From an uncultured Eubacteriales bacterium (GTDB lineage: Bacteria > Bacillota > Clostridia > Christensenellales > Aristaeellaceae): a stretch of 64,000 bases of DNA. Under the pieces are notes generated by a model. The model ran no database searches and had not been told where the DNA came from. It saw only the letters and a program-made list of their open reading frames with translations. Made by a program: the position numbers and the translations under genes. Numbering within the stretch: position 1 is the first letter of the stretch; each line of letters opens with the position of its first letter. The stretch spans positions 33,647 to 97,646 of the forward strand of contig CADASI010000001.1 in the NCBI GenBank assembly GCA_902790525.1, given 5' to 3'. Of the stretch, positions 1 to 64,000 are shown one piece after another.

Positions 1-834
1 CATGCAGTATTGCACGCCTTTGATGCGCTTGGGCGATATGGTTTTTCTGCGGATATCCTCCCCGTTAATGGGAAGGGCATAATTGGCGTTGATAAACTGT
101 CCAAGGAGCTGAACGCTGAAACTGTGCTTGTTTCTATCATGCTGGCCAATAATGAAATCGGCACAATTGAACCTGTTCAGGCACTGGCGGAAGCCGCGCA
201 CAAAAATGGCACGCTCTTTCACACCGATGCCGTGCAGGCTGTTGGGCATATCCCTATCGATGTGAAAGCTTTGGGTGTCGATTTACTATCTGCCTCCGCA
301 CACAAGTTCAATGGGCCGAAAGGCATTGGATTTCTTTATGTGCGAAACGGCGTTGTGTTGGAACCGCTTATTCATGGTGGCGGGCAGGAAAACGGCATCC
401 GCGCGGGAACTGAGAATGTCGCGGGAATCGTCGGCATGGCGGTGGCATTGCGGGAACATATCGATCATATGGATGAAGAATGTAAGCATCTTCATATACT
501 TCAGAAAGTGCTTGTTGATGCACTGCGCGCTGCAGATTTGGACTTTATCGTCAATGGTTCAAGCAATCGAATACCCGGCAATATCAGTCTGTCCTTCGCC
601 AATGTGAGCGGCGAAATGTTGTTGCATCGTCTTGATCTTATGGGTATTTCCGTTGCAACTGGCAGCGCATGTAACTCGAAGGAAGCGGAGGTTTCACATG
701 TTATCAGGGCAATCGGTGTTCCTCCGGAATATGCACTTGGTACCATCCGTATATCCTTTGGACCAGAGAATACCGTTGAGGATGCAGATAAAGTTGCGCT
801 GTGTCTAAGGAAGATCATATGTAGGGATCAATGA
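1..834 (+). CDS. Cysteine desulfurase (NifS/IscS family), 5' end cut by window
   Basis: PLP-dependent enzyme that removes sulfur from cysteine to give alanine and an enzyme-bound persulfide for Fe-S clusters or tRNA thiolation; cytosolic. The fragment (277 residues) holds the second half of the fold. The PLP-binding lysine lies in SASAHKFNGPKG (about residue 102 of the fragment), the motif FHTDAVQAVG precedes it, and the sulfur-accepting cysteine lies in TGSACNSKE (codon 670-672). The C-terminus looks complete. It is less GC-rich than the phage genes that follow and is followed by a strong hairpin, so I read it as host DNA flanking the prophage. Which paralogue it is cannot be decided from this fragment. 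Confidence 0.93.
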   Translation, partial: HAVLHAFDALGRYGFSADILPVNGKGIIGVDKLSKELNAETVLVSIMLANNEIGTIEPVQALAEAAHKNGTLFHTDAVQAVGHIPIDVKALGVDLLSASAHKFNGPKGIGFLYVRNGVVLEPLIHGGGQENGIRAGTENVAGIVGMAVALREHIDHMDEECKHLHILQKVLVDALRAADLDFIVNGSSNRIPGNISLSFANVSGEMLLHRLDLMGISVATGSACNSKEAEVSHVIRAIGVPPEYALGTIRISFGPENTVEDADKVALCLRKIICRDQ

Positions 835-867
835 TACTGGAACGGGAATAGAAGAGTACCATTATGA

Positions 868-895
868 ATGCCGCGTAGGAATACCTGCGCGGCAT
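868..895. terminator. 12-bp hairpin between convergent genes
   Basis: ATGCCGCG plus TAGG pairs with CCTG plus CGCGGCAT across an AATA loop (12 pairs, one T-G). It lies between the desulfurase stop and the convergent minus-strand gene. There is no long T tract, so it is either a weak bidirectional terminator or a boundary hairpin. Confidence 0.6.
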
Positions 896-921
896 ATACT
901 ATGATTGCGTTAGTTTCAATG

Positions 922-1419
922 TTAAGCTGCATCAAACGCAATTTCCCAGATTCTGCGGATGTTTTCGTCGTCACTCTTGGCAGCCTCACCATAATTAGTG
1001 TGGGATTGCCTTCTGCCGTCTGTCGTGAATTGCATTTCCCCTATGGCGGTAGTGTTTCTGTTGCTCCGTTCTACGTTAAAAACGCGGATGTCAGCATAGC
1101 CTGCCGGGGTGTCATGGTAAGTAATTGCCAGATGAGTACTGGCCATACGTGCACGGACATCTGTGGCGGGAAGGGTGATGTAGATCATGGATTCCGCACC
1201 ATCGCGGATGCGCCTGCATTTGAAATCATCCGGGGTGAAGCGGTTCGTCCTCCCGCCGGGCCAGCCTTTGTTGTAAAGCGAGGTCATGGCCAGGTATGAT
1301 CCGTTAAGGATCAAATCAATTACTTCGCGCTTGGCCCGGTGGATTAGCAAGGGTATCCGGATAAAATCCATTTCATAACGGTATTCCCAATCAATTATCC
1401 TGTTCATATCATTTCTCAT
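922..1419 (-). CDS. Hypothetical phage protein
   Basis: 165-residue protein I do not recognise. The start is the ATG of MRNDMNRIIDW, which has GGAGG eight bases upstream; a longer ORF would include that ribosome site. The middle is rich in arginine (GGRTNRFTPDDFKCRRIRDG) and there is no membrane segment or signal peptide. It is the last gene of the leftward lysogeny block, next to a 47-codon ORF and a SLOG protein. Its position next to the host border makes it a candidate accessory gene of the lysogen, but that is only inference. Confidence 0.6.
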   Translation of the reverse strand: MRNDMNRIIDWEYRYEMDFIRIPLLIHRAKREVIDLILNGSYLAMTSLYNKGWPGGRTNRFTPDDFKCRRIRDGAESMIYITLPATDVRARMASTHLAITYHDTPAGYADIRVFNVERSNRNTTAIGEMQFTTDGRRQSHTNYGEAAKSDDENIRRIWEIAFDAA

Positions 1420-1453
1420 CGTCAGGTCCTCCATGCTTGTATGTTCGTTTACA

Positions 1454-1597
1454 CTATGCTGATATGGGAGTTGCCGGTTCGATTAGTTCTTCAATGTACT
1501 CATAGTACTCGCTTGCGGTCGGGAAGAACATCTTTCTGCCGTCTGGCAAAAGGCCAATAAAGCCCTGGCCGGTCGTATAGCCATACGGTTTGAACAT
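1454..1597 (-). CDS. Small hypothetical protein (47 aa)
   Basis: Short ORF beginning MFKPYGYTTGQGFIGLLPDG and ending in EPATPISA. A GGAGGAGG ribosome site lies about ten bases upstream of its ATG, unusually strong for a spurious ORF. The protein is rich in Gly, Tyr and Glu with a YYEYIEELIE stretch. It sits between the SLOG protein and the 165-residue protein in the same leftward block and is probably co-transcribed. No function can be assigned. Confidence 0.6.
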   Translation of the reverse strand: MFKPYGYTTGQGFIGLLPDGRKMFFPTASEYYEYIEELIEPATPISA

Positions 1598-1634
1598 AAT
1601 TCTCAGCCTCCTCCCCATCGTTGTCGGTTTCTGC

Positions 1635-2174
1635 TTATGCTGCGCATGCCATTGGCATTATGATTCTGACGGGTACATCCATCTCATGGGCATAATCCAC
1701 GGTCATAGCGGTTCCACCCGGCAGCCCGCCATATGCCGCCAGAAGGAGATCTGCGTTGTCTACCATATAGCGATTGCGCCGGAACAGGCAGGCACGGGTG
1801 AATTCATGGCTGATTACGGTTATCATATCGGCCTCATCGAAAAGGCGCGTATGGCGGGCCTGGTACTCAGGTGTCCATTTGGCCGCTTGGGTGTCGAAGG
1901 GTGAAACCATTTCCAGGATGATCCAGGGATAATCGTGCTTCAAATCCAACACTGCTTCGGCGGCAAACATATCCATGCCCAGGGCTCCGCCGCTGATGAA
2001 ATGGGCGTATCCCTGCCCAATCAGGCCCTCTATGGTATCCCGAAGACGTGCTTTGAATACGATACAACGCGGATCGGATTCGTTGAATCCGAATGGCATC
2101 TTCTGAGGGCGATGGCCGGTGAAGGCGCAGCGCTTATAGGAGGGATGCGCTCTCCTGCGGATTTCGTTCTTCAT
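1635..2174 (-). CDS. YpsA/DUF1273-like SLOG-family protein
   Basis: 179 residues of a Rossmann-like SLOG domain. Near the N-terminus is CAFTGHRPQKMPFG, followed by the glycine-rich ligand loop HFISGGALGMDMFAAE (about residues 57-72). Later come WTPEYQARHTRL and LLAAYGGLPGGTA. SLOG proteins bind nucleotides or nucleotide-derived ligands (DprA, YpsA and TIR/SIR2-associated families); phage and ICE copies are common but their role is poorly known. The start overlaps the stop of the 77-residue upstream gene by four bases, so the two are probably translationally coupled. Confidence 0.85.
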   Translation of the reverse strand: MKNEIRRRAHPSYKRCAFTGHRPQKMPFGFNESDPRCIVFKARLRDTIEGLIGQGYAHFISGGALGMDMFAAEAVLDLKHDYPWIILEMVSPFDTQAAKWTPEYQARHTRLFDEADMITVISHEFTRACLFRRNRYMVDNADLLLAAYGGLPGGTAMTVDYAHEMDVPVRIIMPMACAA

Positions 2175-2404
2175 GCCGTCACCTTCTTCATGCTGGAAAT
2201 GTCGATCCGCTCAAGATCGAGCCTCTCCTTTTCACGGCGTCCGATGAAGTCGTGATAAAAGCCATCTTCGTCATAATACCCGGTGACGGAAGCACAAATC
2301 TGAATACCGGGGTCACTCTCAATGGTGACGGTCACATGGCGGATATAGCCAAGGGAGTCCACCATGTCCATCTCGCGGGTTACTGTCCTTTTCTTCATCT
2401 TCAT
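2171..2404 (-). CDS. Hypothetical protein (77 aa)
   Basis: Small soluble protein starting MKMKKRTVTREMDMVDSLGY, with a central region GYYDEDGFYHDFIGRREKER. AGGAGG lies upstream of the start. No family is recognised. It is packed between the LexA-like protein and the SLOG gene, overlapping the latter by four bases. Confidence 0.65.
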   Translation of the reverse strand: MKMKKRTVTREMDMVDSLGYIRHVTVTIESDPGIQICASVTGYYDEDGFYHDFIGRREKERLDLERIDISSMKKVTA

Positions 2405-2414
2405 AACCTCCTAT

Positions 2415-2816
2415 CTATTCGCTTTCAATGCTGCAGCCGACAACGCTGCCAATTGATCCCTTTAGCTGGCTTGCGTCCAATACACCACAAAGCTGAAAAT
2501 CCATGTTGCCGGTTCGGTTCGACTCCACGGCACAATCCAGGAAAAGGACGCCGCCGTCTGCGATCTCAACGCGCAGGCGCTGTGTGGAATTGCACGGCAG
2601 CACAATGTGGCGGTTGGTAGATAGCGCCCTGGGGTGCTTGGCCTTCATGTCCAGGCGGCCCTCGGCTTCGAGGCGCTTTACATAATCATGAACGGTGGAT
2701 ACCGATCTTACGCCCGTGGCCTGCTGGATATCCCGATAGCTGGGCGCGAATCCATTCTGATCCGCATATGCGCAGACATAGGCCAGAATGCGGGATTTCA
2801 ATTCCTCGTTCGCCAA
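2415..2816 (-). CDS. LexA-type winged-helix DNA-binding protein without peptidase domain
   Basis: 133 residues starting from a TTG that has AAAGGAG eight bases upstream; the in-frame upstream extension carries that ribosome site itself. The N-terminal 65 residues match the LexA DNA-binding domain: ILAYVCAYADQNGFAPSYRD, then IQQATGVRSVSTVHDYVKRL, then EGRLDMKAKHPRAL. LexA would continue into an S24 peptidase with Ser and Lys; here the C-terminal half (about 70 residues, with LDCAVESNRTGN) has no such motif. It may therefore bind SOS-type operators without being cleavable. It sits beside an S24 repressor and a Y-family polymerase, which fits an SOS-linked circuit. Confidence 0.75.
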   Translation of the reverse strand: MANEELKSRILAYVCAYADQNGFAPSYRDIQQATGVRSVSTVHDYVKRLEAEGRLDMKAKHPRALSTNRHIVLPCNSTQRLRVEIADGGVLFLDCAVESNRTGNMDFQLCGVLDASQLKGSIGSVVGCSIESE

Positions 2817-2821
2817 TCCGA

Positions 2822-3103
2822 TCACTCCTTTCGTTCGACGAACCATCGTCCTGGATTTTTGTTCCCATAATCGGTGCTGTGCTCAAAAAACAAATAGGTT
2901 TCGTGGCCGCCGACCATGATGGTATACCGATCCCCCTGGCCGCCGGCACGCTCAGCGTGTGCGGGGCGAACGGCCTTTACGCGGTCAATCTCGTACTTCA
3001 TGCCGTCCTCCCAGGTGAGCGTTCTGGGGTACATCTGCCCGTTGGTATCGAAATCCACGGATACATCTACATAGACCTTCAATGATCGTGAACGCGTTGC
3101 CAT
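2822..3103 (-). CDS. Conserved hypothetical protein of the Y-polymerase locus
   Basis: 93 residues; ATG chosen because GGAGG lies eight bases upstream. It contains KVYVDVSVDFDTNGQMYPRT, WEDGMKYEIDRVKAVRPA and GDRYTIMVGGHETYLFFEHS, and ends NPGRWFVERKE. I recognise this arrangement (beta-rich, WEDG...YEIDRV...GGQG.RYT) as a small protein often found beside UmuC/DinB-like polymerases and LexA-like proteins in Bacillota. Its biochemical role is unknown to me. Confidence 0.7.
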   Translation of the reverse strand: MATRSRSLKVYVDVSVDFDTNGQMYPRTLTWEDGMKYEIDRVKAVRPAHAERAGGQGDRYTIMVGGHETYLFFEHSTDYGNKNPGRWFVERKE

Positions 3104-3186
3104 CGCCAAATCCTCCGAAAAAGGGTATAGGAAATAACGCCGGATGGGTGTCCGGTTTTGAAATTATGTTTTAATGTCGGGTGGGT

Positions 3187-4041
3187 TTAGATTTTGCCGT
3201 CGCGCTGCAGCTCGTCGAGGATGGCAGATTCTTCGCGCGTCGGGCGATGGGCTGCGGTTACCTTGCCTAATACGCGGCCAACGATCCGGACATTATCGCC
3301 GGTGGTGAATCTCCGGAAAGGATAGGCGGCCTCGTTGTGGGAATATACGCCGTTCTCCCGGTATTCCTTGACAAATCCTTCGCCGTTGATTACGAATATG
3401 CCGATCTCGCCAGGTTCGAGGGTTTCGGTGTGCTCGATCAGCAGATCGTCGCCGGGATGGAATGTCGGTTCCATACTGTCGCCGGTTACGGTGATGATCT
3501 CGTCGGCGCGCTCGCTTATCTCGTCGCGGCGGATGAATTCATCTTCGCCGTCCACGGAATCGCCGAGGACGTTGATCGATCCGGCTGCGGCCATGTTGTC
3601 GTTGTGGAAGATGGAGAGGAACATCTCGCGGCAATGGCGGCGCATCTCGGCGTCCGCCGCGTTGAGCAGATGATCGGTGAGGGCGTTTACGGTAGCCTGG
3701 TCGCGGGGATCGAGCAGGGTATAGTTGTGCATGTGCTCGCGCTGCTCGGGAGTCAGGTCATCCATTGCGGTATGAACGCCGAAGAATTCTGAGATGGAGA
3801 TGCCGAGGGCGGCACACAGATCCGGAATGATATTCATGTCCGGGCGTGTCCGGCCTACCTCCCAATTGCTCACATAATTCTTGCTCGTGGACAGGATGGC
3901 GGCCAGGTCCGGCTGGGACAATCCCATCTTGATCCGATTGGCACGGATGACCTCCCCATAGGTCGCGCGATTGAAGGCTGCGGTCTGATCCGCTTTTGCC
4001 TTCGCAATGCTTATGATATTCGTGTCCTTGGATGATGCCAT
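3187..4041 (-). CDS. HTH-S24 prophage repressor (LexA/CI-like, self-cleaving)
   Basis: 284 residues starting at the ATG with GGAGG seven bases upstream. An XRE HTH (about residues 29-84) includes GLSQPDLAAILSTSKNYVSN and EVGRTRPDMN. The C-terminal half is an S24/LexA peptidase with nucleophile Ser189 in GDSMEPTF and general base Lys225 in EGFVKEY. An Ala-Gly pair at 153-154 is a plausible self-cleavage site. Family knowledge: RecA filaments trigger autocleavage, giving SOS induction. It is transcribed leftward from a consensus promoter at 4072-4100, beside paired TCGAACA/TGTTCGA sites, opposite the Y-family polymerase. It is the best candidate for the lysogeny master repressor. Confidence 0.92.
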   Translation of the reverse strand: MASSKDTNIISIAKAKADQTAAFNRATYGEVIRANRIKMGLSQPDLAAILSTSKNYVSNWEVGRTRPDMNIIPDLCAALGISISEFFGVHTAMDDLTPEQREHMHNYTLLDPRDQATVNALTDHLLNAADAEMRRHCREMFLSIFHNDNMAAAGSINVLGDSVDGEDEFIRRDEISERADEIITVTGDSMEPTFHPGDDLLIEHTETLEPGEIGIFVINGEGFVKEYRENGVYSHNEAAYPFRRFTTGDNVRIVGRVLGKVTAAHRPTREESAILDELQRDGKI

Positions 4042-4071
4042 ACCAACGCCTCCAATCATCTTTACGTGGGT

Positions 4072-4100
4072 ATTATAGCATTAAAATCTGAGGCTGTAAA
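4072..4100 (-). promoter_or_regulatory. Repressor promoter
   Basis: Read on the minus strand: -35 TTTACA (4100-4095), 17-bp spacer, extended -10 TGC-TATAAT (4077-4072). The spacer end TTTAATGCTATA is also found in the divergent rightward promoter at 4228-4239. Confidence 0.8.
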
Positions 4101-4115
4101 GACCATTTGGGCGGG

Positions 4116-4210
4116 TCGAACACGATTTTACAGCTTGTTCGAGTACAATTTAGACCTGAAATTTCGTGCAAATTTATTTTTCAATTTCGAAAGCGTGTTC
4201 GACATGTCGA
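4116..4210. promoter_or_regulatory. Operator region: TCGAACA/TGTTCGA sites and a palindrome
   Basis: TCGAACA at 4116-4122 and TGTTCGA at 4136-4142 form an inverted pair 20 bp centre to centre. A third TGTTCGA lies at 4196-4202 and merges into the perfect palindrome TCGACATGTCGA (4199-4210), which ends two bases before the rightward -35. Spacing and position between two divergent promoters fit binding by the S24 repressor and/or the LexA-like protein. Confidence 0.65.
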
Positions 4211-4211
4211 T

Positions 4212-4240
4212 TTGCAGGCCTTAGAATTTAATGCTATACT
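4212..4240 (+). promoter_or_regulatory. Rightward early promoter
   Basis: -35-like TTGCAG (4212-4217), 17-bp spacer, extended -10 TGC-TATACT (4235-4240). It sits next to the TCGACATGTCGA palindrome and reads into the Y-family polymerase gene about 50 bp downstream. Confidence 0.75.
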
Positions 4241-4290
4241 CTATGGCACCGATACGGAGTGGTCCGAAAACCATGCCTGGGGAGGCGCGA

Positions 4291-5532
4291 ATGATGGGAC
4301 GTGTGATTCTTCATTCCGATCTTAATTGTTTCTATGCCTCGGCAGAGATCAATGAGAATCCGGAGCTGCGCGGGAAGAAGGTCGCCGTGTGTGGCTCTAC
4401 GGAGAATCGCCATGGGATCGTGCTGACGGCATCCTACCCGGCCAAGCGCGCCGGGGTCAGGACGGGGATGGCAAATTGGGAGGCCATGCAGGCCTGTCCG
4501 GATCTGATCGTCGTCTCGCCTCATTACGATCTCTACCTTAAATACTCCCGGCTGGTGCGTCGGATTTATCGGCGGTACTGTACGGACATTGAGCCGTTCG
4601 GGATGGACGAGAATTGGCTGTTCATCGACGGCATCTATGATGTGGAAAGGGACGGGCTGGAAATCGCGGAGGAAATCCGGGAGGCGGTGAAGGAGGAAAT
4701 CGGGCTTACCGTTTCCATCGGGGTCAGCTTCAATAAGATATTTGCGAAGCTCGGCTCGGACATGAAGAAGCCGGACGCGGTGACGGTGATCTCGCAGAAC
4801 AATTTCCGGGATAAGATCTGGCCGCTGGCGGCGTCGGAGCTGCTGTATGTTGGCCCGGCCACGACGCGGAAGCTGCGGATGCTGTCAGTGAATACCATTG
4901 GGGATCTGGCGAAATGTGCGCCGGATATCCTCCGGGCGAAGCTGGGGAAAAACGGTCTGATGCTTTGGACGTTTGCCAATGGCTGGGACTGTTCGCCGGT
5001 CATGCCTGCCGATTATACCGTCCCGGTGAAATCCGTGGGGCATGGCACGACATGCGTCCGGGATTTGGATACGGATTATGAGGTCTGGCAGGTGCTGTAT
5101 GAATTGGCGCAGGACGTGGGCCATCGGCTCCGGGAATACGGATTGACGGCGAAGGGGGTCCAGCTCACGGTGCGGGACAAGGACTTGGATTGGCGGCAGT
5201 ACCAGCATCCGCTTCATTATCCTACGCAAAGCCCGCTGGAAATCGCGCTGGCAGGATTTGCGCTGTTCCGGGAAATGTACCACTGGGAGAAACCGGTGCG
5301 GGCGTTGACGATCCGGGGAATCAACATGGGCGCATCTTGCGATCCTGTCCAGATTGATATGTTCAACGACTACAGGCTGCGCGAGAGGCGGCGGGCTCTG
5401 GATGATGCCATCGATGAGATCCGGCGGCGCTGGGGCTATACCGCTATCAGGCCCGCTTCGCTCATGGGCCATATGCTGCTGGCGACGGACAAATGCGAGA
5501 CAGTGCCGATGCCCGGTCTCATGTACCGCTGA
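4291..5532 (+). CDS. Y-family DNA polymerase (DinB/UmuC-like)
   Basis: 413 residues. Translesion polymerase of the phage/Gram-positive UmuC-DinB group. Metal-binding motifs are intact: Asp10 in HSDLNCFYAS, and Asp106-Glu107 in PFGMDENWLFID. The finger region (ASYPAKRAGVRTGM), the palm motif SIGVSFNKIFAKLGSDMKKP, helix-hairpin-helix residues (LYVGPATTRKLRML) and a little-finger domain follow. The start is one of two adjacent ATGs after GGGGAGG. It is the first gene of the rightward operon, under the TCGACATGTCGA/TGTTCGA-marked promoter, so SOS-type control is likely. It could act in mutagenic repair after induction. Confidence 0.92.
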   Translation: MMGRVILHSDLNCFYASAEINENPELRGKKVAVCGSTENRHGIVLTASYPAKRAGVRTGMANWEAMQACPDLIVVSPHYDLYLKYSRLVRRIYRRYCTDIEPFGMDENWLFIDGIYDVERDGLEIAEEIREAVKEEIGLTVSIGVSFNKIFAKLGSDMKKPDAVTVISQNNFRDKIWPLAASELLYVGPATTRKLRMLSVNTIGDLAKCAPDILRAKLGKNGLMLWTFANGWDCSPVMPADYTVPVKSVGHGTTCVRDLDTDYEVWQVLYELAQDVGHRLREYGLTAKGVQLTVRDKDLDWRQYQHPLHYPTQSPLEIALAGFALFREMYHWEKPVRALTIRGINMGASCDPVQIDMFNDYRLRERRRALDDAIDEIRRRWGYTAIRPASLMGHMLLATDKCETVPMPGLMYR

Positions 5533-5624
5533 TGATTATGCTGCTTCCCCTGGCTGTCATGACGGGCGTGGCTGCCGGGGCTAAGGATACCCGGATACGA
5601 AGGAAAATGGATTGGAGGAAAAAG

Positions 5625-5828
5625 ATGGAGGGAAAAATGGATCGTGATATGTTTCTGGCTTACTGCTGCCGGTGCGGGTACAGGATCAGCAAATCCGCGC
5701 CGGGGACGAAATCGCAATTGGTCTGTCCGCGCTGCGGTTCCGAATTGGAGGTTCGGGTGGACGGAAAGGCCGTCATGGTGACGGTGCTGAACATGAAGGA
5801 ACCACGGGCAGCGGTGACAGCCCGATAA
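5625..5828 (+). CDS. Small zinc-ribbon protein
   Basis: 67 residues from an ATG with GGAGG six bases upstream. Two CxxC knuckles, YCCRCGYR and VCPRCGSE, form a zinc ribbon; the rest is a short beta-rich tail (VDGKAVMVTVLNMK). The frame is open upstream to an ATG at 5532 that overlaps the polymerase stop (TGATG). That longer version would add a hydrophobic N-terminus (MIMLLPLAVMTGVAAGA), but it lacks a ribosome site, so I prefer the short form. The role is unknown; it probably belongs to the same operon as the polymerase. Confidence 0.6.
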   Translation: MEGKMDRDMFLAYCCRCGYRISKSAPGTKSQLVCPRCGSELEVRVDGKAVMVTVLNMKEPRAAVTAR

Positions 5829-5941
5829 AATAGGAATATCCGCAGGTGGCGGATGGCGTCGGATTTGGCTATGAATCATCAGGGACGCGATGCCGTACTG
5901 TAAGGTTTGTCGACGTATTGGAGCCAGGATTCGCTGGCAGG

Positions 5942-6021
5942 AATCCGGCAAACAGGTTTCCCCGATCCTGGGGCGAGGTCTATCCTTGTCCGGATCGGCA
6001 GGCCTGTTTGCCGGATTTTTA
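5942..6021 (+). terminator. Long-armed hairpin followed by T tract
   Basis: A perfect 15-bp inverted repeat (5942-5956, AATCCGGCAAACAGG; 6003-6017, CCTGTTTGCCGGATT) encloses a 46-base loop that contains its own CCCC/GGGG stem and CCGGATC elements. T residues follow the distal arm. It reads as a terminator of the polymerase operon, though the large structured loop could also make it an attenuator or small RNA. Confidence 0.65.
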
Positions 6022-6034
6022 TTACATGAATTTC

Positions 6035-6061
6035 TAAACATGAAAAAAACCTGCATGTTTA
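6035..6061. promoter_or_regulatory. 8-bp inverted repeat upstream of wHTH gene
   Basis: TAAACATG (6035-6042) and CATGTTTA (6054-6061) with an 11-base spacer, about 45 bp before the GTG start of the wHTH protein. Candidate operator; it could also be a small hairpin. Confidence 0.4.
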
Positions 6062-6104
6062 ACCGTTAGGCTGAAAACATGGAGCGAAGAAAGGGGGTGA
6101 GAGT

Positions 6105-6422
6105 GTGAGGCCAAGTGAACGCAGACAGGCGATTTGGGAGGCCCTGCGGCTGCGGCGGCAGGATACTGCCGAGAACCTTGCGCGGGAATTTGGTGTCAGC
6201 GTCAGGACAATACTCAACGACGTTGTTGAACTCACACTCCACTACCCGATTGAGACAGTTCGCGGACGCTATGGCGGAGGAATCAAACTGCCGGATTGGT
6301 ACCAGCCGACACGAAGAAGCCTTTGTCCAGAACAAATCCGAGCCCTAAAGAGGCTGGCCTCCTTGGCAGATGGCGATGATTTGTGTGCGCTCAACAGTAT
6401 TCTCGATCAATTCGCTCCATAG
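6105..6422 (+). CDS. Winged-helix (HTH_11/DeoR-like) DNA-binding protein
   Basis: 105 residues from a GTG start with AAAGGGGGTG just upstream. The first 60 residues form a DeoR/HTH_11-type wHTH: RRQAIWEALRLRRQDTAENL then AREFGVSVRTILNDVVEL, with a wing region VRGRYGGGIKLPDWY. The remaining helical tail (CPEQIRALKRLASLADGDDL) has no effector domain. It sits between a terminator-like hairpin and the SNF2 helicase, so it may control the replication operon. Target unknown. Confidence 0.75.
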   Translation: MRPSERRQAIWEALRLRRQDTAENLAREFGVSVRTILNDVVELTLHYPIETVRGRYGGGIKLPDWYQPTRRSLCPEQIRALKRLASLADGDDLCALNSILDQFAP

Positions 6423-6444
6423 TACGACCTATTGGAGGGCAACG

Positions 6445-7872
6445 ATGGGCTACAACAATACTCATTCCTTTGAATTGGCGATCAGGGCGGCGCCCTTTGA
6501 ACATCAGCGGCAGGCGGCGGCTTTCGCTTTGAATTGCCTTCAGCGTGGTGGCGGGGCTGCGTTGCTGATGGAGATGGGCACGGGCAAGACGCTGACGTCC
6601 ATTGGCATCGTCGGCAGGCTGCGCATGGAGGGCATGATCTCCCGGCTCCTGATTGTCGCTCCGCTTTCCATCCTCGGCGTGTGGCGGGATGAATTCGACA
6701 AGTTTGCCGGATACGACTACTGCCTGACGGTGTTGGAGGGCACGGCAGCCAAGAAGGTGGATACGATCAGGCACATGACAGGCCGGAGCCTGCAGGTACT
6801 GGTGATCAATTACGAGTCTGCCTGGCGGATGGAAAAGGAACTGGCCGGATGGCGGCCCGACATGATCATCTGCGACGAGGGGCACAAGATCAAGACCCAC
6901 AACATCGCGGCGAGCAAGGCCATGCACCGGTTGGGTGCAAAAGCAAAGTATCGCCTGCTGCTGACCGGCACCATCATCACGAACAAGCCCGTCGACGTTT
7001 TTTCGCAATACAAGTTCTGCGACCCGACGGTCTTCGGGAACTCGTTCTACCAGTTCCGGAACCGCTATTTCGATATGGTGGGCTTCGGCGGGTATACGCC
7101 GGTGATGAAGCGGTCCATGGAATCAGAATTCATGGAGCGGCTGCACAGCATCGCGTTCCGGGCAACCAAGGCCGAATGCCTGGACCTGCCGGATTTTACT
7201 GACATCGTGCAGCGGGTCGATCTGGAGCCGCAGGCAATGCGGATATACCGAAATCTCGTCCGGGACAGCTACGCGGAACTGGCGGAGGGCACGGTTACGG
7301 TGACCAACGTCCTGACACAGCTGTTGCGGCTGTCGCAGCTGACGGGTGGATTCATTGGAGGGGATGGCGATGAGGGCACGACACAGGTATCGGAGGCGAA
7401 GATGGAGGCGCTGGGTGACCTGGTGGATAGCGCGGTGGCAGATGGCCGGAAAATCGTCGTGATTGCCCGGTTCGTGCCGGAGATACACGCCATCGGGAAA
7501 ATGCTCGAAAAGAAGGGCATACGGTTCGCGCAGGTCTCCGGAGAAATCAAGGACAGGAGTGACCAGATCGTGTTGTTCCAGAAAGATTCGGAGGTACCGG
7601 TGTTCATCGGGCAGATCTCGACAGCGGGCCTGGGGATCACGCTGACGGCGGCAACGCTCATGGTGTTCTATTCGCTGGATTACTCCATGAGCAATTATGA
7701 GCAGACCCGCGCCCGCATCCATCGCGCGGGCCAGAAGAACGAATGCACCTACATCCATCTGGTCGCCCGGGGGACGGTGGATGAAAAGGTGATGAAGGCG
7801 CTTCGGGACAAGGCGAATCTGGCGAAGGCGCTGGTGGATGATTACCGGGCCGGGATGAATCCCTTCAACTGA
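6445..7872 (+). CDS. SNF2/DEAD-like phage helicase
   Basis: 475 residues from the ATG after GGAGG. Superfamily 2 translocase: FEHQRQAAAF (Q-like motif), Walker A MGTGKT (residues 44-49), Walker B ICDEGHKIK (about 142-150), motif III LLTGTII, and motif VI QTRARIHRAGQ (about 418-428). The C-terminal helicase domain starts at about residue 320. These phage SNF2 proteins usually sit with a family-A polymerase and a primase-helicase, as here, and probably act in replication or recombination. The next gene starts 17 bp downstream. Confidence 0.93.
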   Translation: MGYNNTHSFELAIRAAPFEHQRQAAAFALNCLQRGGGAALLMEMGTGKTLTSIGIVGRLRMEGMISRLLIVAPLSILGVWRDEFDKFAGYDYCLTVLEGTAAKKVDTIRHMTGRSLQVLVINYESAWRMEKELAGWRPDMIICDEGHKIKTHNIAASKAMHRLGAKAKYRLLLTGTIITNKPVDVFSQYKFCDPTVFGNSFYQFRNRYFDMVGFGGYTPVMKRSMESEFMERLHSIAFRATKAECLDLPDFTDIVQRVDLEPQAMRIYRNLVRDSYAELAEGTVTVTNVLTQLLRLSQLTGGFIGGDGDEGTTQVSEAKMEALGDLVDSAVADGRKIVVIARFVPEIHAIGKMLEKKGIRFAQVSGEIKDRSDQIVLFQKDSEVPVFIGQISTAGLGITLTAATLMVFYSLDYSMSNYEQTRARIHRAGQKNECTYIHLVARGTVDEKVMKALRDKANLAKALVDDYRAGMNPFN

Positions 7873-7889
7873 AACTCAGGAGGTATGAA

Positions 7890-8303
7890 ATGGACGGATC
7901 AATGTTGGAATGGGCAGACAGGCTGAAGGCCCTGCGTGATCGCAAGGTGGAATTGGAGGCGGAGATCAAGGATATCAATGCCCAGATCGACAACGCCGAC
8001 TGGCATCTGTCGAATCTGATGGCGGACTCCGAGACGCAGAATTTCACGCACGCGGGGACGATGTTCTGCCTTACGACGAAGACGCGGGCCAGCGCGAAGG
8101 CAGGCCGGAAGGACGAATTGTTCCAGGCGCTGCGCGGGGCGGGATTCGGAGACATGATCGTGGAGACGGTCAACGCGAATAACCTGTCGGCGTTCGTGCG
8201 GGAGCAGATGGAGGAAAACGCGGACGCGCTTCCGGACTGGCTGGACGGCCTTGTGAGCGTGTTCGAGAAAACGACGGTGGGCGTGCGGAAGGCCGCCCGA
8301 TGA
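7890..8303 (+). CDS. Conserved phage early protein, coiled-coil N-terminus
   Basis: 137 residues. The N-terminal 50 residues are strongly helical and charged (RLKALRDRKVELEAEIKDIN), a likely coiled coil. The C-terminal part, GDMIVETVNANNLSAFVREQ then LPDWLDGLVSVFEKTTVGVR, matches a family I know only as a conserved protein of Bacillota phage replication modules (IVETVNA.TLS signature). AGGAGG lies before the ATG. It is placed between the SNF2 helicase and a cysteine-motif protein, which points to a replication or recombination accessory role, not proven. Confidence 0.7.
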   Translation: MDGSMLEWADRLKALRDRKVELEAEIKDINAQIDNADWHLSNLMADSETQNFTHAGTMFCLTTKTRASAKAGRKDELFQALRGAGFGDMIVETVNANNLSAFVREQMEENADALPDWLDGLVSVFEKTTVGVRKAAR

Positions 8304-8318
8304 GAAAGGAGATTCATC

Positions 8319-9062
8319 ATGAACAAGAATACGGAAATCGCGGTTGTCAACAACTACACGGCACTCAAGGATTTCAATCTGGCGGAGGCCATGGCGTCGG
8401 AGCTGAGCGGCATGAATATCTCGTTCGATCGCGTGTCGGTACCCGCCGCCGGTGGGCTGGCGTTCGAGCTGCCCGGCGAATTACCCGGGGAGACGGACAT
8501 GGCGAAGGAATTCACGGGCGTGATCCTGTTCCACCACCCCCTGTTCACGTACTACCGGGACAGCTTCACGGGCGGGAACAACCCTCCGGATTGCGGCTCC
8601 TACGACGGCGTGTACGGCGTCGGCGATCCGGGCGGACGGTGCGACAAGTGCCCGCTGAATCAGTTCGGCAGCGATCCCAACGGCGGGAAGGCCTGCAAGA
8701 ACAAGCGCCGGGTATACATCCTGCGCGAGGGCGAATTGATCCCGATCCTGTTGACGCTGCCGGTCGGATCGATGAAAGAGTTCGCGGTGTACATCAAGCG
8801 GCTGCTGACGAAGGGCAAGAAATCCTCCGCCGTGGTGACACGCTTCTCCCTCAAGAAGGCGACGAACGCAGGCGGCATCGCGTACAGCCAGGCGCAGTTC
8901 GCGGTGGATCGGGTACTGTCGCCGGAGGAGATCCCGTACATCAACGCGCTGGCGGATCAGGTGAAGGCGCTGGCGTCCGGTGTGGCCTATGATACCGAAC
9001 AGCTTTCCGGTGAGGAGATCAATCCGTTTACCGGGGAAGTCGTCAACGCAGAGCAGATGTAA
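8319..9062 (+). CDS. Conserved phage protein with cysteine cluster
   Basis: 247 residues, unknown function. The central block (about residues 90-127) runs PPDCGSYDGVYGVGDPGGRC, then DKCPLNQFGSDPNGGKACKN: four cysteines in a CxnCxxCxnC pattern that could bind zinc or an Fe-S cluster. It is followed by a beta-rich region (RRVYILREGELIPILLTLPV) and a helical C-terminus. AAGGAG precedes the ATG. I recognise it as a conserved neighbour of phage family-A polymerases. An ssDNA-binding or recombination-mediator role is possible, but there is no direct motif for it. Confidence 0.7.
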   Translation: MNKNTEIAVVNNYTALKDFNLAEAMASELSGMNISFDRVSVPAAGGLAFELPGELPGETDMAKEFTGVILFHHPLFTYYRDSFTGGNNPPDCGSYDGVYGVGDPGGRCDKCPLNQFGSDPNGGKACKNKRRVYILREGELIPILLTLPVGSMKEFAVYIKRLLTKGKKSSAVVTRFSLKKATNAGGIAYSQAQFAVDRVLSPEEIPYINALADQVKALASGVAYDTEQLSGEEINPFTGEVVNAEQM

Positions 9063-9115
9063 GACGCGATCATGCCGGAGGGCGGCTCGCCCGTCCTCCG
9101 GCCCATGGAGGGCTT

Positions 9116-11041
9116 ATGAGTAATTATCGTTGTGAGATCGATCCGGAGCGGATCAAAGATTATGTTCAAAATGCCGCTGTGGTCGCGTTCGACTTTGAGA
9201 CATCGCCGCTGATCCAGTACCGGGACGACCCACGCGCGTCGTTGGACGCCCATCGTTCCGTGATCGTCGGGGTGAGCCTGTCGGTGGCGGAGGGCAGTGC
9301 GATCTATGTGCCGCTGGAGCATTTCGAGGGCGGCAACGCCGACCCGGGTGTCGTCATCCCCATGCTGACGGAAATCCTCTGGAAAAATCCGGGCGTGATC
9401 AAGGTGGCGCATAATCTGGCGTTTGAATCCATGTTCCTGTATGCCTTGGGCATCATCGTGCAGCCTCCCTGCTATGACACCATCGCGGCGGCACAGCTTA
9501 CCCTGAAGGAGCCGTTCGTATTCCGCAGCCTTTCCGATTGCGGCCTGAAGCGCCTGGTGCCGGAATTGCTCGGGGATGAATTGCCTACGTTCGAGGATGT
9601 GACGGAGGGCCGGTTCTTCGATGAATTGTCGCCTGATGATCCGGAAACGGTTCGGTATGCCTGCGCTGACTCGGATTGTGCGCTGCGGCTGTACCACCTG
9701 TTCAATCGGTGGTTCATGGCACAGATACCGGAGCACAGGTACATCGTTGAGGAGATCGAATCCCCCACAGCTGTGTACTGTGGCCTGATGAAATACAACG
9801 GGCTGCTGGTGGACGAGGCGGCGATGATCCGGAAGCAGGGCGAATGCGGTGCGCGGCTGATCGGGCTGCGGGATCGGATCAGGGAGATCATCGGGGATGT
9901 GGACATAGGGGCAAACGCCGGGACGCAGGCGTTCAAGGATTACCTGTTCCGGGATATGGGGCTGCCTGTTTTGAAGGTGACGGAGAAAAACGCGGAGGCC
10001 GCTGACGATCAGACCATGGTCATGCTGGCGGAATGGTGTGCGGAAAACAGGCCGGAGCTGGTAGGGCTGTTCGATCTGATCCAGGAATATCGGAAGTGGT
10101 CGAAGCTGAAGACCACATACCTGGACGGATACTTGCGGTTCATCAATCCGGCGACGGGGCGGATTCATCCCGATCTCCTGCCGCTGGCTACGGAAACCGG
10201 GCGGTTCGCGGCCAGAAACCCCAACATGCAGAACGCGCCGAGGAAGACGAACGATCCCATCGGCATCCGCTCCTTCATCGTCGCGCCCGAGGGTCATGTG
10301 CTGGTGTCCTGTGATTTTTCGCAGATCGAGCTGCGGATCGGAGCGTTCTACTGCAGGGATAAAAAGATGCTGGAGACCTACCGGAAAGGCGGCGATATCC
10401 ACGCGGCGACGACCTCGGTCATTTTCGGGATTCCGTATGAGCAGGCTGTGGACAAGAACGCGCCGGATTACAAGGAGCGCCGGACGATTGCGAAAAACGT
10501 CAATTTTGGCGTGTTCTACGGTTTGTTCGCCCGGGGCCTCCAAAGGACGCTGAAATTCAAGGCCGGGCTGGATAAATCGCTGGACGATTGCGAGGGGATC
10601 ATTACAAATCTCAAGGCCGGTTATCCGAATCTGACGCGCTGGCAGGCGAAGGCGAGGGACGCCGGGATGAAGCGCCAATATACGCAGACATTCCTGGGGC
10701 GGCGGCGCTATCTGCCGGGCATCCGCTCGCAGGATTGGGGCAGGCGGTCGTTCGCGGAGCGCTGCGCGCTGAACACTCCGATCCAGGGGACGGCGGCGGA
10801 CATTTTGAAGCTGTCCCTCGGCAGGCTGATCCGGGGCCTCCCGGAAAGGCCGTGGCTGCGCCCGCTGTTGCAAATCCATGACGAGCTGGTTTTTGAATTG
10901 CCGGAGGAACGGCTTCATGAGGCGGTGGCGTTCATCCAGGAATGCATGGACGCAAAGCCCTTCCCGGAATTGGACGTGCCGCTGGTGGCCGAGGCCTCTT
11001 GGGGGTATGACTTTGGACATATGAATGAAATGGAGGGTTGA
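9116..11041 (+). CDS. Phage DNA polymerase, family A with 3'-5' exonuclease
   Basis: 641 residues. N-terminal DnaQ-like proofreading domain: FDFETS (about residue 25), HNLAFES, and YACADSDCALRLYHLF (Exo III-like). Polymerase domain: motif A DFSQIELRIGAFY (about 399), motif B RRTIAKNVNFGVFYG (about 460-474), motif C QIHDELVFE (about 586). No 5'-3' exonuclease domain, as usual for phage enzymes. The start has GGAGG upstream. It lies in the replication operon just before two small proteins and the primase-helicase, and is the likely replicative polymerase of the phage. Confidence 0.96.
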   Translation: MSNYRCEIDPERIKDYVQNAAVVAFDFETSPLIQYRDDPRASLDAHRSVIVGVSLSVAEGSAIYVPLEHFEGGNADPGVVIPMLTEILWKNPGVIKVAHNLAFESMFLYALGIIVQPPCYDTIAAAQLTLKEPFVFRSLSDCGLKRLVPELLGDELPTFEDVTEGRFFDELSPDDPETVRYACADSDCALRLYHLFNRWFMAQIPEHRYIVEEIESPTAVYCGLMKYNGLLVDEAAMIRKQGECGARLIGLRDRIREIIGDVDIGANAGTQAFKDYLFRDMGLPVLKVTEKNAEAADDQTMVMLAEWCAENRPELVGLFDLIQEYRKWSKLKTTYLDGYLRFINPATGRIHPDLLPLATETGRFAARNPNMQNAPRKTNDPIGIRSFIVAPEGHVLVSCDFSQIELRIGAFYCRDKKMLETYRKGGDIHAATTSVIFGIPYEQAVDKNAPDYKERRTIAKNVNFGVFYGLFARGLQRTLKFKAGLDKSLDDCEGIITNLKAGYPNLTRWQAKARDAGMKRQYTQTFLGRRRYLPGIRSQDWGRRSFAERCALNTPIQGTAADILKLSLGRLIRGLPERPWLRPLLQIHDELVFELPEERLHEAVAFIQECMDAKPFPELDVPLVAEASWGYDFGHMNEMEG

Positions 11042-11043
11042 TG

Positions 11044-11274
11044 ATGGAAATTTGCTTTGCGATGAAGGAAAAGGGCTGCGGGGCGCTGGAAACCGGATGT
11101 CCCGGCTTTGATGAATGCCCGTTCTATAGGACGCGGGCGGAGGTCGACGCGAGCAGGAAGAAGGCGAACGAGCGGATCAGGAGGCTGCCCAGGGAGACGC
11201 AGGAACATATTTCGGAAACGTATTACTTCGGGCGGATGCCGTGGCTGGAAAAGGCGGCGGTGGCCGATGTTTAG
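11044..11274 (+). CDS. Small cysteine-containing phage protein
   Basis: 76 residues. The second of two adjacent ATGs is chosen because GGAGG then lies seven bases upstream. The start overlaps the polymerase stop region, so it is probably coupled. The N-terminus CFAMKEKGCGALETGCPGFD followed by ECPFYRT has four cysteines that could form a zinc knuckle. The rest is a basic helix (ASRKKANERIRRLPRETQEH). Conserved small gene between polymerase and primase in related phages; function unknown. Confidence 0.65.
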   Translation: MEICFAMKEKGCGALETGCPGFDECPFYRTRAEVDASRKKANERIRRLPRETQEHISETYYFGRMPWLEKAAVADV

Positions 11275-11455
11275 GAATCATGAGGGCTATCCCGACCCCA
11301 CGGCGGGTCGGGCGCTGGCCAATATCGCCAAGGAGGAGCGAAGGGCCGAGGCGGCCCGGCGCAGGACTGCGAGGCCGATCTCTGCGGAGGGCAAAAAAGT
11401 CATGCATAAGAAGCGGCGGAAGCAATGGCCGAGGATTGGAGTGATGAGATGGTGA
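11267..11455 (+). CDS. Small basic phage protein
   Basis: 62 residues beginning MFRNHEGYPDPTAGRALANI and ending in a very basic tail (KKRRKQWPRIGVMRW). It overlaps the preceding gene by eight bases and the next by seven, typical of compact phage operons. The HEGYPDPTAG start is one I recall from many Bacillota phages, always without known function. The charge suggests nucleic-acid binding. Confidence 0.65.
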   Translation: MFRNHEGYPDPTAGRALANIAKEERRAEAARRRTARPISAEGKKVMHKKRRKQWPRIGVMRW

Positions 11456-13989
11456 TGTATCCGAAGGAATTGGAAGGGCTGCGGCAGTGGATATGCTGGC
11501 GGCTGGAGCCGGATGCCAAGAGCGAAAAGCCGAGGAAGGTTCCGTATGATCCGAAGACGGGCCGGAGAGCGTCATCCACGAATCCGGATACCTGGGGTAG
11601 CCTGGCCGAGGCACAGGCGGCGCGGGATAAATACATGTTTACCGGGCTGGGCTTTGTGTTCACAGATGAATGCGGGCTGGTGGGCGTGGACATCGATCAT
11701 TGCCGGAATGAGGACGGCGGGTGGAATGAAACGGCGTCGGCGATCCTGGAAAGGTGGCCGTCGTATACCGAGGTGTCTCCGTCCGGATTGGGACTGCACA
11801 TCTTTTTCCGGGGCGTCATGCCGGGCAAGGGCAACAAGAACAGCACATCGGGCGTGGAGATGTATGCCGCCGCGCGGTACTTTACGATGACCGGCAATCA
11901 TCTGGAAGGGACGCCGGATGGCATCGCGGACGGGGCCGAGGCGCTGCCGTGGATTCACGCGGCGTACATCGCCAAGCAGAAAAAGGCGCGCAAGGGCAAG
12001 CAAGCCGTCATGCGCTCGGTGGCGCTGACCGATGATCAGGTATTGGAAAAGGCGCAGGGATCGGTGAGCGGCGAGGATTTCATGGCGCTGTGGAGCGGCG
12101 AATGGGAGGGCAAATTCGGCAGCCAGTCCGAGGCCGATCTTTCTCTCTGCTGCTCGCTGGCGTTCTGGACGGGCAAGAATAAGGAGCAAATGGATCGGCT
12201 GTTCCGACAATCCGGGCTGTTCCGGGAAAAATGGGATAAGGTACATCACGCCAACGGCGCGACGTATGGCGAGGAGACATTGGAGCAGGCGATCCAGCGG
12301 ACGGAGAACGTATATACGCCGGGCGGCTCGCTGGGCATCTATGAAGCGGATGGCCGGTATATCCGGGAGCGCGGAGAGAATGTGTATCCGATTACCAACT
12401 TCATCGTGCATCCGTTGGAGAAGCTCATTTCGGAAAATGAGACGGTGATGACATGTGATCTCGTGAATATCTACGGCGAAACCTTCCGGGAGACTTTCCT
12501 GACCACTGATTTCAGCACGGTGCAGAAATTCAAGGGTGTTTTGAACGGTCATACCATATCCCTTAGTTTTACCGGCAGCGACGGTGATCTCGAGGTGCTG
12601 AAATCCTTCATGGCCCGGATGGAATGGAACGTCCGGTATTGTGTCAATGATATGGGCCTTCACGCGCATGATGGATGCTGGGTGTATGTGGATCGGAATG
12701 GCGCGTTCGCGGCGGGCGGCGCGGATGTGCCCAATCTGGTGCAAAACGAAAAGTGGGCATCGGTGGAATCCGATATACTGGCAAGGCCGCCGATAACGAC
12801 GGAGCAGCTGGTCGGAATCGGAAGGGATATGCTGGGATACAATGAGCCCGCGAAAACGGTGACGGTGCTGGCATGGTGTGCCGGGTGCTTCATAAAGGAA
12901 ATGCTCCGAAGCAAGGGGATCAAATACCCGCATCTGTTCCTGATCGGCGAGGCGGGCAGCGGGAAATCTACGACGCTGGAAAGATTCATCCGCCCGCTTT
13001 TCGGATTGAATACAATCCTGGCGGCAAGCCAGATTACGAAATTCTCGTTGCTGAAGGATTCCGCGTCGAGCAATCTTTTCCCGCAGCTGATCGATGAATT
13101 CAAGCCGTCGAAGATTGACCGGGGGACGCTGTCGGTGTTGCTGAATCATTTCCGCTGCGCCTACGATGGGCAGCGTGGTGTTCGCGGGCGCGCGGATCAG
13201 AGCACGGTATCATACCAGCTGCTGGCTCCGATTGCGGTGGCCGGGGAGGAATCCGCAGAGGAAACGGCGGGCCATGAGCGGGAAATGGAATTGCTTTTCA
13301 GCAAGCGGGATCTGAATGATCCGGGGGTGAAGATGGCATTCGGGAATATCTCGATGAAGGCAGAAATGCTTACGGCCTTCGGTCATGCTCTGCTGCTTAC
13401 CGCCTTGGGCGTCGATCCGGATACCGTTGTGAAATGGTATGGTGAATCCTTCGCCCTCTTTGATGACAGGCTGCCCTCGCGCGTCGTTACAAATCTCGCC
13501 TGCTGCGTGGCTGGGCTGCGCCTGGTCGAAAAAATGCTCGCGGGATATGGCCTGGCATGGGGCCAGGTATTCGATGTTACCATGGAGGGGTGCGTTCGGT
13601 ATCTGGAATATGGCATCCGGGAATATACGCTGGACGGCGGCAATACCAATAAGAGCGTGGTCGAGCGATCCCTGGAGGTCATGGATCGAATGGGCTTGTC
13701 GGATGAGAATTGCCGGATGCTCGAGAGCGGGCAAATCGCTATATGGTTCAAGGGAATATATGACGGGTTTACCAAGTATCTCCGGGATCACGCGATTATG
13801 ATGGAATGCTTGAGCTATGCGCAATTCATGAAGCAGATGAGGAGAACGGATTTCTATGTGGATACGCGGACGGTACGGTTCGCGGATGGGATCAAGAAGG
13901 CCGTGATCCTGAATTATGGCCTGCTTGCGGATCGGTGCGACGTTGATGGATTCTTAGGGACACATGTTGAGGCGCTGTCCTGTAACTAA
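11449..13989 (+). CDS. Primase-polymerase/helicase fusion
   Basis: 846 residues from the ATG with GGAG seven bases upstream; an upstream ATG at 11425 is also possible. N-terminal AEP primase-polymerase domain: LRQWICWRLE, GLVGVDIDHC (about 77, acidic metal-binding residues), VSPSGLGLHIFFRG and ARYFTMTGNHL. C-terminal ATPase domain: Walker A LFLIGEAGSGKST (about 500), Walker B PQLIDEF (about 546), then QLLAPIAVAGEES. It probably primes and unwinds DNA at the phage fork together with the upstream polymerase and SNF2 protein. Followed by a 146-bp gap without a gene. Confidence 0.9.
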   Translation: MVMYPKELEGLRQWICWRLEPDAKSEKPRKVPYDPKTGRRASSTNPDTWGSLAEAQAARDKYMFTGLGFVFTDECGLVGVDIDHCRNEDGGWNETASAILERWPSYTEVSPSGLGLHIFFRGVMPGKGNKNSTSGVEMYAAARYFTMTGNHLEGTPDGIADGAEALPWIHAAYIAKQKKARKGKQAVMRSVALTDDQVLEKAQGSVSGEDFMALWSGEWEGKFGSQSEADLSLCCSLAFWTGKNKEQMDRLFRQSGLFREKWDKVHHANGATYGEETLEQAIQRTENVYTPGGSLGIYEADGRYIRERGENVYPITNFIVHPLEKLISENETVMTCDLVNIYGETFRETFLTTDFSTVQKFKGVLNGHTISLSFTGSDGDLEVLKSFMARMEWNVRYCVNDMGLHAHDGCWVYVDRNGAFAAGGADVPNLVQNEKWASVESDILARPPITTEQLVGIGRDMLGYNEPAKTVTVLAWCAGCFIKEMLRSKGIKYPHLFLIGEAGSGKSTTLERFIRPLFGLNTILAASQITKFSLLKDSASSNLFPQLIDEFKPSKIDRGTLSVLLNHFRCAYDGQRGVRGRADQSTVSYQLLAPIAVAGEESAEETAGHEREMELLFSKRDLNDPGVKMAFGNISMKAEMLTAFGHALLLTALGVDPDTVVKWYGESFALFDDRLPSRVVTNLACCVAGLRLVEKMLAGYGLAWGQVFDVTMEGCVRYLEYGIREYTLDGGNTNKSVVERSLEVMDRMGLSDENCRMLESGQIAIWFKGIYDGFTKYLRDHAIMMECLSYAQFMKQMRRTDFYVDTRTVRFADGIKKAVILNYGLLADRCDVDGFLGTHVEALSCN

Positions 13990-14135
13990 AATGATATGTA
14001 ACCATATTGTGGAATATACCATAGCTACGCGGGAGAGGTCGTCGCGGGTGCGCGGGCGTGCGTGTGCGCGTGATAATACCCAAGGGGTGTCGAATGTGGC
14101 AGTTATCCCCATGGCGGGTTACGATGGGAGGAATA

Positions 14136-14426
14136 ATGGCGGAAAGGGATATTGTGGCCGCGATCATGCGGTTATTGAAGAAAACGCCGGGGTGCTTCTG
14201 CTGGAAGGAGCACGGCGGAATGTACGGGACGGCGGGAATTCCGGATATCATCGCCTGTGTGGATGGCCGGTTTGTGGCTTTCGAGGTCAAGACGGAAATG
14301 GGAAAGCTGTCCCGGCTGCAGGAGATCACGCTAGGGAAGATCAGGGAGGCCGGAGGGCAGGCCTGCGTGGTGCGGTCGGCGGCGGAGGTCGCCGCGATAC
14401 TTGGGGAAATGGGGGTGACGGGCTGA
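14136..14426 (+). CDS. VRR-NUC domain nuclease
   Basis: 96 residues from the ATG with GGAGG upstream. Stand-alone VRR-NUC (PD-(D/E)XK) fold: GMYGTAGIPDIIACVDGRFV followed by AFEVKTEMGKLSRLQ gives the catalytic Asp and the Glu-x-Lys, and ACVVRSAAEV closes the fold. Family members are structure-specific nucleases acting on branched DNA, often found at the end of phage replication operons. Its stop overlaps the start of the next gene (TGATG). The 13990-14135 gap before it holds an ATATG-TAAC-CATAT inverted repeat but no ORF that I trust. Confidence 0.9.
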   Translation: MAERDIVAAIMRLLKKTPGCFCWKEHGGMYGTAGIPDIIACVDGRFVAFEVKTEMGKLSRLQEITLGKIREAGGQACVVRSAAEVAAILGEMGVTG

Positions 14427-14896
14427 TGACTGTGAATACCGTGGATACTCGCGCGGCGCTGGAATTCCTGGGTAGGGTGCGGGAATTGCGGAGGATGATC
14501 GAGAGCAAGGAGCGCCGGATCGAAACGCTGCGGGAATTGGCGACCGGTACGACGGCGAAGGTTTCCGATATGCCGCGCTCGGATTCGCCGAATCTGCAGA
14601 GGATGGAGGCGGCGATATGCAAGGCGGCTGATCTCGAAAGAGAGATTCCTGGGGATCGGGCAGCGATGGAATGTGCGCGGGATGAAATCACGGCGGCGAT
14701 ATGCGAGCTGGCGGATTACCGGGAGCAGCAGGTGTTGTTCCATCGCTACGTGGAATGCCTGAGGTGGCCCGATGTGGCTGTTGCCTGTGGCTGCCATATC
14801 CGGACGGCTCATCGGTATCATAACGACGGGGTTGTCAATATGGCGGGGATCGTTGAAAAAAAGTTGTCACTACGGGGCCACCATGATAACACTTGA
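14426..14896 (+). CDS. ArpU/DUF1492-like late transcription regulator
   Basis: 156 residues; start overlaps the VRR-NUC stop (TGATG). Helical N-terminal half (LRRMIESKERRIETLRELAT), then an HTH-like C-terminal third: ELADYREQQVLFHRYVECLR, WPDVAVACGCHIRTAHRYHN. This layout is that of DUF1492/ArpU-type, sigma-70 region-4-like phage proteins, placed at the end of the early region just before HNH and terminase. They are thought to switch on late genes. Its 3' end overlaps the -35 of a consensus promoter at 14893, which may be its target or an autoregulatory site. Confidence 0.8.
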   Translation: MTVNTVDTRAALEFLGRVRELRRMIESKERRIETLRELATGTTAKVSDMPRSDSPNLQRMEAAICKAADLEREIPGDRAAMECARDEITAAICELADYREQQVLFHRYVECLRWPDVAVACGCHIRTAHRYHNDGVVNMAGIVEKKLSLRGHHDNT

Positions 14897-14922
14897 CGGC
14901 CACGTGGTGCCACGTGTATAGT
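14893..14922 (+). promoter_or_regulatory. Late promoter with palindrome in spacer
   Basis: -35 TTGACG (14893-14898), 18-bp spacer, -10 TATAGT (14917-14922). The last 16 bases of the spacer are CACGTGGTGCCACGTG (14901-14916), an inverted repeat of 7-bp arms around TG. A protein bound there would block or remodel the promoter. It reads into HNH, terminase and the late genes. Confidence 0.75.
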
Positions 14923-14944
14923 GTATCATAGAGAAATCGGGATG

Positions 14945-14984
14945 AGGACCTAGGGCGCTGAAGCATGGCGTCCGAGGTCCTTTT
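14945..14984 (+). terminator. Hairpin with T tract between late promoter and HNH
   Basis: AGGACCT (14945-14951) pairs with AGGTCCT (14975-14981), with further pairing of GGCGC and GCGTCC inside, followed by TTTTG. Being only about 20 bp downstream of the late promoter start, it may act as an attenuator. Confidence 0.55.
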
Positions 14985-14999
14985 GTTATGGAGGAAGCG

Positions 15000-15365
15000 A
15001 TGCCCAGGAAACCCAAGAAACCCTGCCGGTATCCCGGCTGCCCAAACCTGACCGAGGAATCTTACTGCCCGGATCACAAGAAGCTGGTCGCCGCCCGGTA
15101 CAACCGATATGAGCGGACGCCAGAAATGAAGAAGAGGTACAACGGTGCGTGGCCAGCCATCCGGCGCAGGTATATCGAGGCCCATCCCCTATGCGAGATG
15201 TGTCGCCGGGAAGGGCGGGTGACTGCGGCGGAGGAAGTCCATCATATTCTGCCGCTGGCGGACGGCGGTACGCATGACGCCGACAATCTCATGTCCCTCT
15301 GTAAGTCCTGCCATTCTCGCATCACGGCGACCGAAGGCGGGCGATGGGGCAGGTCCAGGGGCTGA
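15000..15365 (+). CDS. HNH endonuclease
   Basis: 121 residues from the ATG with GGAGG upstream. N-terminal zinc knuckle (CRYPGCPNLTEESYCPDHKK), then the HNH core: HPLCEMCRREGRV, EEVHHILPLADGGTHDADNL, and MSLCKSCHSRIT. In HK97-like siphophages an HNH protein next to the terminase assists DNA cleavage at packaging. The gene lies directly before the small terminase, with a structured 125-bp gap between them, which fits that role. Confidence 0.93.
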   Translation: MPRKPKKPCRYPGCPNLTEESYCPDHKKLVAARYNRYERTPEMKKRYNGAWPAIRRRYIEAHPLCEMCRREGRVTAAEEVHHILPLADGGTHDADNLMSLCKSCHSRITATEGGRWGRSRG

Positions 15366-15389
15366 GTAAATCTCAAAATGACGTTTCCC

Positions 15390-15460
15390 ACATAGCGGGC
15401 GATCCCCTTCGCGTGAATTTTCGCGGATTCAAATACGGGTATAGCCCGCTGTTTCTATGT
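15390..15460. other. Structured gap between HNH and small terminase (possible cos/pac)
   Basis: AGCGGGC (15394-15400) pairs with GCCCGCT (15444-15450) and ACATAG (15390-15395) with CTATGT (15455-15460). Inside lies CGCG-TGAATTTT-CGCG. Packaging sites commonly lie here in such phages; that part is inference. No gene is seen in 15366-15490. Confidence 0.35.
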
Positions 15461-15490
15461 CCATAAGCCCTGGGGATCGGAGGTGACGGT

Positions 15491-16036
15491 ATGGCAAACG
15501 GACAGGGAGGCGCACGCATCGGCGCGGGCCGGAAAAAGAAGGCACTTGCCGATAATCTCGCGGATGGGAATCCGGGTAAGCGCAAGCTGACCGTCCTTGA
15601 CTTCACCGATGCCGCTGCCGATCTCAACGGGCAAGAAATGCCGCCGCCCAAGGCATACCTGGCGGCGAAGCAAAAGAACGGCAAGGATCTGATTGCCGTA
15701 GAAATCTACACCGAGACATGGCAATGGCTCGCGGAGCGCGACTGCGCGCACCTGATCCCGAAGCAAATTCTGGAGCAGTACGCCATGGCGATCTCCCGCT
15801 GGATTCAATGCGAGGAATGCATCACGGAATACGGATTCCTGGCCAAGCATCCCACCACGGGCAACGCCATCCCTTCTCCTTATGTGGCCATGAGCCAATC
15901 TTTCTCTAAGCAGGCCAACAACCTGTGGTACCAGATTTATCAGGTCGTCCGGGAGAACTGCTCGGTGGAATACAAGGGCGCGACGCCACACGATGATATG
16001 ATGGAACGCCTGCTCTCTGCCAGGCGTGGAGGTTGA
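15491..16036 (+). CDS. terS: Terminase small subunit, P27 family
   Basis: 181 residues; start after CGGAGGTGACGGT. It begins with the P27-type basic, glycine-rich N-terminus (GGARIGAGRKKK), then GNPGKRKL, PPPKAYL, and helical DNA-binding segments (DLIAVEIYTETWQWLAERDC, AHLIPKQILEQYAMAISRWI). Small terminase recognises the packaging site and hands DNA to the large subunit. Unusually, the large subunit is almost 10 kb downstream, separated by modification genes, morons and the cassette array. Confidence 0.9.
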   Translation: MANGQGGARIGAGRKKKALADNLADGNPGKRKLTVLDFTDAAADLNGQEMPPPKAYLAAKQKNGKDLIAVEIYTETWQWLAERDCAHLIPKQILEQYAMAISRWIQCEECITEYGFLAKHPTTGNAIPSPYVAMSQSFSKQANNLWYQIYQVVRENCSVEYKGATPHDDMMERLLSARRGG

Positions 16037-16038
16037 CA

Positions 16039-16626
16039 TTGAACATTCAGAACATAGCGCTGGCCGATCTTCACCCCTACGCGAAAAATCCGCGCAAGAA
16101 CGACGAGGCCGTCAGCGCGGTTGCCGCCAGCATCCGGCAGTTCGGATTTCTGGTGCCGCTGGTGATTGATCGGAACCATGAGATTGTCGCCGGTCATACC
16201 CGATACCGCGCAGCGAAGCAGCTGGGCATGAAGGAAGTACCCTGCGTTGTTGCAGATGAACTGACCGAGGATCAGATTAAGGCCTTCCGGCTGGCCGACA
16301 ACAAGGTCGGCGAGCTGGCGTCCTGGGACATGGATTTGCTGCCGCTGGAATTGGCGGACATCGTCATGCCCATGGCCGACTTCGGCTTCGAGGTCATCTC
16401 AGAGGATGAATTCGGGGATTCCTTTACGCTGGACGACGGCGAGAAGAAGCCCTTCCAGCAGATATCTATTACCGTTCACGACGAACAGGCCAAATTGATC
16501 TTGGCCGCCATCAAGTATGTTTACGACCACAAGGCCGTGACGGAGACTTTCACCAACGAGAATCACAACGGGAACGGGCTATATGAGGTGGTACGAGAAT
16601 GGGCCGTGCAAAAGAAATTGTTATGA
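16039..16626 (+). CDS. ParB-like nuclease-domain protein
   Basis: 195 residues from a TTG with GGAGG six bases upstream. N-terminal ParB/Srx fold: LADLHPYAKNPRKNDEAVSA, IRQFGFLVPLVIDRNHEIVA, GHTRYRAAKQLGMKEVPCVV, IKAFRLADNKVGELASWDMD. The C-terminal 80 residues are not typical ParB. Phage proteins of this type sit with DNA-modification genes and are now thought to be NTP-dependent or nuclease-like, not partition proteins. It overlaps the Mom-like gene, suggesting a joint role. Confidence 0.88.
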   Translation: MNIQNIALADLHPYAKNPRKNDEAVSAVAASIRQFGFLVPLVIDRNHEIVAGHTRYRAAKQLGMKEVPCVVADELTEDQIKAFRLADNKVGELASWDMDLLPLELADIVMPMADFGFEVISEDEFGDSFTLDDGEKKPFQQISITVHDEQAKLILAAIKYVYDHKAVTETFTNENHNGNGLYEVVREWAVQKKLL

Positions 16627-17339
16627 GGGTCATCCCCTCCACGGTGGCAAACCCCTTCATCCGGGCGCACCACTATTCCGGGAAGGTCGTCAACAATTCC
16701 AAGCTACACTTCGGTGTTTTCCTGGATGGTACCCTGCATGGCGTCATGTCCTACGGCCCATCGCTGGATAAAAGCAAGATCATCGGACTTGTGGCGGATA
16801 CCGGCTGGAATGAATTCCTGGAGTTGAACCGGATGGCGTTCGATTCCGTGCTGCCGCGCAATTCCGAGAGCCGGGCCATCTCCATGAGCATCAAGCTGCT
16901 GCGGAAATACGCTCCCCAGGTCAAGTGGATCATCTCCTTCGCCGACGCCTGCTCCTGCGGCGACGGCGCGATCTACCGGGCCAGCAATTTCGTGCTGACC
17001 GGGATCAAGGAGAATCTCAACCTGGCGGAACTGCCGGATGGCACACGCATCCACAAGATGACGCTGGCCAGCAATCCCACCACGCCCAGGAAGGAGCTAC
17101 ACGGCCTCACGTTTTTCGACGTGACCGGTGGCACCTATGATTTCAAGAAGTATCTGGCCTATGTCGGCGCGACGCCGATTCCCGGTTTTCAGCTGCGGTA
17201 CATTTACTTTATTGACCGGGCTTGCCGGGCAAAGCTGACCGTGCCGGAGATTCCGTTCTCCCGGATCGACGAGCTTGGAGCCGGGATGTACAAGGGGGAG
17301 AAGATTACCCAGGCATCGCGGCATACGATGCCTGGGTGA
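16599..17339 (+). CDS. Mom-like DNA modification protein
   Basis: 246 residues. Key stretches: ANPFIRAHHYSGKVVNNSKL, HFGVFLDGTLHGVMSYGPSL, WNEFLELNRMAFDSVLPRNS, VKWIISFADACSCGDGAIYR, ASNFVLTGI. I recognise this as the acetyltransferase-like family that includes phage Mu Mom, which converts adenine to an acylated/carbamoyl form and protects phage DNA. The start has GAGGTGG upstream; an alternative ATG at 16623 overlaps the ParB-like stop (ATGA). The 3' end contains a 12-bp hairpin. Mu Mom itself is very divergent, so the substrate and final modification remain uncertain. Confidence 0.75.
   Translation: MGRAKEIVMRVIPSTVANPFIRAHHYSGKVVNNSKLHFGVFLDGTLHGVMSYGPSLDKSKIIGLVADTGWNEFLELNRMAFDSVLPRNSESRAISMSIKLLRKYAPQVKWIISFADACSCGDGAIYRASNFVLTGIKENLNLAELPDGTRIHKMTLASNPTTPRKELHGLTFFDVTGGTYDFKKYLAYVGATPIPGFQLRYIYFIDRACRAKLTVPEIPFSRIDELGAGMYKGEKITQASRHTMPG
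17307..17337. terminator. 12-bp perfect hairpin at end of Mom-like gene
   Basis: ACCCAGGCATCG (17307-17318) and CGATGCCTGGGT (17326-17337) around a 7-base loop. It spans the stop codon and lies between convergent genes, so it may stop transcription both ways; T-rich stretches follow on either side but no clean T tract. Confidence 0.6.
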
Positions 17340-17350
17340 TGGGGGTGGTT

Positions 17351-18475
17351 TTACTCCACAATACGCGACTTCATCTTCTCGACCATGTCCCAGATGGCGG
17401 CATCCAGGACAAACGGTTCGGTGAAAGCGTTGAGCACGATGCCCGCCAGTTTTTTCTCGTTATTACGAGCCAGAGGAATGACTTCCAGCATATGCTTCTG
17501 AACCTTGGAGAAATGCTCCCCATATTCGCCCATGGCTTCCGCTGTGGAAAAGATCGGGAAGAAGAACGCATCTCCGTTTTGCAGAATATCCGGAATAAAC
17601 CTTGTGACATCGTGGGCCACGATTTCTTTCCCGACAAGAGAATCCAGATCGTCCTTTGCGCCGAGCACCATTTCCTCAATGCGCTTCTGGTCGGCTTCAC
17701 TCATAACAACGTTGCAGGGAACCCAGACGAAGCTGTCCCGGAGAATCTCCATAATCGTGATGAGATTCTGTTCATTACGTTCACGATTGAATGCGGTGAC
17801 CGCCGCCTCAAGCATGCTGCCGTCTTCCAGGTCCTTGGCGGTAATCTTCTGACTGGGATTCATATTGGAATAGCAGACAATCTCCTTGTTTTCGTCTTCA
17901 TGGACAAAGAAGGCAATCTGCTCGCCCGCATGATAACCGAAATCCTGATTAGGTTCGTTGAGGAGGATTCCCATGAGGCAGTGATCCCCAAGGCCATTGA
18001 TGCGGACCCAGCACCCCTCGGGCCGCAGGCCGTCCCGGGTTAGAAAGACGAGGACATCGTCGATTCATTCCTTATCCCTGCAGCCATCCAGGAAGATCAT
18101 CTCCCGGCTTTTCTCGACATCCTCGGGAGCGTTGTATTCACGCACAATATCAAGTTTGGAAGCATAGCGCTTCGCCAGCTCGTCCTTTTCATCCGGAAAA
18201 TAGAGGCATTCATCCTCTTCAATAGCGCCGATCCGGATAAACGATCTGATGGATTCATTGGTGTCGGCAAATCGGAAGCCTTTGCTGGTTTTCTGTGCCA
18301 TGGCCAGTATTTCCAGCGTAAGGCCGCACGACCGGTCAATATATCCATAGGCCAGCAGGTAATTCGCAGCCTTTGCCCCGGGGAAATCCTGTATTGCCGG
18401 TCTCAGGCTGTCTTTTATAGGGACGGCGACAAAATGGTGATAAAAGGGCCTGAATCCTGCATCCTTGTAATTCAT
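17351..18475 (-). pseudogene. SseB-domain moron interrupted by one in-frame TGA
   Basis: Two same-frame ORFs (18475-18065, 136 residues, and the part after the stop) read as one 374-residue protein with a single TGA at 18065-18067. The first part starts MNYKDAGFRPFYHHF after a GGAGG site. Straight after the TGA the frame continues as coding sequence with no start codon: IDDVLVFLTRDGLRPEGCWV, then GLGDHCLMGILLNEPNQDFG, before the first ATG at 17974. The C-terminal half is SseB-like (FVWVPCNVVMSEADQKRIEE, NGDAFFFPIFSTAEAMGEYG). It has its own promoter, opposite to the late genes, so it is a moron. Either a recent nonsense mutation, readthrough, or UGA recoding. Confidence 0.8.
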
Positions 18476-18579
18476 GAGGTGGCCTCCTTCCTTGTGATGA
18501 TCCAATTCTATCAGAATTGGCTGGCATATGGGTCGCCTGGTACGCGACAATTTCCCTTAATTGGGATTGTGTTTTCACG

Positions 18580-18608
18580 ATTATAACATACATCCAGAGT
18601 TACATCAA
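18580..18608 (-). promoter_or_regulatory. Promoter of the SseB-type moron
   Basis: Minus strand: -35 TTGATG (18608-18603), 17-bp spacer, -10 TATAAT (18585-18580), with TG one base upstream of the -10. It drives the leftward moron about 105 bp before its start. Confidence 0.8.
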
Positions 18609-18611
18609 CAT

Positions 18612-18685
18612 GCGCCGGTAGTTCAAGCAGAACGCCCACCATTCCTGGTGGGAGATGTGGGTCCGAATCCACACCCGGCGCTCCA
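18612..18685 (+). ncRNA. tRNA-like element with encoded CCA
   Basis: Seven-pair acceptor stem GCGCCGG/CCGGCGC, a T discriminator and an encoded CCA (18683-18685). D-like stem GTTC/GAAC with a five-base loop; anticodon-like stem CCCAC/GTGGG with an eight-base loop (or CCACC/GGTGG with six); T-like arm TGTGG/CCACA enclosing GTCCGAAT. The loop sizes are not those of a functional elongator tRNA, so an anticodon cannot be assigned. It ends 16 bp before the start of the PP-loop ATPase gene and would be in its leader. Confidence 0.65.
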
Positions 18686-18701
18686 ATTATGAGAGGTATC
18701 T

Positions 18702-19733
18702 ATGCACCAACTATGGGAACTTCAACAAAAACAATCGCTCCCGCTTAATGGAAAGGTAGTTCTGACGCAGCAGCGCATTCGGGAATGGTATGAGCACTGG
18801 AATGGAGAGGTCTACGTCTCCTTCTCTGGTGGCAAGGATTCCACCGTTCTTCTTCATCTCGTGCGCGATCTGTACCCGGATGTGCCCGCCGTGTTCTCGG
18901 ATACCGGTCTGGAATTTCCGGAGATCAGGGAATTCGTGAAGACGATCCCCAATGTGATCTGGCTCAAGCCGGAGATGTCTTTCCGGAAGGTGCTGGAAAA
19001 ACATGGCTATCCGGTTATCGGCAAAGAACAGGCCAAATGGATCGAGGAAACCCGGCGCGCCGATGCTGAGGCCCAGCGCAGACGTTTGTACGGATTCCGG
19101 CCCAATGGCGAGAAGAGCACTTTCCGCATTTCGGAGCAGTGGCACTACCTGTTGAACGCGCCGTTCAAGATCAGCGACCAATGCTGCAATGAAATGAAGA
19201 AAAAGCCAATGAAGCGCTTTGCCCATGAGAGCGGGCGCTATCCGATCATCGGCACAATGGCATCAGAATCCAAGCTGCGCACCCAGCATTGGCTCAAGGA
19301 AGGCTGCAATGCCTATGATGCCAAGCGGCCGACCAGCAAACCCATGTCTTTCTGGACGGAGGATGATGTGTGGGCATACATCCGGGAGAATAATATCCCG
19401 TATGCCAAGGTTTACGATATGGGTTATATCCGGACCGGATGCATCTTCTGCATGTTCGGAGCGCAGTTTGATGGCGAACCCACGCGATTCCAGCGCTTGC
19501 AGCGCACCCATCCGAAGCTGTGGCGCTACTGCATGAGGGACTGGGACGCCGGTGGCCTGGGAATGCGCCAGGTGCTGGAATACCTTGGAATCCCCTTCGA
19601 GAACTATATAGGAGCGATCAATGGAGATACAAAAAATACCGGCTGCCAGGCTGAATCCTGCGGCCTACAATCCCCGTGTCGATCTGAAGCCGGGCGACAA
19701 GGAATACGAGAAGCTCAAGCGCTCGATCCATGA
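18702..19733 (+). CDS. PAPS reductase-like PP-loop ATPase
   Basis: 343 residues. N-type ATP pyrophosphatase: the PP-loop is VSFSGGKDSTVLLHL (about residues 42-56), followed by FSDTGLEFPEI, the cysteines of ISDQCCNEMKKKP, IGTMASESKLR, and a C-terminal GYIRTGCIFCMFG. The family activates substrates by adenylation (sulfonucleotide reduction, tRNA thiolation, DndC-type DNA sulfur modification). Phage members next to ParB and methyltransferase genes have no settled role. The last 37 residues overlap the next gene out of frame, are not conserved-looking, and may reflect a lost stop codon. The tRNA-like element upstream is the notable context. Confidence 0.88.
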   Translation: MHQLWELQQKQSLPLNGKVVLTQQRIREWYEHWNGEVYVSFSGGKDSTVLLHLVRDLYPDVPAVFSDTGLEFPEIREFVKTIPNVIWLKPEMSFRKVLEKHGYPVIGKEQAKWIEETRRADAEAQRRRLYGFRPNGEKSTFRISEQWHYLLNAPFKISDQCCNEMKKKPMKRFAHESGRYPIIGTMASESKLRTQHWLKEGCNAYDAKRPTSKPMSFWTEDDVWAYIRENNIPYAKVYDMGYIRTGCIFCMFGAQFDGEPTRFQRLQRTHPKLWRYCMRDWDAGGLGMRQVLEYLGIPFENYIGAINGDTKNTGCQAESCGLQSPCRSEAGRQGIREAQALDP

Positions 19734-20910
19734 ATTCGGGTATGTGGAACCGGTCATCTGGAACCGGCAGACCGGCAACGTGGTCGGCGGTCACCAGCGC
19801 CTGAAGATACTGATGGATCTGGGCCAGACGGAGATCGATTGTGTCGTGGTCGACATGGATCTCGCCCGCGAGAAGGCGCTCAACATCGCCCTCAACAAAA
19901 TCCAGGGCGATTGGGATGAGGACAAGCTGGCCGCGATCATGGCGGATTTTGACACCGAGGCATTCGACGTGTCCCTTACCGGCTTTGATGCCGGAGAAGT
20001 AGATGCGCTCCTGAACCGCTTCTATTCCCATGAAGCCCAGGAGGACGATTTCGATGCTGGCGCAGAGAAGAAGAAAATCCAGGACGCGGGCGGTCCGGTA
20101 TCCCAGCCGGGCGATGCCTGGCAGCTGGGCGATCACATCCTGATCTGCGGCGATCCCGCCGACCCCGCAGTGTATAAGCGGCTGCTGGGATCGGAGCGGG
20201 CGCAATGCGTCATCACGTCGCCGCCCATTGACCCCGGGGCATATGCCCGGGACGGCATCGCGCCGTGGCTGGATCGGATGGCCGGAATCATCCGGATACT
20301 GGCGGATCATGCCAACGTCATCTGCTGGCAGACCGGTGATCTTGCCAAAACCGGCAGCCAGTTTATCGAGCCGATGGCCGTTCATTCCGTCCAGCTGTTC
20401 GCGGACCAGAATCTCCGCCCACTTTGGATTCGGGTATGGAAAATGACCGGCAATGTCCCCTCGGCATCTGCGCTGCAGAATGCCTCCAACAAGCCGGTAC
20501 CGCAGTACGACTTCCTGGCGGCCTTCGCCGGAAATGATGTCGAAACCTACAACGATCAGGAATATACCTGGGTGTCCGCCTTCGCCTCCCATGCCTTTCA
20601 ATTCGTCCGACGCTTGACCAAGGATGAGCGGCGCAAGTGGGGCTATGCGGGCGTGTGGGAGATTTCGATGATGAAGCGTGACAAGGACGCGGAGCCGATG
20701 ATCCCCGTGGAATTGCCCTGGCGTTGCCTCAAGATGCATTCAGATCTCAGCTCCATCGTCCTTGATCCCTTCGCAGCCCTCGGCTCGACGCTCATCGCCT
20801 GCGAGCAATCCGGGCGGCGCTGCCGTGCCATCGAATCCGATCCTCTCCATTGTGATCTGATCCTTCGCCGGTGGGAGCAGTTTACCGGCGAGCGGGCCGA
20901 AAAAGGATGA
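19621..20910 (+). CDS. ParB-DNA methyltransferase fusion, motifs degenerate
   Basis: 429 residues; start after GGAG, inside the 3' end of the previous gene. Residues 1-110 are ParB-like (LNPAAYNPRVDLKPGDKEYE, FGYVEPVIWNRQTGNVVGGH, QRLKILMDLGQ). Residues about 155-425 are a beta-class methyltransferase: target motif ICGDPADP, catalytic motif VITSPPIDPG, SAM motif LDPFAALGSTLIACEQSGRR. The usual (D/N/S)PP(Y/W) is SPPI here and DPFxGSGTT is DPFAALGST, so catalysis may be altered or lost. Found with terminases in many Bacillota phages; expected role is phage DNA methylation. Confidence 0.85.
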   Translation: MEIQKIPAARLNPAAYNPRVDLKPGDKEYEKLKRSIHEFGYVEPVIWNRQTGNVVGGHQRLKILMDLGQTEIDCVVVDMDLAREKALNIALNKIQGDWDEDKLAAIMADFDTEAFDVSLTGFDAGEVDALLNRFYSHEAQEDDFDAGAEKKKIQDAGGPVSQPGDAWQLGDHILICGDPADPAVYKRLLGSERAQCVITSPPIDPGAYARDGIAPWLDRMAGIIRILADHANVICWQTGDLAKTGSQFIEPMAVHSVQLFADQNLRPLWIRVWKMTGNVPSASALQNASNKPVPQYDFLAAFAGNDVETYNDQEYTWVSAFASHAFQFVRRLTKDERRKWGYAGVWEISMMKRDKDAEPMIPVELPWRCLKMHSDLSSIVLDPFAALGSTLIACEQSGRRCRAIESDPLHCDLILRRWEQFTGERAEKG

Positions 20911-20937
20911 TGGACATGATAAGCTTTGCGCCGGCTT

Positions 20938-21345
20938 CTATAGTTCTTCGATTTCAGCTATAGTCGAATAATAGAAACCGCGTGGGTTCGGCTTCTTGAC
21001 CCTTGGTGGGGTTAATTCCTTATACCTGCGAAGTATATAAAACCGATAAGGGCCTGGAGTTTCGAAACCATAGGTTGGCATCCTACCGGATACATACAAC
21101 GACAACGCCGAATAGTCGTCTGCCCGCAATCTGTCCTTTACTGATTCGATATCGTTCGGATCAACGTCAACCACAGATTCTACCCGGTAAATGTGTTCCA
21201 TGATTCCGCCCTTTTTCCGGATCGTGATGTATTCCGGAATATGCCTGGGATAAGATCGATGATTCGCAGGATGTGCATGCACCAATGTGCTTTCCACCAG
21301 ATCATACGTGTCGCCTGCCGGGAAGGAGATCAATTCGTGTTTCAT
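20938..21345 (-). CDS. Hypothetical moron protein
   Basis: 135 residues, no recognised family. The start MKHELISFPAGDTYDLVEST was chosen because GAGGGTG lies upstream and a consensus promoter lies just before; longer frames would begin before that promoter. The middle (HIPEYITIRKKGGIMEHIYR, VESVVDVDPNDIESVKDRL) and end (YRFYILRRYKELTPPRVKKP) suggest a small alpha/beta soluble protein. Antisense to the late genes with its own promoter, so probably expressed in the lysogen; superinfection or host-benefit roles are possible but unproven. Confidence 0.65.
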   Translation of the reverse strand: MKHELISFPAGDTYDLVESTLVHAHPANHRSYPRHIPEYITIRKKGGIMEHIYRVESVVDVDPNDIESVKDRLRADDYSALSLYVSGRMPTYGFETPGPYRFYILRRYKELTPPRVKKPNPRGFYYSTIAEIEEL

Positions 21346-21369
21346 TCCATTCACCCTCTCTATGAGCCT

Positions 21370-21398
21370 ACAATACAATGGAATCGCGGATTTGTCAA
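21370..21398 (-). promoter_or_regulatory. Promoter of the 135-residue moron
   Basis: Minus strand: -35 TTGACA (21398-21393, perfect consensus), 17-bp spacer, -10 TATTGT (21375-21370). The ATG follows 24 bp downstream of the -10. Confidence 0.85.
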
Positions 21399-21477
21399 TT
21401 CCCATCGTGGAGTCATCGATCTGCATTCGGCCAGAATCCATAGGTGAAATTTCTTGAACAAAAGCTTCAAAAAAGGC

Positions 21478-21515
21478 TTGTCTTTCCGAGGTGTCTATGG
21501 TAACACTCACTCACA
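21478..21515 (+). promoter_or_regulatory. Cassette leader element 1
   Basis: TTGTCT (21478-21483), 17 bp, TAACAC (21501-21506) running into the invariant block TAACACTCACTCACA. GGAGG and the ATG of the cassette gene follow within 25 bp. First of eight copies. Confidence 0.75.
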
Positions 21516-21538
21516 ATCAAACGAGGGAGGACACCACA

Positions 21539-21997
21539 ATGAAGAACAACGCCTATTTCGACGAGATGTACCGGATCGGCTGCGAATGGACCCGGCAGCA
21601 CGAGGCCCACAAGGCCCGCAAAGAAGAGATCATCGAGACCCATGGCTGGGACAGCGACGAGCTGAAAGCCTGGTATGCTGAGGAAGAGCAGATGAAATTC
21701 CCCTTCAGCGGCGGCGCGAACAAGGCCTTCCGAGTCTGGCGCTATACCGAGGGCGACGAGATCCTTTTCGATGATCACTGCTGGGATTCCGAAATCCACG
21801 ATTTCATCGACACCCTCCGGCGCGCGGGCTTCAAGACCTTCGTAATCACGAACCAGAGCACCGGCCTGATGGAGAATCTCCACGGATTCGCAGCCGAGGG
21901 CTGCAAGATGGAAGGGCTTTGCACCATCACCAAGAAATCCAACCGCTGGGGCGAAGAAACCGAAGAACAGATTCCCGGTATCCGGATCATCCTCTGA
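21539..21997 (+). CDS. Cassette 1 protein, paralogue of cassette 2
   Basis: 152 residues. The C-terminal two thirds (WRYTEGDEILFDDHCWDSEI, FIDTLRRAGFKTFVITNQST, GLMENLHGFAAEGCKMEGLC, NRWGEETEEQIPGIRI) align with the cassette 2 protein. Shared pattern: TL..AG...F.(I/V)T(N/D).ST.LME.L....GC.(M/V).G, then N.WG....GIRI. I recognise this as a small conserved family of Clostridia mobile elements without known function. The start has GAGGGAGG upstream. The N-terminal 55 residues (YRIGCEWTRQHEAHKARKEE) are absent from cassette 2. Confidence 0.8.
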   Translation: MKNNAYFDEMYRIGCEWTRQHEAHKARKEEIIETHGWDSDELKAWYAEEEQMKFPFSGGANKAFRVWRYTEGDEILFDDHCWDSEIHDFIDTLRRAGFKTFVITNQSTGLMENLHGFAAEGCKMEGLCTITKKSNRWGEETEEQIPGIRIIL

Positions 21998-22033
21998 TGG
22001 ATGCCATCCAAATCAGCGGCATCCCTGGGACAT

Positions 22034-22050
22034 AGGCCGACATCCGGCCT
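22034..22050 (+). terminator. Cassette 1 end hairpin
   Basis: AGGCCG-ACATC-CGGCCT followed by TGTGTTCGTCGG; no T tract. A near copy (palindrome GGCCGGATATCCGGCC then TGTGTTCGTCG) ends cassette 4, suggesting duplicated cassette ends. Confidence 0.45.
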
Positions 22051-22093
22051 GTGTTCGTCGGTGAAATTCTCAAATATAGATTTCAAAATAAGC

Positions 22094-22131
22094 TTGTCTT
22101 CCACGGGTGTCTATGGTAACACTCACTCACA
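22094..22131 (+). promoter_or_regulatory. Cassette leader element 2
   Basis: TTGTCT (22094-22099), 17 bp, TAACAC (22117-22122) and the same downstream block ACTCACTCACA. The spacer ends GGTGTCTATGG as in copies 1, 6 and 7. Confidence 0.75.
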
Positions 22132-22154
22132 CTAAAACGAAGGAGGACAACACA

Positions 22155-22493
22155 ATGAAGAACACCATCGCAGCTTTCGAGGAAATGATCGCCAACAAGA
22201 TCCAGCCCGCCACGCGCGGCGAGGCCAATGCCATCCGGGCTTACCGGTTCGGCGAATGGACCGACGATGGAATCCTGATCGTGGATGATCTGGACTTCGC
22301 GCAGTACGTGGGCGACATGATGGACGCCTTCATGACGGCGGGCATCGACGAGTTGATCATCACCGATTCTTCCACTGCCCTGATGGAAAGCCTCTGCATC
22401 ATGATCCGGCACGGCTGGCAGGTGATCGGCACCTATGAGACTACTAACAAATGGGGCGATACCCGGCACGGCCTGCGGATCAGGTTCGAATAA
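22155..22493 (+). CDS. Cassette 2 protein, paralogue of cassette 1
   Basis: 112 residues: a shorter copy of the cassette 1 fold (IRAYRFGEWTDDGILIVDDL, DDLDFAQYVGDMMDAFMTAG, IDELIITDSSTALMESLCIM, NKWGDTRHGLRIRF). AAGGAGG precedes the ATG. The WG....G(I/L)RI ending and the T(N/D).ST.LME core are kept. Divergence in the remainder shows the duplication is old, whereas the leader elements stay nearly identical. Function unknown. Confidence 0.8.
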   Translation: MKNTIAAFEEMIANKIQPATRGEANAIRAYRFGEWTDDGILIVDDLDFAQYVGDMMDAFMTAGIDELIITDSSTALMESLCIMIRHGWQVIGTYETTNKWGDTRHGLRIRFE

Positions 22494-22504
22494 TACACGG
22501 AATC

Positions 22505-22529
22505 CCGCCCGCCCATCCGGGCGGTTTTT
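22505..22529 (+). terminator. Cassette 2 terminator
   Basis: CCGCCCG/CGGGCGG stem with a six-base loop followed by TTTTT: a standard intrinsic terminator 12 bp after the stop codon. Confidence 0.9.
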
Positions 22530-22563
22530 GTGTGAAACGACCGGAGAAAAGACAGCAAAAGCC

Positions 22564-22601
22564 TTGTCTTTCCGGCGTGAGTATGCTAACACTCACTCAC
22601 A
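22564..22601 (+). promoter_or_regulatory. Cassette leader element 3
   Basis: TTGTCT (22564-22569), 17 bp, TAACAC (22587-22592), then TCACTCACA. The spacer reads TTCCGGCGTGAGTATGC, identical to copy 4. Confidence 0.75.
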
Positions 22602-22622
22602 TCAAGAACAGGAGGCTTTCAC

Positions 22623-22838
22623 ATGAAGATCGAGGCAGGCAAGCGGTACATGATTACCCGGGACGAAAAAGGCACGATCATTCGATTCACGGCGACGGTG
22701 ACTTCCGTGGATGAGCGCGACGAATACTTCTATGTGGGCTACACACCGGATGACTTTCGGATGGGCCGCTGGGGATACGCCAAGATCAAGAAGGAAGGCC
22801 GGTACAAGTACTTCAATACGACGCTCGAGGAAATCTAA
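22623..22838 (+). CDS. Cassette 3 small protein
   Basis: 71 residues, beta-rich: MKIEAGKRYMITRDEKGTII, RFTATVTSVDERDEYFYVGY, RMGRWGYAKIKKEGRYKYFN. It resembles a small SH3/KOW-like barrel by pattern only. AGGAGG before the ATG, own leader element upstream and own terminator nine bases downstream. No function known. Confidence 0.75.
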   Translation: MKIEAGKRYMITRDEKGTIIRFTATVTSVDERDEYFYVGYTPDDFRMGRWGYAKIKKEGRYKYFNTTLEEI

Positions 22839-22846
22839 TCTCTCTG

Positions 22847-22868
22847 CCGCCCATGCGGGCGGTTTTTT
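22847..22868 (+). terminator. Cassette 3 terminator
   Basis: CCGCCC/GGGCGG stem, ATGC loop, TTTTTT tail, starting nine bases after the stop. Confidence 0.92.
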
Positions 22869-22904
22869 GTCTCTGGGACCGATCAGAAAAAGATCGCAAA
22901 AGCC

Positions 22905-22942
22905 TTGTCTTTCCGGCGTGAGTATGCTAACACTCACTCACA
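22905..22942 (+). promoter_or_regulatory. Cassette leader element 4
   Basis: TTGTCT (22905-22910), 17 bp, TAACAC (22928-22933), then TCACTCACA. Identical to copy 3 from GCAAAAGCC through the conserved block. Confidence 0.75.
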
Positions 22943-22965
22943 CCAAATCAAAGGAGGACGCAATC

Positions 22966-23256
22966 ATGAGCAAATTCGAGCTGGGCCAGACGGTAATGAC
23001 GCGAGGGGTGGCGGAGGCCATGGAAGGAAACCCCGATTTCCTGGGCTTCGTGATCGAATCCCTGGAACGCTACAAGACCTGCGATTGGGGCGAGATGGCC
23101 GATGAGGACAAGGCGCTGAACGACAGCGCGGTCAAGAACAACGACGACCGCATCCTGGCGGCCTACAAGAACGGCGGCCCCAAGGCCTGGAAGATCTGGA
23201 TCATCACCGAGTGGGATCGGAGCGCGACGACGATCCTCTTCCCGGACGAATATTGA
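22966..23256 (+). CDS. Cassette 4 protein A (mobile-element small protein family)
   Basis: 96 residues: FELGQTVMTRGVAEAMEGNP, LGFVIESLERYKTCDWGEMA, DEDKALNDSAVKNNDDRILA, IWIITEWDRSATTILFPDEY. I recognise the signature (TRGVA...F...SL.R....DWG....D...ND.A......I.A.Y, then KIWIITE.DRS.TT.LFP.EY) from plasmid, ICE and phage proteins of Clostridia; no function is established. AAAGGAGG precedes the ATG. It shares its cassette with the DUF4314 gene 13 bp downstream. Confidence 0.85.
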   Translation: MSKFELGQTVMTRGVAEAMEGNPDFLGFVIESLERYKTCDWGEMADEDKALNDSAVKNNDDRILAAYKNGGPKAWKIWIITEWDRSATTILFPDEY

Positions 23257-23269
23257 GGAGGGCTGCATC

Positions 23270-23500
23270 ATGAATGGATTTCCGAAGCGCGCAGTGGTGG
23301 ATCGGATCAAGGCCGAGTATCCCAAGGGCACACGGGTTGAGCTGATCGAGATGGACGATCCTTACCGGGATATGCCGCCAGGGCTTAAGGGCACGGTTAT
23401 CGCGGTGGATGACATCGCCACGGTTCACATCGCCTGGGACAATGGCAGTAGCCTTGGAGCGGCATACGGGGTGGATCGAATCCGCCGGATCAGCGAATGA
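23270..23500 (+). CDS. DUF4314 family protein (cassette 4, protein B)
   Basis: 76 residues: VVDRIKAEYPKGTRVELIEM, DDPYRDMPPGLKGTVIAVDD, IATVHIAWDNGSSLGAAYGV, DRIRRI. This is the DUF4314 pattern (YP.GTRVEL..MDDPY..P.G..G.V..VDD.G...V.WDNGS.L....G.D), a small SH3-like barrel common on Clostridia mobile elements. Ribosome site GAGGAGGG. No own leader element, so it is read from cassette 4's. Function unknown. Confidence 0.9.
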   Translation: MNGFPKRAVVDRIKAEYPKGTRVELIEMDDPYRDMPPGLKGTVIAVDDIATVHIAWDNGSSLGAAYGVDRIRRISE

Positions 23501-23512
23501 TCCTGGAGCATG

Positions 23513-23528
23513 GGCCGGATATCCGGCC
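23513..23528. terminator. Cassette 4 end palindrome
   Basis: Perfect palindrome GGCCGGATATCCGGCC followed by TGTGTTCGTCGT, matching the end of cassette 1. No T tract, so termination is uncertain. Confidence 0.4.
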
Positions 23529-23571
23529 TGTGTTCGTCGTGATTTTCCACGTATGAATTGCGCGAAAAGGC

Positions 23572-23609
23572 TTGTCATATTCCAGAATTCATGGTAACAC
23601 TCACTCACA
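23572..23609 (+). promoter_or_regulatory. Cassette leader element 5 (spacer diverged)
   Basis: TTGTCA (23572-23577), 17 bp, TAACAC (23595-23600), TCACTCACA. The spacer differs from all other copies (ATTCCAGAATTCATGG), yet both boxes and the 17-bp distance are kept, which argues for -35/-10 function. Confidence 0.75.
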
Positions 23610-23632
23610 ATCGAGCGAAGGAGGACACCATC

Positions 23633-23806
23633 ATGAAGCTGAGGATTTGGAAAAGGCATGAGGCGCGCACGACCCAGGCCAGGATCAAGGCCGACAACAT
23701 CCGCAGGAACTACGGACCGAGGATCTTCTTTGGCAGGCCGGTCGCCGACGGGATTCATCATCCGCACGGCAACGACCGGCGACGGATGATCCGGAAGGCA
23801 GGATGA
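23633..23806 (+). CDS. Cassette 5 small basic protein
   Basis: 57 residues, strongly basic: MKLRIWKRHEARTTQARIKA, DNIRRNYGPRIFFGRPVADG, then IHHPHGNDRRRMIRKAG. AAGGAGG precedes the ATG and a leader element lies upstream. Might bind nucleic acid; otherwise nothing recognised. Confidence 0.6.
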   Translation: MKLRIWKRHEARTTQARIKADNIRRNYGPRIFFGRPVADGIHHPHGNDRRRMIRKAG

Positions 23807-23829
23807 TCCATCCGGGCCAGGAATCATCG

Positions 23830-23857
23830 ATCATGCTGAACCCCGATTCAGCATGAT
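23830..23857 (+). terminator. Cassette 5 end hairpin
   Basis: ATCATGCTGAA/TTCAGCATGAT, 11 bp with a CCCCGA loop, followed by TCCGTCTTTCCCC. Strong stem but weak T tract. Confidence 0.6.
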
Positions 23858-23928
23858 TCCGTCTTTCCCCCTGGAGCGGATCGGTGTCATGTCTCGCAAA
23901 AAAGCTTGAATACGCTTCCAAATAGAGC

Positions 23929-23966
23929 TTGTCTTTCGGGGGTGTCTATGGTAACACTCACTCACA
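23929..23966 (+). promoter_or_regulatory. Cassette leader element 6
   Basis: TTGTCT (23929-23934), 17 bp, TAACAC (23952-23957), TCACTCACA. Confidence 0.75.
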
Positions 23967-23990
23967 TAAAAAACGAGGGAGGCACACACC

Positions 23991-24290
23991 ATGAAGCGAG
24001 CCGATTACAACGAATACCTCTACATCCGAAGCGCCGCGCGCCGCTACCGCAGGGAAGGCCGCAGGCCGATCATGTGGCACATCCGCGTAACCTACAGCGC
24101 GGAGCTGAAGCAGAAGATCGACGAGCTCCTCCGAGGCGAAGGCTTCTACCCCTGCAGCGTAGGCGAGCCCAGCACCTGGCGCGGCCAGGGCGATCACATC
24201 ATCTACCTGGCCTACGAAAGCGAAGCTTCCTGGCTGGAGCTGACTACCCCCACGGAACGCGAGCACATCGCGGCAGCGCTCCGGGCATAG
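23991..24290 (+). CDS. Cassette 6 protein A
   Basis: 99 residues, N-terminus basic: KRADYNEYLYIRSAARRYRR, EGRRPIMWHIRVTYSAELKQ, KIDELLRGEGFYPCSVGEPS, GDHIIYLAYESEASWLELTT. Compact alpha/beta protein of unknown family. GGAGG lies before the ATG; first of two genes in cassette 6. Confidence 0.7.
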   Translation: MKRADYNEYLYIRSAARRYRREGRRPIMWHIRVTYSAELKQKIDELLRGEGFYPCSVGEPSTWRGQGDHIIYLAYESEASWLELTTPTEREHIAAALRA

Positions 24291-24324
24291 GCCCGGAGCC
24301 GGATCACGAAAAGGAGGGATTCCC

Positions 24325-24519
24325 ATGACGCAGAACCTCACCATCGGCCAGCAGGTCGAGAATTTCGGCCATATCGCCACGGTCATTGCCTTCCACCCGA
24401 TCACCGGCGATCCGATCCTCCGGGATCAGGACGGCCTCAAATGGCTGGCGGATGCCGCCAAATGCAGGCCCCTGGAGGGCGGGATGATCCACCGGGACGC
24501 CCTGGTGCGGATGGAATAA
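24325..24519 (+). CDS. Cassette 6 protein B
   Basis: 64 residues: LTIGQQVENFGHIATVIAFH, PITGDPILRDQDGLKWLADA, AKCRPLEGG. A short beta-rich protein of a type seen on Clostridia ICEs and phages (GQ.V.NFG..A.V..FH..TGDPIL.D..G.KW.AD..KC). Ribosome site AAAGGAGGG. Function unknown. Confidence 0.75.
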   Translation: MTQNLTIGQQVENFGHIATVIAFHPITGDPILRDQDGLKWLADAAKCRPLEGGMIHRDALVRME

Positions 24520-24529
24520 TCCCGGGATT

Positions 24530-24550
24530 CCGGCCAGCATGGCCGGTTTT
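24530..24550 (+). terminator. Cassette 6 terminator
   Basis: CCGGCC-AGCAT-GGCCGG followed by TTTT, ten bases after the stop. Confidence 0.85.
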
Positions 24551-24588
24551 CCGTGGTTCATTTCTTGAACAAAACTTTCAAAAAGAGC

Positions 24589-24626
24589 TTGTCTTTTCGA
24601 GGTGTCTATGGTAACACTCACTCACA
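24589..24626 (+). promoter_or_regulatory. Cassette leader element 7
   Basis: TTGTCT (24589-24594), 17 bp, TAACAC (24612-24617), TCACTCACA. The preceding TTTCTTGAACAAAACTTTC closely matches the stretch before copy 1. Confidence 0.75.
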
Positions 24627-24650
24627 CTAAAACGAGGGAGGCACCACACC

Positions 24651-24962
24651 ATGAAGAAGACCGTAGAGCAGCTCAACAAGGAATTCCAGGAGATCATGAC
24701 CGCCAATGGCTTCGAGCCCACCAACGAGACAGATTACGCCGGAAATACCCTGTATTCCCGCCGCTGGCAGCGCACCGCGCAGGTATTCATGTATGGCATC
24801 ACCCGCCACGAGTACGAGATCGTGGCGAGCATCAGCTACGGGTACCCGATGATCCGGATGTACGAGGATGGCCGCCAGATTGACCGCCGGGATTACAGCA
24901 GCCCGAAGCGGGCGCTGAACGCCATGAAGGAGATCATCCGCTGCGCCGGATACGAATTCTAA
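24651..24962 (+). CDS. Cassette 7 protein
   Basis: 103 residues: MKKTVEQLNKEFQEIMTANG, YAGNTLYSRRWQRTAQVFMY, GITRHEYEIVASISYGYPMI, SSPKRALNAMKEIIRCAGYE. Helix-beta-helix layout with no recognised domain. GAGGGAGG before the ATG, own leader and own terminator. Confidence 0.7.
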   Translation: MKKTVEQLNKEFQEIMTANGFEPTNETDYAGNTLYSRRWQRTAQVFMYGITRHEYEIVASISYGYPMIRMYEDGRQIDRRDYSSPKRALNAMKEIIRCAGYEF

Positions 24963-24984
24963 GCGCCCTGGAATCCATCCCCGG

Positions 24985-25007
24985 CTGGCCCGCGCGGGCC
25001 AGTTTTT
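24985..25007 (+). terminator. Cassette 7 terminator
   Basis: CTGGCCCG-CG-CGGGCCAG, eight pairs, followed by TTTTT. Confidence 0.9.
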
Positions 25008-25042
25008 CTTGCTCTTTTTTTAAAGTTATTCTTCAAAAAGCC

Positions 25043-25080
25043 TTGTCTTTTCGAGGTGCCTATGATAACACTCACTCACA
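25043..25080 (+). promoter_or_regulatory. Cassette leader element 8
   Basis: TTGTCT (25043-25048), 17 bp, TAACAC (25066-25071), TCACTCACA. Last copy before the packaging genes. Confidence 0.75.
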
Positions 25081-25104
25081 CCAAAGCGAGGGAGGAAATC
25101 GAGT

Positions 25105-25317
25105 ATGTGGATTGAGGGCAAGATCAACGGGTATGAGTATTTCATCAAGCACTTTGACGAGGGATCACAATTCGGCATCAACGGCGGGCGTATTTCCAAG
25201 CTGGCCATCCGGGATCAGAAAGGCCGCTGGGTGGTAAACTACGACCGCGGCTGGGACATCCGCCCCTCCAAGGAAGTCAAGCCGATCTACGACGAACTGA
25301 TCAAGAAGTACAACTGA
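25105..25317 (+). CDS. Cassette 8 small protein
   Basis: 70 residues: MWIEGKINGYEYFIKHFDEG, SQFGINGGRISKLAIRDQKG, VVNYDRGWDI. The pattern W.EG.I.GY.F..KH.(D/E)..S.FGI.GGRISKL....G....NYDRG.D is one I recall from small Clostridia mobile-element proteins. Its function is unknown. GAGGGAGG upstream; terminator seven bases after the stop. Confidence 0.8.
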   Translation: MWIEGKINGYEYFIKHFDEGSQFGINGGRISKLAIRDQKGRWVVNYDRGWDIRPSKEVKPIYDELIKKYN

Positions 25318-25323
25318 ACCCCC

Positions 25324-25344
25324 TGGCCCGCAAGGGCCATTTTT
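25324..25344 (+). terminator. Cassette 8 terminator
   Basis: TGGCCC-GCAA-GGGCCA followed by TTTTT. Confidence 0.9.
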
Positions 25345-25369
25345 AGTCCCATCATGAAAGGAGGGTGGC

Positions 25370-25888
25370 ATGGGGAACAAATACAAACTGACGGATCAGG
25401 GATACGGCGTCGCCTACTTTCAGAGTGGCGGCGCTTTTCTTTTCGATGAACTCGATTTCCCCATGATCCGGGAGCATACCTGGCACCATGGGAAACGCGG
25501 ATATCCGGCGACCCATCATAGGGGAAAGACCGTAGTATTTCATAAAATGCTCTATCCCGGCATAGAGGGCGAGATCGATCACATCAACGGCGACAAGCTG
25601 GACAATCGCCGGAGCAACCTGCGGATCGTCACGCACCAGCAGAACGCCTTCAATCAGAAGCGACGATGCACCAACACCTCAGGATACATCGGCGTCAGCA
25701 ACGTCAAGGATTCCCTGCAGTATGAGGCATACATCCATTATCACGGGCGAAAGCACCATCTGGGCATCTTCGACAGCGCGCGGAACGCGGCACGAACGCG
25801 GGATTGCGTCGCCAAGTTGGTGTTCGGGGAATACGCCCGGCTGAATTTCCCGAAAGCCGGGAAGCGGGGATGTGGGCGGCATGGCTAA
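25370..25888 (+). CDS. HNH-AP2 homing-type endonuclease
   Basis: 172 residues; AGGAGGGTGGC before the ATG. HNH_3 core: GKTVVFHKMLYPGIEGEIDH, INGDKLDNRRSNLRIVTHQQ, NAFNQKRR. An AP2-type DNA-binding domain follows: NTSGYIGVSNVKDSLQYEAY, GRKHHLGIFDSARNAARTRD. This is the usual build of free-standing homing endonucleases. It lies directly upstream of the large terminase and overlaps it by eight bases, a classic insertion place. It is probably a selfish gene, possibly also recruited for packaging. Confidence 0.93.
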   Translation: MGNKYKLTDQGYGVAYFQSGGAFLFDELDFPMIREHTWHHGKRGYPATHHRGKTVVFHKMLYPGIEGEIDHINGDKLDNRRSNLRIVTHQQNAFNQKRRCTNTSGYIGVSNVKDSLQYEAYIHYHGRKHHLGIFDSARNAARTRDCVAKLVFGEYARLNFPKAGKRGCGRHG

Positions 25889-27473
25889 CAGGCATAAGAA
25901 GTGCCGATTTATGCTGCCGACCTCACATTATGACAAGGCGCGCGCGGATCACGCTGTCAACTTCATCCAGTCACTGAAGCACACAAAAGGTATATGGGCC
26001 GGAAAGCCGTTTTTTCTTTTCGATTGGCAGGAGCAGATCATCAGGGATTTGTTCGGAACGATCAAGCCCAACGGATACCGGCAATTCAACACGGCCTTCG
26101 TAGAGATCTGCAAGAAAGCCGGAAAGTCCGAACTGGCCGCCGCCGTGGCTCTGTACATGCTGGCCGGGGATGGTGAGGAAGGCGCGGAAATCTACGGTTG
26201 TGCCAATGACCGACAACAGGCCTCCATTGTGTTCGACGTAGCGAAGGACATGGTTCTCCAATGCCCGGCGCTGTTGAAGCGCGTGAAGATTGTGGAGAGC
26301 CAGAAGCGCATCGTCTACCTGCCTACCCGGTCCATCTACCAGGCGCTCTCCTCCGAGGTCGCCTCGAAATACGGATACAATGTCCACGCCTGTATCTTCG
26401 ACGAATTGCTGGGCCAGCCGAATCGGAAGTTGTTCGACGTCATGACGAAGGGTTCCGGCGCTGCCCGAAAACAGCCACTGAACTTCGTCATTACAACGGC
26501 AGGCTCGGACAAGAATTCCATCTGCTATGAGGTACATTCCAAGGCCATCGATATCCTGGAAGGCAGGAAGCACGATCCCACATTCTATCCGGTCGTGTAT
26601 TCCATTCCCAACGAGGCCGACTGGACCGATCCGAAGGTGTGGAAGGCCGTCAATCCGTCCCTCGGCAAGACGGTGGATTTAGAATACTACAAATCCGCCT
26701 GTGCCTCCGCGCAGCAGAATCCCGCTGAGGAGATGCAGTTCCGGCAGTTCCACCTTTGCCAGTGGACAAACGCGACCACGCGATGGATGCCAATGGACAA
26801 GTGGGACGCCTGCGCGTTTCCCGTCGATCCGGAACACCTGCGCGGGCGCACTTGCTATGGCGGCCTGGACCTCTCGTCCACGACGGATATCACCGCCTTC
26901 GTCCTGGTATTTCCGCCCGAAGATGAGGACGGGAAGTATGAAATCCTCCCTTTCTTCTGGCTGCCGGAAGAATCCATTGATCTGCGCGTGAAGCGGGATC
27001 ATGTTCCTTACGACATCTGGCAGCGCGAGGGCCTGGTATATACCACCGAGGGAAATGTGATCCACTATGGCTTCATCGAGGAATTCATCGAGGAACTCGG
27101 CACCCGATATCACATCGCGGAAATCGCCTTCGACCGCTGGGGCGCGGTTCAAATGACGCAGAACCTGGAAGGGCTGGGCTTTACCGTCGTGCCTTTCGGC
27201 CAGGGCTACAAGGACATGTCGCCACCCACCAAGGAACTGATGAAGCTGGTCCTGGAACAGAAGATTGCCCATAGCGGACACCCTGTACTGCGCTGGATGG
27301 TTGACAATGTCACCATCCGCACCGATCCGGCGGGCAACATCAAGGCGGATAAGGAAAAATCGACCGAGAAAATTGACGGGGCCATCGCAACGATCATGGC
27401 GCTGGATCGGGCGATCCGGCATGAAGGCGACGGCTCCTCGGTATATGACGAAAGGGGTTTGTTGTTCATATGA
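25881..27473 (+). CDS. terL: Terminase large subunit
   Basis: 530 residues. ATPase domain with the deviant Walker A CKKAGKSELAAAVAL (about residue 77) and Walker B CIFDELLGQPNRKLF (about 171); coupling motif NFVITTAGSD. Nuclease domain starts CYGGLDLSSTTDITAFVLVF (first acidic residue), then AEIAFDRWG and a C-terminal DGAIATIMALDRAI. HK97/phage-terminase-1 type. It cuts and pumps DNA into the prohead together with the portal. Start taken at MANRHKKC; a GTG nine bases upstream is also possible. Confidence 0.96.
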   Translation: MANRHKKCRFMLPTSHYDKARADHAVNFIQSLKHTKGIWAGKPFFLFDWQEQIIRDLFGTIKPNGYRQFNTAFVEICKKAGKSELAAAVALYMLAGDGEEGAEIYGCANDRQQASIVFDVAKDMVLQCPALLKRVKIVESQKRIVYLPTRSIYQALSSEVASKYGYNVHACIFDELLGQPNRKLFDVMTKGSGAARKQPLNFVITTAGSDKNSICYEVHSKAIDILEGRKHDPTFYPVVYSIPNEADWTDPKVWKAVNPSLGKTVDLEYYKSACASAQQNPAEEMQFRQFHLCQWTNATTRWMPMDKWDACAFPVDPEHLRGRTCYGGLDLSSTTDITAFVLVFPPEDEDGKYEILPFFWLPEESIDLRVKRDHVPYDIWQREGLVYTTEGNVIHYGFIEEFIEELGTRYHIAEIAFDRWGAVQMTQNLEGLGFTVVPFGQGYKDMSPPTKELMKLVLEQKIAHSGHPVLRWMVDNVTIRTDPAGNIKADKEKSTEKIDGAIATIMALDRAIRHEGDGSSVYDERGLLFI

Positions 27474-28753
27474 GTGTGTTCAAGAATCTGTTTCGGGCGC
27501 GGGACAAGCCCGGCAGCAAGCCGGCGGTCTCCGATTCCCTGAACGGAAGCGCATATTCCTTCCTGTTCGGCGGCACCGTCGCAGGGAAGAACGTCAATGA
27601 ACGCTCGGCCATGCAGATGTCGGCGGTATATGCCTGCGTGCGCATCCTGGCCGAGGCAATTGCCGCGCTGCCGCTGCATTTCTACCAGTACAACGCCATG
27701 GGCGGCAAGGAAAAAGCCCTGGGTCATCCGCTGTATGCCATCCTCCACGACGAGCCGAATCCGGAAATGACGGCTTTCTCTTTCAGGGAAACCCTCATGA
27801 CCCACCTGCTCCTGTGGGGGAACGCTTTCGCACAAATCATCCGAAATGGGCGAGGTGAGGTCCTCGGCCTCTATCCGCTGATGCCGGATCGAATGACGGT
27901 GGATCGGGATGCCCGTGGGCGCATTTATTACACATATACCCGGTCGGATTCAGATGGCAACACCCTCGGGAAGCAGTCTTCTGTGCTATTGATGCCGGAG
28001 GATGTTTTTCATATCCCTGGCCTCGGCTTTGATGGCCTCGTGGGTTATAGTCCCATCGCCATGGCAAAGCAGGCGGTGGGCCTGGGACTTGCCTGCGACG
28101 AATACGGCGCAGCCTTCTACCAGAACGGCGCGCAGCCGGGCGGTGTGCTGGAGCATCCGGGCGTCGTGAAGAATCCCCAGCGGGTCCGGGATTCCTGGAA
28201 TGCGATCTATCAGGGCGCGCGCAACGCACACAAGATCGCCATCCTAGAAGAGGGCATGTCGTACAAGCCCATCACGATTAATCCGCAGGAGGCACAATTT
28301 CTGGAGACGCGCAAGTACCAGATCGACGAGATTGCGCGCATATTCCGCGTTCCTCCCCACATGGTGGGGGACTTGGAAAAATCCTCGTTTTCGAACATCG
28401 AGCAACAGTCCCTGGAATTCGTGAAGTACACGCTGGCCCCATGGATCTCCCGCTGGGAGCAGACGATCCATAGGACGCTGCTGCTGCCATCGGAGAAGCC
28501 ACAGTTTTTCGCGCGATTCAATGTGGAGGGGCTGCTTCGCGGCGACTATCAGTCCCGCATGAGTGGATATGCCGTGGCCAGGCAGAATGGCTGGATGAGC
28601 GCCAACGACATCCGGGAACTCGAAAACCTTGACCGTATTCCGGCAGAGGCCGGAGGCGATCTGTACCTCATCAACGGCAACATGACCAGGCTGGAAGATG
28701 CCGGGATCTTTGCCGCTGATTTCCCCAAGACCGACAAGGAGGTCGAAACTTGA
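27470..28753 (+). CDS. Portal protein, HK97 family
   Basis: 427 residues; start overlaps the terL stop by four bases (ATGA). Typical features: QMSAVYACVRILAEAIAALP, HPLYAILHDEPNPEMTAFSF, LLLWGNAFAQIIRNGRGEVL, LYPLMPDRMTVDRDARGRIY, DEIARIFRVPPHMVGDLEKS, FSNIEQQSLEFVKYTLAPWI. Forms the dodecameric ring at the DNA entry vertex. Order terL-portal-protease-capsid is standard. Confidence 0.96.
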   Translation: MSVFKNLFRARDKPGSKPAVSDSLNGSAYSFLFGGTVAGKNVNERSAMQMSAVYACVRILAEAIAALPLHFYQYNAMGGKEKALGHPLYAILHDEPNPEMTAFSFRETLMTHLLLWGNAFAQIIRNGRGEVLGLYPLMPDRMTVDRDARGRIYYTYTRSDSDGNTLGKQSSVLLMPEDVFHIPGLGFDGLVGYSPIAMAKQAVGLGLACDEYGAAFYQNGAQPGGVLEHPGVVKNPQRVRDSWNAIYQGARNAHKIAILEEGMSYKPITINPQEAQFLETRKYQIDEIARIFRVPPHMVGDLEKSSFSNIEQQSLEFVKYTLAPWISRWEQTIHRTLLLPSEKPQFFARFNVEGLLRGDYQSRMSGYAVARQNGWMSANDIRELENLDRIPAEAGGDLYLINGNMTRLEDAGIFAADFPKTDKEVET

Positions 28754-29601
28754 AGAAATTCTGGAACTGGGTTCGGGATGAAACCGAACCGCAGGAGCGC
28801 ACACTGCGCCTGGAGGGCACCATCGCCGAGGAAAGCTGGTTCGATGATGATATCACCCCGGCCATCTTCCGCGAGGAACTGTTCGCGGATGCCGGTCCCA
28901 TCACGGTGTGGATCAACTCGCCGGGCGGCGATTGCGTCGCGGCTGCACAAATCTACAATATGCTCATGGACTATCCCCATGACATCACGGTGAAGGTGGA
29001 CGGCATCGCGGCCAGCGCGGCTTCGGTCATCGCCATGGCCGGGACCCGCGTCATCATGACGCCAGTCTCTCTCATGATGATCCACAATCCGCTGACCGTT
29101 GCCATGGGCGACAGCGATGAAATGCGCCGGGCCATCCAGCTGCTGGACGAGGTGAAGGAGAGCATCCTCAACGCCTATGAGATCAAGACCGGCCTTTCGA
29201 GGGCACGCCTTTCCCATCTCATGGACGGCGAGACGTGGATGAACGCGAAGAAGGCGCTGGAGCTCGGCTTCTGCGACGAGATCGCATTCCAACCCCAGGC
29301 GGAGGAACCGGTGGAAAACAGCTTCACCTTTTCCCGCCGGGCCGTGACCAATTGCCTGATGGACAAGCTCCGCGCGCGGATGGAAAGCCTGCGTGCCATA
29401 AGCGCGGGCACCCACGGCACAGCCGATCCGACAGCCGAACCTGTGGCGGATCAGCCTGAACCCTCTGAACCTGATACATTCAATTCTGCGAACGCGGAGC
29501 CTCCGAAGCCGGAAGCACCGCGTTTCGTCGTTTCGGACAATGATCCGAAAATGCAACTCATTCGCTATCAACTACTCTGGGAGGGACTTCCACATGAATA
29601 G
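28750..29601 (+). CDS. ClpP-like prohead protease
   Basis: 283 residues from a TTG start that overlaps the portal stop and has AAGGAGG seven bases upstream. ClpP fold: ITVWINSPGGDCVAAAQIYN, VKVDGIAASAASVIAMAG with probable nucleophile Ser89, LMMIHNPLT with His112, and NAYEIKTGLSRARLSHLMDG. Acts in capsid maturation by cleaving scaffold or capsid N-termini. The C-terminal 80 residues are low-complexity (Pro, Glu, Ala), as often seen. Confidence 0.94.
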   Translation: MKKFWNWVRDETEPQERTLRLEGTIAEESWFDDDITPAIFREELFADAGPITVWINSPGGDCVAAAQIYNMLMDYPHDITVKVDGIAASAASVIAMAGTRVIMTPVSLMMIHNPLTVAMGDSDEMRRAIQLLDEVKESILNAYEIKTGLSRARLSHLMDGETWMNAKKALELGFCDEIAFQPQAEEPVENSFTFSRRAVTNCLMDKLRARMESLRAISAGTHGTADPTAEPVADQPEPSEPDTFNSANAEPPKPEAPRFVVSDNDPKMQLIRYQLLWEGLPHE

Positions 29602-30808
29602 GATTCTGGAACTGCGCGAAAAGCGCGCAAAGCTGTGGGATGCCGCCAAGGCATTCCTGGATACCCATCGTGCCGCCGACGATACCATGACCGCCGAAGA
29701 CCACGCCACCTATCAGCGCATGGAGGACGAGGTGATCGATCTCGGCAAGCAGATCGAGAGCCTGGAGCGCCGGGCCGCCATCGAGAGCGAGATGGCCAGA
29801 CCCGTCAACACTCCGATCACCGACCGCCCGGATACCGCGCCGAAGCCCGAGAAGCAGGGCCTGGCCTCGGATGCCTACCGCGAGGCCTTCTGGACCGCCA
29901 TGCGCGGCAACAAGATCACCTCGGAGATCTTCAATTCCCTGCAGATCGGTACCGATTCCAAGGGCGGCTATCTCGTGCCCGACGAGTATCAGCGCACCCT
30001 GATCGAAGCCCTGGAGGATCAGAACATCATCCGCGGCCTGGCCCATGTGATCACCACGTCCTCCGGCGACCGCAAGATCCCCGTCGTGGCGAGCAAGGGC
30101 ACCGCGTCTTGGATCGATGAGGAGGCGCAGTATCCCGAGAGCGACAACGCCTTCAACCTGATCTCCATTGGCGCGTTCAAGCTGGCGACCATGATCAAGG
30201 TGTCGGAAGAGCTGCTCAACGACTCCGTATTCGACATCCCCACCTATATTGCCCGCGAATTCGCCCGCCGCGTGGGTGCCGCCGAAGAGGAAGCCTTCAT
30301 CTCCGGCAACGGCTCCGGCAAGCCCCTCGGCCTTCTGGCCGCGACCGGCGGCGCGGAAACCGGCGTCACCACCGCCAGCGCCACCGCGGTCACGCTGGAT
30401 GAGGTCATGGACCTGTTCTACTCCCTGCGCGCGCCTTATCGCCGGAACGCCGTGTTCATCATGAACGACAACACGATCAAGGCGATCCGGAAGCTGAAGA
30501 ACCAGACCGGGGACTACCTGTGGCAGCCCTCGGTGCAGGTTGGCCAGCCCGACCGCCTGCTGGGGCGTCCCATCTATACCTCGACTTTCATGCCGGAGAT
30601 TGCGGCTGGTGCCAAGGCCATCCTGTTCGGCGACCTTTCCTACTACTGGATTGCGGACCGCACGAGCCGGACCTTCAAGCGCCTGGACGAACTCTATGCG
30701 CCCACCGGCCAGGTCGGTTTCCTCGGCGCTGAGCGCGTGGATGGCAAGCTCATCCTGCCTGAGGCGGTCAAGGTCCTGGCGATGAAGGCCGCGAACGGCG
30801 GCACCTGA
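29594..30808 (+). CDS. Major capsid protein, HK97 fold
   Basis: 404 residues; GGGAGG upstream, eight-base overlap with the protease. N-terminal helical delta domain (LELREKRAKLWDAAKAFLDT, QIESLERRAAIESEMA), then the capsid core: GTDSKGGYLVPDEYQRTLIE, LEDQNIIRGLAHVITTSSGD, KIPVVASKGTASWIDEEAQY, FISGNGSGKPLGLLAATGGA, and end YAPTGQVGFLGAERVDGKLI. The boundary near residue 90-110 is a plausible protease cleavage region. Confidence 0.96.
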   Translation: MNRILELREKRAKLWDAAKAFLDTHRAADDTMTAEDHATYQRMEDEVIDLGKQIESLERRAAIESEMARPVNTPITDRPDTAPKPEKQGLASDAYREAFWTAMRGNKITSEIFNSLQIGTDSKGGYLVPDEYQRTLIEALEDQNIIRGLAHVITTSSGDRKIPVVASKGTASWIDEEAQYPESDNAFNLISIGAFKLATMIKVSEELLNDSVFDIPTYIAREFARRVGAAEEEAFISGNGSGKPLGLLAATGGAETGVTTASATAVTLDEVMDLFYSLRAPYRRNAVFIMNDNTIKAIRKLKNQTGDYLWQPSVQVGQPDRLLGRPIYTSTFMPEIAAGAKAILFGDLSYYWIADRTSRTFKRLDELYAPTGQVGFLGAERVDGKLILPEAVKVLAMKAANGGT

Positions 30809-31104
30809 TGCCCATGATCGTCAGCCTCGAAGAACTGAAGGCCCACCTGCGCATCCAGACTGATGAAGAGGATACGCTCCTCACGTCGCTGCTTGCGCAG
30901 GCGCAGGAGGCTGCGGAGAACTATTGCCGGGCGGATTTCCATTCCATGGACGATCCGCCCGAGACCGTCCGCCTGGCCGTGCTGCTGATGGCTTCGCACT
31001 TCTATGAATGCCGGGATTCGTCCGACCGCAGTGCATATAACACGATGATTCGCGCTTTCCAGGCGCTGCTGTACCCAAACCGCACCGTTGAAGATATGTT
31101 TTAA
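30808..31104 (+). CDS. Head-tail connector, gp6-like
   Basis: 98 residues: IVSLEELKAHLRIQTDEEDT, LLTSLLAQAQEAAENYCRAD, FHSMDDPPETVRLAVLLMAS. All-helical HK97 gp6-type connector that sits under the portal. Starts on the last base of the capsid stop codon. Confidence 0.92.
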   Translation: MPMIVSLEELKAHLRIQTDEEDTLLTSLLAQAQEAAENYCRADFHSMDDPPETVRLAVLLMASHFYECRDSSDRSAYNTMIRAFQALLYPNRTVEDMF

Positions 31105-31142
31105 TTTGGCTTCCCAAAGTGCAGCAACGGGAGGTGATGCCT

Positions 31143-31478
31143 ATGTCCGGCCCGCATCCGGGCCAGCTGCGGCACATGGTGACGATCGGCCAGACTGTGA
31201 ATGCCATCAACGAAAACGGATACCCGGCTGAGACCGATGCCGTCGTCTGCCGTGTCTGGGCCGCCATCCAGGATGAATCCTCCGGATACACCCATACCGG
31301 CGACGCCGACAACGCCGAGCGTGGATTGCGCTTCGTGATCCGATGGCGCGGTGATATCCGCCCCGGAATGTGGGTGTTGTGGCGGGACGAAAAGCAGCGG
31401 ATCACGAAGCTCGGCGAGTTCGATTTCAAGCGCCGCTATCTGGAGCTCGTCACGGAATCCAACAAGGGGGTGAGCTGA
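31143..31478 (+). CDS. Head-tail joining protein (phage_H_T_join type)
   Basis: 111 residues from the ATG following GGGAGGTGATGCCT. Beta-barrel stopper: GQLRHMVTIGQTVNAINENG, VVCRVWAAIQDESSGYTHTG, GLRFVIRWRGDIRPGMWVLW, FDFKRRYLELVTES. It closes the head after packaging and binds the tail. Confidence 0.88.
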   Translation: MSGPHPGQLRHMVTIGQTVNAINENGYPAETDAVVCRVWAAIQDESSGYTHTGDADNAERGLRFVIRWRGDIRPGMWVLWRDEKQRITKLGEFDFKRRYLELVTESNKGVS

Positions 31479-31479
31479 T

Positions 31480-31818
31480 ATGCGGCAGGTACAGGACGCT
31501 CTCCGGCCTACCGGCATCTCGGCCTTTGCAGGAGCCTGGAAGCCGACAGTGGAACATCCCGAAGCACCGGAGCGCTATATCGTATACACCACCATGAGGA
31601 CCGAGGACGAGCATTGGGACGACGCATACCGGAATTATCGGGTGTATGTCTATCTCAATCTCTGGATCATGGACGATCCCACCGAATCTGCGCGCGCCAT
31701 CCGCGAAGCCATGCATGCGGCGGGATTTTCCATGTCCGATGAACGCGACAGCTATAACGCTGATACCCGCCAGACGCTAATCGCCTGGACGTGGGTCGGC
31801 AGTCTGGAGGCGGATTGA
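31480..31818 (+). CDS. Tail terminator/completion protein (DUF3168-like)
   Basis: 112 residues: VQDALRPTGISAFAGAWKPT, ERYIVYTTMRTEDEHWDDAY, RNYRVYVYLNLWIMDDPTES, ARAIREAMHAAGFSMSDERD. The YIVY......D......Y...V.L......P......I...M..AGF pattern is that of tail completion proteins in HK97-like phages. Positioned before the gp10-type protein. Confidence 0.8.
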   Translation: MRQVQDALRPTGISAFAGAWKPTVEHPEAPERYIVYTTMRTEDEHWDDAYRNYRVYVYLNLWIMDDPTESARAIREAMHAAGFSMSDERDSYNADTRQTLIAWTWVGSLEAD

Positions 31819-31819
31819 T

Positions 31820-32230
31820 ATGCCGATGCAGATCACGGGCGCGGAATTCACCGCGCTGGCACAGGATTTCGAACGCTTGGCCCAGGTCGTCGATCCCGCC
31901 CGCGCCACATCCCTCATGGAGGAAGCGGCCCAGCCCATCCTGGAGCGGATGAAGGCGAACGCCTCGAGCAATCCACATCCGCGATCCGGAAGGCTCGTCG
32001 GCGCGATCAACACGGGGCCGCCCACGAAGAAGAATGGCGGGATCACCGTTACCGTCGGCGTCCATCGCCGGGACTGGCCGGGCGATCCCTATTATCCCGC
32101 TTACGTGGAGCTGGGCCACGGCGGCCCACATCCCGCTCCGCCTCATCCCTATGTGCGCCCGGCGTATGACGCCGCAGCGCCGGAAGCCTATGAACGCCTG
32201 CGAGCGCTGCTCGATCAGGCACTGAAATGA
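31820..32230 (+). CDS. HK97 gp10-type tail component
   Basis: 136 residues: QITGAEFTALAQDFERLAQV, MEEAAQPILERMKANASSNP, HPRSGRLVGAINTGPPTKKN, AYVELGHGGPHPAPPHPYVR, PAYDAAAPEA. The VE.GH...P.PY.RPA.D signature marks the gp10/HK97 family. Head-tail interface role. Confidence 0.9.
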   Translation: MPMQITGAEFTALAQDFERLAQVVDPARATSLMEEAAQPILERMKANASSNPHPRSGRLVGAINTGPPTKKNGGITVTVGVHRRDWPGDPYYPAYVELGHGGPHPAPPHPYVRPAYDAAAPEAYERLRALLDQALK

Positions 32231-32245
32231 TTGGAGGAAAGCATC

Positions 32246-32866
32246 ATGCCCAATACCCCTGCCGTGTCGCCCGCCGTGGCGTCCACCATCGGTCTGCAGG
32301 GCGTCGTCATCGCGCCGCTGACCGTCGATACCGAGGAGACCCTGACCTATGGCGATCTGCAGAAGGTCGCAGGTGCCATTGAGGCGACCATCACGCCGGG
32401 CAACGCCGACGCGGACGTCCAATACGCGGATGATCAGGAGTTTTCCGTCCTGTATCCCGATCCGGAGGTCGCCCTCAAGACCAAGATGGCCGACATCCCG
32501 CTGGAAATCCAGAAGATGATCTTCGGCAACACCCTGGATCAGAACGGCGTACTGATCCGCTCCGCGTCCGACACGCCGCCCTATTTCGCGTTCGGATTCC
32601 GGAGCGAAAAGAGCGACCACACCTACCGCTATGTGTGGCTCTACAAGGTGCGCGCCAAGCCCATCACCGAAACCTACGCCACGAAGGAAGGCACCAGCGT
32701 CACCCGCCAGACCGGCGAGGTCGAGTGGGTCGCCATCAAGCGCGTGCATGACGGTCGCTATCAGGCCGTGGCCGACGAGGGCCAGAACGGCTTTACCGCC
32801 GAGGCCGCCGCGACCTTCCTGGAATCCGTCTATACGCCCGTGCTGGCGGACGCCTCCCAGGGCTGA
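32246..32866 (+). CDS. Major tail protein
   Basis: 206 residues from the ATG after GGAGGAAAGCATC. Phi13-type tail tube: TEETLTYGDLQKVAGAIEAT, GNADADVQYADDQEFSVLYP, EIQKMIFGNTLDQNGVLIRS, TPPYFAFGFRSEKSDHTYRY, VWLYKVRAKPITETYATKEG. Tube subunit of a non-contractile tail; no sheath gene is present, so the virion is a siphovirus. Confidence 0.9.
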   Translation: MPNTPAVSPAVASTIGLQGVVIAPLTVDTEETLTYGDLQKVAGAIEATITPGNADADVQYADDQEFSVLYPDPEVALKTKMADIPLEIQKMIFGNTLDQNGVLIRSASDTPPYFAFGFRSEKSDHTYRYVWLYKVRAKPITETYATKEGTSVTRQTGEVEWVAIKRVHDGRYQAVADEGQNGFTAEAAATFLESVYTPVLADASQG

Positions 32867-32939
32867 CCGATGATCCTGCGGGCCGCCGCGATTCAATCAT
32901 GACGGCCCGCCAACCATAACATGATAGGAGGACAAACCC

Positions 32940-33311
32940 ATGATCAGCTGCGAACTGGGCGGCAAGAAGTACACCATGGATTTTGTGACCGGGCGCGCGC
33001 TCCGCGAGATCGACGATGCCGCCAATATGTACATACGCCTGGCGAAGATCACCGAGGATGCCGCCGCTGGGAAGGATGTGAGCGGCGAGACCCTGACCGT
33101 CCGAGAGGCCATGGACGTGATGGTCAAATGGTTCTGCCTGCTGTTCGGAAATCAATTCACGCCGGACGATATGTATGACCACTATCCCGCCGATCGGATC
33201 ATGCACGACATATCCACGGCGATCATGGCCGTGCAGACACAGACAACGGATGTGCTGTCCGAATTCCCTACGAAGCCGGCAGCGGAGAAGCAGATGCTGG
33301 ACCAGGCCTGA
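32940..33311 (+). CDS. Tail assembly chaperone, gpG-like
   Basis: 123 residues: MISCELGGKKYTMDFVTGRA, LREIDDAANMYIRLAKITED, MDVMVKWFCLLFGNQFTPDD. Typical first tail chaperone between the tube and tape-measure genes. A second ORF continues in the -1 frame across its stop, as in lambda gpG-gpGT. Confidence 0.85.
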   Translation: MISCELGGKKYTMDFVTGRALREIDDAANMYIRLAKITEDAAAGKDVSGETLTVREAMDVMVKWFCLLFGNQFTPDDMYDHYPADRIMHDISTAIMAVQTQTTDVLSEFPTKPAAEKQMLDQA

Positions 33312-33505
33312 CGCTGCCGGAATACATTTACTCCACGTACAACCTGCTGCTCAAGGACGGCTGGCGTATGCGGGAGATCGATGAGATGGATATGCTGGGG
33401 TTTCTACGCCTGCGGGCATGGGATGCCCGGCGTGAATATGACAAGGCGCATGCCACCCCTAAGAAGGTGTTCATCGATGATATCTGGCCGACATCGACGA
33501 CTTGA
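33308..33505 (+). CDS. gpT-like extension, reached by -1 frameshift
   Basis: Open in the -1 frame relative to gpG, ending at TGA 33503-33505, with no ATG/GTG start near. It encodes LTLPEYIYSTYNLLLKDGWR, MREIDEMDMLGFLRLRAWDA, RREYDKAHATPKKVFIDDIW, the usual second half of the chaperone in Bacillota phages. I see no perfect XXXYYYZ slippery heptamer; the best weak candidates are ATTCCCT near 33263 or GGAGAAG near 33284. Start coordinate is the minimum. Confidence 0.65.
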   Translation: MTLPEYIYSTYNLLLKDGWRMREIDEMDMLGFLRLRAWDARREYDKAHATPKKVFIDDIWPTSTT

Positions 33506-33529
33506 TACGATCAAAGGCGACAATTGCGC

Positions 33530-33558
33530 TTGCGGCAGTGGCAGTTTTACGGTATACT
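33530..33558 (+). promoter_or_regulatory. Promoter of moron 1
   Basis: -35 TTGCGG (33530-33535), 17-bp spacer, -10 TATACT (33553-33558), inside the tail module just after the chaperone stop. Confidence 0.75.
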
Positions 33559-33609
33559 GAAACTGTGGAACATGAATTCAAATCCGGCCGCAAAGCGAGG
33601 TTTTCAGCC

Positions 33610-34689
33610 ATGATCGGAAGGCAAGTCAGGCACAGGACATTTGGCATCGGCTCTATCATTGGATGCGAAGCCGGGAAAATCACGGTTGACTTTTCGGGGA
33701 CGATTCGACTTTTTCAATTCCCTGAATCCTTTGAGCGCTTCCTGACTACGGAAGATGAGGCTCTTCAGAGCATGGTGATTGAAGCGATTAGGGAGAACGC
33801 GGCAGCTAAGGAAAAAGCAGAAGAAGCGCGGCGATTGGTGAAAGAAGCAGAAGAGGCCGCGGCAAAGGAAGCCGCCCGGTCTGTTTCCAGAATTCCATTC
33901 CCTGTTCAGGAGAGATCTCATCCCGCCGAAAGACAGGCACATCACGACAATGTCAGCGTCGCCTTCAAATGCAATTACTGCGATGGTGGTGCCAGCGCCA
34001 CATGTATTGGGTTTCGAGGAAAGTGCTCTGATGGATTGATAAGGTTCAATATTGAGCAGGCCAAACATGTGTGGTGCTCAACAGGGTCTGTTTGCAAGGG
34101 CTATTATGACGGGCGAATTGGCCGTGCTGAATTGGATGCTTATCATGAACCCGGCAGCATTTTTGCAGCGTGTTATGAAAGCAGCTTTTTCGATACCTGG
34201 TCCATGTCAGCGGGCATCTATCAAACGGGTGAGAACGCTGGAAAGCCCATGCATTTGAACCGCATTCGCAAGGGTAGTCTCGCCGTGATGACGACGCGCA
34301 AACCTACTGATAAGGAATCAAATCGCTTTGTGTTTGCCGTGTTTATGGTAAACAATGCATACAGCGGTGATGATCAGGATGAAGGCAGTGTCACAGCCGA
34401 TCCCGTTTGGCGCATTGAATTGGCACCGGGACAGGCAGAAAGAATCCTGTTCTGGAACTACTACTTCAATGCGAGAAAGCCAGAGAAGATCGTTTTCGGC
34501 AGCGGGCTCCACAGATACCTAACAGATATCGAGGCCGCCCAGATTCTCCGTGACATCGCCTCCGTCAAGGGCGACGATTTCTCTGCCGCATTTTTCGCCC
34601 ACTTCTGTGAAGTCAATGGCATTGATGCCAATAACCTGGCGGCCCCTTCAGGCGGACTGATGAGGCAGGCCCAGGGCACCCAAGGATAA
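33610..34689 (+). CDS. Moron 1: conserved CNYCDGG-type hypothetical protein
   Basis: 359 residues from the ATG after GCGAGG; it must start after the promoter at 33530-33558. N-terminus like a small Tudor/SH3 barrel (RQVRHRTFGIGSIIGCEAGK, ITVDFSGTIRLFQFPESFER), then an Ala/Glu-rich helix, then a cysteine-rich domain (FKCNYCDGGASATCIGFRGK, CSDGLIRFNIEQAKHVWCST) and a beta-rich C-terminus (FVFAVFMVNNAYSGDDQDEG, RILFWNYYFNARKPEKIVFG). I recall the family from Bacillota genomes but know no function. It is less GC-rich than its neighbours and has its own promoter and terminator between tail genes; perhaps an exclusion or defence gene. Confidence 0.75.
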   Translation: MIGRQVRHRTFGIGSIIGCEAGKITVDFSGTIRLFQFPESFERFLTTEDEALQSMVIEAIRENAAAKEKAEEARRLVKEAEEAAAKEAARSVSRIPFPVQERSHPAERQAHHDNVSVAFKCNYCDGGASATCIGFRGKCSDGLIRFNIEQAKHVWCSTGSVCKGYYDGRIGRAELDAYHEPGSIFAACYESSFFDTWSMSAGIYQTGENAGKPMHLNRIRKGSLAVMTTRKPTDKESNRFVFAVFMVNNAYSGDDQDEGSVTADPVWRIELAPGQAERILFWNYYFNARKPEKIVFGSGLHRYLTDIEAAQILRDIASVKGDDFSAAFFAHFCEVNGIDANNLAAPSGGLMRQAQGTQG

Positions 34690-34747
34690 TTGTACGAGGC
34701 CCAAAGTATGGAGGCCGGAACAGATCATATCTAAGTATGTATCCCCT

Positions 34748-34774
34748 GCGTCACTCAAATGAGTGGCGCTTTTT
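34748..34774 (+). terminator. Moron 1 terminator
   Basis: GCGTCACTC-AAAT-GAGTGGCGC followed by TTTTT. Nearly the same hairpin closes moron 2 at 41941. Confidence 0.9.
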
Positions 34775-34795
34775 CTATGAGGAGGTCACCATTTC

Positions 34796-37700
34796 ATGGC
34801 AGAGACCTTGCGTGACATGGTTGTATCGCTGAGCCTGAACAGCGACAACTTTTCGGCAAACCTGCGCAGCATCAACCAACAGCTAAAAGAGGCGGATTCC
34901 CAATTTAAGCTGGCCGCGTCCGGCGTTACCAACTTTGAAAATACCACCGCCGGAGCCCAGGCGCAATTGCAGGCGCTGCAGCAGAAATTTCAGCTGCAAC
35001 AGCAGGCCGTCCAGCAGTATGAGCGGGCCTTGGAGGCCGCTCAAAAGAAGCTGGAAACGTCAGCGCAATCCCATGAGAAGCTGGCCGCGAAGCTGGAAAC
35101 GGCGAAGCAGCGCCATGCCGATCTCGGCCAGCAGGTGGATAAGCTGACCGCCGATCTCAAAGAAGCGGAGCAGGCCGGGATGAAGGGCACCGACGCCTAC
35201 GCCGAAATGGAGGCGGAGCTGGAACAGCTCAAGGCCGAATACGCGGCATCCGGGCAGGAGGTTGAACGGCTGGAAGGCCAGCTGTCCCGATCCGAGGGCA
35301 CCATGCAGCGCAACGCGGACGCGGTGACCCGGGCCAATACGAATCTCAACAACGCCAGGGCGGCGCTGCAGCAGACCCAGGCCCAGATCGACCAGACCAC
35401 CTCCCGCCTGGAGCGGATGCAGAACGCCTGGCTGAACGCCGCCGACCGTATGGCGAAATTCGGTGAGCGCGCCACCGCCATCGGCAAGAGCATCGAGGGT
35501 GTCGGCAGGAGTATGTCGAAGATCAGCGCTGTCGCCATTGGAGCGGGCACTGTCGCCGTCAAGACCTTCGCGAGCTATGATGACGCGATCCGGCAGGTTT
35601 ACGCCACCATGGGTATGTCCGCCGAGGAAAACGCGGAGGAAATGCAGGCTCTGACCAACGCGGCCCAGGAAATGGGCGCGGCCACGCGCTACTCCGCCAG
35701 TGAGGCAGCCTCTGCGTTGAACTACCTTGCCCTCGCCGGGTACGATTCCGAGCAGGCTATCGCCGCGCTACCCACAGTGCTGAGCCTGGCGCAAGCGGGC
35801 GGCATCGACCTGGCTTCCGCGTCTGATATGGTTACGGATTCCATGTCTGCCCTGGGGCTTGAAATGTCTTATATGCCCACCTTCGCGGATCAGATGGCGA
35901 AGGCCAGCCAGAAATCCAATACCTCTGTCGCTCAGCTGGGCGAGGCGATCCTCAAGGTGTCCGCGACGGCGAAAAACCTCAAGGGTGGAACCGTGGAATT
36001 GAACACGGCCCTGGGCATCCTGGCGGACAATGGCATCAAGGGCGCGGAGGGCGGCACCCATCTGCGCAACGTGATCCTTTCCTTGCAGAATCCCACGGAC
36101 AAGGCGGCCGTTCAGCTGGAAACCATGGGCGTAAAGGTCTACGACGCCCAGGGCAACATGCGCGGTCTCAACGAGATCTTCGGCGACCTGGAGAAGTCGA
36201 TGCACGGCTGGACCCAGGAAGCAAAAGACGCGGCCATGTCGGAGATCTTCAACAAAACGGATTTGACCGCCGTCAACGCACTGCTTTCCAATTGTGGCGA
36301 CCGCTGGAATGAACTCTCCGGCGAGATCAGCGATTGCCAGGGTACCGCGCAAAGCATGGCTGACATGATGGAGGGCGGTATCGGCGGCGCGTTCCGCTCG
36401 CTCAAGTCCGCTGTTGAAGGACTGGCCATTTCCTTCGGTGATACGCTCGCGCCGACGATCAAATCCATTGCCGAAAAGATCACGGAATACGTCCGGAAGT
36501 TCACCTCGATGGACGAGGCACACAAGAAGACCATCGTCAAGGTCGCGGCCATCGTCGCGGCAGCCGGGCCGCTGGTATTGATCCTCGGCAAGATCATCAC
36601 CGCCGTGGGCACCACCACCACCGGCATATCGAAGCTGATGGTCTTCGTGACGAAGATCCCGGGTGGATTCACGAAGGCGACTTCGTCCATCGCGACGTTT
36701 GCGAGCAAGGGCGTCGCAGCCGCGAAAACCTTCATGTCTTCCGTATCGGCAGCCGGGGGCGGTATGAAGGGCCTGCTGACGGTTATAGGCATTTCGCCTG
36801 TCGCCATCGCCGCCTTTGCGGCAGCGGCGGCATATGGCATCTATAAGCTGATCGATTGGGCGTCCGGCGCGAAGGCCGCCCGCGAGGCCCAGGAGCGACT
36901 CAACGAGACGGTCAAGGAATGGGACGACAACGTCACTACCGCCTTCGAAAAGTCCGAGGGCCTTTCCAAGTTCGGATTGACGGCGGAGGATTTCTCCGTC
37001 GATAAGGTCGGTACGGATTGGCTGTCGCAGACCATCGCCACGTGGACGGACGGCAAGAAGGAAACGGATGAGATCGTCGCCTCTACCGTCAAGGGCTTTA
37101 CCGACGGCACCGAAACGATCCGGGCGTCCCTGCAATCCCTCAAGGACAGCACGGGCGGAACGGCCCTCGGGGATCTGGACGGAGACCTCGCCGCGCTGGA
37201 CGCCATCGATGCCGAAGTCGAAAGCATCCTCAAGAAAAAGCAGAACGGTTACCTGTCGGATGATGAAACGGCCCGCCTGCAGGCGCTCATGGATCAGCGC
37301 GAGGCGATCCAGGTCAAGTATCATCTGGTAGCGGATACTGAAGGCGCGTTCGGGCAGATCGTGGATGGCGTGGAAGCGGCGCTCTCCCGTGGCGCGGATG
37401 GCGCGACAACCTATACGGATGCCTTTGCCGCCGCGACCCAGGGCATGGGCGCGTTCACGGATTCCCTGAACGCGGAATACGATGCCCGCTATAAGGTGAT
37501 CAGCGCCATGGAAGACGGCGCGGAGAAGGAACGCCAGCTGGGTGAACTGCGCACCTGGTATGATACCCAGGCGCAGGCGGCCACGGAACAGTATTACAAT
37601 ACGCTCCTGCAGACGGCGCAGGCCACCGGCGTATTCGCGGAGGGCGGGCAGTTTGCCGAGACGGCGGCGCAGCTGCAGAACATCAATACCCTGATGCATG

Positions 37701-40264
37701 CGGCCGCCGGGAAGGACGGCATGTCCGCCGAGATGACCGCGCTCCGGGACGCCCTGGCCGGGCTGGACGAAACCTCTATTGTGGAATTGGAGGCAGCCAT
37801 CGCGGCGATGGAGACAGCGGCGGCGGACGCCGGGCAATCCGTACCGGAGGAAGTGCTTGCGGCGAAGACCGCCCTGGAGGAAGTCAAGGCCGCCGCGACG
37901 GATACGAGCAACGTCTTTTCGGACGACGTTGCCGTGTCCATCGACACCATGTTCTCCGGCCTGGGGGATGAAACGCATGAGGTATTCGCCTCGCTGAACT
38001 GCGATAACCTGTCCACGGCCTACGACGCCTGGGCGGCGGGCGAGCATCAGGCGATCATTCCCTCCCTCGATACGGAAAGCCTGACGGAGATCGATCTCAC
38101 CGGTAATATCACGAACGTCCTCACCAAGGAAGGCGCGACGTTCGAGGTCGATACCCAGGGCAATATCACCGGGATTCAGTGGCCGGAAGGCACGACGTTT
38201 GAGACGGATGTGAAGGGCAACATCACTTCCGCCACGACGCCGGAGGGTACGGTCTACACCGTGGACGCCGAGGGCCACATCACATCGGTATCCAAGCCGA
38301 ACGGCGTCACCTATACCGTGGATACCCAGGGCAATGTTACCGGAATCACGACGCCGGACGGCGTGTCCTTCACTGTGGACGCACAGGGTAACGTCACGTC
38401 GATCACCACGGGTGGGGAGAATCCCTTCACAGTAAATTGTACCGGCAATATCAAGAATGTGTCCTGGCCCGAGGGTACCACCTACGAGACGGACGTTACC
38501 GGCAACGTCACCGGGATCACCACCCCGGATGGCACGACCTATACCGTGGACGCGGCGGGAAATATCACCTCCGTCACCACGCAGAGCGGCGTGACCTACT
38601 CCGTGGACGGCAGCGGCAAGATCACCGCCGTCGCGCTCGATCCGAATGTGACGCTGCCCACGGTCGATCTGCAGGCAACTGCCACGGTTTCCCAGGTCAA
38701 TTTTGACGAGGGCCAATTCACCAACAGCGGCAGGCCGGATCTGGAATTTGAGGCCGGGGCGAACAAAACCAATAACAACTTCCTCGGATGGCAGGACTGG
38801 TCTGCGTCGGGAACGGTGGAACAGCTGCATACACTGGCCCAGGCCGTGCGCGACCTGGAAGCCGCCAGGGCGGAAGTATCCTCCATGGAGGAAATGGGCA
38901 TCCCGGATGTTACCGCTTATGACGCGGCATGTCAAAAGGTGAATGCCCTGGGGGACAGCGTAACCTATCTCGGCCAATCCTTCGGAACCGAGATGTCCTA
39001 CGAGGGCGGTCTCGGTTTCCAGGCCATGGCGCAATACGTGGCCAACGGTATGCAGCTCATGAACGACGGCGCGCTGGACGGAAGTCAGATCGAGCAGTAT
39101 ACGCAGATTGTTTCCGATCTCACGACCGTCCTGGGCAGCCAGGCGGGCGAAGCGGCGGCGTCTGCCGGAACGGTCGGCACTACTCTGTCGGACGGCATGG
39201 CAGATGCCATGAACGGTTACGACTGGAACAGCACCGGCTCGACTGTCATGTCGGACATTGTATCCGGATTTGAGGCTGCCGGAGGCGATCTCAGCCAGGT
39301 CGGCGACGACGTGGCAGCTGGTATCGGGGAAGGCGAAGCGGCCCACGATTTCAGCGGGGACGCCGGGACGACTATCGATAACGACGAAACCGCGCTGCGC
39401 AACGCCGCCGACAGTCATTCTCCCGCCGCGCGATTCAATCCCCTCGGCGACGACATCGCGGCAGGTATTGGGCAGGGCATGGGCCAGCACGATTTCTCCG
39501 GAGAAGCGGAGAGCGTGGTCTCTGCCATCCAGGGCGCGTTTACGCCCGATATGCTCGTTGAAACCGGCTCCCAGACCGCTTCCGGACTTGCCGAGGGCAT
39601 GACCGGCGCGGATATGAGCAGCGCCGGATCGACGGTCAGCGGTAATGTACAGCGTGCTGTCAACGGCAGCCTTACGGCGATTACGCTTCGCCCGTCCGGA
39701 CTGGCCGCCGTTGCCGGACTGGCCGCCGGGATGAATTCATATAGCTTTGGCGCGGCGGGATCATCCGTGGCAACGCGCGTGAAATCCTCGGTTTCCTCTT
39801 CCCTCAATTCTTCCACGCTTTCGAGCGTCGGGCGGAACGCGATGGCCGGTCTCGCGGCGGGCATCCGAAGCGGCACCGCCTCGGTGGTCAGCGCAATGCG
39901 CTCCGCCGCGCAGTCTGCCGTCGCCGCCGCGAAGGCCGCCCTCAAGATTCAGTCTCCGTCCCGAGTATTCCGAGACGAGGTTGGCACCATGGTCATGAAG
40001 GGCTTTGGGGAAGGCATCCAGGACGAGACGAAGGAGCAGGCGCGGATCATTGGGAACGCGGCGCGATTCCTGACCGACGCGGCCCGGGGCGGCGTGGCCA
40101 CCGGCAGCGCCGACAACCGGCGCACGTACAACAATAACAGCACCGTGAATCTCCATGTCGCCAACATGAATGTCCGGGACAAGCAGGACATCCGATCCCT
40201 GGCCATTGAGATAGCGGGCCTGACGAAAACACAGCAGCGCGGATGCGGGCTGCGGATGGCATAG
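34796..40264 (+). CDS. Tail tape measure protein
   Basis: 1822 residues, sets tail length and is ejected with DNA. Helical N-terminus (NINQQ-type repeats; QLKEADSQFKLAASGVTNFE, coiled coil to about residue 215), then the conserved TMP core (IEGVGRSMSKISAVAIGAGT, RYSASEAASALNYLALAGYD, LGEAILKVSATAKNLKGGTV, GAEGGTHLRNVILSLQNPTD), hydrophobic segments near 580-620 and 655-690, and a C-terminus with SPSRVFRDEVGTMVMKGFGE. Residues about 1103-1293 are ten tandem 19-residue repeats, unusual for this protein. Start after GGAGGTCACCATTTC. Confidence 0.95.
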   Translation: MAETLRDMVVSLSLNSDNFSANLRSINQQLKEADSQFKLAASGVTNFENTTAGAQAQLQALQQKFQLQQQAVQQYERALEAAQKKLETSAQSHEKLAAKLETAKQRHADLGQQVDKLTADLKEAEQAGMKGTDAYAEMEAELEQLKAEYAASGQEVERLEGQLSRSEGTMQRNADAVTRANTNLNNARAALQQTQAQIDQTTSRLERMQNAWLNAADRMAKFGERATAIGKSIEGVGRSMSKISAVAIGAGTVAVKTFASYDDAIRQVYATMGMSAEENAEEMQALTNAAQEMGAATRYSASEAASALNYLALAGYDSEQAIAALPTVLSLAQAGGIDLASASDMVTDSMSALGLEMSYMPTFADQMAKASQKSNTSVAQLGEAILKVSATAKNLKGGTVELNTALGILADNGIKGAEGGTHLRNVILSLQNPTDKAAVQLETMGVKVYDAQGNMRGLNEIFGDLEKSMHGWTQEAKDAAMSEIFNKTDLTAVNALLSNCGDRWNELSGEISDCQGTAQSMADMMEGGIGGAFRSLKSAVEGLAISFGDTLAPTIKSIAEKITEYVRKFTSMDEAHKKTIVKVAAIVAAAGPLVLILGKIITAVGTTTTGISKLMVFVTKIPGGFTKATSSIATFASKGVAAAKTFMSSVSAAGGGMKGLLTVIGISPVAIAAFAAAAAYGIYKLIDWASGAKAAREAQERLNETVKEWDDNVTTAFEKSEGLSKFGLTAEDFSVDKVGTDWLSQTIATWTDGKKETDEIVASTVKGFTDGTETIRASLQSLKDSTGGTALGDLDGDLAALDAIDAEVESILKKKQNGYLSDDETARLQALMDQREAIQVKYHLVADTEGAFGQIVDGVEAALSRGADGATTYTDAFAAATQGMGAFTDSLNAEYDARYKVISAMEDGAEKERQLGELRTWYDTQAQAATEQYYNTLLQTAQATGVFAEGGQFAETAAQLQNINTLMHAAAGKDGMSAEMTALRDALAGLDETSIVELEAAIAAMETAAADAGQSVPEEVLAAKTALEEVKAAATDTSNVFSDDVAVSIDTMFSGLGDETHEVFASLNCDNLSTAYDAWAAGEHQAIIPSLDTESLTEIDLTGNITNVLTKEGATFEVDTQGNITGIQWPEGTTFETDVKGNITSATTPEGTVYTVDAEGHITSVSKPNGVTYTVDTQGNVTGITTPDGVSFTVDAQGNVTSITTGGENPFTVNCTGNIKNVSWPEGTTYETDVTGNVTGITTPDGTTYTVDAAGNITSVTTQSGVTYSVDGSGKITAVALDPNVTLPTVDLQATATVSQVNFDEGQFTNSGRPDLEFEAGANKTNNNFLGWQDWSASGTVEQLHTLAQAVRDLEAARAEVSSMEEMGIPDVTAYDAACQKVNALGDSVTYLGQSFGTEMSYEGGLGFQAMAQYVANGMQLMNDGALDGSQIEQYTQIVSDLTTVLGSQAGEAAASAGTVGTTLSDGMADAMNGYDWNSTGSTVMSDIVSGFEAAGGDLSQVGDDVAAGIGEGEAAHDFSGDAGTTIDNDETALRNAADSHSPAARFNPLGDDIAAGIGQGMGQHDFSGEAESVVSAIQGAFTPDMLVETGSQTASGLAEGMTGADMSSAGSTVSGNVQRAVNGSLTAITLRPSGLAAVAGLAAGMNSYSFGAAGSSVATRVKSSVSSSLNSSTLSSVGRNAMAGLAAGIRSGTASVVSAMRSAAQSAVAAAKAALKIQSPSRVFRDEVGTMVMKGFGEGIQDETKEQARIIGNAARFLTDAARGGVATGSADNRRTYNNNSTVNLHVANMNVRDKQDIRSLAIEIAGLTKTQQRGCGLRMA
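38102..38674 (+). repeat. Ten 19-residue repeats inside the tape measure
   Basis: Nine units of 57 bp and one of 60 bp. Consensus GN(I/V)T(G/S)(I/V)TTP(D/E)G(T/V)TYTVDAQ. The pattern resembles YD/RHS-like or beta-solenoid repeats. Codons differ between units, so they are not a recent slippage product. Confidence 0.9.
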
Positions 40265-40276
40265 GAGGTCGAAGTT

Positions 40277-40414
40277 ATGTTTCATCGTATCACGGATGAT
40301 CAGTGGGTGTCAATCGTATCTGTGGCCTGTATCATCTTTCTCATCATGACCATGGGTGGTTTCTTCTACGCCTTCTATCACATTGTTGAAATCTTCCGGG
40401 AAATGCTTTTGTAA
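40277..40414 (+). CDS. Small single-pass membrane protein
   Basis: 45 residues, ATG after AGGAGGTCGAAGTT. One membrane segment: VSIVSVACIIFLIMTMGGFF, then YAFYHIVEIFREMLL. Small hydrophobic proteins directly after the tape measure occur in many Bacillota siphophages; function unknown. Confidence 0.75.
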   Translation: MFHRITDDQWVSIVSVACIIFLIMTMGGFFYAFYHIVEIFREMLL

Positions 40415-40448
40415 GCCGGTATGGAGCCTCTCAGATTCCTGGTTTGAA

Positions 40449-40477
40449 TTGCGCCAAAGTCCTTCGCGTGATATAAT
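40449..40477 (+). promoter_or_regulatory. Promoter of moron 2
   Basis: -35 TTGCGC (40449-40454), 17-bp spacer, perfect -10 TATAAT (40472-40477), 39 bp before the beta-lactamase-like start. Confidence 0.85.
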
Positions 40478-40516
40478 GGGTTTCATATAAATCGGGATTT
40501 GCGGAGGAAAGACTTT

Positions 40517-41905
40517 ATGGATAAGAAAACAACAATGGAAAACCTGGCCCATGCGGCTTATGAGAGAGGCGTTTTCAACGGACTCTGGCTCTATGCTGAG
40601 AACGGCAAGATCGTATCCAAAGGCGCTTACGGCTTCCGTGACGCGGAGGACAAGCTCCCCATGCGGGAGGATAGCATTTTTCAGCTGGCCTCCATCACGA
40701 AACAGTTTACAGCGGCGGCGATCATGCTGCTGAGAAGAGGCGGTTTGCTGTGTCTGGAAGACAAAATAACCAAATACTTCCCGGAACTCACCGCTTATAA
40801 AGATGTCACAATCAGGCATCTACTGACCCATACCGGCGGTGTTCCCGATATTGATGATTCGGAATGGCTTGTAGACCTTTGGCAGAAAGAAAAGAAGATC
40901 CCTCCCAACAGCATCATTATCCGATACCTGACTGAAAGCGGTGAAGAACCGTGCTTTGCGCCGGCAGAGCAGTTTGCTTACTCCAACACCGGATACTGCC
41001 TGCTGGCCGAGATCGTGGAAATCCTTTCCGGTGTTTCCTTTGAGGTGTTTTTGCAGAAGCACCTATTCGAACCGTCCGATATGCAAGACACCGGTGTTTT
41101 CCATACCCGCAGGGACGGCGCGCCTTCTGACCGCTTTGTCAGAAATCTTGTGTTGGAAAATGGCAGATACATCCTTCCCAGCGATTCGAGGAAGATCGAT
41201 AACTATTTCGAGGTTTCGGAAGACGGCCTGAACGGTCTTGACTTCGCCTATACCACCATATTTGATATGCTTAAGTGGGACCGGGCCTTGCGCGATGGAA
41301 TTGTGCTGACCCGCGAAGAGCAGCAGACGATGTTCACAGCGGGAAAACTGAACAACGGTGAAGATGCCGGCGATGAGGAAAGGGGCGGCTATGGCTTCGG
41401 GTGGTACATACAACATGACCCCGATATCGGCCTGATTGTCGCGCACAGCGGCGGCATGCCCGGTCTCGGCACCTGGTACGAGCGCGGCATTGATGCAGAC
41501 CGCATGTTCATTTTTGCCAACACCCGCGACTATGAGGACGTCCGAGCTTACTGGAGCTTTGCCGAAGGCATGATTGCCGTTGCAAGAGACAAAGAGCCCG
41601 AGCCCATTGTGGGCATCGAGGACATCACCATCAGCGATGCTGACAAATCGAATTGGGAGAGTTTCTGCGGAAAATACGAGCACCCCGAGGACGAGGATTT
41701 TGTCGTTGACGAGGTTTTCATGCGGGACGGCGACCTTTGGATAAATGTGATCTTGAACGGTGAAGCCAATGATGAGCAGGGCGAAGTGTCATTCCGTCTC
41801 TATCCCATCGGGGAAAACACATTCGGTCGGAAGGGCGGCTATATTGAACTCACGTTCGGCGACGGCTGCCTGATGTATGACGATCTCATCTGTAAAAAGC
41901 TGTAA
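40517..41905 (+). CDS. Moron 2: beta-lactamase/D-Ala-D-Ala peptidase-family serine hydrolase
   Basis: 462 residues from the ATG after GGAGG. Class C-type motifs are complete: SxxK Ser59-Ile-Thr-Lys62 (QLASITKQF), YSN Tyr155 (FAYSNTGY), and HSG 310-312 (VAHSGGMPG). No signal peptide, so it is probably cytosolic, which argues against a role as a secreted beta-lactamase; esterase or peptidase activity is more likely. A C-terminal extension of about 100 residues (WESFCGKYEHPEDEDFVVDE) is a lipocalin-like tail of such hydrolases. Own promoter and terminator inside the tail operon, so expressed from the lysogen. Confidence 0.9.
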   Translation: MDKKTTMENLAHAAYERGVFNGLWLYAENGKIVSKGAYGFRDAEDKLPMREDSIFQLASITKQFTAAAIMLLRRGGLLCLEDKITKYFPELTAYKDVTIRHLLTHTGGVPDIDDSEWLVDLWQKEKKIPPNSIIIRYLTESGEEPCFAPAEQFAYSNTGYCLLAEIVEILSGVSFEVFLQKHLFEPSDMQDTGVFHTRRDGAPSDRFVRNLVLENGRYILPSDSRKIDNYFEVSEDGLNGLDFAYTTIFDMLKWDRALRDGIVLTREEQQTMFTAGKLNNGEDAGDEERGGYGFGWYIQHDPDIGLIVAHSGGMPGLGTWYERGIDADRMFIFANTRDYEDVRAYWSFAEGMIAVARDKEPEPIVGIEDITISDADKSNWESFCGKYEHPEDEDFVVDEVFMRDGDLWINVILNGEANDEQGEVSFRLYPIGENTFGRKGGYIELTFGDGCLMYDDLICKKL

Positions 41906-41940
41906 GCTGTTGCCCGGCAAATTCCAGTTTGTCGATCTGC

Positions 41941-41966
41941 GCGTCGCTCACATGAGCGGCGCTTTT
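41941..41966 (+). terminator. Moron 2 terminator
   Basis: GCGTCGCTC-ACAT-GAGCGGCGC followed by TTTT; same architecture as the moron 1 terminator. Confidence 0.9.
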
Positions 41967-41985
41967 CTATTGGAGGTGACGCGAT

Positions 41986-42684
41986 ATAAATGACTGGTTC
42001 GAATGGAATGGCGTGAAATGCACAGACCTGGGCATCCATGTTTCCGAGCATCCGCCGATCACGATCCCGGAGCCTCGGGTCACCTTTACCGAGGTACCGG
42101 GGCGACCCGGCAGTCTGACCACCATCGAGGATATTGATGTATATGAGGACATGGTGCTCCCGGTAACGTGTTTCATAGAAAACACGGGCCGGATCAACGA
42201 GATAGCTGGATACCTGAAAGGGGCCGGGAGAGTCGTCTTCGCCAATCGGCAGGACGGCTTTTATTATGCCCGGATCGTGAATCAGATCCCCTTCGAGCAG
42301 ATTCTGCGCGGGCGGCCCAATAAGACGTTCACGGTCAATTTCAGGTGCAAGCCCTTCCTGTATTTGCATGAATCCGTGCCGTTCACGCTGACCGACAATA
42401 TCGGTATCATCGCCAACCCCGGCAGCGTCTACTCGGAGCCGATTGTCACAGTCAACGGCACCGGCGACGTGACCATCATGATAAACGGAGAGATTCTGGA
42501 GTTGAGTGACCTGTCCGGATCAATCACCATGGATTCCGAGCTGCGGGAGGCCTATTCCGGGAATGAATCGGCCAACAGCCACATGGACGGCGAGTTCATC
42601 CGGCTGCTGGCCGGGAACAACGCCTACAGCTGGGACGGCGACGTGACCAGCATACAAATCACGCCCAATTGGCGAACGCTGTAA
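41986..42684 (+). CDS. Distal tail protein (Dit), apparent ATA start
   Basis: 232 residues if started at ATA 41986, nine bases after a strong GGAGG; the reading is then (M)NDWFEWNGVKCTDLGIHV, the normal N-terminus of siphophage Dit. The first ordinary start in frame is GTG 42013, with no ribosome site. Later motifs: ITIPEPRVTFTEVPGRPGSL, EDMVLPVTCFIENTGRINEI, FTVNFRCKPFLYL. Dit forms the hexameric hub joining tube and Tal. An out-of-frame ATG at 41990 makes a nine-codon ORF. Confidence 0.85.
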   Translation: MNDWFEWNGVKCTDLGIHVSEHPPITIPEPRVTFTEVPGRPGSLTTIEDIDVYEDMVLPVTCFIENTGRINEIAGYLKGAGRVVFANRQDGFYYARIVNQIPFEQILRGRPNKTFTVNFRCKPFLYLHESVPFTLTDNIGIIANPGSVYSEPIVTVNGTGDVTIMINGEILELSDLSGSITMDSELREAYSGNESANSHMDGEFIRLLAGNNAYSWDGDVTSIQITPNWRTL

Positions 42685-42696
42685 GGAGGTGGCAAA

Positions 42697-45321
42697 ATGA
42701 TCTGCGTCTTTCCCTCGGACGCGACAGATTTCTCCGGAAACGGCGCGGGTATGCTTTCGCCCTCCCTCTGTACCGTCACGGAAACACTCAACGGGGAATA
42801 CGAATTGACCCTCGAACACCCGCTGGATGACAGCGGAAAATGGCAGCGTCTGCAGGAAGGCCGTATCCTCCGCGTGCCGGTTCCCGCCGCCGCGACGCCT
42901 CAGGTCAAGATGATTTCCCAGGAGAGCTATGAGGTTTATAAGACGAATGCCTCGAACCGCCCGATCCGGGCGAAGGCCAAGAGTAACGGGAAAATCCTGG
43001 CAAAATACAAGAAGGGAAAGAAGGTCGTCATCCTCAATAAAGGAACGACCTGGTATGAGGTCACCGGCCCGGACGGCAAGCACGGATACATGAACAAAGC
43101 CCACCTGACCTATGTGGAAACCAAATACCGGAAAGCCGAAGCTACCGGCGAGGTTATCGAACCGCAGCAGCTGCGGGATCAGCCCTTCCGGATATACCGG
43201 ATTGTCCCCTCCCTGGATAAAGTGACGGTCTATGCCCGGCATATCTTTTATGATCTGCTGGATAACATGCTCAAGACACTCAAGCCGGGATCGACCCTTG
43301 CCGGTTCCGGCGTTGTGGACGCCATCAGCGGCGGATGCCTCACGGAGCATGAATTCGACTTCTATTCCGATCTGGCTTCCACGTCCTCGGAGATGGAATT
43401 GGAGAACGTGAATCCCGTGGACGCCATCATGGGCGACGGCGGGCTGCTGGAATTGTACGGCGGAGAGCTGGCCCGCGACTGGTTCGACGTGTACGTCGTA
43501 CAGCGCGTGGGCGATGATACCGACATCCAGATTCGGGAAGGCAAGAACCTCCTCGGGGTCAGCTATGACGTGGATACCACCGATGTGGTCACACGGATCA
43601 TGCCCACCGGCGAGGATAAGGATGGCAATACGCTCTGGCTGCCCGAAGTGTTCATCGACAGTCCGTATGTCGGCCAGTATGTTTATCCGAAATGGATTCA
43701 CCTGCCGGTATCCGGCGCGCGGGAGGTTCCTAAGGGCGACGACAAGAAGACCAAGGCGCAATGCTATACGGAAATGCGCCAGGCCGCGCAGGATGAATTC
43801 GATAAGGGCTGCGATGTGCCGGGCGTGACCTTGACCGTCGATTTCATCAATACGGCGGAAACCGAGGAATACCGGGACTATCATCTGCTGCAGAACATCT
43901 ATCTGGGGGACGCCGTCCGGGTGGTCGCTCCGCGCATCGGGATTTCCGTGTCCATGCGGCTGACGCAATATACCTATGATTGCCTGATCAAAAGGTATAC
44001 CTCCATGACCCTCGGCACCATCGCGGATACGCTGGAAGGCTCCATGATCTCCTCCCGGCAGATTCCGGCAGGCAGTATTTCCGGGGCGAAGCTGGCGATC
44101 AACAGCGTCGGCAGTATGCAGCTGCGCGCGGATTCCATACTTGCGGGCCATGTTTCCGCCGAATCGATCACGACGGAGAAGCTGGCCGCCGCCGCTGTCA
44201 CCGCCGAAAAGCTGGCCGCCGGTTCCGTGGACGCCGGGGCGCTGTCCGCGATCACGGCAAAGATCGGTTCCCTCACGGTAAGTGATATTGATACCGATAC
44301 CCTGGCGGCTGGCCTTGCCGCATTCACGGTTATCACCTGCGGGACGGCATCATTTGACCGGGCGACGGTCACGCATCTGGTCGCCGAGGCATTGAACTTA
44401 TCTTTCGGAGTCGGCGACGACGTGATGATAAACAATCTCCGCGTCGCCTACGCCCAGGTGATCAGCGCGACCATCGGCAACCTGTGTGTCAAGGCCAGCA
44501 ACGGCAGTTATTATACTATCGATGTGGATTCCGACGGCAATGTCACGGCAACCCCGGCGACGGTGACGGAAGAAGAAATCGTGGCGGGCGAGACGGATGC
44601 CGGGCGGGTGATCCTGGAAACGGACATCCTGGCCGACAATCTCAGCACAACGAATCTGTTAGCGACCTACGCGCTGGTCAATCGAATCGACGCGGCACGG
44701 ATCGATGTGGATCAGCTTTTCGCGCGAGAGGCGTTTATAGCGCGGCTGAGTACCAGCGAGATCGTCGCCGGGAAATCCCTGACGATCATAGCGGGCGAGG
44801 CATCCGAGGCGAAGACGCTGGCGGAAGGCGCTGTCGCCGGGACGTCGATCCTGTACGCTTCCGGGGAATCCCCGAGCGCGGCTCCGGCGACCGGATGGAG
44901 CGCGACACCACCCGAGCATCAGGAAGGCCGATATGTGTGGCAGAAAACCGTCACGACCTATGTGAACGGCACCACCACACAATCCCCTCCGGTCAATATC
45001 TCCGGGGCGGATGGCGAACCGGCGACGGTATTGCGCATCGATTCCTCGCGCGGCACCGTATTCAAGAATAACCTGGTATCCACGACGCTCTCCGCCGTGA
45101 TCTATCGCGGGCCGGAGCGTATTACCGATATGACAGGTCTGCGGCGGGTATTCGGCGCGGGCGCTTATATCCAATGGAGCTGGCAGCGTTTGGACGAGGA
45201 TCGTTTCGGCGTCATTTCCGCCGATGATTCCCGGATCAGCGCTGGCGGCTTTTCTCTTACCCTGTCGCCGGAGGATGTGGATGCAAAGGTGACTTTCATG
45301 TGTGAACTCATTGTGGATTAG
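42697..45321 (+). CDS. Tail-associated lysin/prophage endopeptidase-type tail protein (Tal)
   Basis: 874 residues; AAGGAGG upstream. N-terminal minor-structural domain (LNGEYELTLEHPLDDSGKWQ), an inserted bacterial SH3 domain (about 85-150: RPIRAKAKSNGKILAKYKKG, TTWYEVTGPDGKHGYMNKAH), the gp27/Tal core (LRDQPFRIYRIVPSLDKVTV, ELYGGELARDWFDVYVVQRV), then a long beta-helical region with LAAAAVTAEKLAAGSVDAGA repeats and a fibre-like C-terminus. It forms the tail tip and baseplate hub. Confidence 0.88.
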   Translation: MICVFPSDATDFSGNGAGMLSPSLCTVTETLNGEYELTLEHPLDDSGKWQRLQEGRILRVPVPAAATPQVKMISQESYEVYKTNASNRPIRAKAKSNGKILAKYKKGKKVVILNKGTTWYEVTGPDGKHGYMNKAHLTYVETKYRKAEATGEVIEPQQLRDQPFRIYRIVPSLDKVTVYARHIFYDLLDNMLKTLKPGSTLAGSGVVDAISGGCLTEHEFDFYSDLASTSSEMELENVNPVDAIMGDGGLLELYGGELARDWFDVYVVQRVGDDTDIQIREGKNLLGVSYDVDTTDVVTRIMPTGEDKDGNTLWLPEVFIDSPYVGQYVYPKWIHLPVSGAREVPKGDDKKTKAQCYTEMRQAAQDEFDKGCDVPGVTLTVDFINTAETEEYRDYHLLQNIYLGDAVRVVAPRIGISVSMRLTQYTYDCLIKRYTSMTLGTIADTLEGSMISSRQIPAGSISGAKLAINSVGSMQLRADSILAGHVSAESITTEKLAAAAVTAEKLAAGSVDAGALSAITAKIGSLTVSDIDTDTLAAGLAAFTVITCGTASFDRATVTHLVAEALNLSFGVGDDVMINNLRVAYAQVISATIGNLCVKASNGSYYTIDVDSDGNVTATPATVTEEEIVAGETDAGRVILETDILADNLSTTNLLATYALVNRIDAARIDVDQLFAREAFIARLSTSEIVAGKSLTIIAGEASEAKTLAEGAVAGTSILYASGESPSAAPATGWSATPPEHQEGRYVWQKTVTTYVNGTTTQSPPVNISGADGEPATVLRIDSSRGTVFKNNLVSTTLSAVIYRGPERITDMTGLRRVFGAGAYIQWSWQRLDEDRFGVISADDSRISAGGFSLTLSPEDVDAKVTFMCELIVD

Positions 45322-45332
45322 GAGGACAGCCC

Positions 45333-46394
45333 ATGGCGATCAAATCCAGCGACCAGATCAGTATCGTCGATATTACCGACGCTTACTCGGTCATCCTGAC
45401 GAACGATTCCTATACGTTTCCCGGCACGATCAACGCGGCGAAGGCGGGATCATGTACCACGCAAATCATCGCCATGCGCGGCTCGGAGCAGATAGCGGCA
45501 ACGGTGAACCTGAATTCGGTGACCAAGCCCACCGGCATCACGGTGACGAAGGATACCGATCCCACCAGCCCGACGCTGACAATCACAGCCAGCACGAGCT
45601 TCACGACGGCGGGTGTCGTGCGGATTCCCGTGGTCGTAGACGGTGAGATCACGATCAACAAGGATTTCTCCGTCGCCATCGCGTTCACCGGCGCGACGGG
45701 CGGCACTGGCCCGCAAGGCCCGCAGGGGGATACCGGCAAGGGCGTGGCGAGCGTGGCAATCACCTACCAGGCGGGCAGCAGCAACACCACCGCGCCCACC
45801 GGCACATGGGCCGCGACGCCGCCATCCGTATCGGCGGGCCAGTACCTCTGGACGAAGATGGTATTCACCTATACGGATAACACCACTTCCGATCCGCTGT
45901 ATTCCGTGGCGCGACAGGGCAGCAACGGTACCAGCGCGCAATGGTACACCGGTACCGGCATCACCGGCACGTCCACCACCGCCACGATCTTCTCGGGCAG
46001 CGGCGTAACCAGCGCCAAGGTCGGCGATATGTACCTGAATACGTCCACTTACAACACGTACAAGTGTACCGTCGCGGGTGCCGCCTCCGCCGCCAAGTGG
46101 GTTTATGTCAACAACATCAAGGGTGCGAAAGGCGACACAGGCGCTGCGGCCATCACCATGAGCGTGACCAGCTCCAACGGCACGATCTTCAAGAACAGCG
46201 CCGTGGAAACGGTACTCACCGCGCATGTCTATCAGGGCGGCGTGGAAGTGACCGGCTCCGCGCTGACGGCCCTGGGGACGATAAAGTGGTATAAGGATGG
46301 ATCGTCCACGGCGGCGTCAACCGGCCAGACTCTGACAATCTCGGCAGGAGATGTGACGAATAAGGCGACGTACATTGCGCAGCTGGAGGGATAA
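45333..46394 (+). CDS. Tail fibre/baseplate protein with collagen-like stretch
   Basis: 353 residues. It carries Ig-like beta regions (ITVTKDTDPTSPTLTITAST), a short collagen-like stretch GATGGTGPQGPQGDTGKG (about 125-142), and a carbohydrate-module-like repeat GTWAATPPSVSAGQYLWTKM that also occurs at the end of Tal (TGWSATPPEHQEGRYVWQKT). The ending SGDVTNKATYIAQLEG resembles the ending of Tal. Probably cell-surface binding. Confidence 0.8.
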   Translation: MAIKSSDQISIVDITDAYSVILTNDSYTFPGTINAAKAGSCTTQIIAMRGSEQIAATVNLNSVTKPTGITVTKDTDPTSPTLTITASTSFTTAGVVRIPVVVDGEITINKDFSVAIAFTGATGGTGPQGPQGDTGKGVASVAITYQAGSSNTTAPTGTWAATPPSVSAGQYLWTKMVFTYTDNTTSDPLYSVARQGSNGTSAQWYTGTGITGTSTTATIFSGSGVTSAKVGDMYLNTSTYNTYKCTVAGAASAAKWVYVNNIKGAKGDTGAAAITMSVTSSNGTIFKNSAVETVLTAHVYQGGVEVTGSALTALGTIKWYKDGSSTAASTGQTLTISAGDVTNKATYIAQLEG

Positions 46395-46396
46395 CC

Positions 46397-47752
46397 ATGG
46401 CGATCAAGGCATCTTCGAGCATCACGCTGTCCTGCGTCGTGGATGTATGGTCAACCACCCGGTATTATCTGCTGCAATCCTCCACGCTGGCCAAGCCCGC
46501 GAAGCCCACAACCAACCCGCCCGGGGGATCATGGAGCGATACGGAGCCGGGATACACGGCGGGATCGACCAACACCCTGTATTTCACCGATCTCACGGTG
46601 TTTTCGGATCAGACGTGGGCTTATTCCATGGTATCCGTTTCCTCCGCTTATGAGGCAGCGAAGGCCGCGTACAACAAGGCCCAGGCCGCTCAAGGCTCGG
46701 CGGATAAGGCGCTTTCCAGTACGGAATGCGTCGTGGGAACGCAAACCGCCGCCACCAGCGCCTGGACGGGAAACGCTTCGTTTTCCTCGTTAGCGGATGG
46801 CCAGACCATTCTGTACTGGCTCCCCTTCGCGGGCACCAGCACGGCGGCGACGCTCAATCTGACGCTGTCCGGAGGCGGGACGACCGGGGCCAAGAATGTG
46901 TACATCAACTCCACCACCCGATGCACGACGCATATCGCGGCGGGAAACATGGTGCAGATGGTGTACCGCCAGAACGTGACCATAGGAACCACCGCGTATA
47001 CCGGCTGGTGGATCGGCAGGGCGTTGAACGACAATACCTATGACCGCATCCGCTTCAACAACGTCATCAAAGCAAAAACGGCCATTTCTGCATCCCGCGT
47101 GATTGTTGGGGATTCGGGTGGTTACTTCCATCTGGCGGCGGGATCGATCTTCGATGTGGACAAGCCCATCCTGTGGGCGGGTTCGGCGATCACGGCGGCG
47201 GCGACCGGCACGAACAATTACCTGAGTTATCCCGGCTGCACCCTGCGCAACAACGCCGGTAGTTCATGGGCCGCGACCCAGTACGCCACATTATACCTCG
47301 CCGGGACGCTGATCGGCAACAGTTTCGAAGTTGCCAGCGAAAACTGGCTGACGACGGAACCGACCAGCGAATCGCTGACATACATCAGCCTGGGCTATAT
47401 GTATTCCACCTATCAGATGTATTTCTATCCGGAGCATCCGATGTACCGGCTGGTGAACGGTGTGCTGACCGCTGTGAGCCAGATGGCCTATGAGGCGCAG
47501 GTGGCCGCCGGTACCGCCCAGGCGACCGCCGATGCCGCGCGGGCGGAGTTCAGGCGGATCGTGCGCATTGATGACGACGGTCTGCACGTCGGCGATAATC
47601 TGTCCAACGGCGAGGTGCTGATCGACAGCGAATCGGTCAACGTGGTATTGGGCGGCAGGAAATACTCGAAATTCGCGGGCAGCTATGTCCAGTTCGGCAA
47701 CTACCAGCTCCGGCGATCCTCGGACGGTGGGCTGGTATTCAAACTCGCGTAA
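46397..47752 (+). CDS. Tail fibre protein
   Basis: 451 residues starting two bases after the previous stop. N-terminus MAIKASSSITLSCVVDVWST resembles that of its upstream neighbour. Middle: helical linker YEAAKAAYNKAQAAQGSADK, then a beta-rich receptor-binding region (GQTILYWLPFAGTSTAATLN, NYLSYPGCTLRNNAGSSWAA), a helix, and a C-terminal VRIDDDGLHVGDNLSNGEVL. Probable fibre shaft and head. Confidence 0.8.
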   Translation: MAIKASSSITLSCVVDVWSTTRYYLLQSSTLAKPAKPTTNPPGGSWSDTEPGYTAGSTNTLYFTDLTVFSDQTWAYSMVSVSSAYEAAKAAYNKAQAAQGSADKALSSTECVVGTQTAATSAWTGNASFSSLADGQTILYWLPFAGTSTAATLNLTLSGGGTTGAKNVYINSTTRCTTHIAAGNMVQMVYRQNVTIGTTAYTGWWIGRALNDNTYDRIRFNNVIKAKTAISASRVIVGDSGGYFHLAAGSIFDVDKPILWAGSAITAAATGTNNYLSYPGCTLRNNAGSSWAATQYATLYLAGTLIGNSFEVASENWLTTEPTSESLTYISLGYMYSTYQMYFYPEHPMYRLVNGVLTAVSQMAYEAQVAAGTAQATADAARAEFRRIVRIDDDGLHVGDNLSNGEVLIDSESVNVVLGGRKYSKFAGSYVQFGNYQLRRSSDGGLVFKLA

Positions 47753-47764
47753 GGGGGAAATACT

Positions 47765-49057
47765 ATGGCATTCCCATCTTTCAACGGTGGATTCTTTCAA
47801 GTCACGGCCCTGTCGTTTTCACCTTCCGTCGTTGCGGTCGGCGAAACGGCGACATTTTCCATCACGATCAAAAACGTATCCGGTAAAAGCATCACAAAGT
47901 GCTATGTGGATCAGAGTGGCCGGTATCCATCCACAAACTATCAGTACGGGGGATCTTTCCCGAGTCAGTTCCTGTATGGCGGTGGCGGGAGTTCCGGCTT
48001 TGACCTGAAGACCATTTCCTGGGCAAACAACGCCTCGCATACCTTCACCGGAACCGTTTCGTTTGCCGAAGGCTATTATCACCTGGATACGTCGAATTAT
48101 GTGCTTGATCCGGCGCAGACCTATATCCACATAGGGGTTGTCACGAACGCGACTTTCTCCGATGGCGGCAACTACGACAACCTGTATATCAGGCCGGATG
48201 GCAGTTACCTGCGTATCCTGTCAGCGCGCGACAATCCCAAGGTGACGCTGGAGATTGAGCGCACCCCGAATGACGAAGCGGTCGCCGTCAAGACAACCGC
48301 AAAGCTGACGGCCGATTGTGCGACTTCGGTATTGACGGCCCACAACTACACCATAAAGCTGACCGCGACAAATGCCCACAATCCGGCGCTTCCAACGGAT
48401 GGTGCGATTACTTTCAACGCGACGATCTCCAATCTCATCACCGGCATAACAAACAGCACCAGCGCGGTCACCGCGACATTTTCCGCTTCGACGGACTGGT
48501 ATTTCCTGTTGACGGTTTCCAATGGGTATGAAACGACGAACGCCTATGGCAGCATTCCCCGGGCGTTTGCGAACGTTCATCTTGCCGGTTTGACGACAGG
48601 CGGCGTGGCATTCGGGAAGTTCAGCGGTTCGACCCAGGGAAATCCGCTATTCGAGTGTGAGTTCCCCGCATATTTCAACGCCGGAATCGCCAGCCACGAA
48701 TATCATGATGGCGATGTAGTCACAATCAACGGTGGCACATTCATGGGATACGTTACCGGCAGCTCGAAGTCCATTCACTTTGTTATACCGCTTTGGAAAA
48801 GCCTTGAACGGATCAATAGCGCTACGCTCACACAATTCAAGGCAAATATCGCCAACAATGGCGGTTATGCGATTACTTCCGGTTCCGTATCCGGAGGCAG
48901 CAACTATCTTGTCTCAAGCGTAACGCGTTCGGTCACAATTGACAAGGTTAGGAACGTACTGGAAGTGTATCTGACCCGGTCATCCGCGTGGGATTTGACG
49001 AACAATGACGCCTTGACCGTGAGAAACGATGCCATTTCAATCCGGCTGAATGAATAG
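47765..49057 (+). CDS. Receptor-binding/tail tip structural protein
   Basis: 430 residues of beta-sandwich character: VVAVGETATFSITIKNVSGK, IKLTATNAHNPALPTDGAIT, and TTGGVAFGKFSGSTQGNPLF, a motif seen in DUF859-type streptococcal phage tail proteins. C-terminal lectin-like part SKSIHFVIPLWKSLERINSA. Last tail gene before the holin, so the probable adhesin. Confidence 0.75.
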   Translation: MAFPSFNGGFFQVTALSFSPSVVAVGETATFSITIKNVSGKSITKCYVDQSGRYPSTNYQYGGSFPSQFLYGGGGSSGFDLKTISWANNASHTFTGTVSFAEGYYHLDTSNYVLDPAQTYIHIGVVTNATFSDGGNYDNLYIRPDGSYLRILSARDNPKVTLEIERTPNDEAVAVKTTAKLTADCATSVLTAHNYTIKLTATNAHNPALPTDGAITFNATISNLITGITNSTSAVTATFSASTDWYFLLTVSNGYETTNAYGSIPRAFANVHLAGLTTGGVAFGKFSGSTQGNPLFECEFPAYFNAGIASHEYHDGDVVTINGGTFMGYVTGSSKSIHFVIPLWKSLERINSATLTQFKANIANNGGYAITSGSVSGGSNYLVSSVTRSVTIDKVRNVLEVYLTRSSAWDLTNNDALTVRNDAISIRLNE

Positions 49058-49116
49058 CTTTTTCTCGGACAAGCAAGGTATGAACACCAGGTATTACGAC
49101 AAAAGGAGAGCTGTAT

Positions 49117-49557
49117 ATGCGTGACTTTACCATTGATCTCGTCTGGACGAAAATCCAGATTGCCGCCGCAGGCATCGGCGGTTGGCTCGGCTATTTCCTC
49201 GGAGGGAAGGACGGAATGCTGATAACGCTCATCGTCTTCATGGCGTTGGATTATATCACCGGCCTCATGTGCGCCATTATGGACAAAAAGCTGTCCTCGG
49301 CGGTTGGCTTCCGTGGCATCTGCAAGAAGGTGCTGATCCTGATGCTGGTGGGCGTGGCGAATATCCTGGACATCCACGTCGTAGGCCAGGGTTCCGCGCT
49401 GCGCGGCGCGGTCATCGCCTTCTATCTTTCCAACGAAGGACTGAGCCTGCTGGAGAACGCGGCGTATATCGGGCTGCCCATCCCGGAAAAACTCAGGGAT
49501 ATCCTGGAACAGCTGCACAACCGCGAAGACAAGAACGAACATGGCGACGGCGAATGA
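49117..49557 (+). CDS. Holin, phage_holin_4_1 family
   Basis: 146 residues with three hydrophobic segments: KIQIAAAGIGGWLGYFLGG, MLITLIVFMALDYITGLMC, VLILMLVGVANILDIHVVG. Family signature ALDYITGLMCAIMDKKLSSA. Forms membrane pores that release the endolysin. Ribosome site AAAGGAGAGCTGTAT; followed 29 bp later by the endolysin. Confidence 0.94.
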   Translation: MRDFTIDLVWTKIQIAAAGIGGWLGYFLGGKDGMLITLIVFMALDYITGLMCAIMDKKLSSAVGFRGICKKVLILMLVGVANILDIHVVGQGSALRGAVIAFYLSNEGLSLLENAAYIGLPIPEKLRDILEQLHNREDKNEHGDGE

Positions 49558-49586
49558 CCGCCGCCTTTTGATTGGAGGAAAGAATT

Positions 49587-50600
49587 ATGTCCGTAAAACT
49601 CGGATCGGCCCGAATTGATGAAAACGGTCAGGCCCACGGTGGGGCTGCCGGAGATCAGACCGGCAAGGAGGTATCTACCCAGTCGTGGTATGCCCACTCC
49701 AAGGGGTGGGTATTGCTTCGCGCTAAGGACACCGAGGCACGGGAAAAGATTGCCCGTTGTATGCAGGCGGCTTGCGATAACAAGCACATCGGTTATGATC
49801 AGTACCAGAGGGATAGCCTGTACAACGAGGCCAAGCAGTACGGATTCGACGTTTCGAAGGTGACGAAGAACGTCGAGACGGATTGCAGCGCCCTCGTTCG
49901 CGTCTGCGTCAATTACGCCGGAATCACCGTGGGCAGCTTCCGCACGACCAATCAGCCCAAGGTGCTGATGGCGACTGGGGCCTTTGACAAGTATACCGAC
50001 GATGACCATTGCAAAAAGAGCTCGAATCTTCTGCGCGGCGACATCCTTGTGACCAAGACCCAGGGCCATACCGTGGTCGTGCTTTCGGATGGCGCGAACG
50101 CGACAAAGGAGCGGGCGGCGCATCCGGCCACCGAAATCACCCTCGGCTCCCGTATGCTGGAAAACGGCTCCGAAGGCTCCGATGTTGTCGCCATGCAGAA
50201 GGCGTTGGCCAGCCTCGGCTATGATCTCGGGCCTTACGGAATCGATGGCGACTTCGGCGAGGACACTGAGGCGGTTGTGCGCACGTTCCAGGCGAAGGTG
50301 GGCGTGAAGCAGACCGGCAAGTATGACGCCGATACCCACGCCGCGCTGACGGCTGTGATTGATCCGAAGGATGTCGCGGATGCGGGAACCGATGCGCCTG
50401 CGGAACGCGGAAAGCAGGTCATCATCACCGGCGCGTCCGTAAATATCCGCAAGGGTCCTGGTACTCAATATGGCCGAATCACCATTCTGCCGCATGGGAC
50501 CAGCCTTGCTTACGTTGCCACCGCAATGAATGGCTGGCACGCCGTCGTGGTAGGCGAACAGGTCGGCTGGATTTCCGGCACGTTCTCAAAGACCGTCTGA
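49587..50600 (+). CDS. Endolysin: CHAP/NlpC-like + PG-binding + SH3
   Basis: 337 residues from the ATG after GGAGG. Cysteine peptidase domain: Cys100 in VETDCSALVRVCVNYAG and a histidine near 161 in KTQGHTVVVLSDG, with an N-terminus (GSARIDENGQAHGGAAGDQT, GKEVSTQSWY) typical of phage amidases of this group. PG_binding_1 domain about 189-250 (GSEGSDVVAMQKALASLGYD) and bacterial SH3 about 275-337 (GASVNIRKGPGTQYGRITIL). Cleaves peptidoglycan at lysis. Confidence 0.93.
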   Translation: MSVKLGSARIDENGQAHGGAAGDQTGKEVSTQSWYAHSKGWVLLRAKDTEAREKIARCMQAACDNKHIGYDQYQRDSLYNEAKQYGFDVSKVTKNVETDCSALVRVCVNYAGITVGSFRTTNQPKVLMATGAFDKYTDDDHCKKSSNLLRGDILVTKTQGHTVVVLSDGANATKERAAHPATEITLGSRMLENGSEGSDVVAMQKALASLGYDLGPYGIDGDFGEDTEAVVRTFQAKVGVKQTGKYDADTHAALTAVIDPKDVADAGTDAPAERGKQVIITGASVNIRKGPGTQYGRITILPHGTSLAYVATAMNGWHAVVVGEQVGWISGTFSKTV

Positions 50601-50614
50601 TTTCATCATTGCCT

Positions 50615-50653
50615 CCGGTTGTATCGAGCATTCGGTACAGCCGGTTTTCTTTT
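50615..50653 (+). terminator. Terminator after endolysin
   Basis: CCGG-TTGTATCGA ... TCGGTACAG-CCGG hairpin followed by TTTTCTTTT; ends the late operon. Confidence 0.85.
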
Positions 50654-50706
50654 ACCCTCGGTCTGTACACGGTTACACTTGAAACATAACTTCAAAGGAG
50701 GGTTGT

Positions 50707-51081
50707 ATGCCCGCATTCTCTGTTGATCGCTTTGAATCCCTGCGCCGGGCGGGGAAGAGTTTTGCTCAAATGTCGGAGATCCTTGGTGTCTCCAGGAATA
50801 CACTCAAATCCTATGCCCGCCGCAATCCAACCGAAGAATCTAAAGGCCAGACAGCTTGTGCTTTCTGCGGCGGGAAGATCATACCTCGGGGCAAGCAGCG
50901 CTTTTGTTCAGACACCTGCCGCTATGCCTGGAATTACTCGCATCGGATTCTCAACGCGCATAACGCCATTCAAAAGAAATGCGCGCATTGTGGCCGGACG
51001 TTTTACAGCTATCCCTCCAGTCACAAGGTCTATTGTTGCCGGGATTGTTTCCTCGCCGGACGCTACGGAAGGAGGGCATAG
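50707..51081 (+). CDS. HTH plus double zinc-finger protein of the recombinase module
   Basis: 124 residues. N-terminal HTH: FESLRRAGKSFAQMSEILGV, SRNTLKSYARRN. Two treble-clef-like fingers: CAFCGGKIIPRGKQRFCSDT plus C, and CAHCGRTFYSYPSSHKVYCC plus RDC. Such proteins are common directly upstream of serine recombinases in Clostridia elements and may be excision or regulatory factors; not proven. AAAGGAGG upstream. Confidence 0.75.
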   Translation: MPAFSVDRFESLRRAGKSFAQMSEILGVSRNTLKSYARRNPTEESKGQTACAFCGGKIIPRGKQRFCSDTCRYAWNYSHRILNAHNAIQKKCAHCGRTFYSYPSSHKVYCCRDCFLAGRYGRRA

Positions 51082-51084
51082 GCT

Positions 51085-51321
51085 ATGGTAAAGCAGACAT
51101 CTCATGACTTACAGTATATCGCCGCAGTAGCCTTTCTTTCGGATCTGTATGAGCGTCGCCTGATTGACGATGATGATTACTGCGCGCTTGAGACAAAATA
51201 TGCCGACAAATTTCTGCCTCTTCTTCGCTATGAAAAGCCTTGCAAAAACGCGACCCTTCCTATAACACAGACAGGACAGGAAGGGAGTGAATTGAATGGA
51301 ACGCACCATCCGGAAAATTGA
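51085..51321 (+). CDS. SHOCT-like small protein
   Basis: 78 residues with the SHOCT-like core YIAAVAFLSDLYERRLIDDD, DYCALETKYADKFLPLLRYE. Small oligomerisation-type domain often encoded between the Zn-finger protein and the recombinases. Overlaps the next gene by 26 bases. Confidence 0.7.
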   Translation: MVKQTSHDLQYIAAVAFLSDLYERRLIDDDDYCALETKYADKFLPLLRYEKPCKNATLPITQTGQEGSELNGTHHPEN

Positions 51322-52594
51322 ACCCTCGAAGGCCCGGACGCTGAAGCGCGAGCGCGTGGCTGCTTATGCCCGCGTTTCCCTGGATAAGGATACGATGCTG
51401 CACTCGCTTTCAGCGCAGGTGAGTTATTACAGCGAGTATATCCAACGGAATCCCCTGTGGATTTATGCCGGTGTTTACGCCGATAGCGCCTGCACTGGTA
51501 CCCGCGCGGATCGCCCGGAATTGCAGCGTCTGCTGGCGGATTGCCGGGCAGGAAAGGTCGACAGGGTGATCACAAAATCCGTCAGCCGATTTGCCCGCAA
51601 TACCATTACGCTGCTGGAAATCACCCGGGAACTGAAAGCTCTCGGCATTGATGTATTCTTCGAGAAGGAAAACCTGCATTCGACCAGTGGAGAAGGCGAG
51701 TTGATTCTTACCCTTCTGGCTTCCTTTGCACAGGAGGAAAGCCGGTCCGTATCTGAGAACTGCAAGTGGCGCATCCGGAATATGTTCAAGGCAGGCATTC
51801 CGACATCAGTAAGAATCAATGGATATCATATGGATCACGGGAAGATCACCATTATTCCGGATGAGGCAGAAACGGTCCGGTTTATCTTTGCGCTCCGTCG
51901 TCTCGGATATGGCCGCACTGCCATCTGCAAGGAATTGAATGAGCGCGGCATTCCGGCCAAGAATGGCGGGGAATGGACCGTGACATGCATTGGCACGCTT
52001 CTGCAGAACGAGAAATATGTTGGCGATCTCCTGCTGCAAAAGTATTTCCGTGTGGATCATTTGGAAAAGCGGGACAAGCGCAACAAGGGCGAATACCCCA
52101 AATACCTGATAAAGAATAATCACGAAGCCATCATACCCCGCGAAACCTTTGAAGCAGTGCAGGCAGACATCCGGAGACGTGCTGCGGCCCTGCCCGAGGG
52201 CCATGGGCACCATGCCTTCTATCCCTTTACTAGCAAGCTGGTATGCGCACGCTGCGGGAAGCATTACCGGCGGCGGTATAACAATGGGATTGCCGCCTGG
52301 CAGTGCAATACGTTTATGACCTTCGGCAAGGACAAGTGCCCGGCCAGGCAAATCCGGGAGGCGATTCTTGAAGACGCCTGTGCGCGGGCGATGAGTATGT
52401 CTACTTTTGATCCCGCCATGTTTGAGAATCAGATCGACCATATCACGGTTTGTGATAATCGAAAGCTGATATTTTCCTTCCACGATGGAAAAACACAGGA
52501 AGAATGGTGGCAGGAACCTTCGCGCAGGGATTCGTGGACGCCGGATATGCGAGCAGAAGCGGCAGAAAAGAAAAGGAGGAAGTCTCATGAGTGA
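51296..52594 (+). CDS. Serine recombinase 1
   Basis: 432 residues. Resolvase/invertase catalytic domain with Ser28 in AAYARVSLDKDT and Arg-rich motif KSVSRFARNTI; recombinase domain GYHMDHGKITIIPDEAETVR, zinc ribbon CARCGKHYRRRYNNG...C. No long coiled-coil tail. It overlaps recombinase 2 by eight bases; such tandem pairs are frequent at Clostridia prophage and ICE ends and are thought to integrate together. Part of the probable integration module of the prophage. Confidence 0.93.
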   Translation: MERTIRKIEPSKARTLKRERVAAYARVSLDKDTMLHSLSAQVSYYSEYIQRNPLWIYAGVYADSACTGTRADRPELQRLLADCRAGKVDRVITKSVSRFARNTITLLEITRELKALGIDVFFEKENLHSTSGEGELILTLLASFAQEESRSVSENCKWRIRNMFKAGIPTSVRINGYHMDHGKITIIPDEAETVRFIFALRRLGYGRTAICKELNERGIPAKNGGEWTVTCIGTLLQNEKYVGDLLLQKYFRVDHLEKRDKRNKGEYPKYLIKNNHEAIIPRETFEAVQADIRRRAAALPEGHGHHAFYPFTSKLVCARCGKHYRRRYNNGIAAWQCNTFMTFGKDKCPARQIREAILEDACARAMSMSTFDPAMFENQIDHITVCDNRKLIFSFHDGKTQEEWWQEPSRRDSWTPDMRAEAAEKKRRKSHE

Positions 52595-54161
52595 AGCGGC
52601 GGTATCCAAGGTCATTACAACGATCCCGGCAACGCTTAACCGATTCACGGCGACGCCGATCAGGGCAGCAATCAAGCGGCGCGTGGCGGCATATGCGCGG
52701 GTTTCTACAGATGATGAAGAGCAGCAGAGCAGTTACGAGAATCAGGTTTCGCACTATACCCAATACATCAAGGAACATGAAGGTTGGTTATTCGCTGGAA
52801 TGTATACCGATGAGGGCATATCCGGAACGGAAACAAAGCATCGTGACGGGTTCAACGCCATGATCCGTGCGGCGATGGCAGGGGATATCGATCTGATCAT
52901 AACGAAATCTGTCAGCCGCTTCGCCAGAAATACCGTGGATACTCTGACTACTGTTCGCAAGCTGAAAGCCATCGGGGTTGAGGTGTATTTTGAAAAGGAG
53001 CAGATTTACACGCTGGATTCCAAAGGCGAGTTGGTCATAACGATTATGAGCAGCCTTGCCCAGGAGGAAAGCCGATCCATTTCCGAGAACGTCACCTGGG
53101 GAATGAGAAAGCGCTTTGCCGACGGCAAGGTATCGCTGCCCTATAAGCGTTTTCTTGGATACCGCAAAGGGTCGGATGGACGGCCGGAGATCGTGCCGGA
53201 AGAGGCAGAGACTGTTCGGCTGATCTACCGCATGTTCATGGAAGGAAAGGCACCCTCTTACATCGCAAGGTATCTCTCTGTAAGGGATATTCCATCCCCA
53301 GGGGGGAAAGAAATCTGGCGGCCCGAGACGGTAAAAAGCATACTGACGAACGAGAAGTACAAGGGCGACGCGCTGTTGCAAAAGACCTTCCGCACAGACT
53401 TTTTGACCAAGAAGAGTAAGATCAACGAGGGGGAAGTCGCTCAGTATTATATCAGCAACAGTCACCCCGCGATCATTGACCCGTCCATGTACGACGCAGT
53501 GCAGATCGAAATGGATAAGCGCGCTCATCAGGGCCGCCGCAATTATACGCCACATGCCTTTTCAGGGAAAATCTACTGCTCGGAATGCGGTGGACTGTAT
53601 GGCAGTGATGTCTGTCATAATCAGGTCGTCTGGAGATGCAACAACCGCCATCGGAAAACGACACAGTGCCGAACTCCCGCAATCCGCAACAGCATTATGG
53701 AAGATGCTTTTGTGATGGCAATCAATCGGGCCATCGAACAGAAGGATGCCATCATCTCCATTTGCGAGACGGTTATGACAGAGCGCTGCGATACGACAGA
53801 AATCGATACCGAGCTTGCCTCGCTGCGCGCCAAGCTGGATGCGATTACTGCCCTGATGAAAGACAGCATCTCCAATAATGCCCGCACGGCCATTGACCAG
53901 GACGAGTATAAGCACCTGTTTTCTGAGTACGAAACCCAGAGCACCTCAATTCAGACGAGCATTTCCTCATTGGAGGCAAGGAAAACGGCGCTCACAGCAA
54001 AGCGTAATAACATCCAGAATTACATCGCCATTCTTCGCTCCCAGGATAGAATTGCAGGCTTCAGCGAAACCCTATGGCTGAACTGCGTCGAGAGGGTTTG
54101 GATCAACCCCGATGGGACAATGAAATTCGACTTCAAAGGTGGCCCTTCAATAGAAGGCTGA
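52587..54161 (+). CDS. Serine recombinase 2 (large serine integrase type)
   Basis: 524 residues from the ATG after AAAGGAGG. Catalytic Ser40 in AAYARVSTDDEEQ, YTDEGISGTETKHRDGF, KSVSRFARNTV; recombinase domain GYRKGSDGRPEIVPEEAETV; zinc ribbon CSECGGLYGSDVC...C; C-terminal coiled coil (IDTELASLRAKLDAITALMK). Complete large serine integrase, the best candidate for the prophage integrase. Confidence 0.94.
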   Translation: MSEAAVSKVITTIPATLNRFTATPIRAAIKRRVAAYARVSTDDEEQQSSYENQVSHYTQYIKEHEGWLFAGMYTDEGISGTETKHRDGFNAMIRAAMAGDIDLIITKSVSRFARNTVDTLTTVRKLKAIGVEVYFEKEQIYTLDSKGELVITIMSSLAQEESRSISENVTWGMRKRFADGKVSLPYKRFLGYRKGSDGRPEIVPEEAETVRLIYRMFMEGKAPSYIARYLSVRDIPSPGGKEIWRPETVKSILTNEKYKGDALLQKTFRTDFLTKKSKINEGEVAQYYISNSHPAIIDPSMYDAVQIEMDKRAHQGRRNYTPHAFSGKIYCSECGGLYGSDVCHNQVVWRCNNRHRKTTQCRTPAIRNSIMEDAFVMAINRAIEQKDAIISICETVMTERCDTTEIDTELASLRAKLDAITALMKDSISNNARTAIDQDEYKHLFSEYETQSTSIQTSISSLEARKTALTAKRNNIQNYIAILRSQDRIAGFSETLWLNCVERVWINPDGTMKFDFKGGPSIEG

Positions 54162-54209
54162 CTGCCGGTCATTCTCCTGATTACCGGTAATAGCCAGATC
54201 CCTGCGGTC

Positions 54210-54375
54210 TTCCCCCAAAATGTAGGGGAAAACCGTATTCCTCCGGATTTCAGCTTCTTTCCCCCAAAATATGGGGGAAGACCTCATCGTCCCGGATTCC
54301 ATTTTCTTCCCCCAAAATGTGGGGGAAAAGCTCAAGATCCCCAGGGTTTATGTTTCCCCTACTTTTTGGGGGGAA
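54210..54375. repeat. Four palindromic iterons
   Basis: TTCCCCC-N7-GGGGGAA-type units at 54210-54230 (right arm one G shorter), 54259-54279, 54307-54327, and 54354-54375 (arms 4 and 6, other orientation). Starts are 49, 48 and 47 bp apart. The spacers share a CCGGATT motif, so the unit is a tandem repeat of about 48 bp. They lie between the convergent ends of recombinase 2 and the ParB-like operon. No T tract follows, so terminator function is unlikely. Confidence 0.85.
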
Positions 54376-54380
54376 ACTTT

Positions 54381-55259
54381 TTAATCGGCCTCGTCCAATT
54401 CTTCTGCGTCGTCCTCATCGGGCGTTTCCGGTTCTTCCTCAATGTATTCGTCGAGGTTTTTGCTGTACAGCCTTTGCAGCGACAAGCGATATTTACAACG
54501 TCTGTTGTACTGGATAACCATGGCCTCCGAGAAACCCAGGGCTCCGGGCCGTCGTTCCTTTGCCGTTCGAGTGAGCTGCTTGACCGAGAGCTGCCCAATG
54601 CGTTCCTTGAAGACATCCTCACGGAGGGCATCGCCATAGGCATAGACCATGCGGGCGATCCCCTTCAGAATATTGGCCGAAAATGAAAATCTCTCTCCTT
54701 CCCATGTGCCAAGGCACAGGCGAAGCGTTTCATCCAGGACATGATAGCCATATTTGTCATAGATATACTCAAGCGCGCCGACGGCCAGGATGTTCCCGTT
54801 TTGACGGATATTGCTGATCTCCAGATGATACGAGTGAACGAGATCCTGGATCATCAGGTATTTGTTCTCTTTTGCTTCGATGTGTGCCGTGAATGTCTCC
54901 ATGGGTGTGAGCGGTTTGACGAATTTCTGTTGATCGGCAAATACGCTGGCTTCATGAACATACGACAGGTCTTCATAGATCATGCACCAGACCGGCGTAT
55001 CCCTGGAGCCGGAAGCGGCGACGACAATCTCTATGGTATGCTGGCCATTGAAGACATAGTTGATTCCATTTCTGCGGCTGACCTTGACGGGATTGATCTG
55101 ATACAGGTCGAAGTTCTCCACCGCGCGACGAATGTGGGCAATGGAAAGGGCGCGCTGATAGTCCTGGTTGGATACCAGTTCCTTGATCGGGATCAGTTCA
55201 AAATGCACCTTGGGCACGAACATATTCTGCTGAAACCCCGTGGTCGTCGGCAAATCCAT
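54381..55259 (-). CDS. ParB-like protein 2
   Basis: 292 residues. N-terminal ParB/Srx-like fold: FELIPIKELVSNQDYQRALS, VENFDLYQINPVKVSRRNGI, YVFNGQHTIEIVVAASGSRD, PVWCMIYEDLSYVHEASVFA. The helical middle resembles DUF6551-type proteins as I recall them. The C-terminal tail is very acidic (EEEPETPDEDDAEELDEAD). Last gene of the operon, starting right at the end of ParB-like protein 1, and followed by the palindromic iterons, which could be its binding sites. Confidence 0.75.
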   Translation of the reverse strand: MDLPTTTGFQQNMFVPKVHFELIPIKELVSNQDYQRALSIAHIRRAVENFDLYQINPVKVSRRNGINYVFNGQHTIEIVVAASGSRDTPVWCMIYEDLSYVHEASVFADQQKFVKPLTPMETFTAHIEAKENKYLMIQDLVHSYHLEISNIRQNGNILAVGALEYIYDKYGYHVLDETLRLCLGTWEGERFSFSANILKGIARMVYAYGDALREDVFKERIGQLSVKQLTRTAKERRPGALGFSEAMVIQYNRRCKYRLSLQRLYSKNLDEYIEEEPETPDEDDAEELDEAD

Positions 55260-56276
55260 TCAAGTCACTCCTTTGATGGCGCTCATCAGATCTTCGATGG
55301 CTTTCTGCAAATCGGAAAGCGCAAGGATCAGCTTATCACGGGCCTGCGGGGTGATATTATGCAGATCGGACTGATTGAGCACCCTGTGGATCGATGTTCC
55401 CCAGGTGGGAATGGTAAGGGTCAACCCTGTGACCTCCGCATCGGGATTGTATTCGGGCATCTTCTTGATTCCCGTGCGTATCGGCATTTGAGGCTGCCGT
55501 GCTTTTGCCGTCTGCGCATTGGGACGTACTGGCGGTGGTTGCATACCTGTCAGCCGTTTCCGTGTATCCAGATACCTCAGATAGGGCTCATCGGGGGATG
55601 ACTGCAATTGCCGGGCGTAACGGTGCATGTTTTGACTGTCCAGCTTTGAAAGCGCGATAATATTCTCATGAGAAACCTTGAAGGAGCCATTCAGGATCTG
55701 GGGTGCGAGTTCAGGCGAGACCTCGGCAATGCTGTCAACCGCACGGCTGAATCTGCCATATTTTTCAACGGTTCCATGCGAAATATGGTATTCCTCGCCA
55801 ATGCTCTCGGCCGTCGGGTTTTTCATTACTGACCTGAATCGGGAGGAATGGCTTCCGGCCTCGTAGAGTTCCTGAGCCGATGGATCGGACCCATCCGGCT
55901 TTTTGACGGGTTCCCATATGGGACGCTTTTCCCTGCGAAGGATTCTCTTTTCGATCTCGTACCGCTTACCGATGAGGTACTTGCGCATTTCCTCGGAAAG
56001 ATTCCGGCGTCCGAGCTGATTGGCGCATATCCAGGACATTGCCTCGTCCCGACTGGATACATTCAGCTCCGTTGTGCGATATGGAAGATCCCATCGTTTG
56101 CATATCCGGTAGCGGTTATGGCCATCCAGGATAATCCCTTTCCAGATGGTAATCGGCTCCCGGCAGCCATCGCGAAGTATGTTTTCTTCCAGCAATCGAT
56201 ACTCTTCACTCGTCAGCGGACGGATCAGGGAAGAGAACTCGTCATCGACGATTAATTCGTACAGCTTGTCAGACAT
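55260..56276 (-). CDS. ParB-like protein 1
   Basis: 338 residues. N-terminal ParB domain: EEYRLLEENILRDGCREPIT, IWKGIILDGHNRYRICKRWD, RDEAMSWICANQLGRRNLSE. Then an HTH-like region (NPTAESIGEEYHISHGTVEK, YGRFSRAVDSIAEVSPELAP) and a long proline-rich linker before a C-terminal helix. Plasmid-type ParB proteins have the same N-domain/HTH order. No ParA ATPase is present in the window, so ordinary partition is doubtful. Overlaps the upstream gene by eight bases. Confidence 0.82.
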   Translation of the reverse strand: MSDKLYELIVDDEFSSLIRPLTSEEYRLLEENILRDGCREPITIWKGIILDGHNRYRICKRWDLPYRTTELNVSSRDEAMSWICANQLGRRNLSEEMRKYLIGKRYEIEKRILRREKRPIWEPVKKPDGSDPSAQELYEAGSHSSRFRSVMKNPTAESIGEEYHISHGTVEKYGRFSRAVDSIAEVSPELAPQILNGSFKVSHENIIALSKLDSQNMHRYARQLQSSPDEPYLRYLDTRKRLTGMQPPPVRPNAQTAKARQPQMPIRTGIKKMPEYNPDAEVTGLTLTIPTWGTSIHRVLNQSDLHNITPQARDKLILALSDLQKAIEDLMSAIKGVT

Positions 56277-56664
56277 ATATCTCTCCCATATTCGGCTCGA
56301 TCAGGGTCATGGAGCCTATGTCAAAGAATGCGGCTCTTTCGCTGGCGACGAGAATGCCGGCCAGGTTGTAGGAGTTCCCACGCTTGACCTCATGGAATAC
56401 CGAGCAAAGCTGCGCGATGAGGTCGGTACTGTACCAGTCCACGCAGTCTTCGGTATTTGCCATCTGCCGGTCCACGCGGATTTCATGCTGCCCGGGGATA
56501 TGGCGATCCACCCCGCGAAGGGCGATTCTGCGATGCTCGGGATTGATCATCAGCTGTACGAACTTCGGGTCGCCCATCTGGTGGATGGTGGACTTGAAGA
56601 TGCGCAGGCGCGGCTTCTTTGCATCAATCGTGATGGTTACCTGCGGGGTATTGTTTTCTGTCAT
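56269..56664 (-). CDS. Stand-alone recombinase C-domain homologue, small
   Basis: 131 residues. RIFKSTIHQMGDPKFVQLMI, NPEHRRIALRGVDRH and KRGNSYNLAGILVASERAAF line up with the C-terminal domain of the large recombinase (RVELLVHPTERRFAVRRADK, NYKYKVFGNLF) and with the 264-residue protein (KYAQILVNREKKMLAIRP, NYRYKILGKLV). It is the shortest version of this shared domain. Function unknown; encoded in the same overlapping operon, so it may multimerise with the recombinase or act as a directionality factor (inference). Confidence 0.7.
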   Translation of the reverse strand: MTENNTPQVTITIDAKKPRLRIFKSTIHQMGDPKFVQLMINPEHRRIALRGVDRHIPGQHEIRVDRQMANTEDCVDWYSTDLIAQLCSVFHEVKRGNSYNLAGILVASERAAFFDIGSMTLIEPNMGEIYV

Positions 56665-57455
56665 GTAGGATCACCTCCCTGCTGATCCTCGGGTGGAATT
56701 GGTGGCGTCTCGCCGGAGGACTTATCCGGCTCGTTCAGCGATGCGGTCGAATCGTCCTTGATGGAATAGACGGCAAAGCCCTGGAACATGTTGATCTGCA
56801 GTGCCTTCTGATGATCTTCAAAGGGGATACCGAACTGATTCTGCCATTCCGCAGGGAAAATCGGATTCCGGCTGGTCTTTGGTTTCTCGCCCTCAGCGGC
56901 GGGTTCGCGAATGAATGTCTGCGCCGATCTCAGGTTGAATATGAATAGATACTCATTGTTGGCGTGGACCAGCTTCCCAAGGATCTTGTATCGGTAGTTC
57001 AAGTTCCATTTCATGAGCGTACAGATTTTCATGAAGAGCATTTTTGCCGTAATCTGGCGTGGCTGTCGCTTTTTATCCTTGGCGCGGTAGGAACACCACT
57101 GGAACGAGAATATGTCCGACTCCTGGCAGGGACGAATCGCCAGCATCTTCTTTTCGCGGTTGACCAGAATCTGTGCGTATTTGACGTTCGGGAGCTTTTT
57201 GAGGCAAGCGGAGTTGACGCCCACCTTTCCCTGATTGAAGGTAATGGCCGGCTCATGCAACTGTGAAAAGAATTCACTTCGCACGATCTGGAATCCCCCA
57301 AAGATGGAGCTGGGCACCTCTTCGATCTCTTCATCGGAGACGACATCGATCTCCTCAGCTGCCGGCGGCATCCCTTCTCCAACGGACCTGCTATTGTCCT
57401 GATCCGGGGATTCGTTCATGGCGTTATCCATATCACGCAGATTGTCGTCATTCAT
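56661..57455 (-). CDS. Stand-alone recombinase C-domain homologue, large
   Basis: 264 residues: acidic, disordered N-terminus (NESPDQDNSRSVGEGMPPAA), the shared domain (FFSQLHEPAITFNQGKVGVN, KYAQILVNREKKMLAIRP, FSFQWCSYRAKDKKRQPRQI, WNLNYRYKILGKLVHANNEY, LFIFNLRSAQTFI) and a Pro/Glu-rich tail. The recombinase equivalent is HTPSVTFYDRTIKFSAECTN, RVELLVHPTERRFAVR, WNPNYKYKVFGNLF, VYIFNAVDACMYI. Clearly homologous by eye. The start overlaps the recombinase stop by eight bases. Confidence 0.75.
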   Translation of the reverse strand: MNDDNLRDMDNAMNESPDQDNSRSVGEGMPPAAEEIDVVSDEEIEEVPSSIFGGFQIVRSEFFSQLHEPAITFNQGKVGVNSACLKKLPNVKYAQILVNREKKMLAIRPCQESDIFSFQWCSYRAKDKKRQPRQITAKMLFMKICTLMKWNLNYRYKILGKLVHANNEYLFIFNLRSAQTFIREPAAEGEKPKTSRNPIFPAEWQNQFGIPFEDHQKALQINMFQGFAVYSIKDDSTASLNEPDKSSGETPPIPPEDQQGGDPT

Positions 57456-59325
57456 TATTCTCTACCTCCCGAAGCGCCCATTCGCCAAGTTCCTGCTGAA
57501 TAAACGATTGAAGCTCATCAAAACCTGTCACGTTGAGATGAACGCCGCAATTGAACAGCTGACCCTCAATCCGAAGCTGCCACTGCTCCCTGGTCTGTGA
57601 ACGGAGTTCCGCCAGTGATTTTTCCAGATAATAGTCCTTGCCAAAGGAATGAATGCGATTGGCGGGTACAGCGCCGACGTGCTTGCCGGAGACGTTCAGC
57701 GGTGTGCTGGATGCTCCCGTTTCACCGGTTTCGGAGGAGACGATTCCTGATTTGATGTACATGCAGGCGTCCACGGCATTGAAGATGTATACCTCCTCTT
57801 CCCCGTTCTTGAACAGATTTCCGAAGACCTTGTACTTATAGTTCGGGTTCCAGCCGAACAGTGAATACAGGGTATCATAGTAAGCCGAACAGCCGAAGCT
57901 TCTGGGCTGGTTGCGTTTTCCATCGTAGGCCTGACTCCATATAACAGCGTTGCGGTTCCCCTTGTCGGCCCGGCGTACAGCGAATCTCCGCTCGGTGGGA
58001 TGTACAAGCAGTTCGACCCGACCGTCTGTCTTCATGCGATTCGTACACTCCGCACTGAATTTGATGGTGCGATCATAGAAGGTCACCGAAGGGGTATGTA
58101 TTGAATCCAGAAAGTCCAGGCGCGCAATCTCATAGCCTGATAAATCAAAATCTCCCGGCTTCACGGTGACGCTCAGTTCTTCCTTGCCGGCAGCTGTCTC
58201 TTCACCTTCGTAAGCACTGGCCGAGGCACTGAGATATTCGTTCTCCTTGAACGCACCCCAGCGCGGATTGATGATGACGAAGCCCTTCAGCAGTCCATCC
58301 CTGATGACCCTCAATTCCGGCAGTATGGATTCGTTTCCATATTTCGAGTTGTTCAGCATATGCTGGACAGCGATATAGTCGTCGCGGGATATGATCGCGT
58401 CGTGCTCATTGTAGTACAGGCTCCGGGGACGCTCGCCCCGGTTTTTCACTGCCTTGTGCGTAATCACATCCGGGGTAAATGTCTTGCGTGTGTATACGTC
58501 ACCGCAATAGCGCTCATTCCTCAGGACCTGGAGCACGGTGCCTGCCGACCATTTCGCGTTTCCGCGATAGGTGATCTTTCCTACCTCGGTCAGAGCGTCC
58601 GCAATTTGCTGGGTCGAGTATCCGTACAAGTACATATAGAACATAAGCTTCGGAATATGGGCCGTTTCCGGATTGATGACGAGCTTGCCATTCTCGTCAT
58701 GTTCAAACCCGAGCAGCTTTGGGGTGAGCGGGAGCCCATGATCCAGTCGCATGCGCAGCGACGTTTCCATGCTCCTGTGCTTGTTTCTCGATTCCTCCTC
58801 CGCCATCGTCGCCTGGAAGGACAGCGCCATCTGGGATTGCTCATTCAGGGAATAGATACACTCGGACTCGAAGAATACGCCGATGGCCGGCCTGTGATCC
58901 GACAGCATGCGGATCATTTCGAGGAAATCCTTCACGTTCCGCGCGAACCGGCTGACGTTCTTGGTGATAATGAGGTCGATTTTCCCGGCCTTGGCGGCCT
59001 CTATCATCCGGAGGAATTCGTCTCTGTGCTTCAGGGAGGTTCCGCTGATCCCCTCGTCGGCATAGATGTGCACAAGTTCCCACTTGGGGTGCTTGATCAC
59101 GAATTCCTCATAATACTTCTTCTGGAGTTCGTAGGATGTCGTCTGCCTGGGATCATCTGTGGAGACCCGTACATACACCGCAACGCGCTGATAGATGTCG
59201 TTGTCGTAACGATCCGTGACGATCGTTTCGGGGAAGTATTCATAATTGTTCTCATCGATCTGAACACGGATGCGCTGCCTGATCCGCTCCTTGACCTGCG
59301 CCTTCGACAACGGTTCCTTACTCAT
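57448..59325 (-). CDS. Large serine recombinase 3, atypical C-terminus
   Basis: 625 residues. Catalytic domain: VAVYVRVSTDDPRQTTSYEL with Ser55, YADEGISGTSLKHRDEFLRM, IDLIITKNVSRFARNV. Recombinase domain: LGFEHDENGKLVINPETAHI, NAKWSAGTVLQVLRNERYCG. Where related enzymes have a cysteine zinc ribbon this one reads LLKGFVIINPRWGAF, with no cysteines, and no coiled coil follows. Residues about 395-520 form the domain shared with the next two genes. The catalytic machinery looks intact, so it is probably an active recombinase with a novel DNA- or partner-binding tail. Confidence 0.9.
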   Translation of the reverse strand: MSKEPLSKAQVKERIRQRIRVQIDENNYEYFPETIVTDRYDNDIYQRVAVYVRVSTDDPRQTTSYELQKKYYEEFVIKHPKWELVHIYADEGISGTSLKHRDEFLRMIEAAKAGKIDLIITKNVSRFARNVKDFLEMIRMLSDHRPAIGVFFESECIYSLNEQSQMALSFQATMAEEESRNKHRSMETSLRMRLDHGLPLTPKLLGFEHDENGKLVINPETAHIPKLMFYMYLYGYSTQQIADALTEVGKITYRGNAKWSAGTVLQVLRNERYCGDVYTRKTFTPDVITHKAVKNRGERPRSLYYNEHDAIISRDDYIAVQHMLNNSKYGNESILPELRVIRDGLLKGFVIINPRWGAFKENEYLSASASAYEGEETAAGKEELSVTVKPGDFDLSGYEIARLDFLDSIHTPSVTFYDRTIKFSAECTNRMKTDGRVELLVHPTERRFAVRRADKGNRNAVIWSQAYDGKRNQPRSFGCSAYYDTLYSLFGWNPNYKYKVFGNLFKNGEEEVYIFNAVDACMYIKSGIVSSETGETGASSTPLNVSGKHVGAVPANRIHSFGKDYYLEKSLAELRSQTREQWQLRIEGQLFNCGVHLNVTGFDELQSFIQQELGEWALREVENNE

Positions 59326-60028
59326 TCAGCGCACCGCCTTCCGCCATGCCGGCAGCATTTGCATCCGGATAGCACTCGCACGGCAACAGTTCTTCCTCCG
59401 GTTCGTCGGGCAGGGCGCACCAGCCACGGGGAATGAAGCCCTGATCCCTCAGATCCTCCTGGTAGTACGTTGCGAGCGTGAAGATGTCCTCGGAAATGAA
59501 ATAGATGCCAACAGGGCAGGGCATTGCCGCCAACAGGCGGGAGACAAGGGTGATGTCCTCGGCCTTTCGCGTGACATTGCTGACCTTCTGGGTGATGATC
59601 AGGTCGATTCTCCCGGCAAAGCAGTCGTCCAGGAGGCGGCACCATTCCATGGCGCTCTCCATGTTGGGGGCCGATTGTCCCTCATCCACATAGAAATCCA
59701 CAAGCGTCCAATTGGGGCAGAGGCCAATGGTGTCGATGAACTGCTGCTTGTGATAATCGAGGTAGTTGGAATGCTTGGTTTGGTTGAAGAAGCGGATGTA
59801 CACCCCGATTCGGTAATGCTTGAAGGGGCTGGGGCATTCATGCGGGAAACTGGTCAGCCAGGCCTTGTGCTCGGCGATCTTTCGCCGACGCAGCTCTTCC
59901 TCCGGGCTCAGCGCAAACGGGTTTGGCATGGGCGGCTCGCCATTAGTGCGGCGCATCTCATCCCACAGGCTCATCTGCAGACCAGACGGGAAGCTGGAAC
60001 CGGTGTTGGGATTTTTGTTGTTTTCCAC
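59318..60028 (-). CDS. Catalytically dead serine-recombinase N-terminal domain protein
   Basis: 236 residues from a GTG with GGAGG seven bases upstream. Residues 72-190 follow the recombinase N-domain: YRIGVYIRFFNQTKHSNYLD, DFYVDEGQSAPNMESAMEWC, GRIDLIITQKVSNVTRKAED. The catalytic VRVS is IRFF (Phe81 replaces Ser) and SRFAR is SNVTR, so strand cleavage is impossible. It overlaps the active recombinase by eight bases. Possibly a structural or regulatory partner in the synaptic complex; this is inference. Confidence 0.82.
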   Translation of the reverse strand: MENNKNPNTGSSFPSGLQMSLWDEMRRTNGEPPMPNPFALSPEEELRRRKIAEHKAWLTSFPHECPSPFKHYRIGVYIRFFNQTKHSNYLDYHKQQFIDTIGLCPNWTLVDFYVDEGQSAPNMESAMEWCRLLDDCFAGRIDLIITQKVSNVTRKAEDITLVSRLLAAMPCPVGIYFISEDIFTLATYYQEDLRDQGFIPRGWCALPDEPEEELLPCECYPDANAAGMAEGGALNE

Positions 60029-60046
60029 GGAAGTGCCTCCATTACA

Positions 60047-60123
60047 GTTTATGCACCTACTATATATGCAATCATGGGGAAATGGAATAAACCGGCTGTC
60101 AAGCCCATGACTGCCAGTTTATC
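60047..60123. promoter_or_regulatory. GTTTAT half-site cluster, left of XRE genes
   Basis: GTTTATGCA at 60047-60055, ATGGAATAAACC at 60082-60093, CATGACTGCCAGTTTATC at 60106-60123, with a TATATAGT-like -10 on the minus strand around 60059-60066. Lies directly upstream of the six-gene operon and is repeated beyond the second XRE gene. The rest of 60029-60183 holds no gene. Confidence 0.6.
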
Positions 60124-60183
60124 AAAAGATGGAAAATGGGAAATTTAACAAAAGAAAGAGCGACGAATCGATGTCGCTCCCTG

Positions 60184-60543
60184 TCACTCTTCGGTTTTAT
60201 GCGTCCGCATGGTTTCCTTTAATTGCTTTGTGATCCGGATCAGGGCCTGGATTTCGTCCGGCGTACAATCGGCAAGAATATCCGCGTATTCCTGATAGAG
60301 CAGCTGCGATACGGCGGGAACCCGGGCCTTGATAATCGCATCCGAGGATACCTGCAGTGTTTCAATGATACGGATGAAACTCTGGAGCCGGATGTCCGCC
60401 TTTCCCAGTTCGATCTCACTGATGTGCGGGAGGCTGATGTTGGATTTCTCGGCCAGCTCCGATTGGCTCATCTTCAGGGCGAGCCGTGCCTCGCGGATGC
60501 GCGCGCCGATCTCTGCGGCACTGCTCATGCTACCGTTCTGCAC
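60184..60543 (-). CDS. XRE-family regulator 1
   Basis: 119 residues from a GTG with AAGAAGGTG upstream. HTH: GARIREARLALKMSQSELAE, KSNISLPHISEIELGKADIR. The C-terminal part LADCTPDEIQALIRITKQLK resembles the end of regulator 2 (LNDCTDEEKRFLVEAATALK), so the two are related. Transcribed toward the six-gene operon, divergent from regulator 2; probably represses or activates that operon through the GTTTAT sites. Confidence 0.9.
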   Translation of the reverse strand: MQNGSMSSAAEIGARIREARLALKMSQSELAEKSNISLPHISEIELGKADIRLQSFIRIIETLQVSSDAIIKARVPAVSQLLYQEYADILADCTPDEIQALIRITKQLKETMRTHKTEE

Positions 60544-60690
60544 AACATCACCTTCTTATCATCTTATAAGCTATACACGAAATATCAATCTTTATTTTAT
60601 GCTCTGGCACGGGAAATGAATATAAAGTAGAGACTTCAATATAGTCTATACATGATAATAGGAGTGACAAAATTTGAAGGAGGGAATCCC
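60544..60690. promoter_or_regulatory. Divergent intergenic region between the two XRE genes
   Basis: AT-rich 147 bp with TATAAG/TATAGC-like boxes leftward, TACATGATAAT-like sequence rightward, and an imperfect AGACT/AGTCT repeat around 60628-60648. It must hold both promoters; I cannot place them with certainty. Confidence 0.5.
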
Positions 60691-61032
60691 ATGTCACTCA
60701 ATTATCACGTCATCGGCCAGCGCATCCGGAACTACAGAAGGCAGAGGAATCTGTCGCAGAACAACGTTGCCGAAGGAATCAACAAATCCGCGACCTACAT
60801 CAGCTATATCGAGAGCGGCATCAAGCACCCAAGCCTTGAGACGCTTGTCGATCTGGCGAACCTCCTCGGTATCACGGCAGATATGCTTCTCGGAGAGAAT
60901 CTCAGGCATACGCGACTCGTGAATGAAGTGGAATTCCAGCAGATTCTGAATGATTGCACCGATGAGGAGAAGCGGTTTCTGGTGGAAGCCGCCACGGCCC
61001 TGAAGCGCATTCTGCGAGAGGGCAGGGGGTGA
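60691..61032 (+). CDS. XRE-family regulator 2
   Basis: 113 residues from the ATG after GAAGGAGG. HTH: GQRIRNYRRQRNLSQNNVAE, GINKSATYISYIESGIKHPS, LETLVDLANLLGITADMLLG. Short C-terminal tail related to regulator 1. Together the pair looks like a small bistable switch. Spacer 61033-61319 after it holds only repeats and a promoter. Confidence 0.92.
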   Translation: MSLNYHVIGQRIRNYRRQRNLSQNNVAEGINKSATYISYIESGIKHPSLETLVDLANLLGITADMLLGENLRHTRLVNEVEFQQILNDCTDEEKRFLVEAATALKRILREGRG

Positions 61033-61070
61033 TGTAGAATGATCATATTATAGACATAGGAGTGTGATCC

Positions 61071-61174
61071 ATGGAATAAACCAATGGTGGCGAGCATAAC
61101 CCTCGGTTTATCGACCTGAAAACGTGAGGGCAGGATATGACTATCGGTTTATGCAGGATAAACTGACAGTCATG
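61071..61174. promoter_or_regulatory. GTTTAT half-site cluster, right of XRE genes
   Basis: ATGGAATAAACC (61071-61082, exact copy of 60082-60093), GGTTTATC (61105-61112), GTTTATGCA (61147-61155) and GATAAACTGACAGTCATG (61157-61174). The last is the inverse complement of 60106-60123 with one mismatch in 18. Candidate operators or recombination sites. Confidence 0.6.
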
Positions 61175-61222
61175 CTCGTGATTATGATTTGCCTGTTTGC
61201 CCTTACGTTTTGTCCAAAACCA

Positions 61223-61251
61223 GCGACAGCGAAGGCTTTTCGTGCTACAAT
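61223..61251 (+). promoter_or_regulatory. Promoter upstream of HTH-domain gene
   Basis: -35-like GCGACA (61223-61228), 17-bp spacer, extended -10 TGC-TACAAT (61246-61251); ATG of the gene follows about 69 bp later. Confidence 0.6.
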
Positions 61252-61319
61252 ACGCGGCAACGGAGAGCCTTCATTATTTGGTTCATGAGGAAATACTGCC
61301 GCTGTGGAGGAGATACGAT

Positions 61320-62213
61320 ATGATTCCATACCCAGAGGAAACACGCCAGGAAGCACTGAAGGTATTCAGGGAAAAAGGTATCCGGGCGGCCTGCGAACAC
61401 TTTCATGTGCCCAAATCATCAATTTACCGATGGCGGCGGAAAGCACAGCAGAGAGCCATATTGGAATCACTGCCCAATGAGGACCACGGTACAGGGGTGA
61501 ATTCTGCCCAGGAATCAGAATCATTCGGAAGAAACAGGAGCGATGGAAGAATGCTTGAGAAGATGCTGGTGACCCAGGCGCTGGATGAGCGCGACCTGCT
61601 GGTCAAAAAGATCACGGACAAAATCCGGAAGGCAAAGCTGGTGGACACGAAGAAGCGGAATGAGGAGCGGACCGCCGGGGACCGCGTCACGGTGGATGAA
61701 TTCGGCAAGACCGCACAGTCCGCCTGGCAGCAGATCATGGATCTGATTGACCGTTATCAGCGCATTGACGCCTCCATCGTCGCCTCCAACGCTGCGACAT
61801 GGATTGAGACCTCCTACGGTCGCTTCACCGTCGCCGGCGCGATCTCCCTGCGCAACCGCCTGCGGGCAAAGGGATTGATCTATACCAAAGGCACGGACTT
61901 CGAGGGTCTGCTGCAGAGCGTGCTGGAGTCGCAATTCAACGCTGGCATTCAGCTGGCCGATGAGCGGAATAAGGCTTTGGAGAAGCAGGCGGAGGCCATG
62001 CGCCTCAGCATCCTTGGAAAGGATGGCAAGACCCGCGACGATAAGCCCCTGGAGGTGGTGGAGGCCTATGTGAGGGAGAATACTACCGAGCTGGTCGATC
62101 CGCTTGGTGCGGAGAAGCGAATGGCGGAGATGAAGGAAAAGAAGGAGAAACTGCTCGCCGAGCTGGAGACGCAGATCAAAGTCTCCAACGCCACCACGGT
62201 GATCGAGTTCTGA
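61320..62213 (+). CDS. HTH-domain protein with conserved phage-type body
   Basis: 297 residues from the ATG after GGAGGAG. Residues 1-45 are a transposase-like HTH: YPEETRQEALKVFREKGIRA, ACEHFHVPKSSIYRWRRKAQ. The main body (MLEKMLVTQALDERDLLVKK, VTVDEFGKTAQSAWQQIMDL, IDRYQRIDASIVASNAATWI, ETSYGRFTVAGAISLRNRLR) is a conserved family I recall from phages without known function. Helical C-terminus. The joining of an HTH to this body may be a fusion. Confidence 0.7.
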   Translation: MIPYPEETRQEALKVFREKGIRAACEHFHVPKSSIYRWRRKAQQRAILESLPNEDHGTGVNSAQESESFGRNRSDGRMLEKMLVTQALDERDLLVKKITDKIRKAKLVDTKKRNEERTAGDRVTVDEFGKTAQSAWQQIMDLIDRYQRIDASIVASNAATWIETSYGRFTVAGAISLRNRLRAKGLIYTKGTDFEGLLQSVLESQFNAGIQLADERNKALEKQAEAMRLSILGKDGKTRDDKPLEVVEAYVRENTTELVDPLGAEKRMAEMKEKKEKLLAELETQIKVSNATTVIEF

Positions 62214-62330
62214 TCATTCATGCCTGCCATACGAAAACCTCGAACCCGCTTTCCCTGTAACGGGGTTAAGTTACATGTTTCAGCACCAGCTCGCTTAACT
62301 GGTTGATCTGAAGCGGCATGATATGCCGGA

Positions 62331-62402
62331 ATTGCATTGGCGCAATGGCAGCGCGATAGCCTCTGGAGCTGTAGGTTGCAGGTTCGAATCCTGTATGCAA
62401 AA
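62331..62402 (+). tRNA. tRNA-Gln(CUG)-like gene
   Basis: 72 bases with cloverleaf geometry: acceptor ATTGCAT/ATGCAAA (six pairs, end pair A-A mismatched), D stem GCGC/GCGC with loop AATGGCA, anticodon stem ATAGC/GCTGT with loop CTCTGGA (anticodon CTG), variable AGGTT, T stem GCAGG/CCTGT with loop TTCGAAT. No encoded CCA. It differs from normal bacterial tRNA-Gln and may be a phage-type or degenerate tRNA. Confidence 0.65.
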
Positions 62403-62628
62403 GAATCTGGCTCCGATTATCATCGGTTTTCGGTCAACGGTATTCGGTGAACAGTGAGATGACAACGGTATTCCCTTTAACGGACAACTGATTTCGGACA
62501 ACCTGCTGCAGGCATGGCAACATGCTGAAATCCATCGGCACGGTTGGGCGTCAAAGCGGTTGGCCTGAGGTTTCCCGCATGGCTGTATGGCAGGCGTGTT
62601 TTACGACGAAGAATCATTGTGGCAATGT

Positions 62629-62654
62629 GAGCAGCAGGTCGTTCTCTGCTGCTC
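62629..62654. other. Hairpin before the 225-residue gene
   Basis: GAGCAGCAG/CTGCTGCTC, nine pairs with an eight-base loop, ending 25 bp before the next ATG. No T tract; might affect translation. Otherwise 62403-62628 shows only a short direct repeat (AACGGTATTC twice). Confidence 0.35.
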
Positions 62655-62679
62655 AAGGTATTTATGGCCAGGAGGAGAA

Positions 62680-63357
62680 ATGAACAGGAAAAAGGGAAAC
62701 GGATTATTCGATTGGGAAGAGCTGCGATACGCCTGGCACTTCCACAGACTGGCCGGCGTTATCAGATGGTTTGCCAGGGAACTGCGTTTTGCAGGACAGC
62801 GCATCCGCCAGGGATATTGCGACATGGATGCCTGGAATCTCTATCACTGGTTTCTGGATGTTATCCCTGATATGATTCAAGATTTGAGGGATAATGGAAC
62901 CGGATTCCCTTGCTCTGAAGGACCTACGGTCAGCCGGTCCATCAGCGTGGAAGCTTTCAATCGTGTCACTGGGGATAACAGAACCGAATCAGATGAAGAG
63001 CAGAAGGCTTTTCAGAGCGGGTTGGTGGAATGGCACACAATACTGGACAGGATGATCTTTCTCTTCCATGAAGCGGACGAAGAACGCTGCGAGAGGAAAA
63101 ACTCACACGAAGAAACGTATTGGGCCGCATACCGGGAGTTTATCGAGAAATATGGCATGTTCGGAGAGAAGCTCAGAAAACCCGAGGACGAGAACAGCCA
63201 TGGCCATCGCCTTTACACGCTGCGCGACGTTGATGAATATCGGGACATTGCAGAGGAATACCTGCAGGAATCCCGGGAGATAGACAGATATCGGGTAAAG
63301 TGCAAGGATGAGGCTTTTCAGCTGTTCTGCCAGTGGTTTTATGGGCTGTGGGATTGA
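62680..63357 (+). CDS. Phage-type hypothetical protein
   Basis: 225 residues from the ATG after GGAGGAG. N-terminus basic and aromatic (HFHRLAGVIRWFARELRFAG), then DMDAWNLYHWFLDVIPDMIQ, GLVEWHTILDRMIFLFHEAD and a helical C-terminus DIAEEYLQESREIDRYRVKC. The DxWxLxxxxxxxIP...L and W...LD.MI..F pattern is one I recall from phage hypotheticals. Its role is not known. Confidence 0.65.
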   Translation: MNRKKGNGLFDWEELRYAWHFHRLAGVIRWFARELRFAGQRIRQGYCDMDAWNLYHWFLDVIPDMIQDLRDNGTGFPCSEGPTVSRSISVEAFNRVTGDNRTESDEEQKAFQSGLVEWHTILDRMIFLFHEADEERCERKNSHEETYWAAYREFIEKYGMFGEKLRKPEDENSHGHRLYTLRDVDEYRDIAEEYLQESREIDRYRVKCKDEAFQLFCQWFYGLWD

Positions 63358-63439
63358 TGCGGCAATACACATCTGGTAGAATCGATCATATGGGGGATTT
63401 GTTGCGGCAGGCGACCACAATGAGTAAAGGCGGTATTCT

Positions 63440-64000
63440 ATGATTTATATTACTGGAGATACCCACAGGGATTTCGGCAGGATCGAGCGATTCTGTGAAC
63501 GTATGGATACATCCAAGGAGGATATCCTCATCATACTCGGTGATGCCGGGATTAATTACTATGGTGGGAAGCGGGATCGGGATCTGAAGCGGCAGCTGGC
63601 TAAACTCCCTCTGACGCTTTTTTCCATACACGGCAACCACGAACAGCGTCCGGCGTCGTTTCAATCCTATCACACCGTGCTGTGGAATGAGGGAGAAGTA
63701 TATGTAGAGGACGACTATCCGAATCTGCTGTTTGCCGTGGACGGTTCGTACTATTCATTTGATGGGGTGCAGACATTTGCCGTCGGCGGCGCATACAGCG
63801 TGGACAAGTATTACCGGCTCGCCAATGGCTGGGGTTGGTGGCCGGATGAGCAGCCGGATGAAGAAACCCGGCGAAGAGCCGAGCAGCAATTGGAGGCGCA
63901 CGGCTGGCAGGCGGATGTCGTGCTGACCCACACCTGTCCGCTTCGAGATGAGCCGACGGAGGTGTTCATGCCCGGCATCGATCAGAGCCGCGTGGACAAG
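63440..64000 (+). CDS. Calcineurin-like metallophosphoesterase, 3' end cut by window
   Basis: 187 codons to the window end. Complete set of metal-binding motifs: MIYITGDTHRDFGRIERF (GDTH), ILIILGDAGINYYGG (GDAG), LFSIHGNHEQRP (GNHE) and VVLTHTCPL. Small phage/plasmid type phosphoesterases of this form act on nucleotides or nucleic-acid phosphates; substrate unknown. Start after AAAGGCGG. Confidence 0.93.
   Translation, partial: MIYITGDTHRDFGRIERFCERMDTSKEDILIILGDAGINYYGGKRDRDLKRQLAKLPLTLFSIHGNHEQRPASFQSYHTVLWNEGEVYVEDDYPNLLFAVDGSYYSFDGVQTFAVGGAYSVDKYYRLANGWGWWPDEQPDEETRRRAEQQLEAHGWQADVVLTHTCPLRDEPTEVFMPGIDQSRVDK

What the first reader, a model, noticed from the sequence alone, without database searches (positions are those of the whole stretch)
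54210..61200. Unclassified operon: dead and live serine recombinases, a triplicated C-domain and two ParB-like proteins
Seen: six genes with 4-8 base overlaps or direct abutment. The C-terminal domain of the recombinase recurs as two stand-alone proteins (shared blocks: KFVQLMINPEHRRIALR / RVELLVHPTERRFAVR / KYAQILVNREKKMLAIR, and NY.YK..G.L). Two ParB-fold proteins follow, then palindromic iterons. Known serine-recombinase elements do not, to my knowledge, combine these parts. Inference: a multi-protein recombination or DNA-segregation machine in which the shared domain builds a complex and ParB-like proteins bind the iterons.
Basis: partly seen in the sequence, partly recalled or inferred. 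Interest (0 to 1): 0.88.

Follow-up and report, generated by a model that had tools for sequence, protein, structure and literature searches.

The report
Conserved multi-protein serine-recombinase operon in prophages
A gut-bacterial prophage carries a six-gene set built around a DNA-recombining enzyme, an inactive twin of it, two loose copies of its tail domain and two ParB-like proteins; the core of this set is inherited together across many phages and other mobile DNA, but its job is not yet known.

Summary
Six genes lie head to tail on the minus strand (54381-60028), overlapping by 4-8 bases or abutting. The recombinase's C-terminal domain really recurs twice (profile-profile probabilities 99.9, 98.2 and 97.0 %). 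The set lies in a prophage whose head genes match Ca. Heliusvirales phages. Co-occurrence is strong: of 60 kept bacterial PB2 loci with enough upstream DNA, 55 carry LSR, C2, C3 and PB1. The short recombinase is a conserved pseudo-enzyme: 48 of 48 distinct sequences lack the catalytic serine; 115 of 117 operon recombinases keep it and two have a gap there. It marks one clade of the recombinase tree (26 of 26 rows; 0 of 27 elsewhere). The set also occurs outside phages, in Tn554-like and other islands, some beside restriction or toxin-antitoxin genes. The iteron part is not supported: the palindromes are not conserved. I read it as an accessory multi-subunit serine-recombinase module that rides on mobile elements and is probably not its carrier's integrase. 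Its target is unknown; defence or element conflict is my first guess, control of integration and excision a close second. Ten literature searches listed no paper that evidently describes it.

The parts
59318..60028 (-). deadR: catalytically dead serine-recombinase domain protein (236 aa)
   Evidence: PF00239 E 6e-5; serine absent in 48/48 distinct sequences; hhalign to LSR 99.4 %
57448..59325 (-). LSR: large serine recombinase (625 aa), catalytic and Recombinase domains plus a C-domain instead of a zinc ribbon
   Evidence: PF00239, PF07508; serine kept in 115 of 117, gap in 2
56661..57455 (-). C2: stand-alone C-domain protein (264 aa)
   Evidence: hhalign to LSR C-domain 99.9 %; core model pLDDT 89, pTM 0.80
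56269..56664 (-). C3: second stand-alone C-domain protein (131 aa)
   Evidence: hhalign to C2 98.2 %, to LSR 97.0 %
55260..56276 (-). PB1: ParB-like protein (338 aa)
   Evidence: phrog_4715 E 4e-7; a homologue in a phage record is annotated 'pNOB8 ParB N-like'
54381..55259 (-). PB2: ParB-like DUF6551 protein (292 aa), last gene of the operon
   Evidence: PF20188 E 7e-29, phrog_1033
60184..60543 (-). HTHa: helix-turn-helix regulator, same strand, upstream of deadR
   Evidence: PF01381; recurs at this place in many loci
60652..61032 (+). HTHb: divergent helix-turn-helix regulator
   Evidence: PF01381; recurs
54210..54375 (.). four palindromes (hairpins) between PB2 and the convergent recombinase; not conserved
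60099..61181 (.). operator-like repeats ending in GTTTATC: 60099-60123, 61091-61112, 61157-61181, around the two HTH genes
   Evidence: inverted repeats I1, I2; function inferred
52485..54161 (+). Int558: zinc-ribbon large serine recombinase, convergent neighbour (probably part of the phage integrase pair); not part of the operon
   Evidence: PF00239, PF07508, PF13408
51296..52594 (+). Int432: zinc-ribbon large serine recombinase (first of the pair); not part of the operon
   Evidence: PF00239, PF07508, PF13408

Best explanation
The operon encodes one accessory recombination machine carried by temperate phages and other mobile DNA. Shown: the genes are inherited together; LSR keeps its active site; deadR is a conserved inactive partner confined to one LSR clade; the LSR C-domain is also made as two separate proteins; the set is found in prophages that have two other serine recombinases, in Tn554-like elements that have their own recombinases, and in chromosomal places where none was seen in the DNA held. 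Inferred: LSR, C2 and C3 (and deadR where present) join through the C-domain and the catalytic domain into a mixed complex that replaces the usual zinc-ribbon/coiled-coil control of serine integrases; the ParB-fold proteins load on DNA with a nucleotide and gate it; the HTH pair keeps the operon repressed. Most likely it does not integrate its carrier but acts for the carrier on other DNA, as a defence or element-conflict system, because it travels as cargo and some copies sit beside restriction and toxin-antitoxin genes.
For: Co-inheritance: 55 of 60 kept bacterial loci; 63 of 66 distinct PB2 loci. The 56 of 56 viral loci include repeats and loci fetched with deadR, so that count is biased. 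LSR, C2, PB1 and PB2 all in the same 16 annotated phage records, each also with two further LSR-like places. DeadR/LSR residues and clade. Exchangeable partners: LSR-X-C2-C3-like-Fic order in L029, L030, L033 and, with broken X and LSR, L028; X found in 7 of 150 family genomes, the 6 strong ones all being LSR-C2 loci; AAA_25-LSR-C2-C3 in L035. Cargo behaviour: elements that split cpaF carry three tyrosine recombinases and DUF6262 at the other end; contexts interleave on the tree, at least 7 changes forced by starred branches. Neighbours: MmeI, HsdM, AbiEii, C5 methylases. Phage DUF6551 proteins bind CTP or ATP (PMC12704722, passages).
Against: No substrate or recombination product was seen. 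PADLOC finds nothing in five of the six proteins and one weak match in LSR (E 0.02). In phages the operon is a regular part of one lineage, which fits a phage core function as well as cargo. In one complete prophage its end lies about 340 bp from the attachment site. Carrier labels are somewhat clustered on the tree (26 of 500 shuffles as low). The neighbour test is biased: I chose the non-phage loci and knew that some carry restriction genes; model counts (200 vs 12) are not protein counts, and no single model matched more than 3 of 122 near genes. The clearest methylase example (L108) is inside a prophage.
Confidence: 0.4

Rival explanations
1. The operon is part of the carrier's own integration/excision machinery: LSR is a second integrase, or C2, C3, deadR and the ParB proteins set the direction (excision) for the Int432/Int558 pair.
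For: In Anaerocolumna MB42-C2 the prophage splits comEC; its attachment site has 21-bp inverted arms (19 of 21 match) and lies about 340 bp from the PB2 end, with the Int pair on the other side. All 16 phage records with the operon also hold two more LSR-like places. LSR active sites are kept.
Against: The operon also sits in elements with their own tyrosine recombinases and in places with no convergent recombinase in at least 8 kb of downstream DNA held (26 of 42 loci, some of them cut or phage). In the window the PB2-Int junction is not split although the contig runs from host genes into the prophage, so the attachment site differs between carriers.
Confidence: 0.32
2. A segregation or dimer-resolution system that keeps the phage or island in the cell (serine resolvase plus ParB-like proteins).
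For: Two ParB-fold proteins and a serine recombinase in one operon; repeated palindromes beside it.
Against: No ParA match among the six proteins; palindromes not conserved; many copies are inserted in chromosomes.
Confidence: 0.13
3. The operon with its HTH genes is an autonomous transposon of about 5.5 kb moved by LSR.
For: Three Succiniclasticum copies, two of them in one genome, match each other only over the operon block of the 14 kb compared; L107/L108 share 5421-10956 at 96 % and differ on both sides.
Against: No convincing end repeats: best scores 16-19 of 21 over long search spaces, against 19 of 21 for the known attachment site in a far smaller space. Apart from L107/L108 (and L211, a copy of L107), no pair stops close to the operon on both sides with DNA left to compare; and L107 and L108 both have C5-methylase relatives upstream.
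Confidence: 0.1

Closest known systems
Large serine integrases (e.g. SPbeta YokA with YotN; PDB 9dxd, 9dxh)
   Same: LSR shares the catalytic and Recombinase domains; a small partner protein controls the reaction in SPbeta (recalled)
   Different: No zinc-ribbon match; a new C-domain made in three copies; a dead catalytic partner; two ParB-fold proteins in the operon
SCCmec cassette recombinases CcrA/CcrB
   Same: two serine recombinases used together (recalled); LSR matches the CcrB model over residues 46-321, 91 bits against a cut-off of 900
   Different: Both Ccr enzymes are active (recalled); here one is dead in 48 of 48 sequences
ParB-CTPase-fold DUF6551 proteins of phages
   Same: PB2 belongs to DUF6551; such phage proteins bind CTP or ATP (PMC12704722, passages)
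   Different: The word 'recombinase' does not occur in that paper's main text (word search)
Ca. Heliusviridae/Heliusvirales phages
   Same: Window terminase, portal, protease and capsid genes are 62-75 % identical to those of two such phages where held; the five-gene form is present there as 'hypothetical protein'
   Different: The main text of the family's paper holds none of the words recombinase, integrase, invertase or ParB (PMC9226167, word search and passages)
Tn554-family transposons
   Same: elements in cpaF that carry the operon hold three tyrosine recombinases and a DUF6262 protein at the other end; the Tn554 likeness is recalled
   Different: tyrosine, not serine, recombinases

Membership tests
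Large serine recombinase/integrase | resolvase catalytic domain with serine, plus Recombinase domain | tested here: met
Large serine recombinase/integrase | zinc ribbon with coiled coil | tested here: not met
   PF13408 not matched by LSR, matched by Int432 and Int558; coiled coil not tested
Large serine recombinase/integrase | own attP/attB pair | tested here: inconclusive
   one attachment site near PB2, but the Int pair could use it
ParABS partition system | ParB-fold DNA-binding protein | tested here: met
   PHROG and Pfam matches; DNA binding not tested
ParABS partition system | ParA partner | tested here: not met
   none among the six proteins; genome not searched for ParA
ParABS partition system | conserved centromere-like sites beside parB | tested here: not met
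   palindromes differ or are single in relatives
Known anti-phage defence system | match to described defence proteins | tested here: not met
   PADLOC: nothing beyond one E 0.02 match
Known anti-phage defence system | protection against phage | not testable with these tools
   needs an experiment
Ca. Heliusvirales prophage | terminase, portal, protease and capsid genes of the lineage | tested here: met
   62-75 % identity; terminase compared with one phage only
Ca. Heliusvirales prophage | all nine core genes | not tested
   only the four head genes are named here
Autonomous transposon | end repeats and clean insertions | tested here: not met

The most novel reading that the evidence does not exclude
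A new class of mobile-element conflict system: a serine recombinase made selective by a dead twin and two spare copies of its own C-domain, and gated by two ParB-fold nucleotide switches (or, in a sister form, paired with a Fic protein), which rearranges or disables competing DNA on behalf of its carrier.
Probability: 0.3. Interest if true: 0.9.

Novelty: new variant of a known kind. Interest (0 to 1): 0.7.

Why it matters
Serine integrases are commonly thought of as single-protein enzymes with one small direction switch (recalled). Here the enzyme has a conserved inactive partner, two detached copies of its own domain and two ParB-fold proteins. Forms of the set occur in loci titled Clostridia, Succiniclasticum, Erysipelotrichaceae and, without C3 and deadR, one chromosome titled Deltaproteobacteria. 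It is a testable multi-subunit serine recombinase in a phage lineage reported in 90+ % of a human cohort (PMC9226167, abstract passage; the operon was not shown for all its members). It may be a new recombination tool or a new kind of element conflict, and it gives a function to hunt for in a set of 'hypothetical proteins'.

Tried and rejected
Clamp fold of the C-domain: Foldseek ranks DNA sliding clamps high among PDB hits for both models, but no hit reaches E 1e-3, their TM-scores are at most about 0.22 and rmsd is about 13-18 A; not claimed. Viral models give, at the top, uncharacterised phage proteins at probability 1.00, TM 0.44-0.50, two with E below 1e-3.

LSR as the integrase of the cpaF islands: first thought so (note), then rejected because a set of tyrosine recombinases sits at the other end.

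Iterons as a ParB centromere: rejected. A conserved loop motif in the hairpins looked possible; AAAATGTA was in 12 of 110 downstream stretches against 2.2 expected in simple shuffles. Not followed further; A/T-rich words were raised in general.

Self-mobile operon: end-repeat scan negative. One search undercounted C3 because of an overlap filter in my script; replaced, where loci with under 6.8 kb upstream were dropped. The tree is a quick tree (the careful one did not finish); of 110 distinct PB2 loci only the 53 with a long LSR and a context label were used, the labels were set by me, and 'no deadR' means no match in the DNA held. Neighbour test: 127 near genes found, 5 cut at contig or locus ends left out, 122 scanned; 110 far genes from eight stretches scanned.

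Empty sites in Succiniclasticum next to greA: in the other genomes greA has different neighbours, so no clean empty site. birA/rumA-like site in G309: only one side visible.

Literature: only listings were seen, except passages of PMC9226167, PMC12427128 and PMC12704722. Several listed papers hold both 'serine recombinase' and a ParB word (PMC8092301, PMC5154133, PMC6563490, PMC3522642) and were not opened.
Full report
What is there. The six genes exist as described. Reading on the minus strand: a short recombinase-like protein (deadR), a large serine recombinase (LSR), two small proteins (C2, C3) and two ParB-like proteins (PB1, PB2). A pair of divergent helix-turn-helix genes lies upstream. 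Downstream, convergent, lie two ordinary zinc-ribbon serine recombinases (Int432, Int558) and, before them, an endolysin gene (PF25309). Profile-profile comparison confirms that C2, C3 and the LSR C-terminus share one domain and that deadR is the LSR catalytic domain without its catalytic residues.

Where it is. The window is a prophage. Its terminase, portal, protease and capsid genes are 62-75 % identical to those of two Ca. Heliusvirales phages where held; the terminase was compared with one of them only, and the 75 % is a 69-residue cut piece of the portal. Both phages carry LSR, C2, C3, PB1 and PB2, all annotated 'hypothetical protein'. No deadR is seen in either, but one record begins 50 bases before LSR. 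To the left of the window the contig holds a BrxL gene (PF13337) in what looks by eye like a BREX-type island and then a nifS-like gene; I place the prophage start just after it. To the right the prophage runs to the contig's end.

How widely it occurs. C2 relatives occur in 20 of 150 genomes sampled from the window's family, its own included and several matches weak. PB2 at E 1e-40 occurs in 4 of 391 genomes drawn from the class, the window's own included. A profile scan of genome contigs gave 310 relatives of PB2, of which the best 80 were kept; a scan of viral contigs gave 162, of which 80 were kept. Of the 60 kept bacterial loci with at least 6.8 kb upstream, 55 carry LSR, C2, C3 and PB1, 21 carry deadR, and the five exceptions lack one to three of the four genes. 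Of 66 distinct loci 63 carry all four. Sixteen annotated phage records hold LSR, C2, PB1 and PB2.

The dead partner. In 48 of 48 distinct deadR sequences the catalytic serine is F or Y, and the first arginine of the SRFARN motif is lost in all 48; of 117 distinct operon LSRs 115 keep the serine and two have a gap there. On a quick tree of 53 LSRs all 26 members of one supported side carry deadR and none of the other 27 do. This looks like a maintained pseudo-enzyme, not a decaying gene.

Partners can be exchanged. In L029 the order is HTH (PF01381), LSR, X, C2, a further C-domain protein, C3, and a relative of the L030 Fic protein. L030 has LSR, X, C2, a second C-domain protein and the Fic protein; L033 has LSR, X, C2, a small unscored protein and the Fic protein; no HTH gene was evident by eye before LSR in either. 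L028 has the same set with X and LSR broken, and L034 ends after its C2 genes. X has no Pfam family. X was found in 7 of 150 genomes of the family; the six strong hits are all LSR-C2 loci, the seventh is weak and was not examined. L035 has an AAA_25 ATPase before LSR, C2 and C3. LSR and stand-alone C-domain proteins therefore stay together while the neighbours change.

Carriers. In one complete prophage (Anaerocolumna MB42-C2) comEC is split; the prophage runs from the operon end to the Int pair plus two cargo genes, and the two attachment-site arms are inverted repeats matching at 19 of 21 bases with a shared TTAA (the TTAA by eye). Reading the two host flanks together by eye gives an uninterrupted comEC frame (from; inference). 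In four species the operon lies in an element that splits cpaF at the same point or within a residue or two (PF00437). Both cpaF halves lie on one contig in three of them and on two contigs in the fourth. The three whole elements carry the same kind of recombinase set at the other end; in one of them I checked it: three tyrosine recombinases (PF00589) and a DUF6262 protein, a Tn554-like set from memory. Other copies sit beside AbiEii (L026), MmeI-type enzymes (L097, L101), HsdM (L113) and C5 methylases (L094; also L108, inside the comEC prophage). On the tree, carriers labelled phage and non-phage interleave: 11 changes, at least 7 forced by starred branches, shuffled mean 13.9, 26 of 500 shuffles as low.

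How it probably works. Shown: co-inheritance, an intact active site in LSR, a dead partner, three copies of one domain, two ParB-fold proteins. Inferred: the C-domain copies build a mixed complex, deadR caps or tunes it, and the ParB proteins gate it with nucleotide. DUF6551 proteins of phages have been shown to bind CTP or ATP (PMC12704722, passages). As the operon appears in carriers that already own other recombinases, I think it is not their integrase; its company suggests element conflict. This last step is a guess, held at 0.4, with integration/excision control close behind at 0.32.

The C-domain. A model of the core reaches pLDDT 89 and pTM 0.80. No solved structure matches below E 1e-3 and no PDB sequence matches the C2 profile up to E 10. 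Uncharacterised phage proteins match at probability 1.00 with TM up to 0.50. I found no described family for it.

The palindromes. Four hairpins lie between PB2 and Int558, one with a terminator-like T run. The closest relative found, L163, has one; others have different sequences, many of them hairpins. I read them as a multiplied convergent terminator, not as ParB sites.

Literature. Ten searches listed no paper that evidently describes this gene set; most listed papers were not opened, and the library lacks most subscription papers, so this is weak evidence of absence.

Noticed in passing
window contig C1, 17212-33334 (left of the window; loci L330, L331): A BrxL gene (PF13337 E 4e-104) in what looks by eye like a BREX-type defence island next to the prophage start; the 1400-aa neighbour has no Pfam match.
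   Followed up: partly
window 62331-62402: A tRNA-Gln (CTG) gene in the right arm of the prophage.
   Followed up: no
L029 13166-14017: A microbial PARG-type gene (PF10021) lies upstream of the LSR-X-C2-Fic variant; a similar-looking gene lies upstream in L034 (by eye).
   Followed up: no
Anaerocolumna piece, joined coordinates 81048-83784: Genes resembling, by eye, a magnesium transporter (mgtE) and a KefB-type antiporter lie inside the prophage between Int558 and the attachment site.
   Followed up: partly
window 60099-61181: Three operator-like repeats ending in GTTTATC flank the HTH pair, one about 70 bp upstream of deadR; AATAAACC is raised in upstream regions of distinct loci, 17 of 110 against 1.4 in simple shuffles, but is not rare in the window itself (3 against 0.96 expected).
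   Followed up: partly
L106: The operon without C3 and deadR stands alone in a complete chromosome titled Deltaproteobacteria bacterium Smac51, next to transposase-like fragments (by eye).
   Followed up: partly
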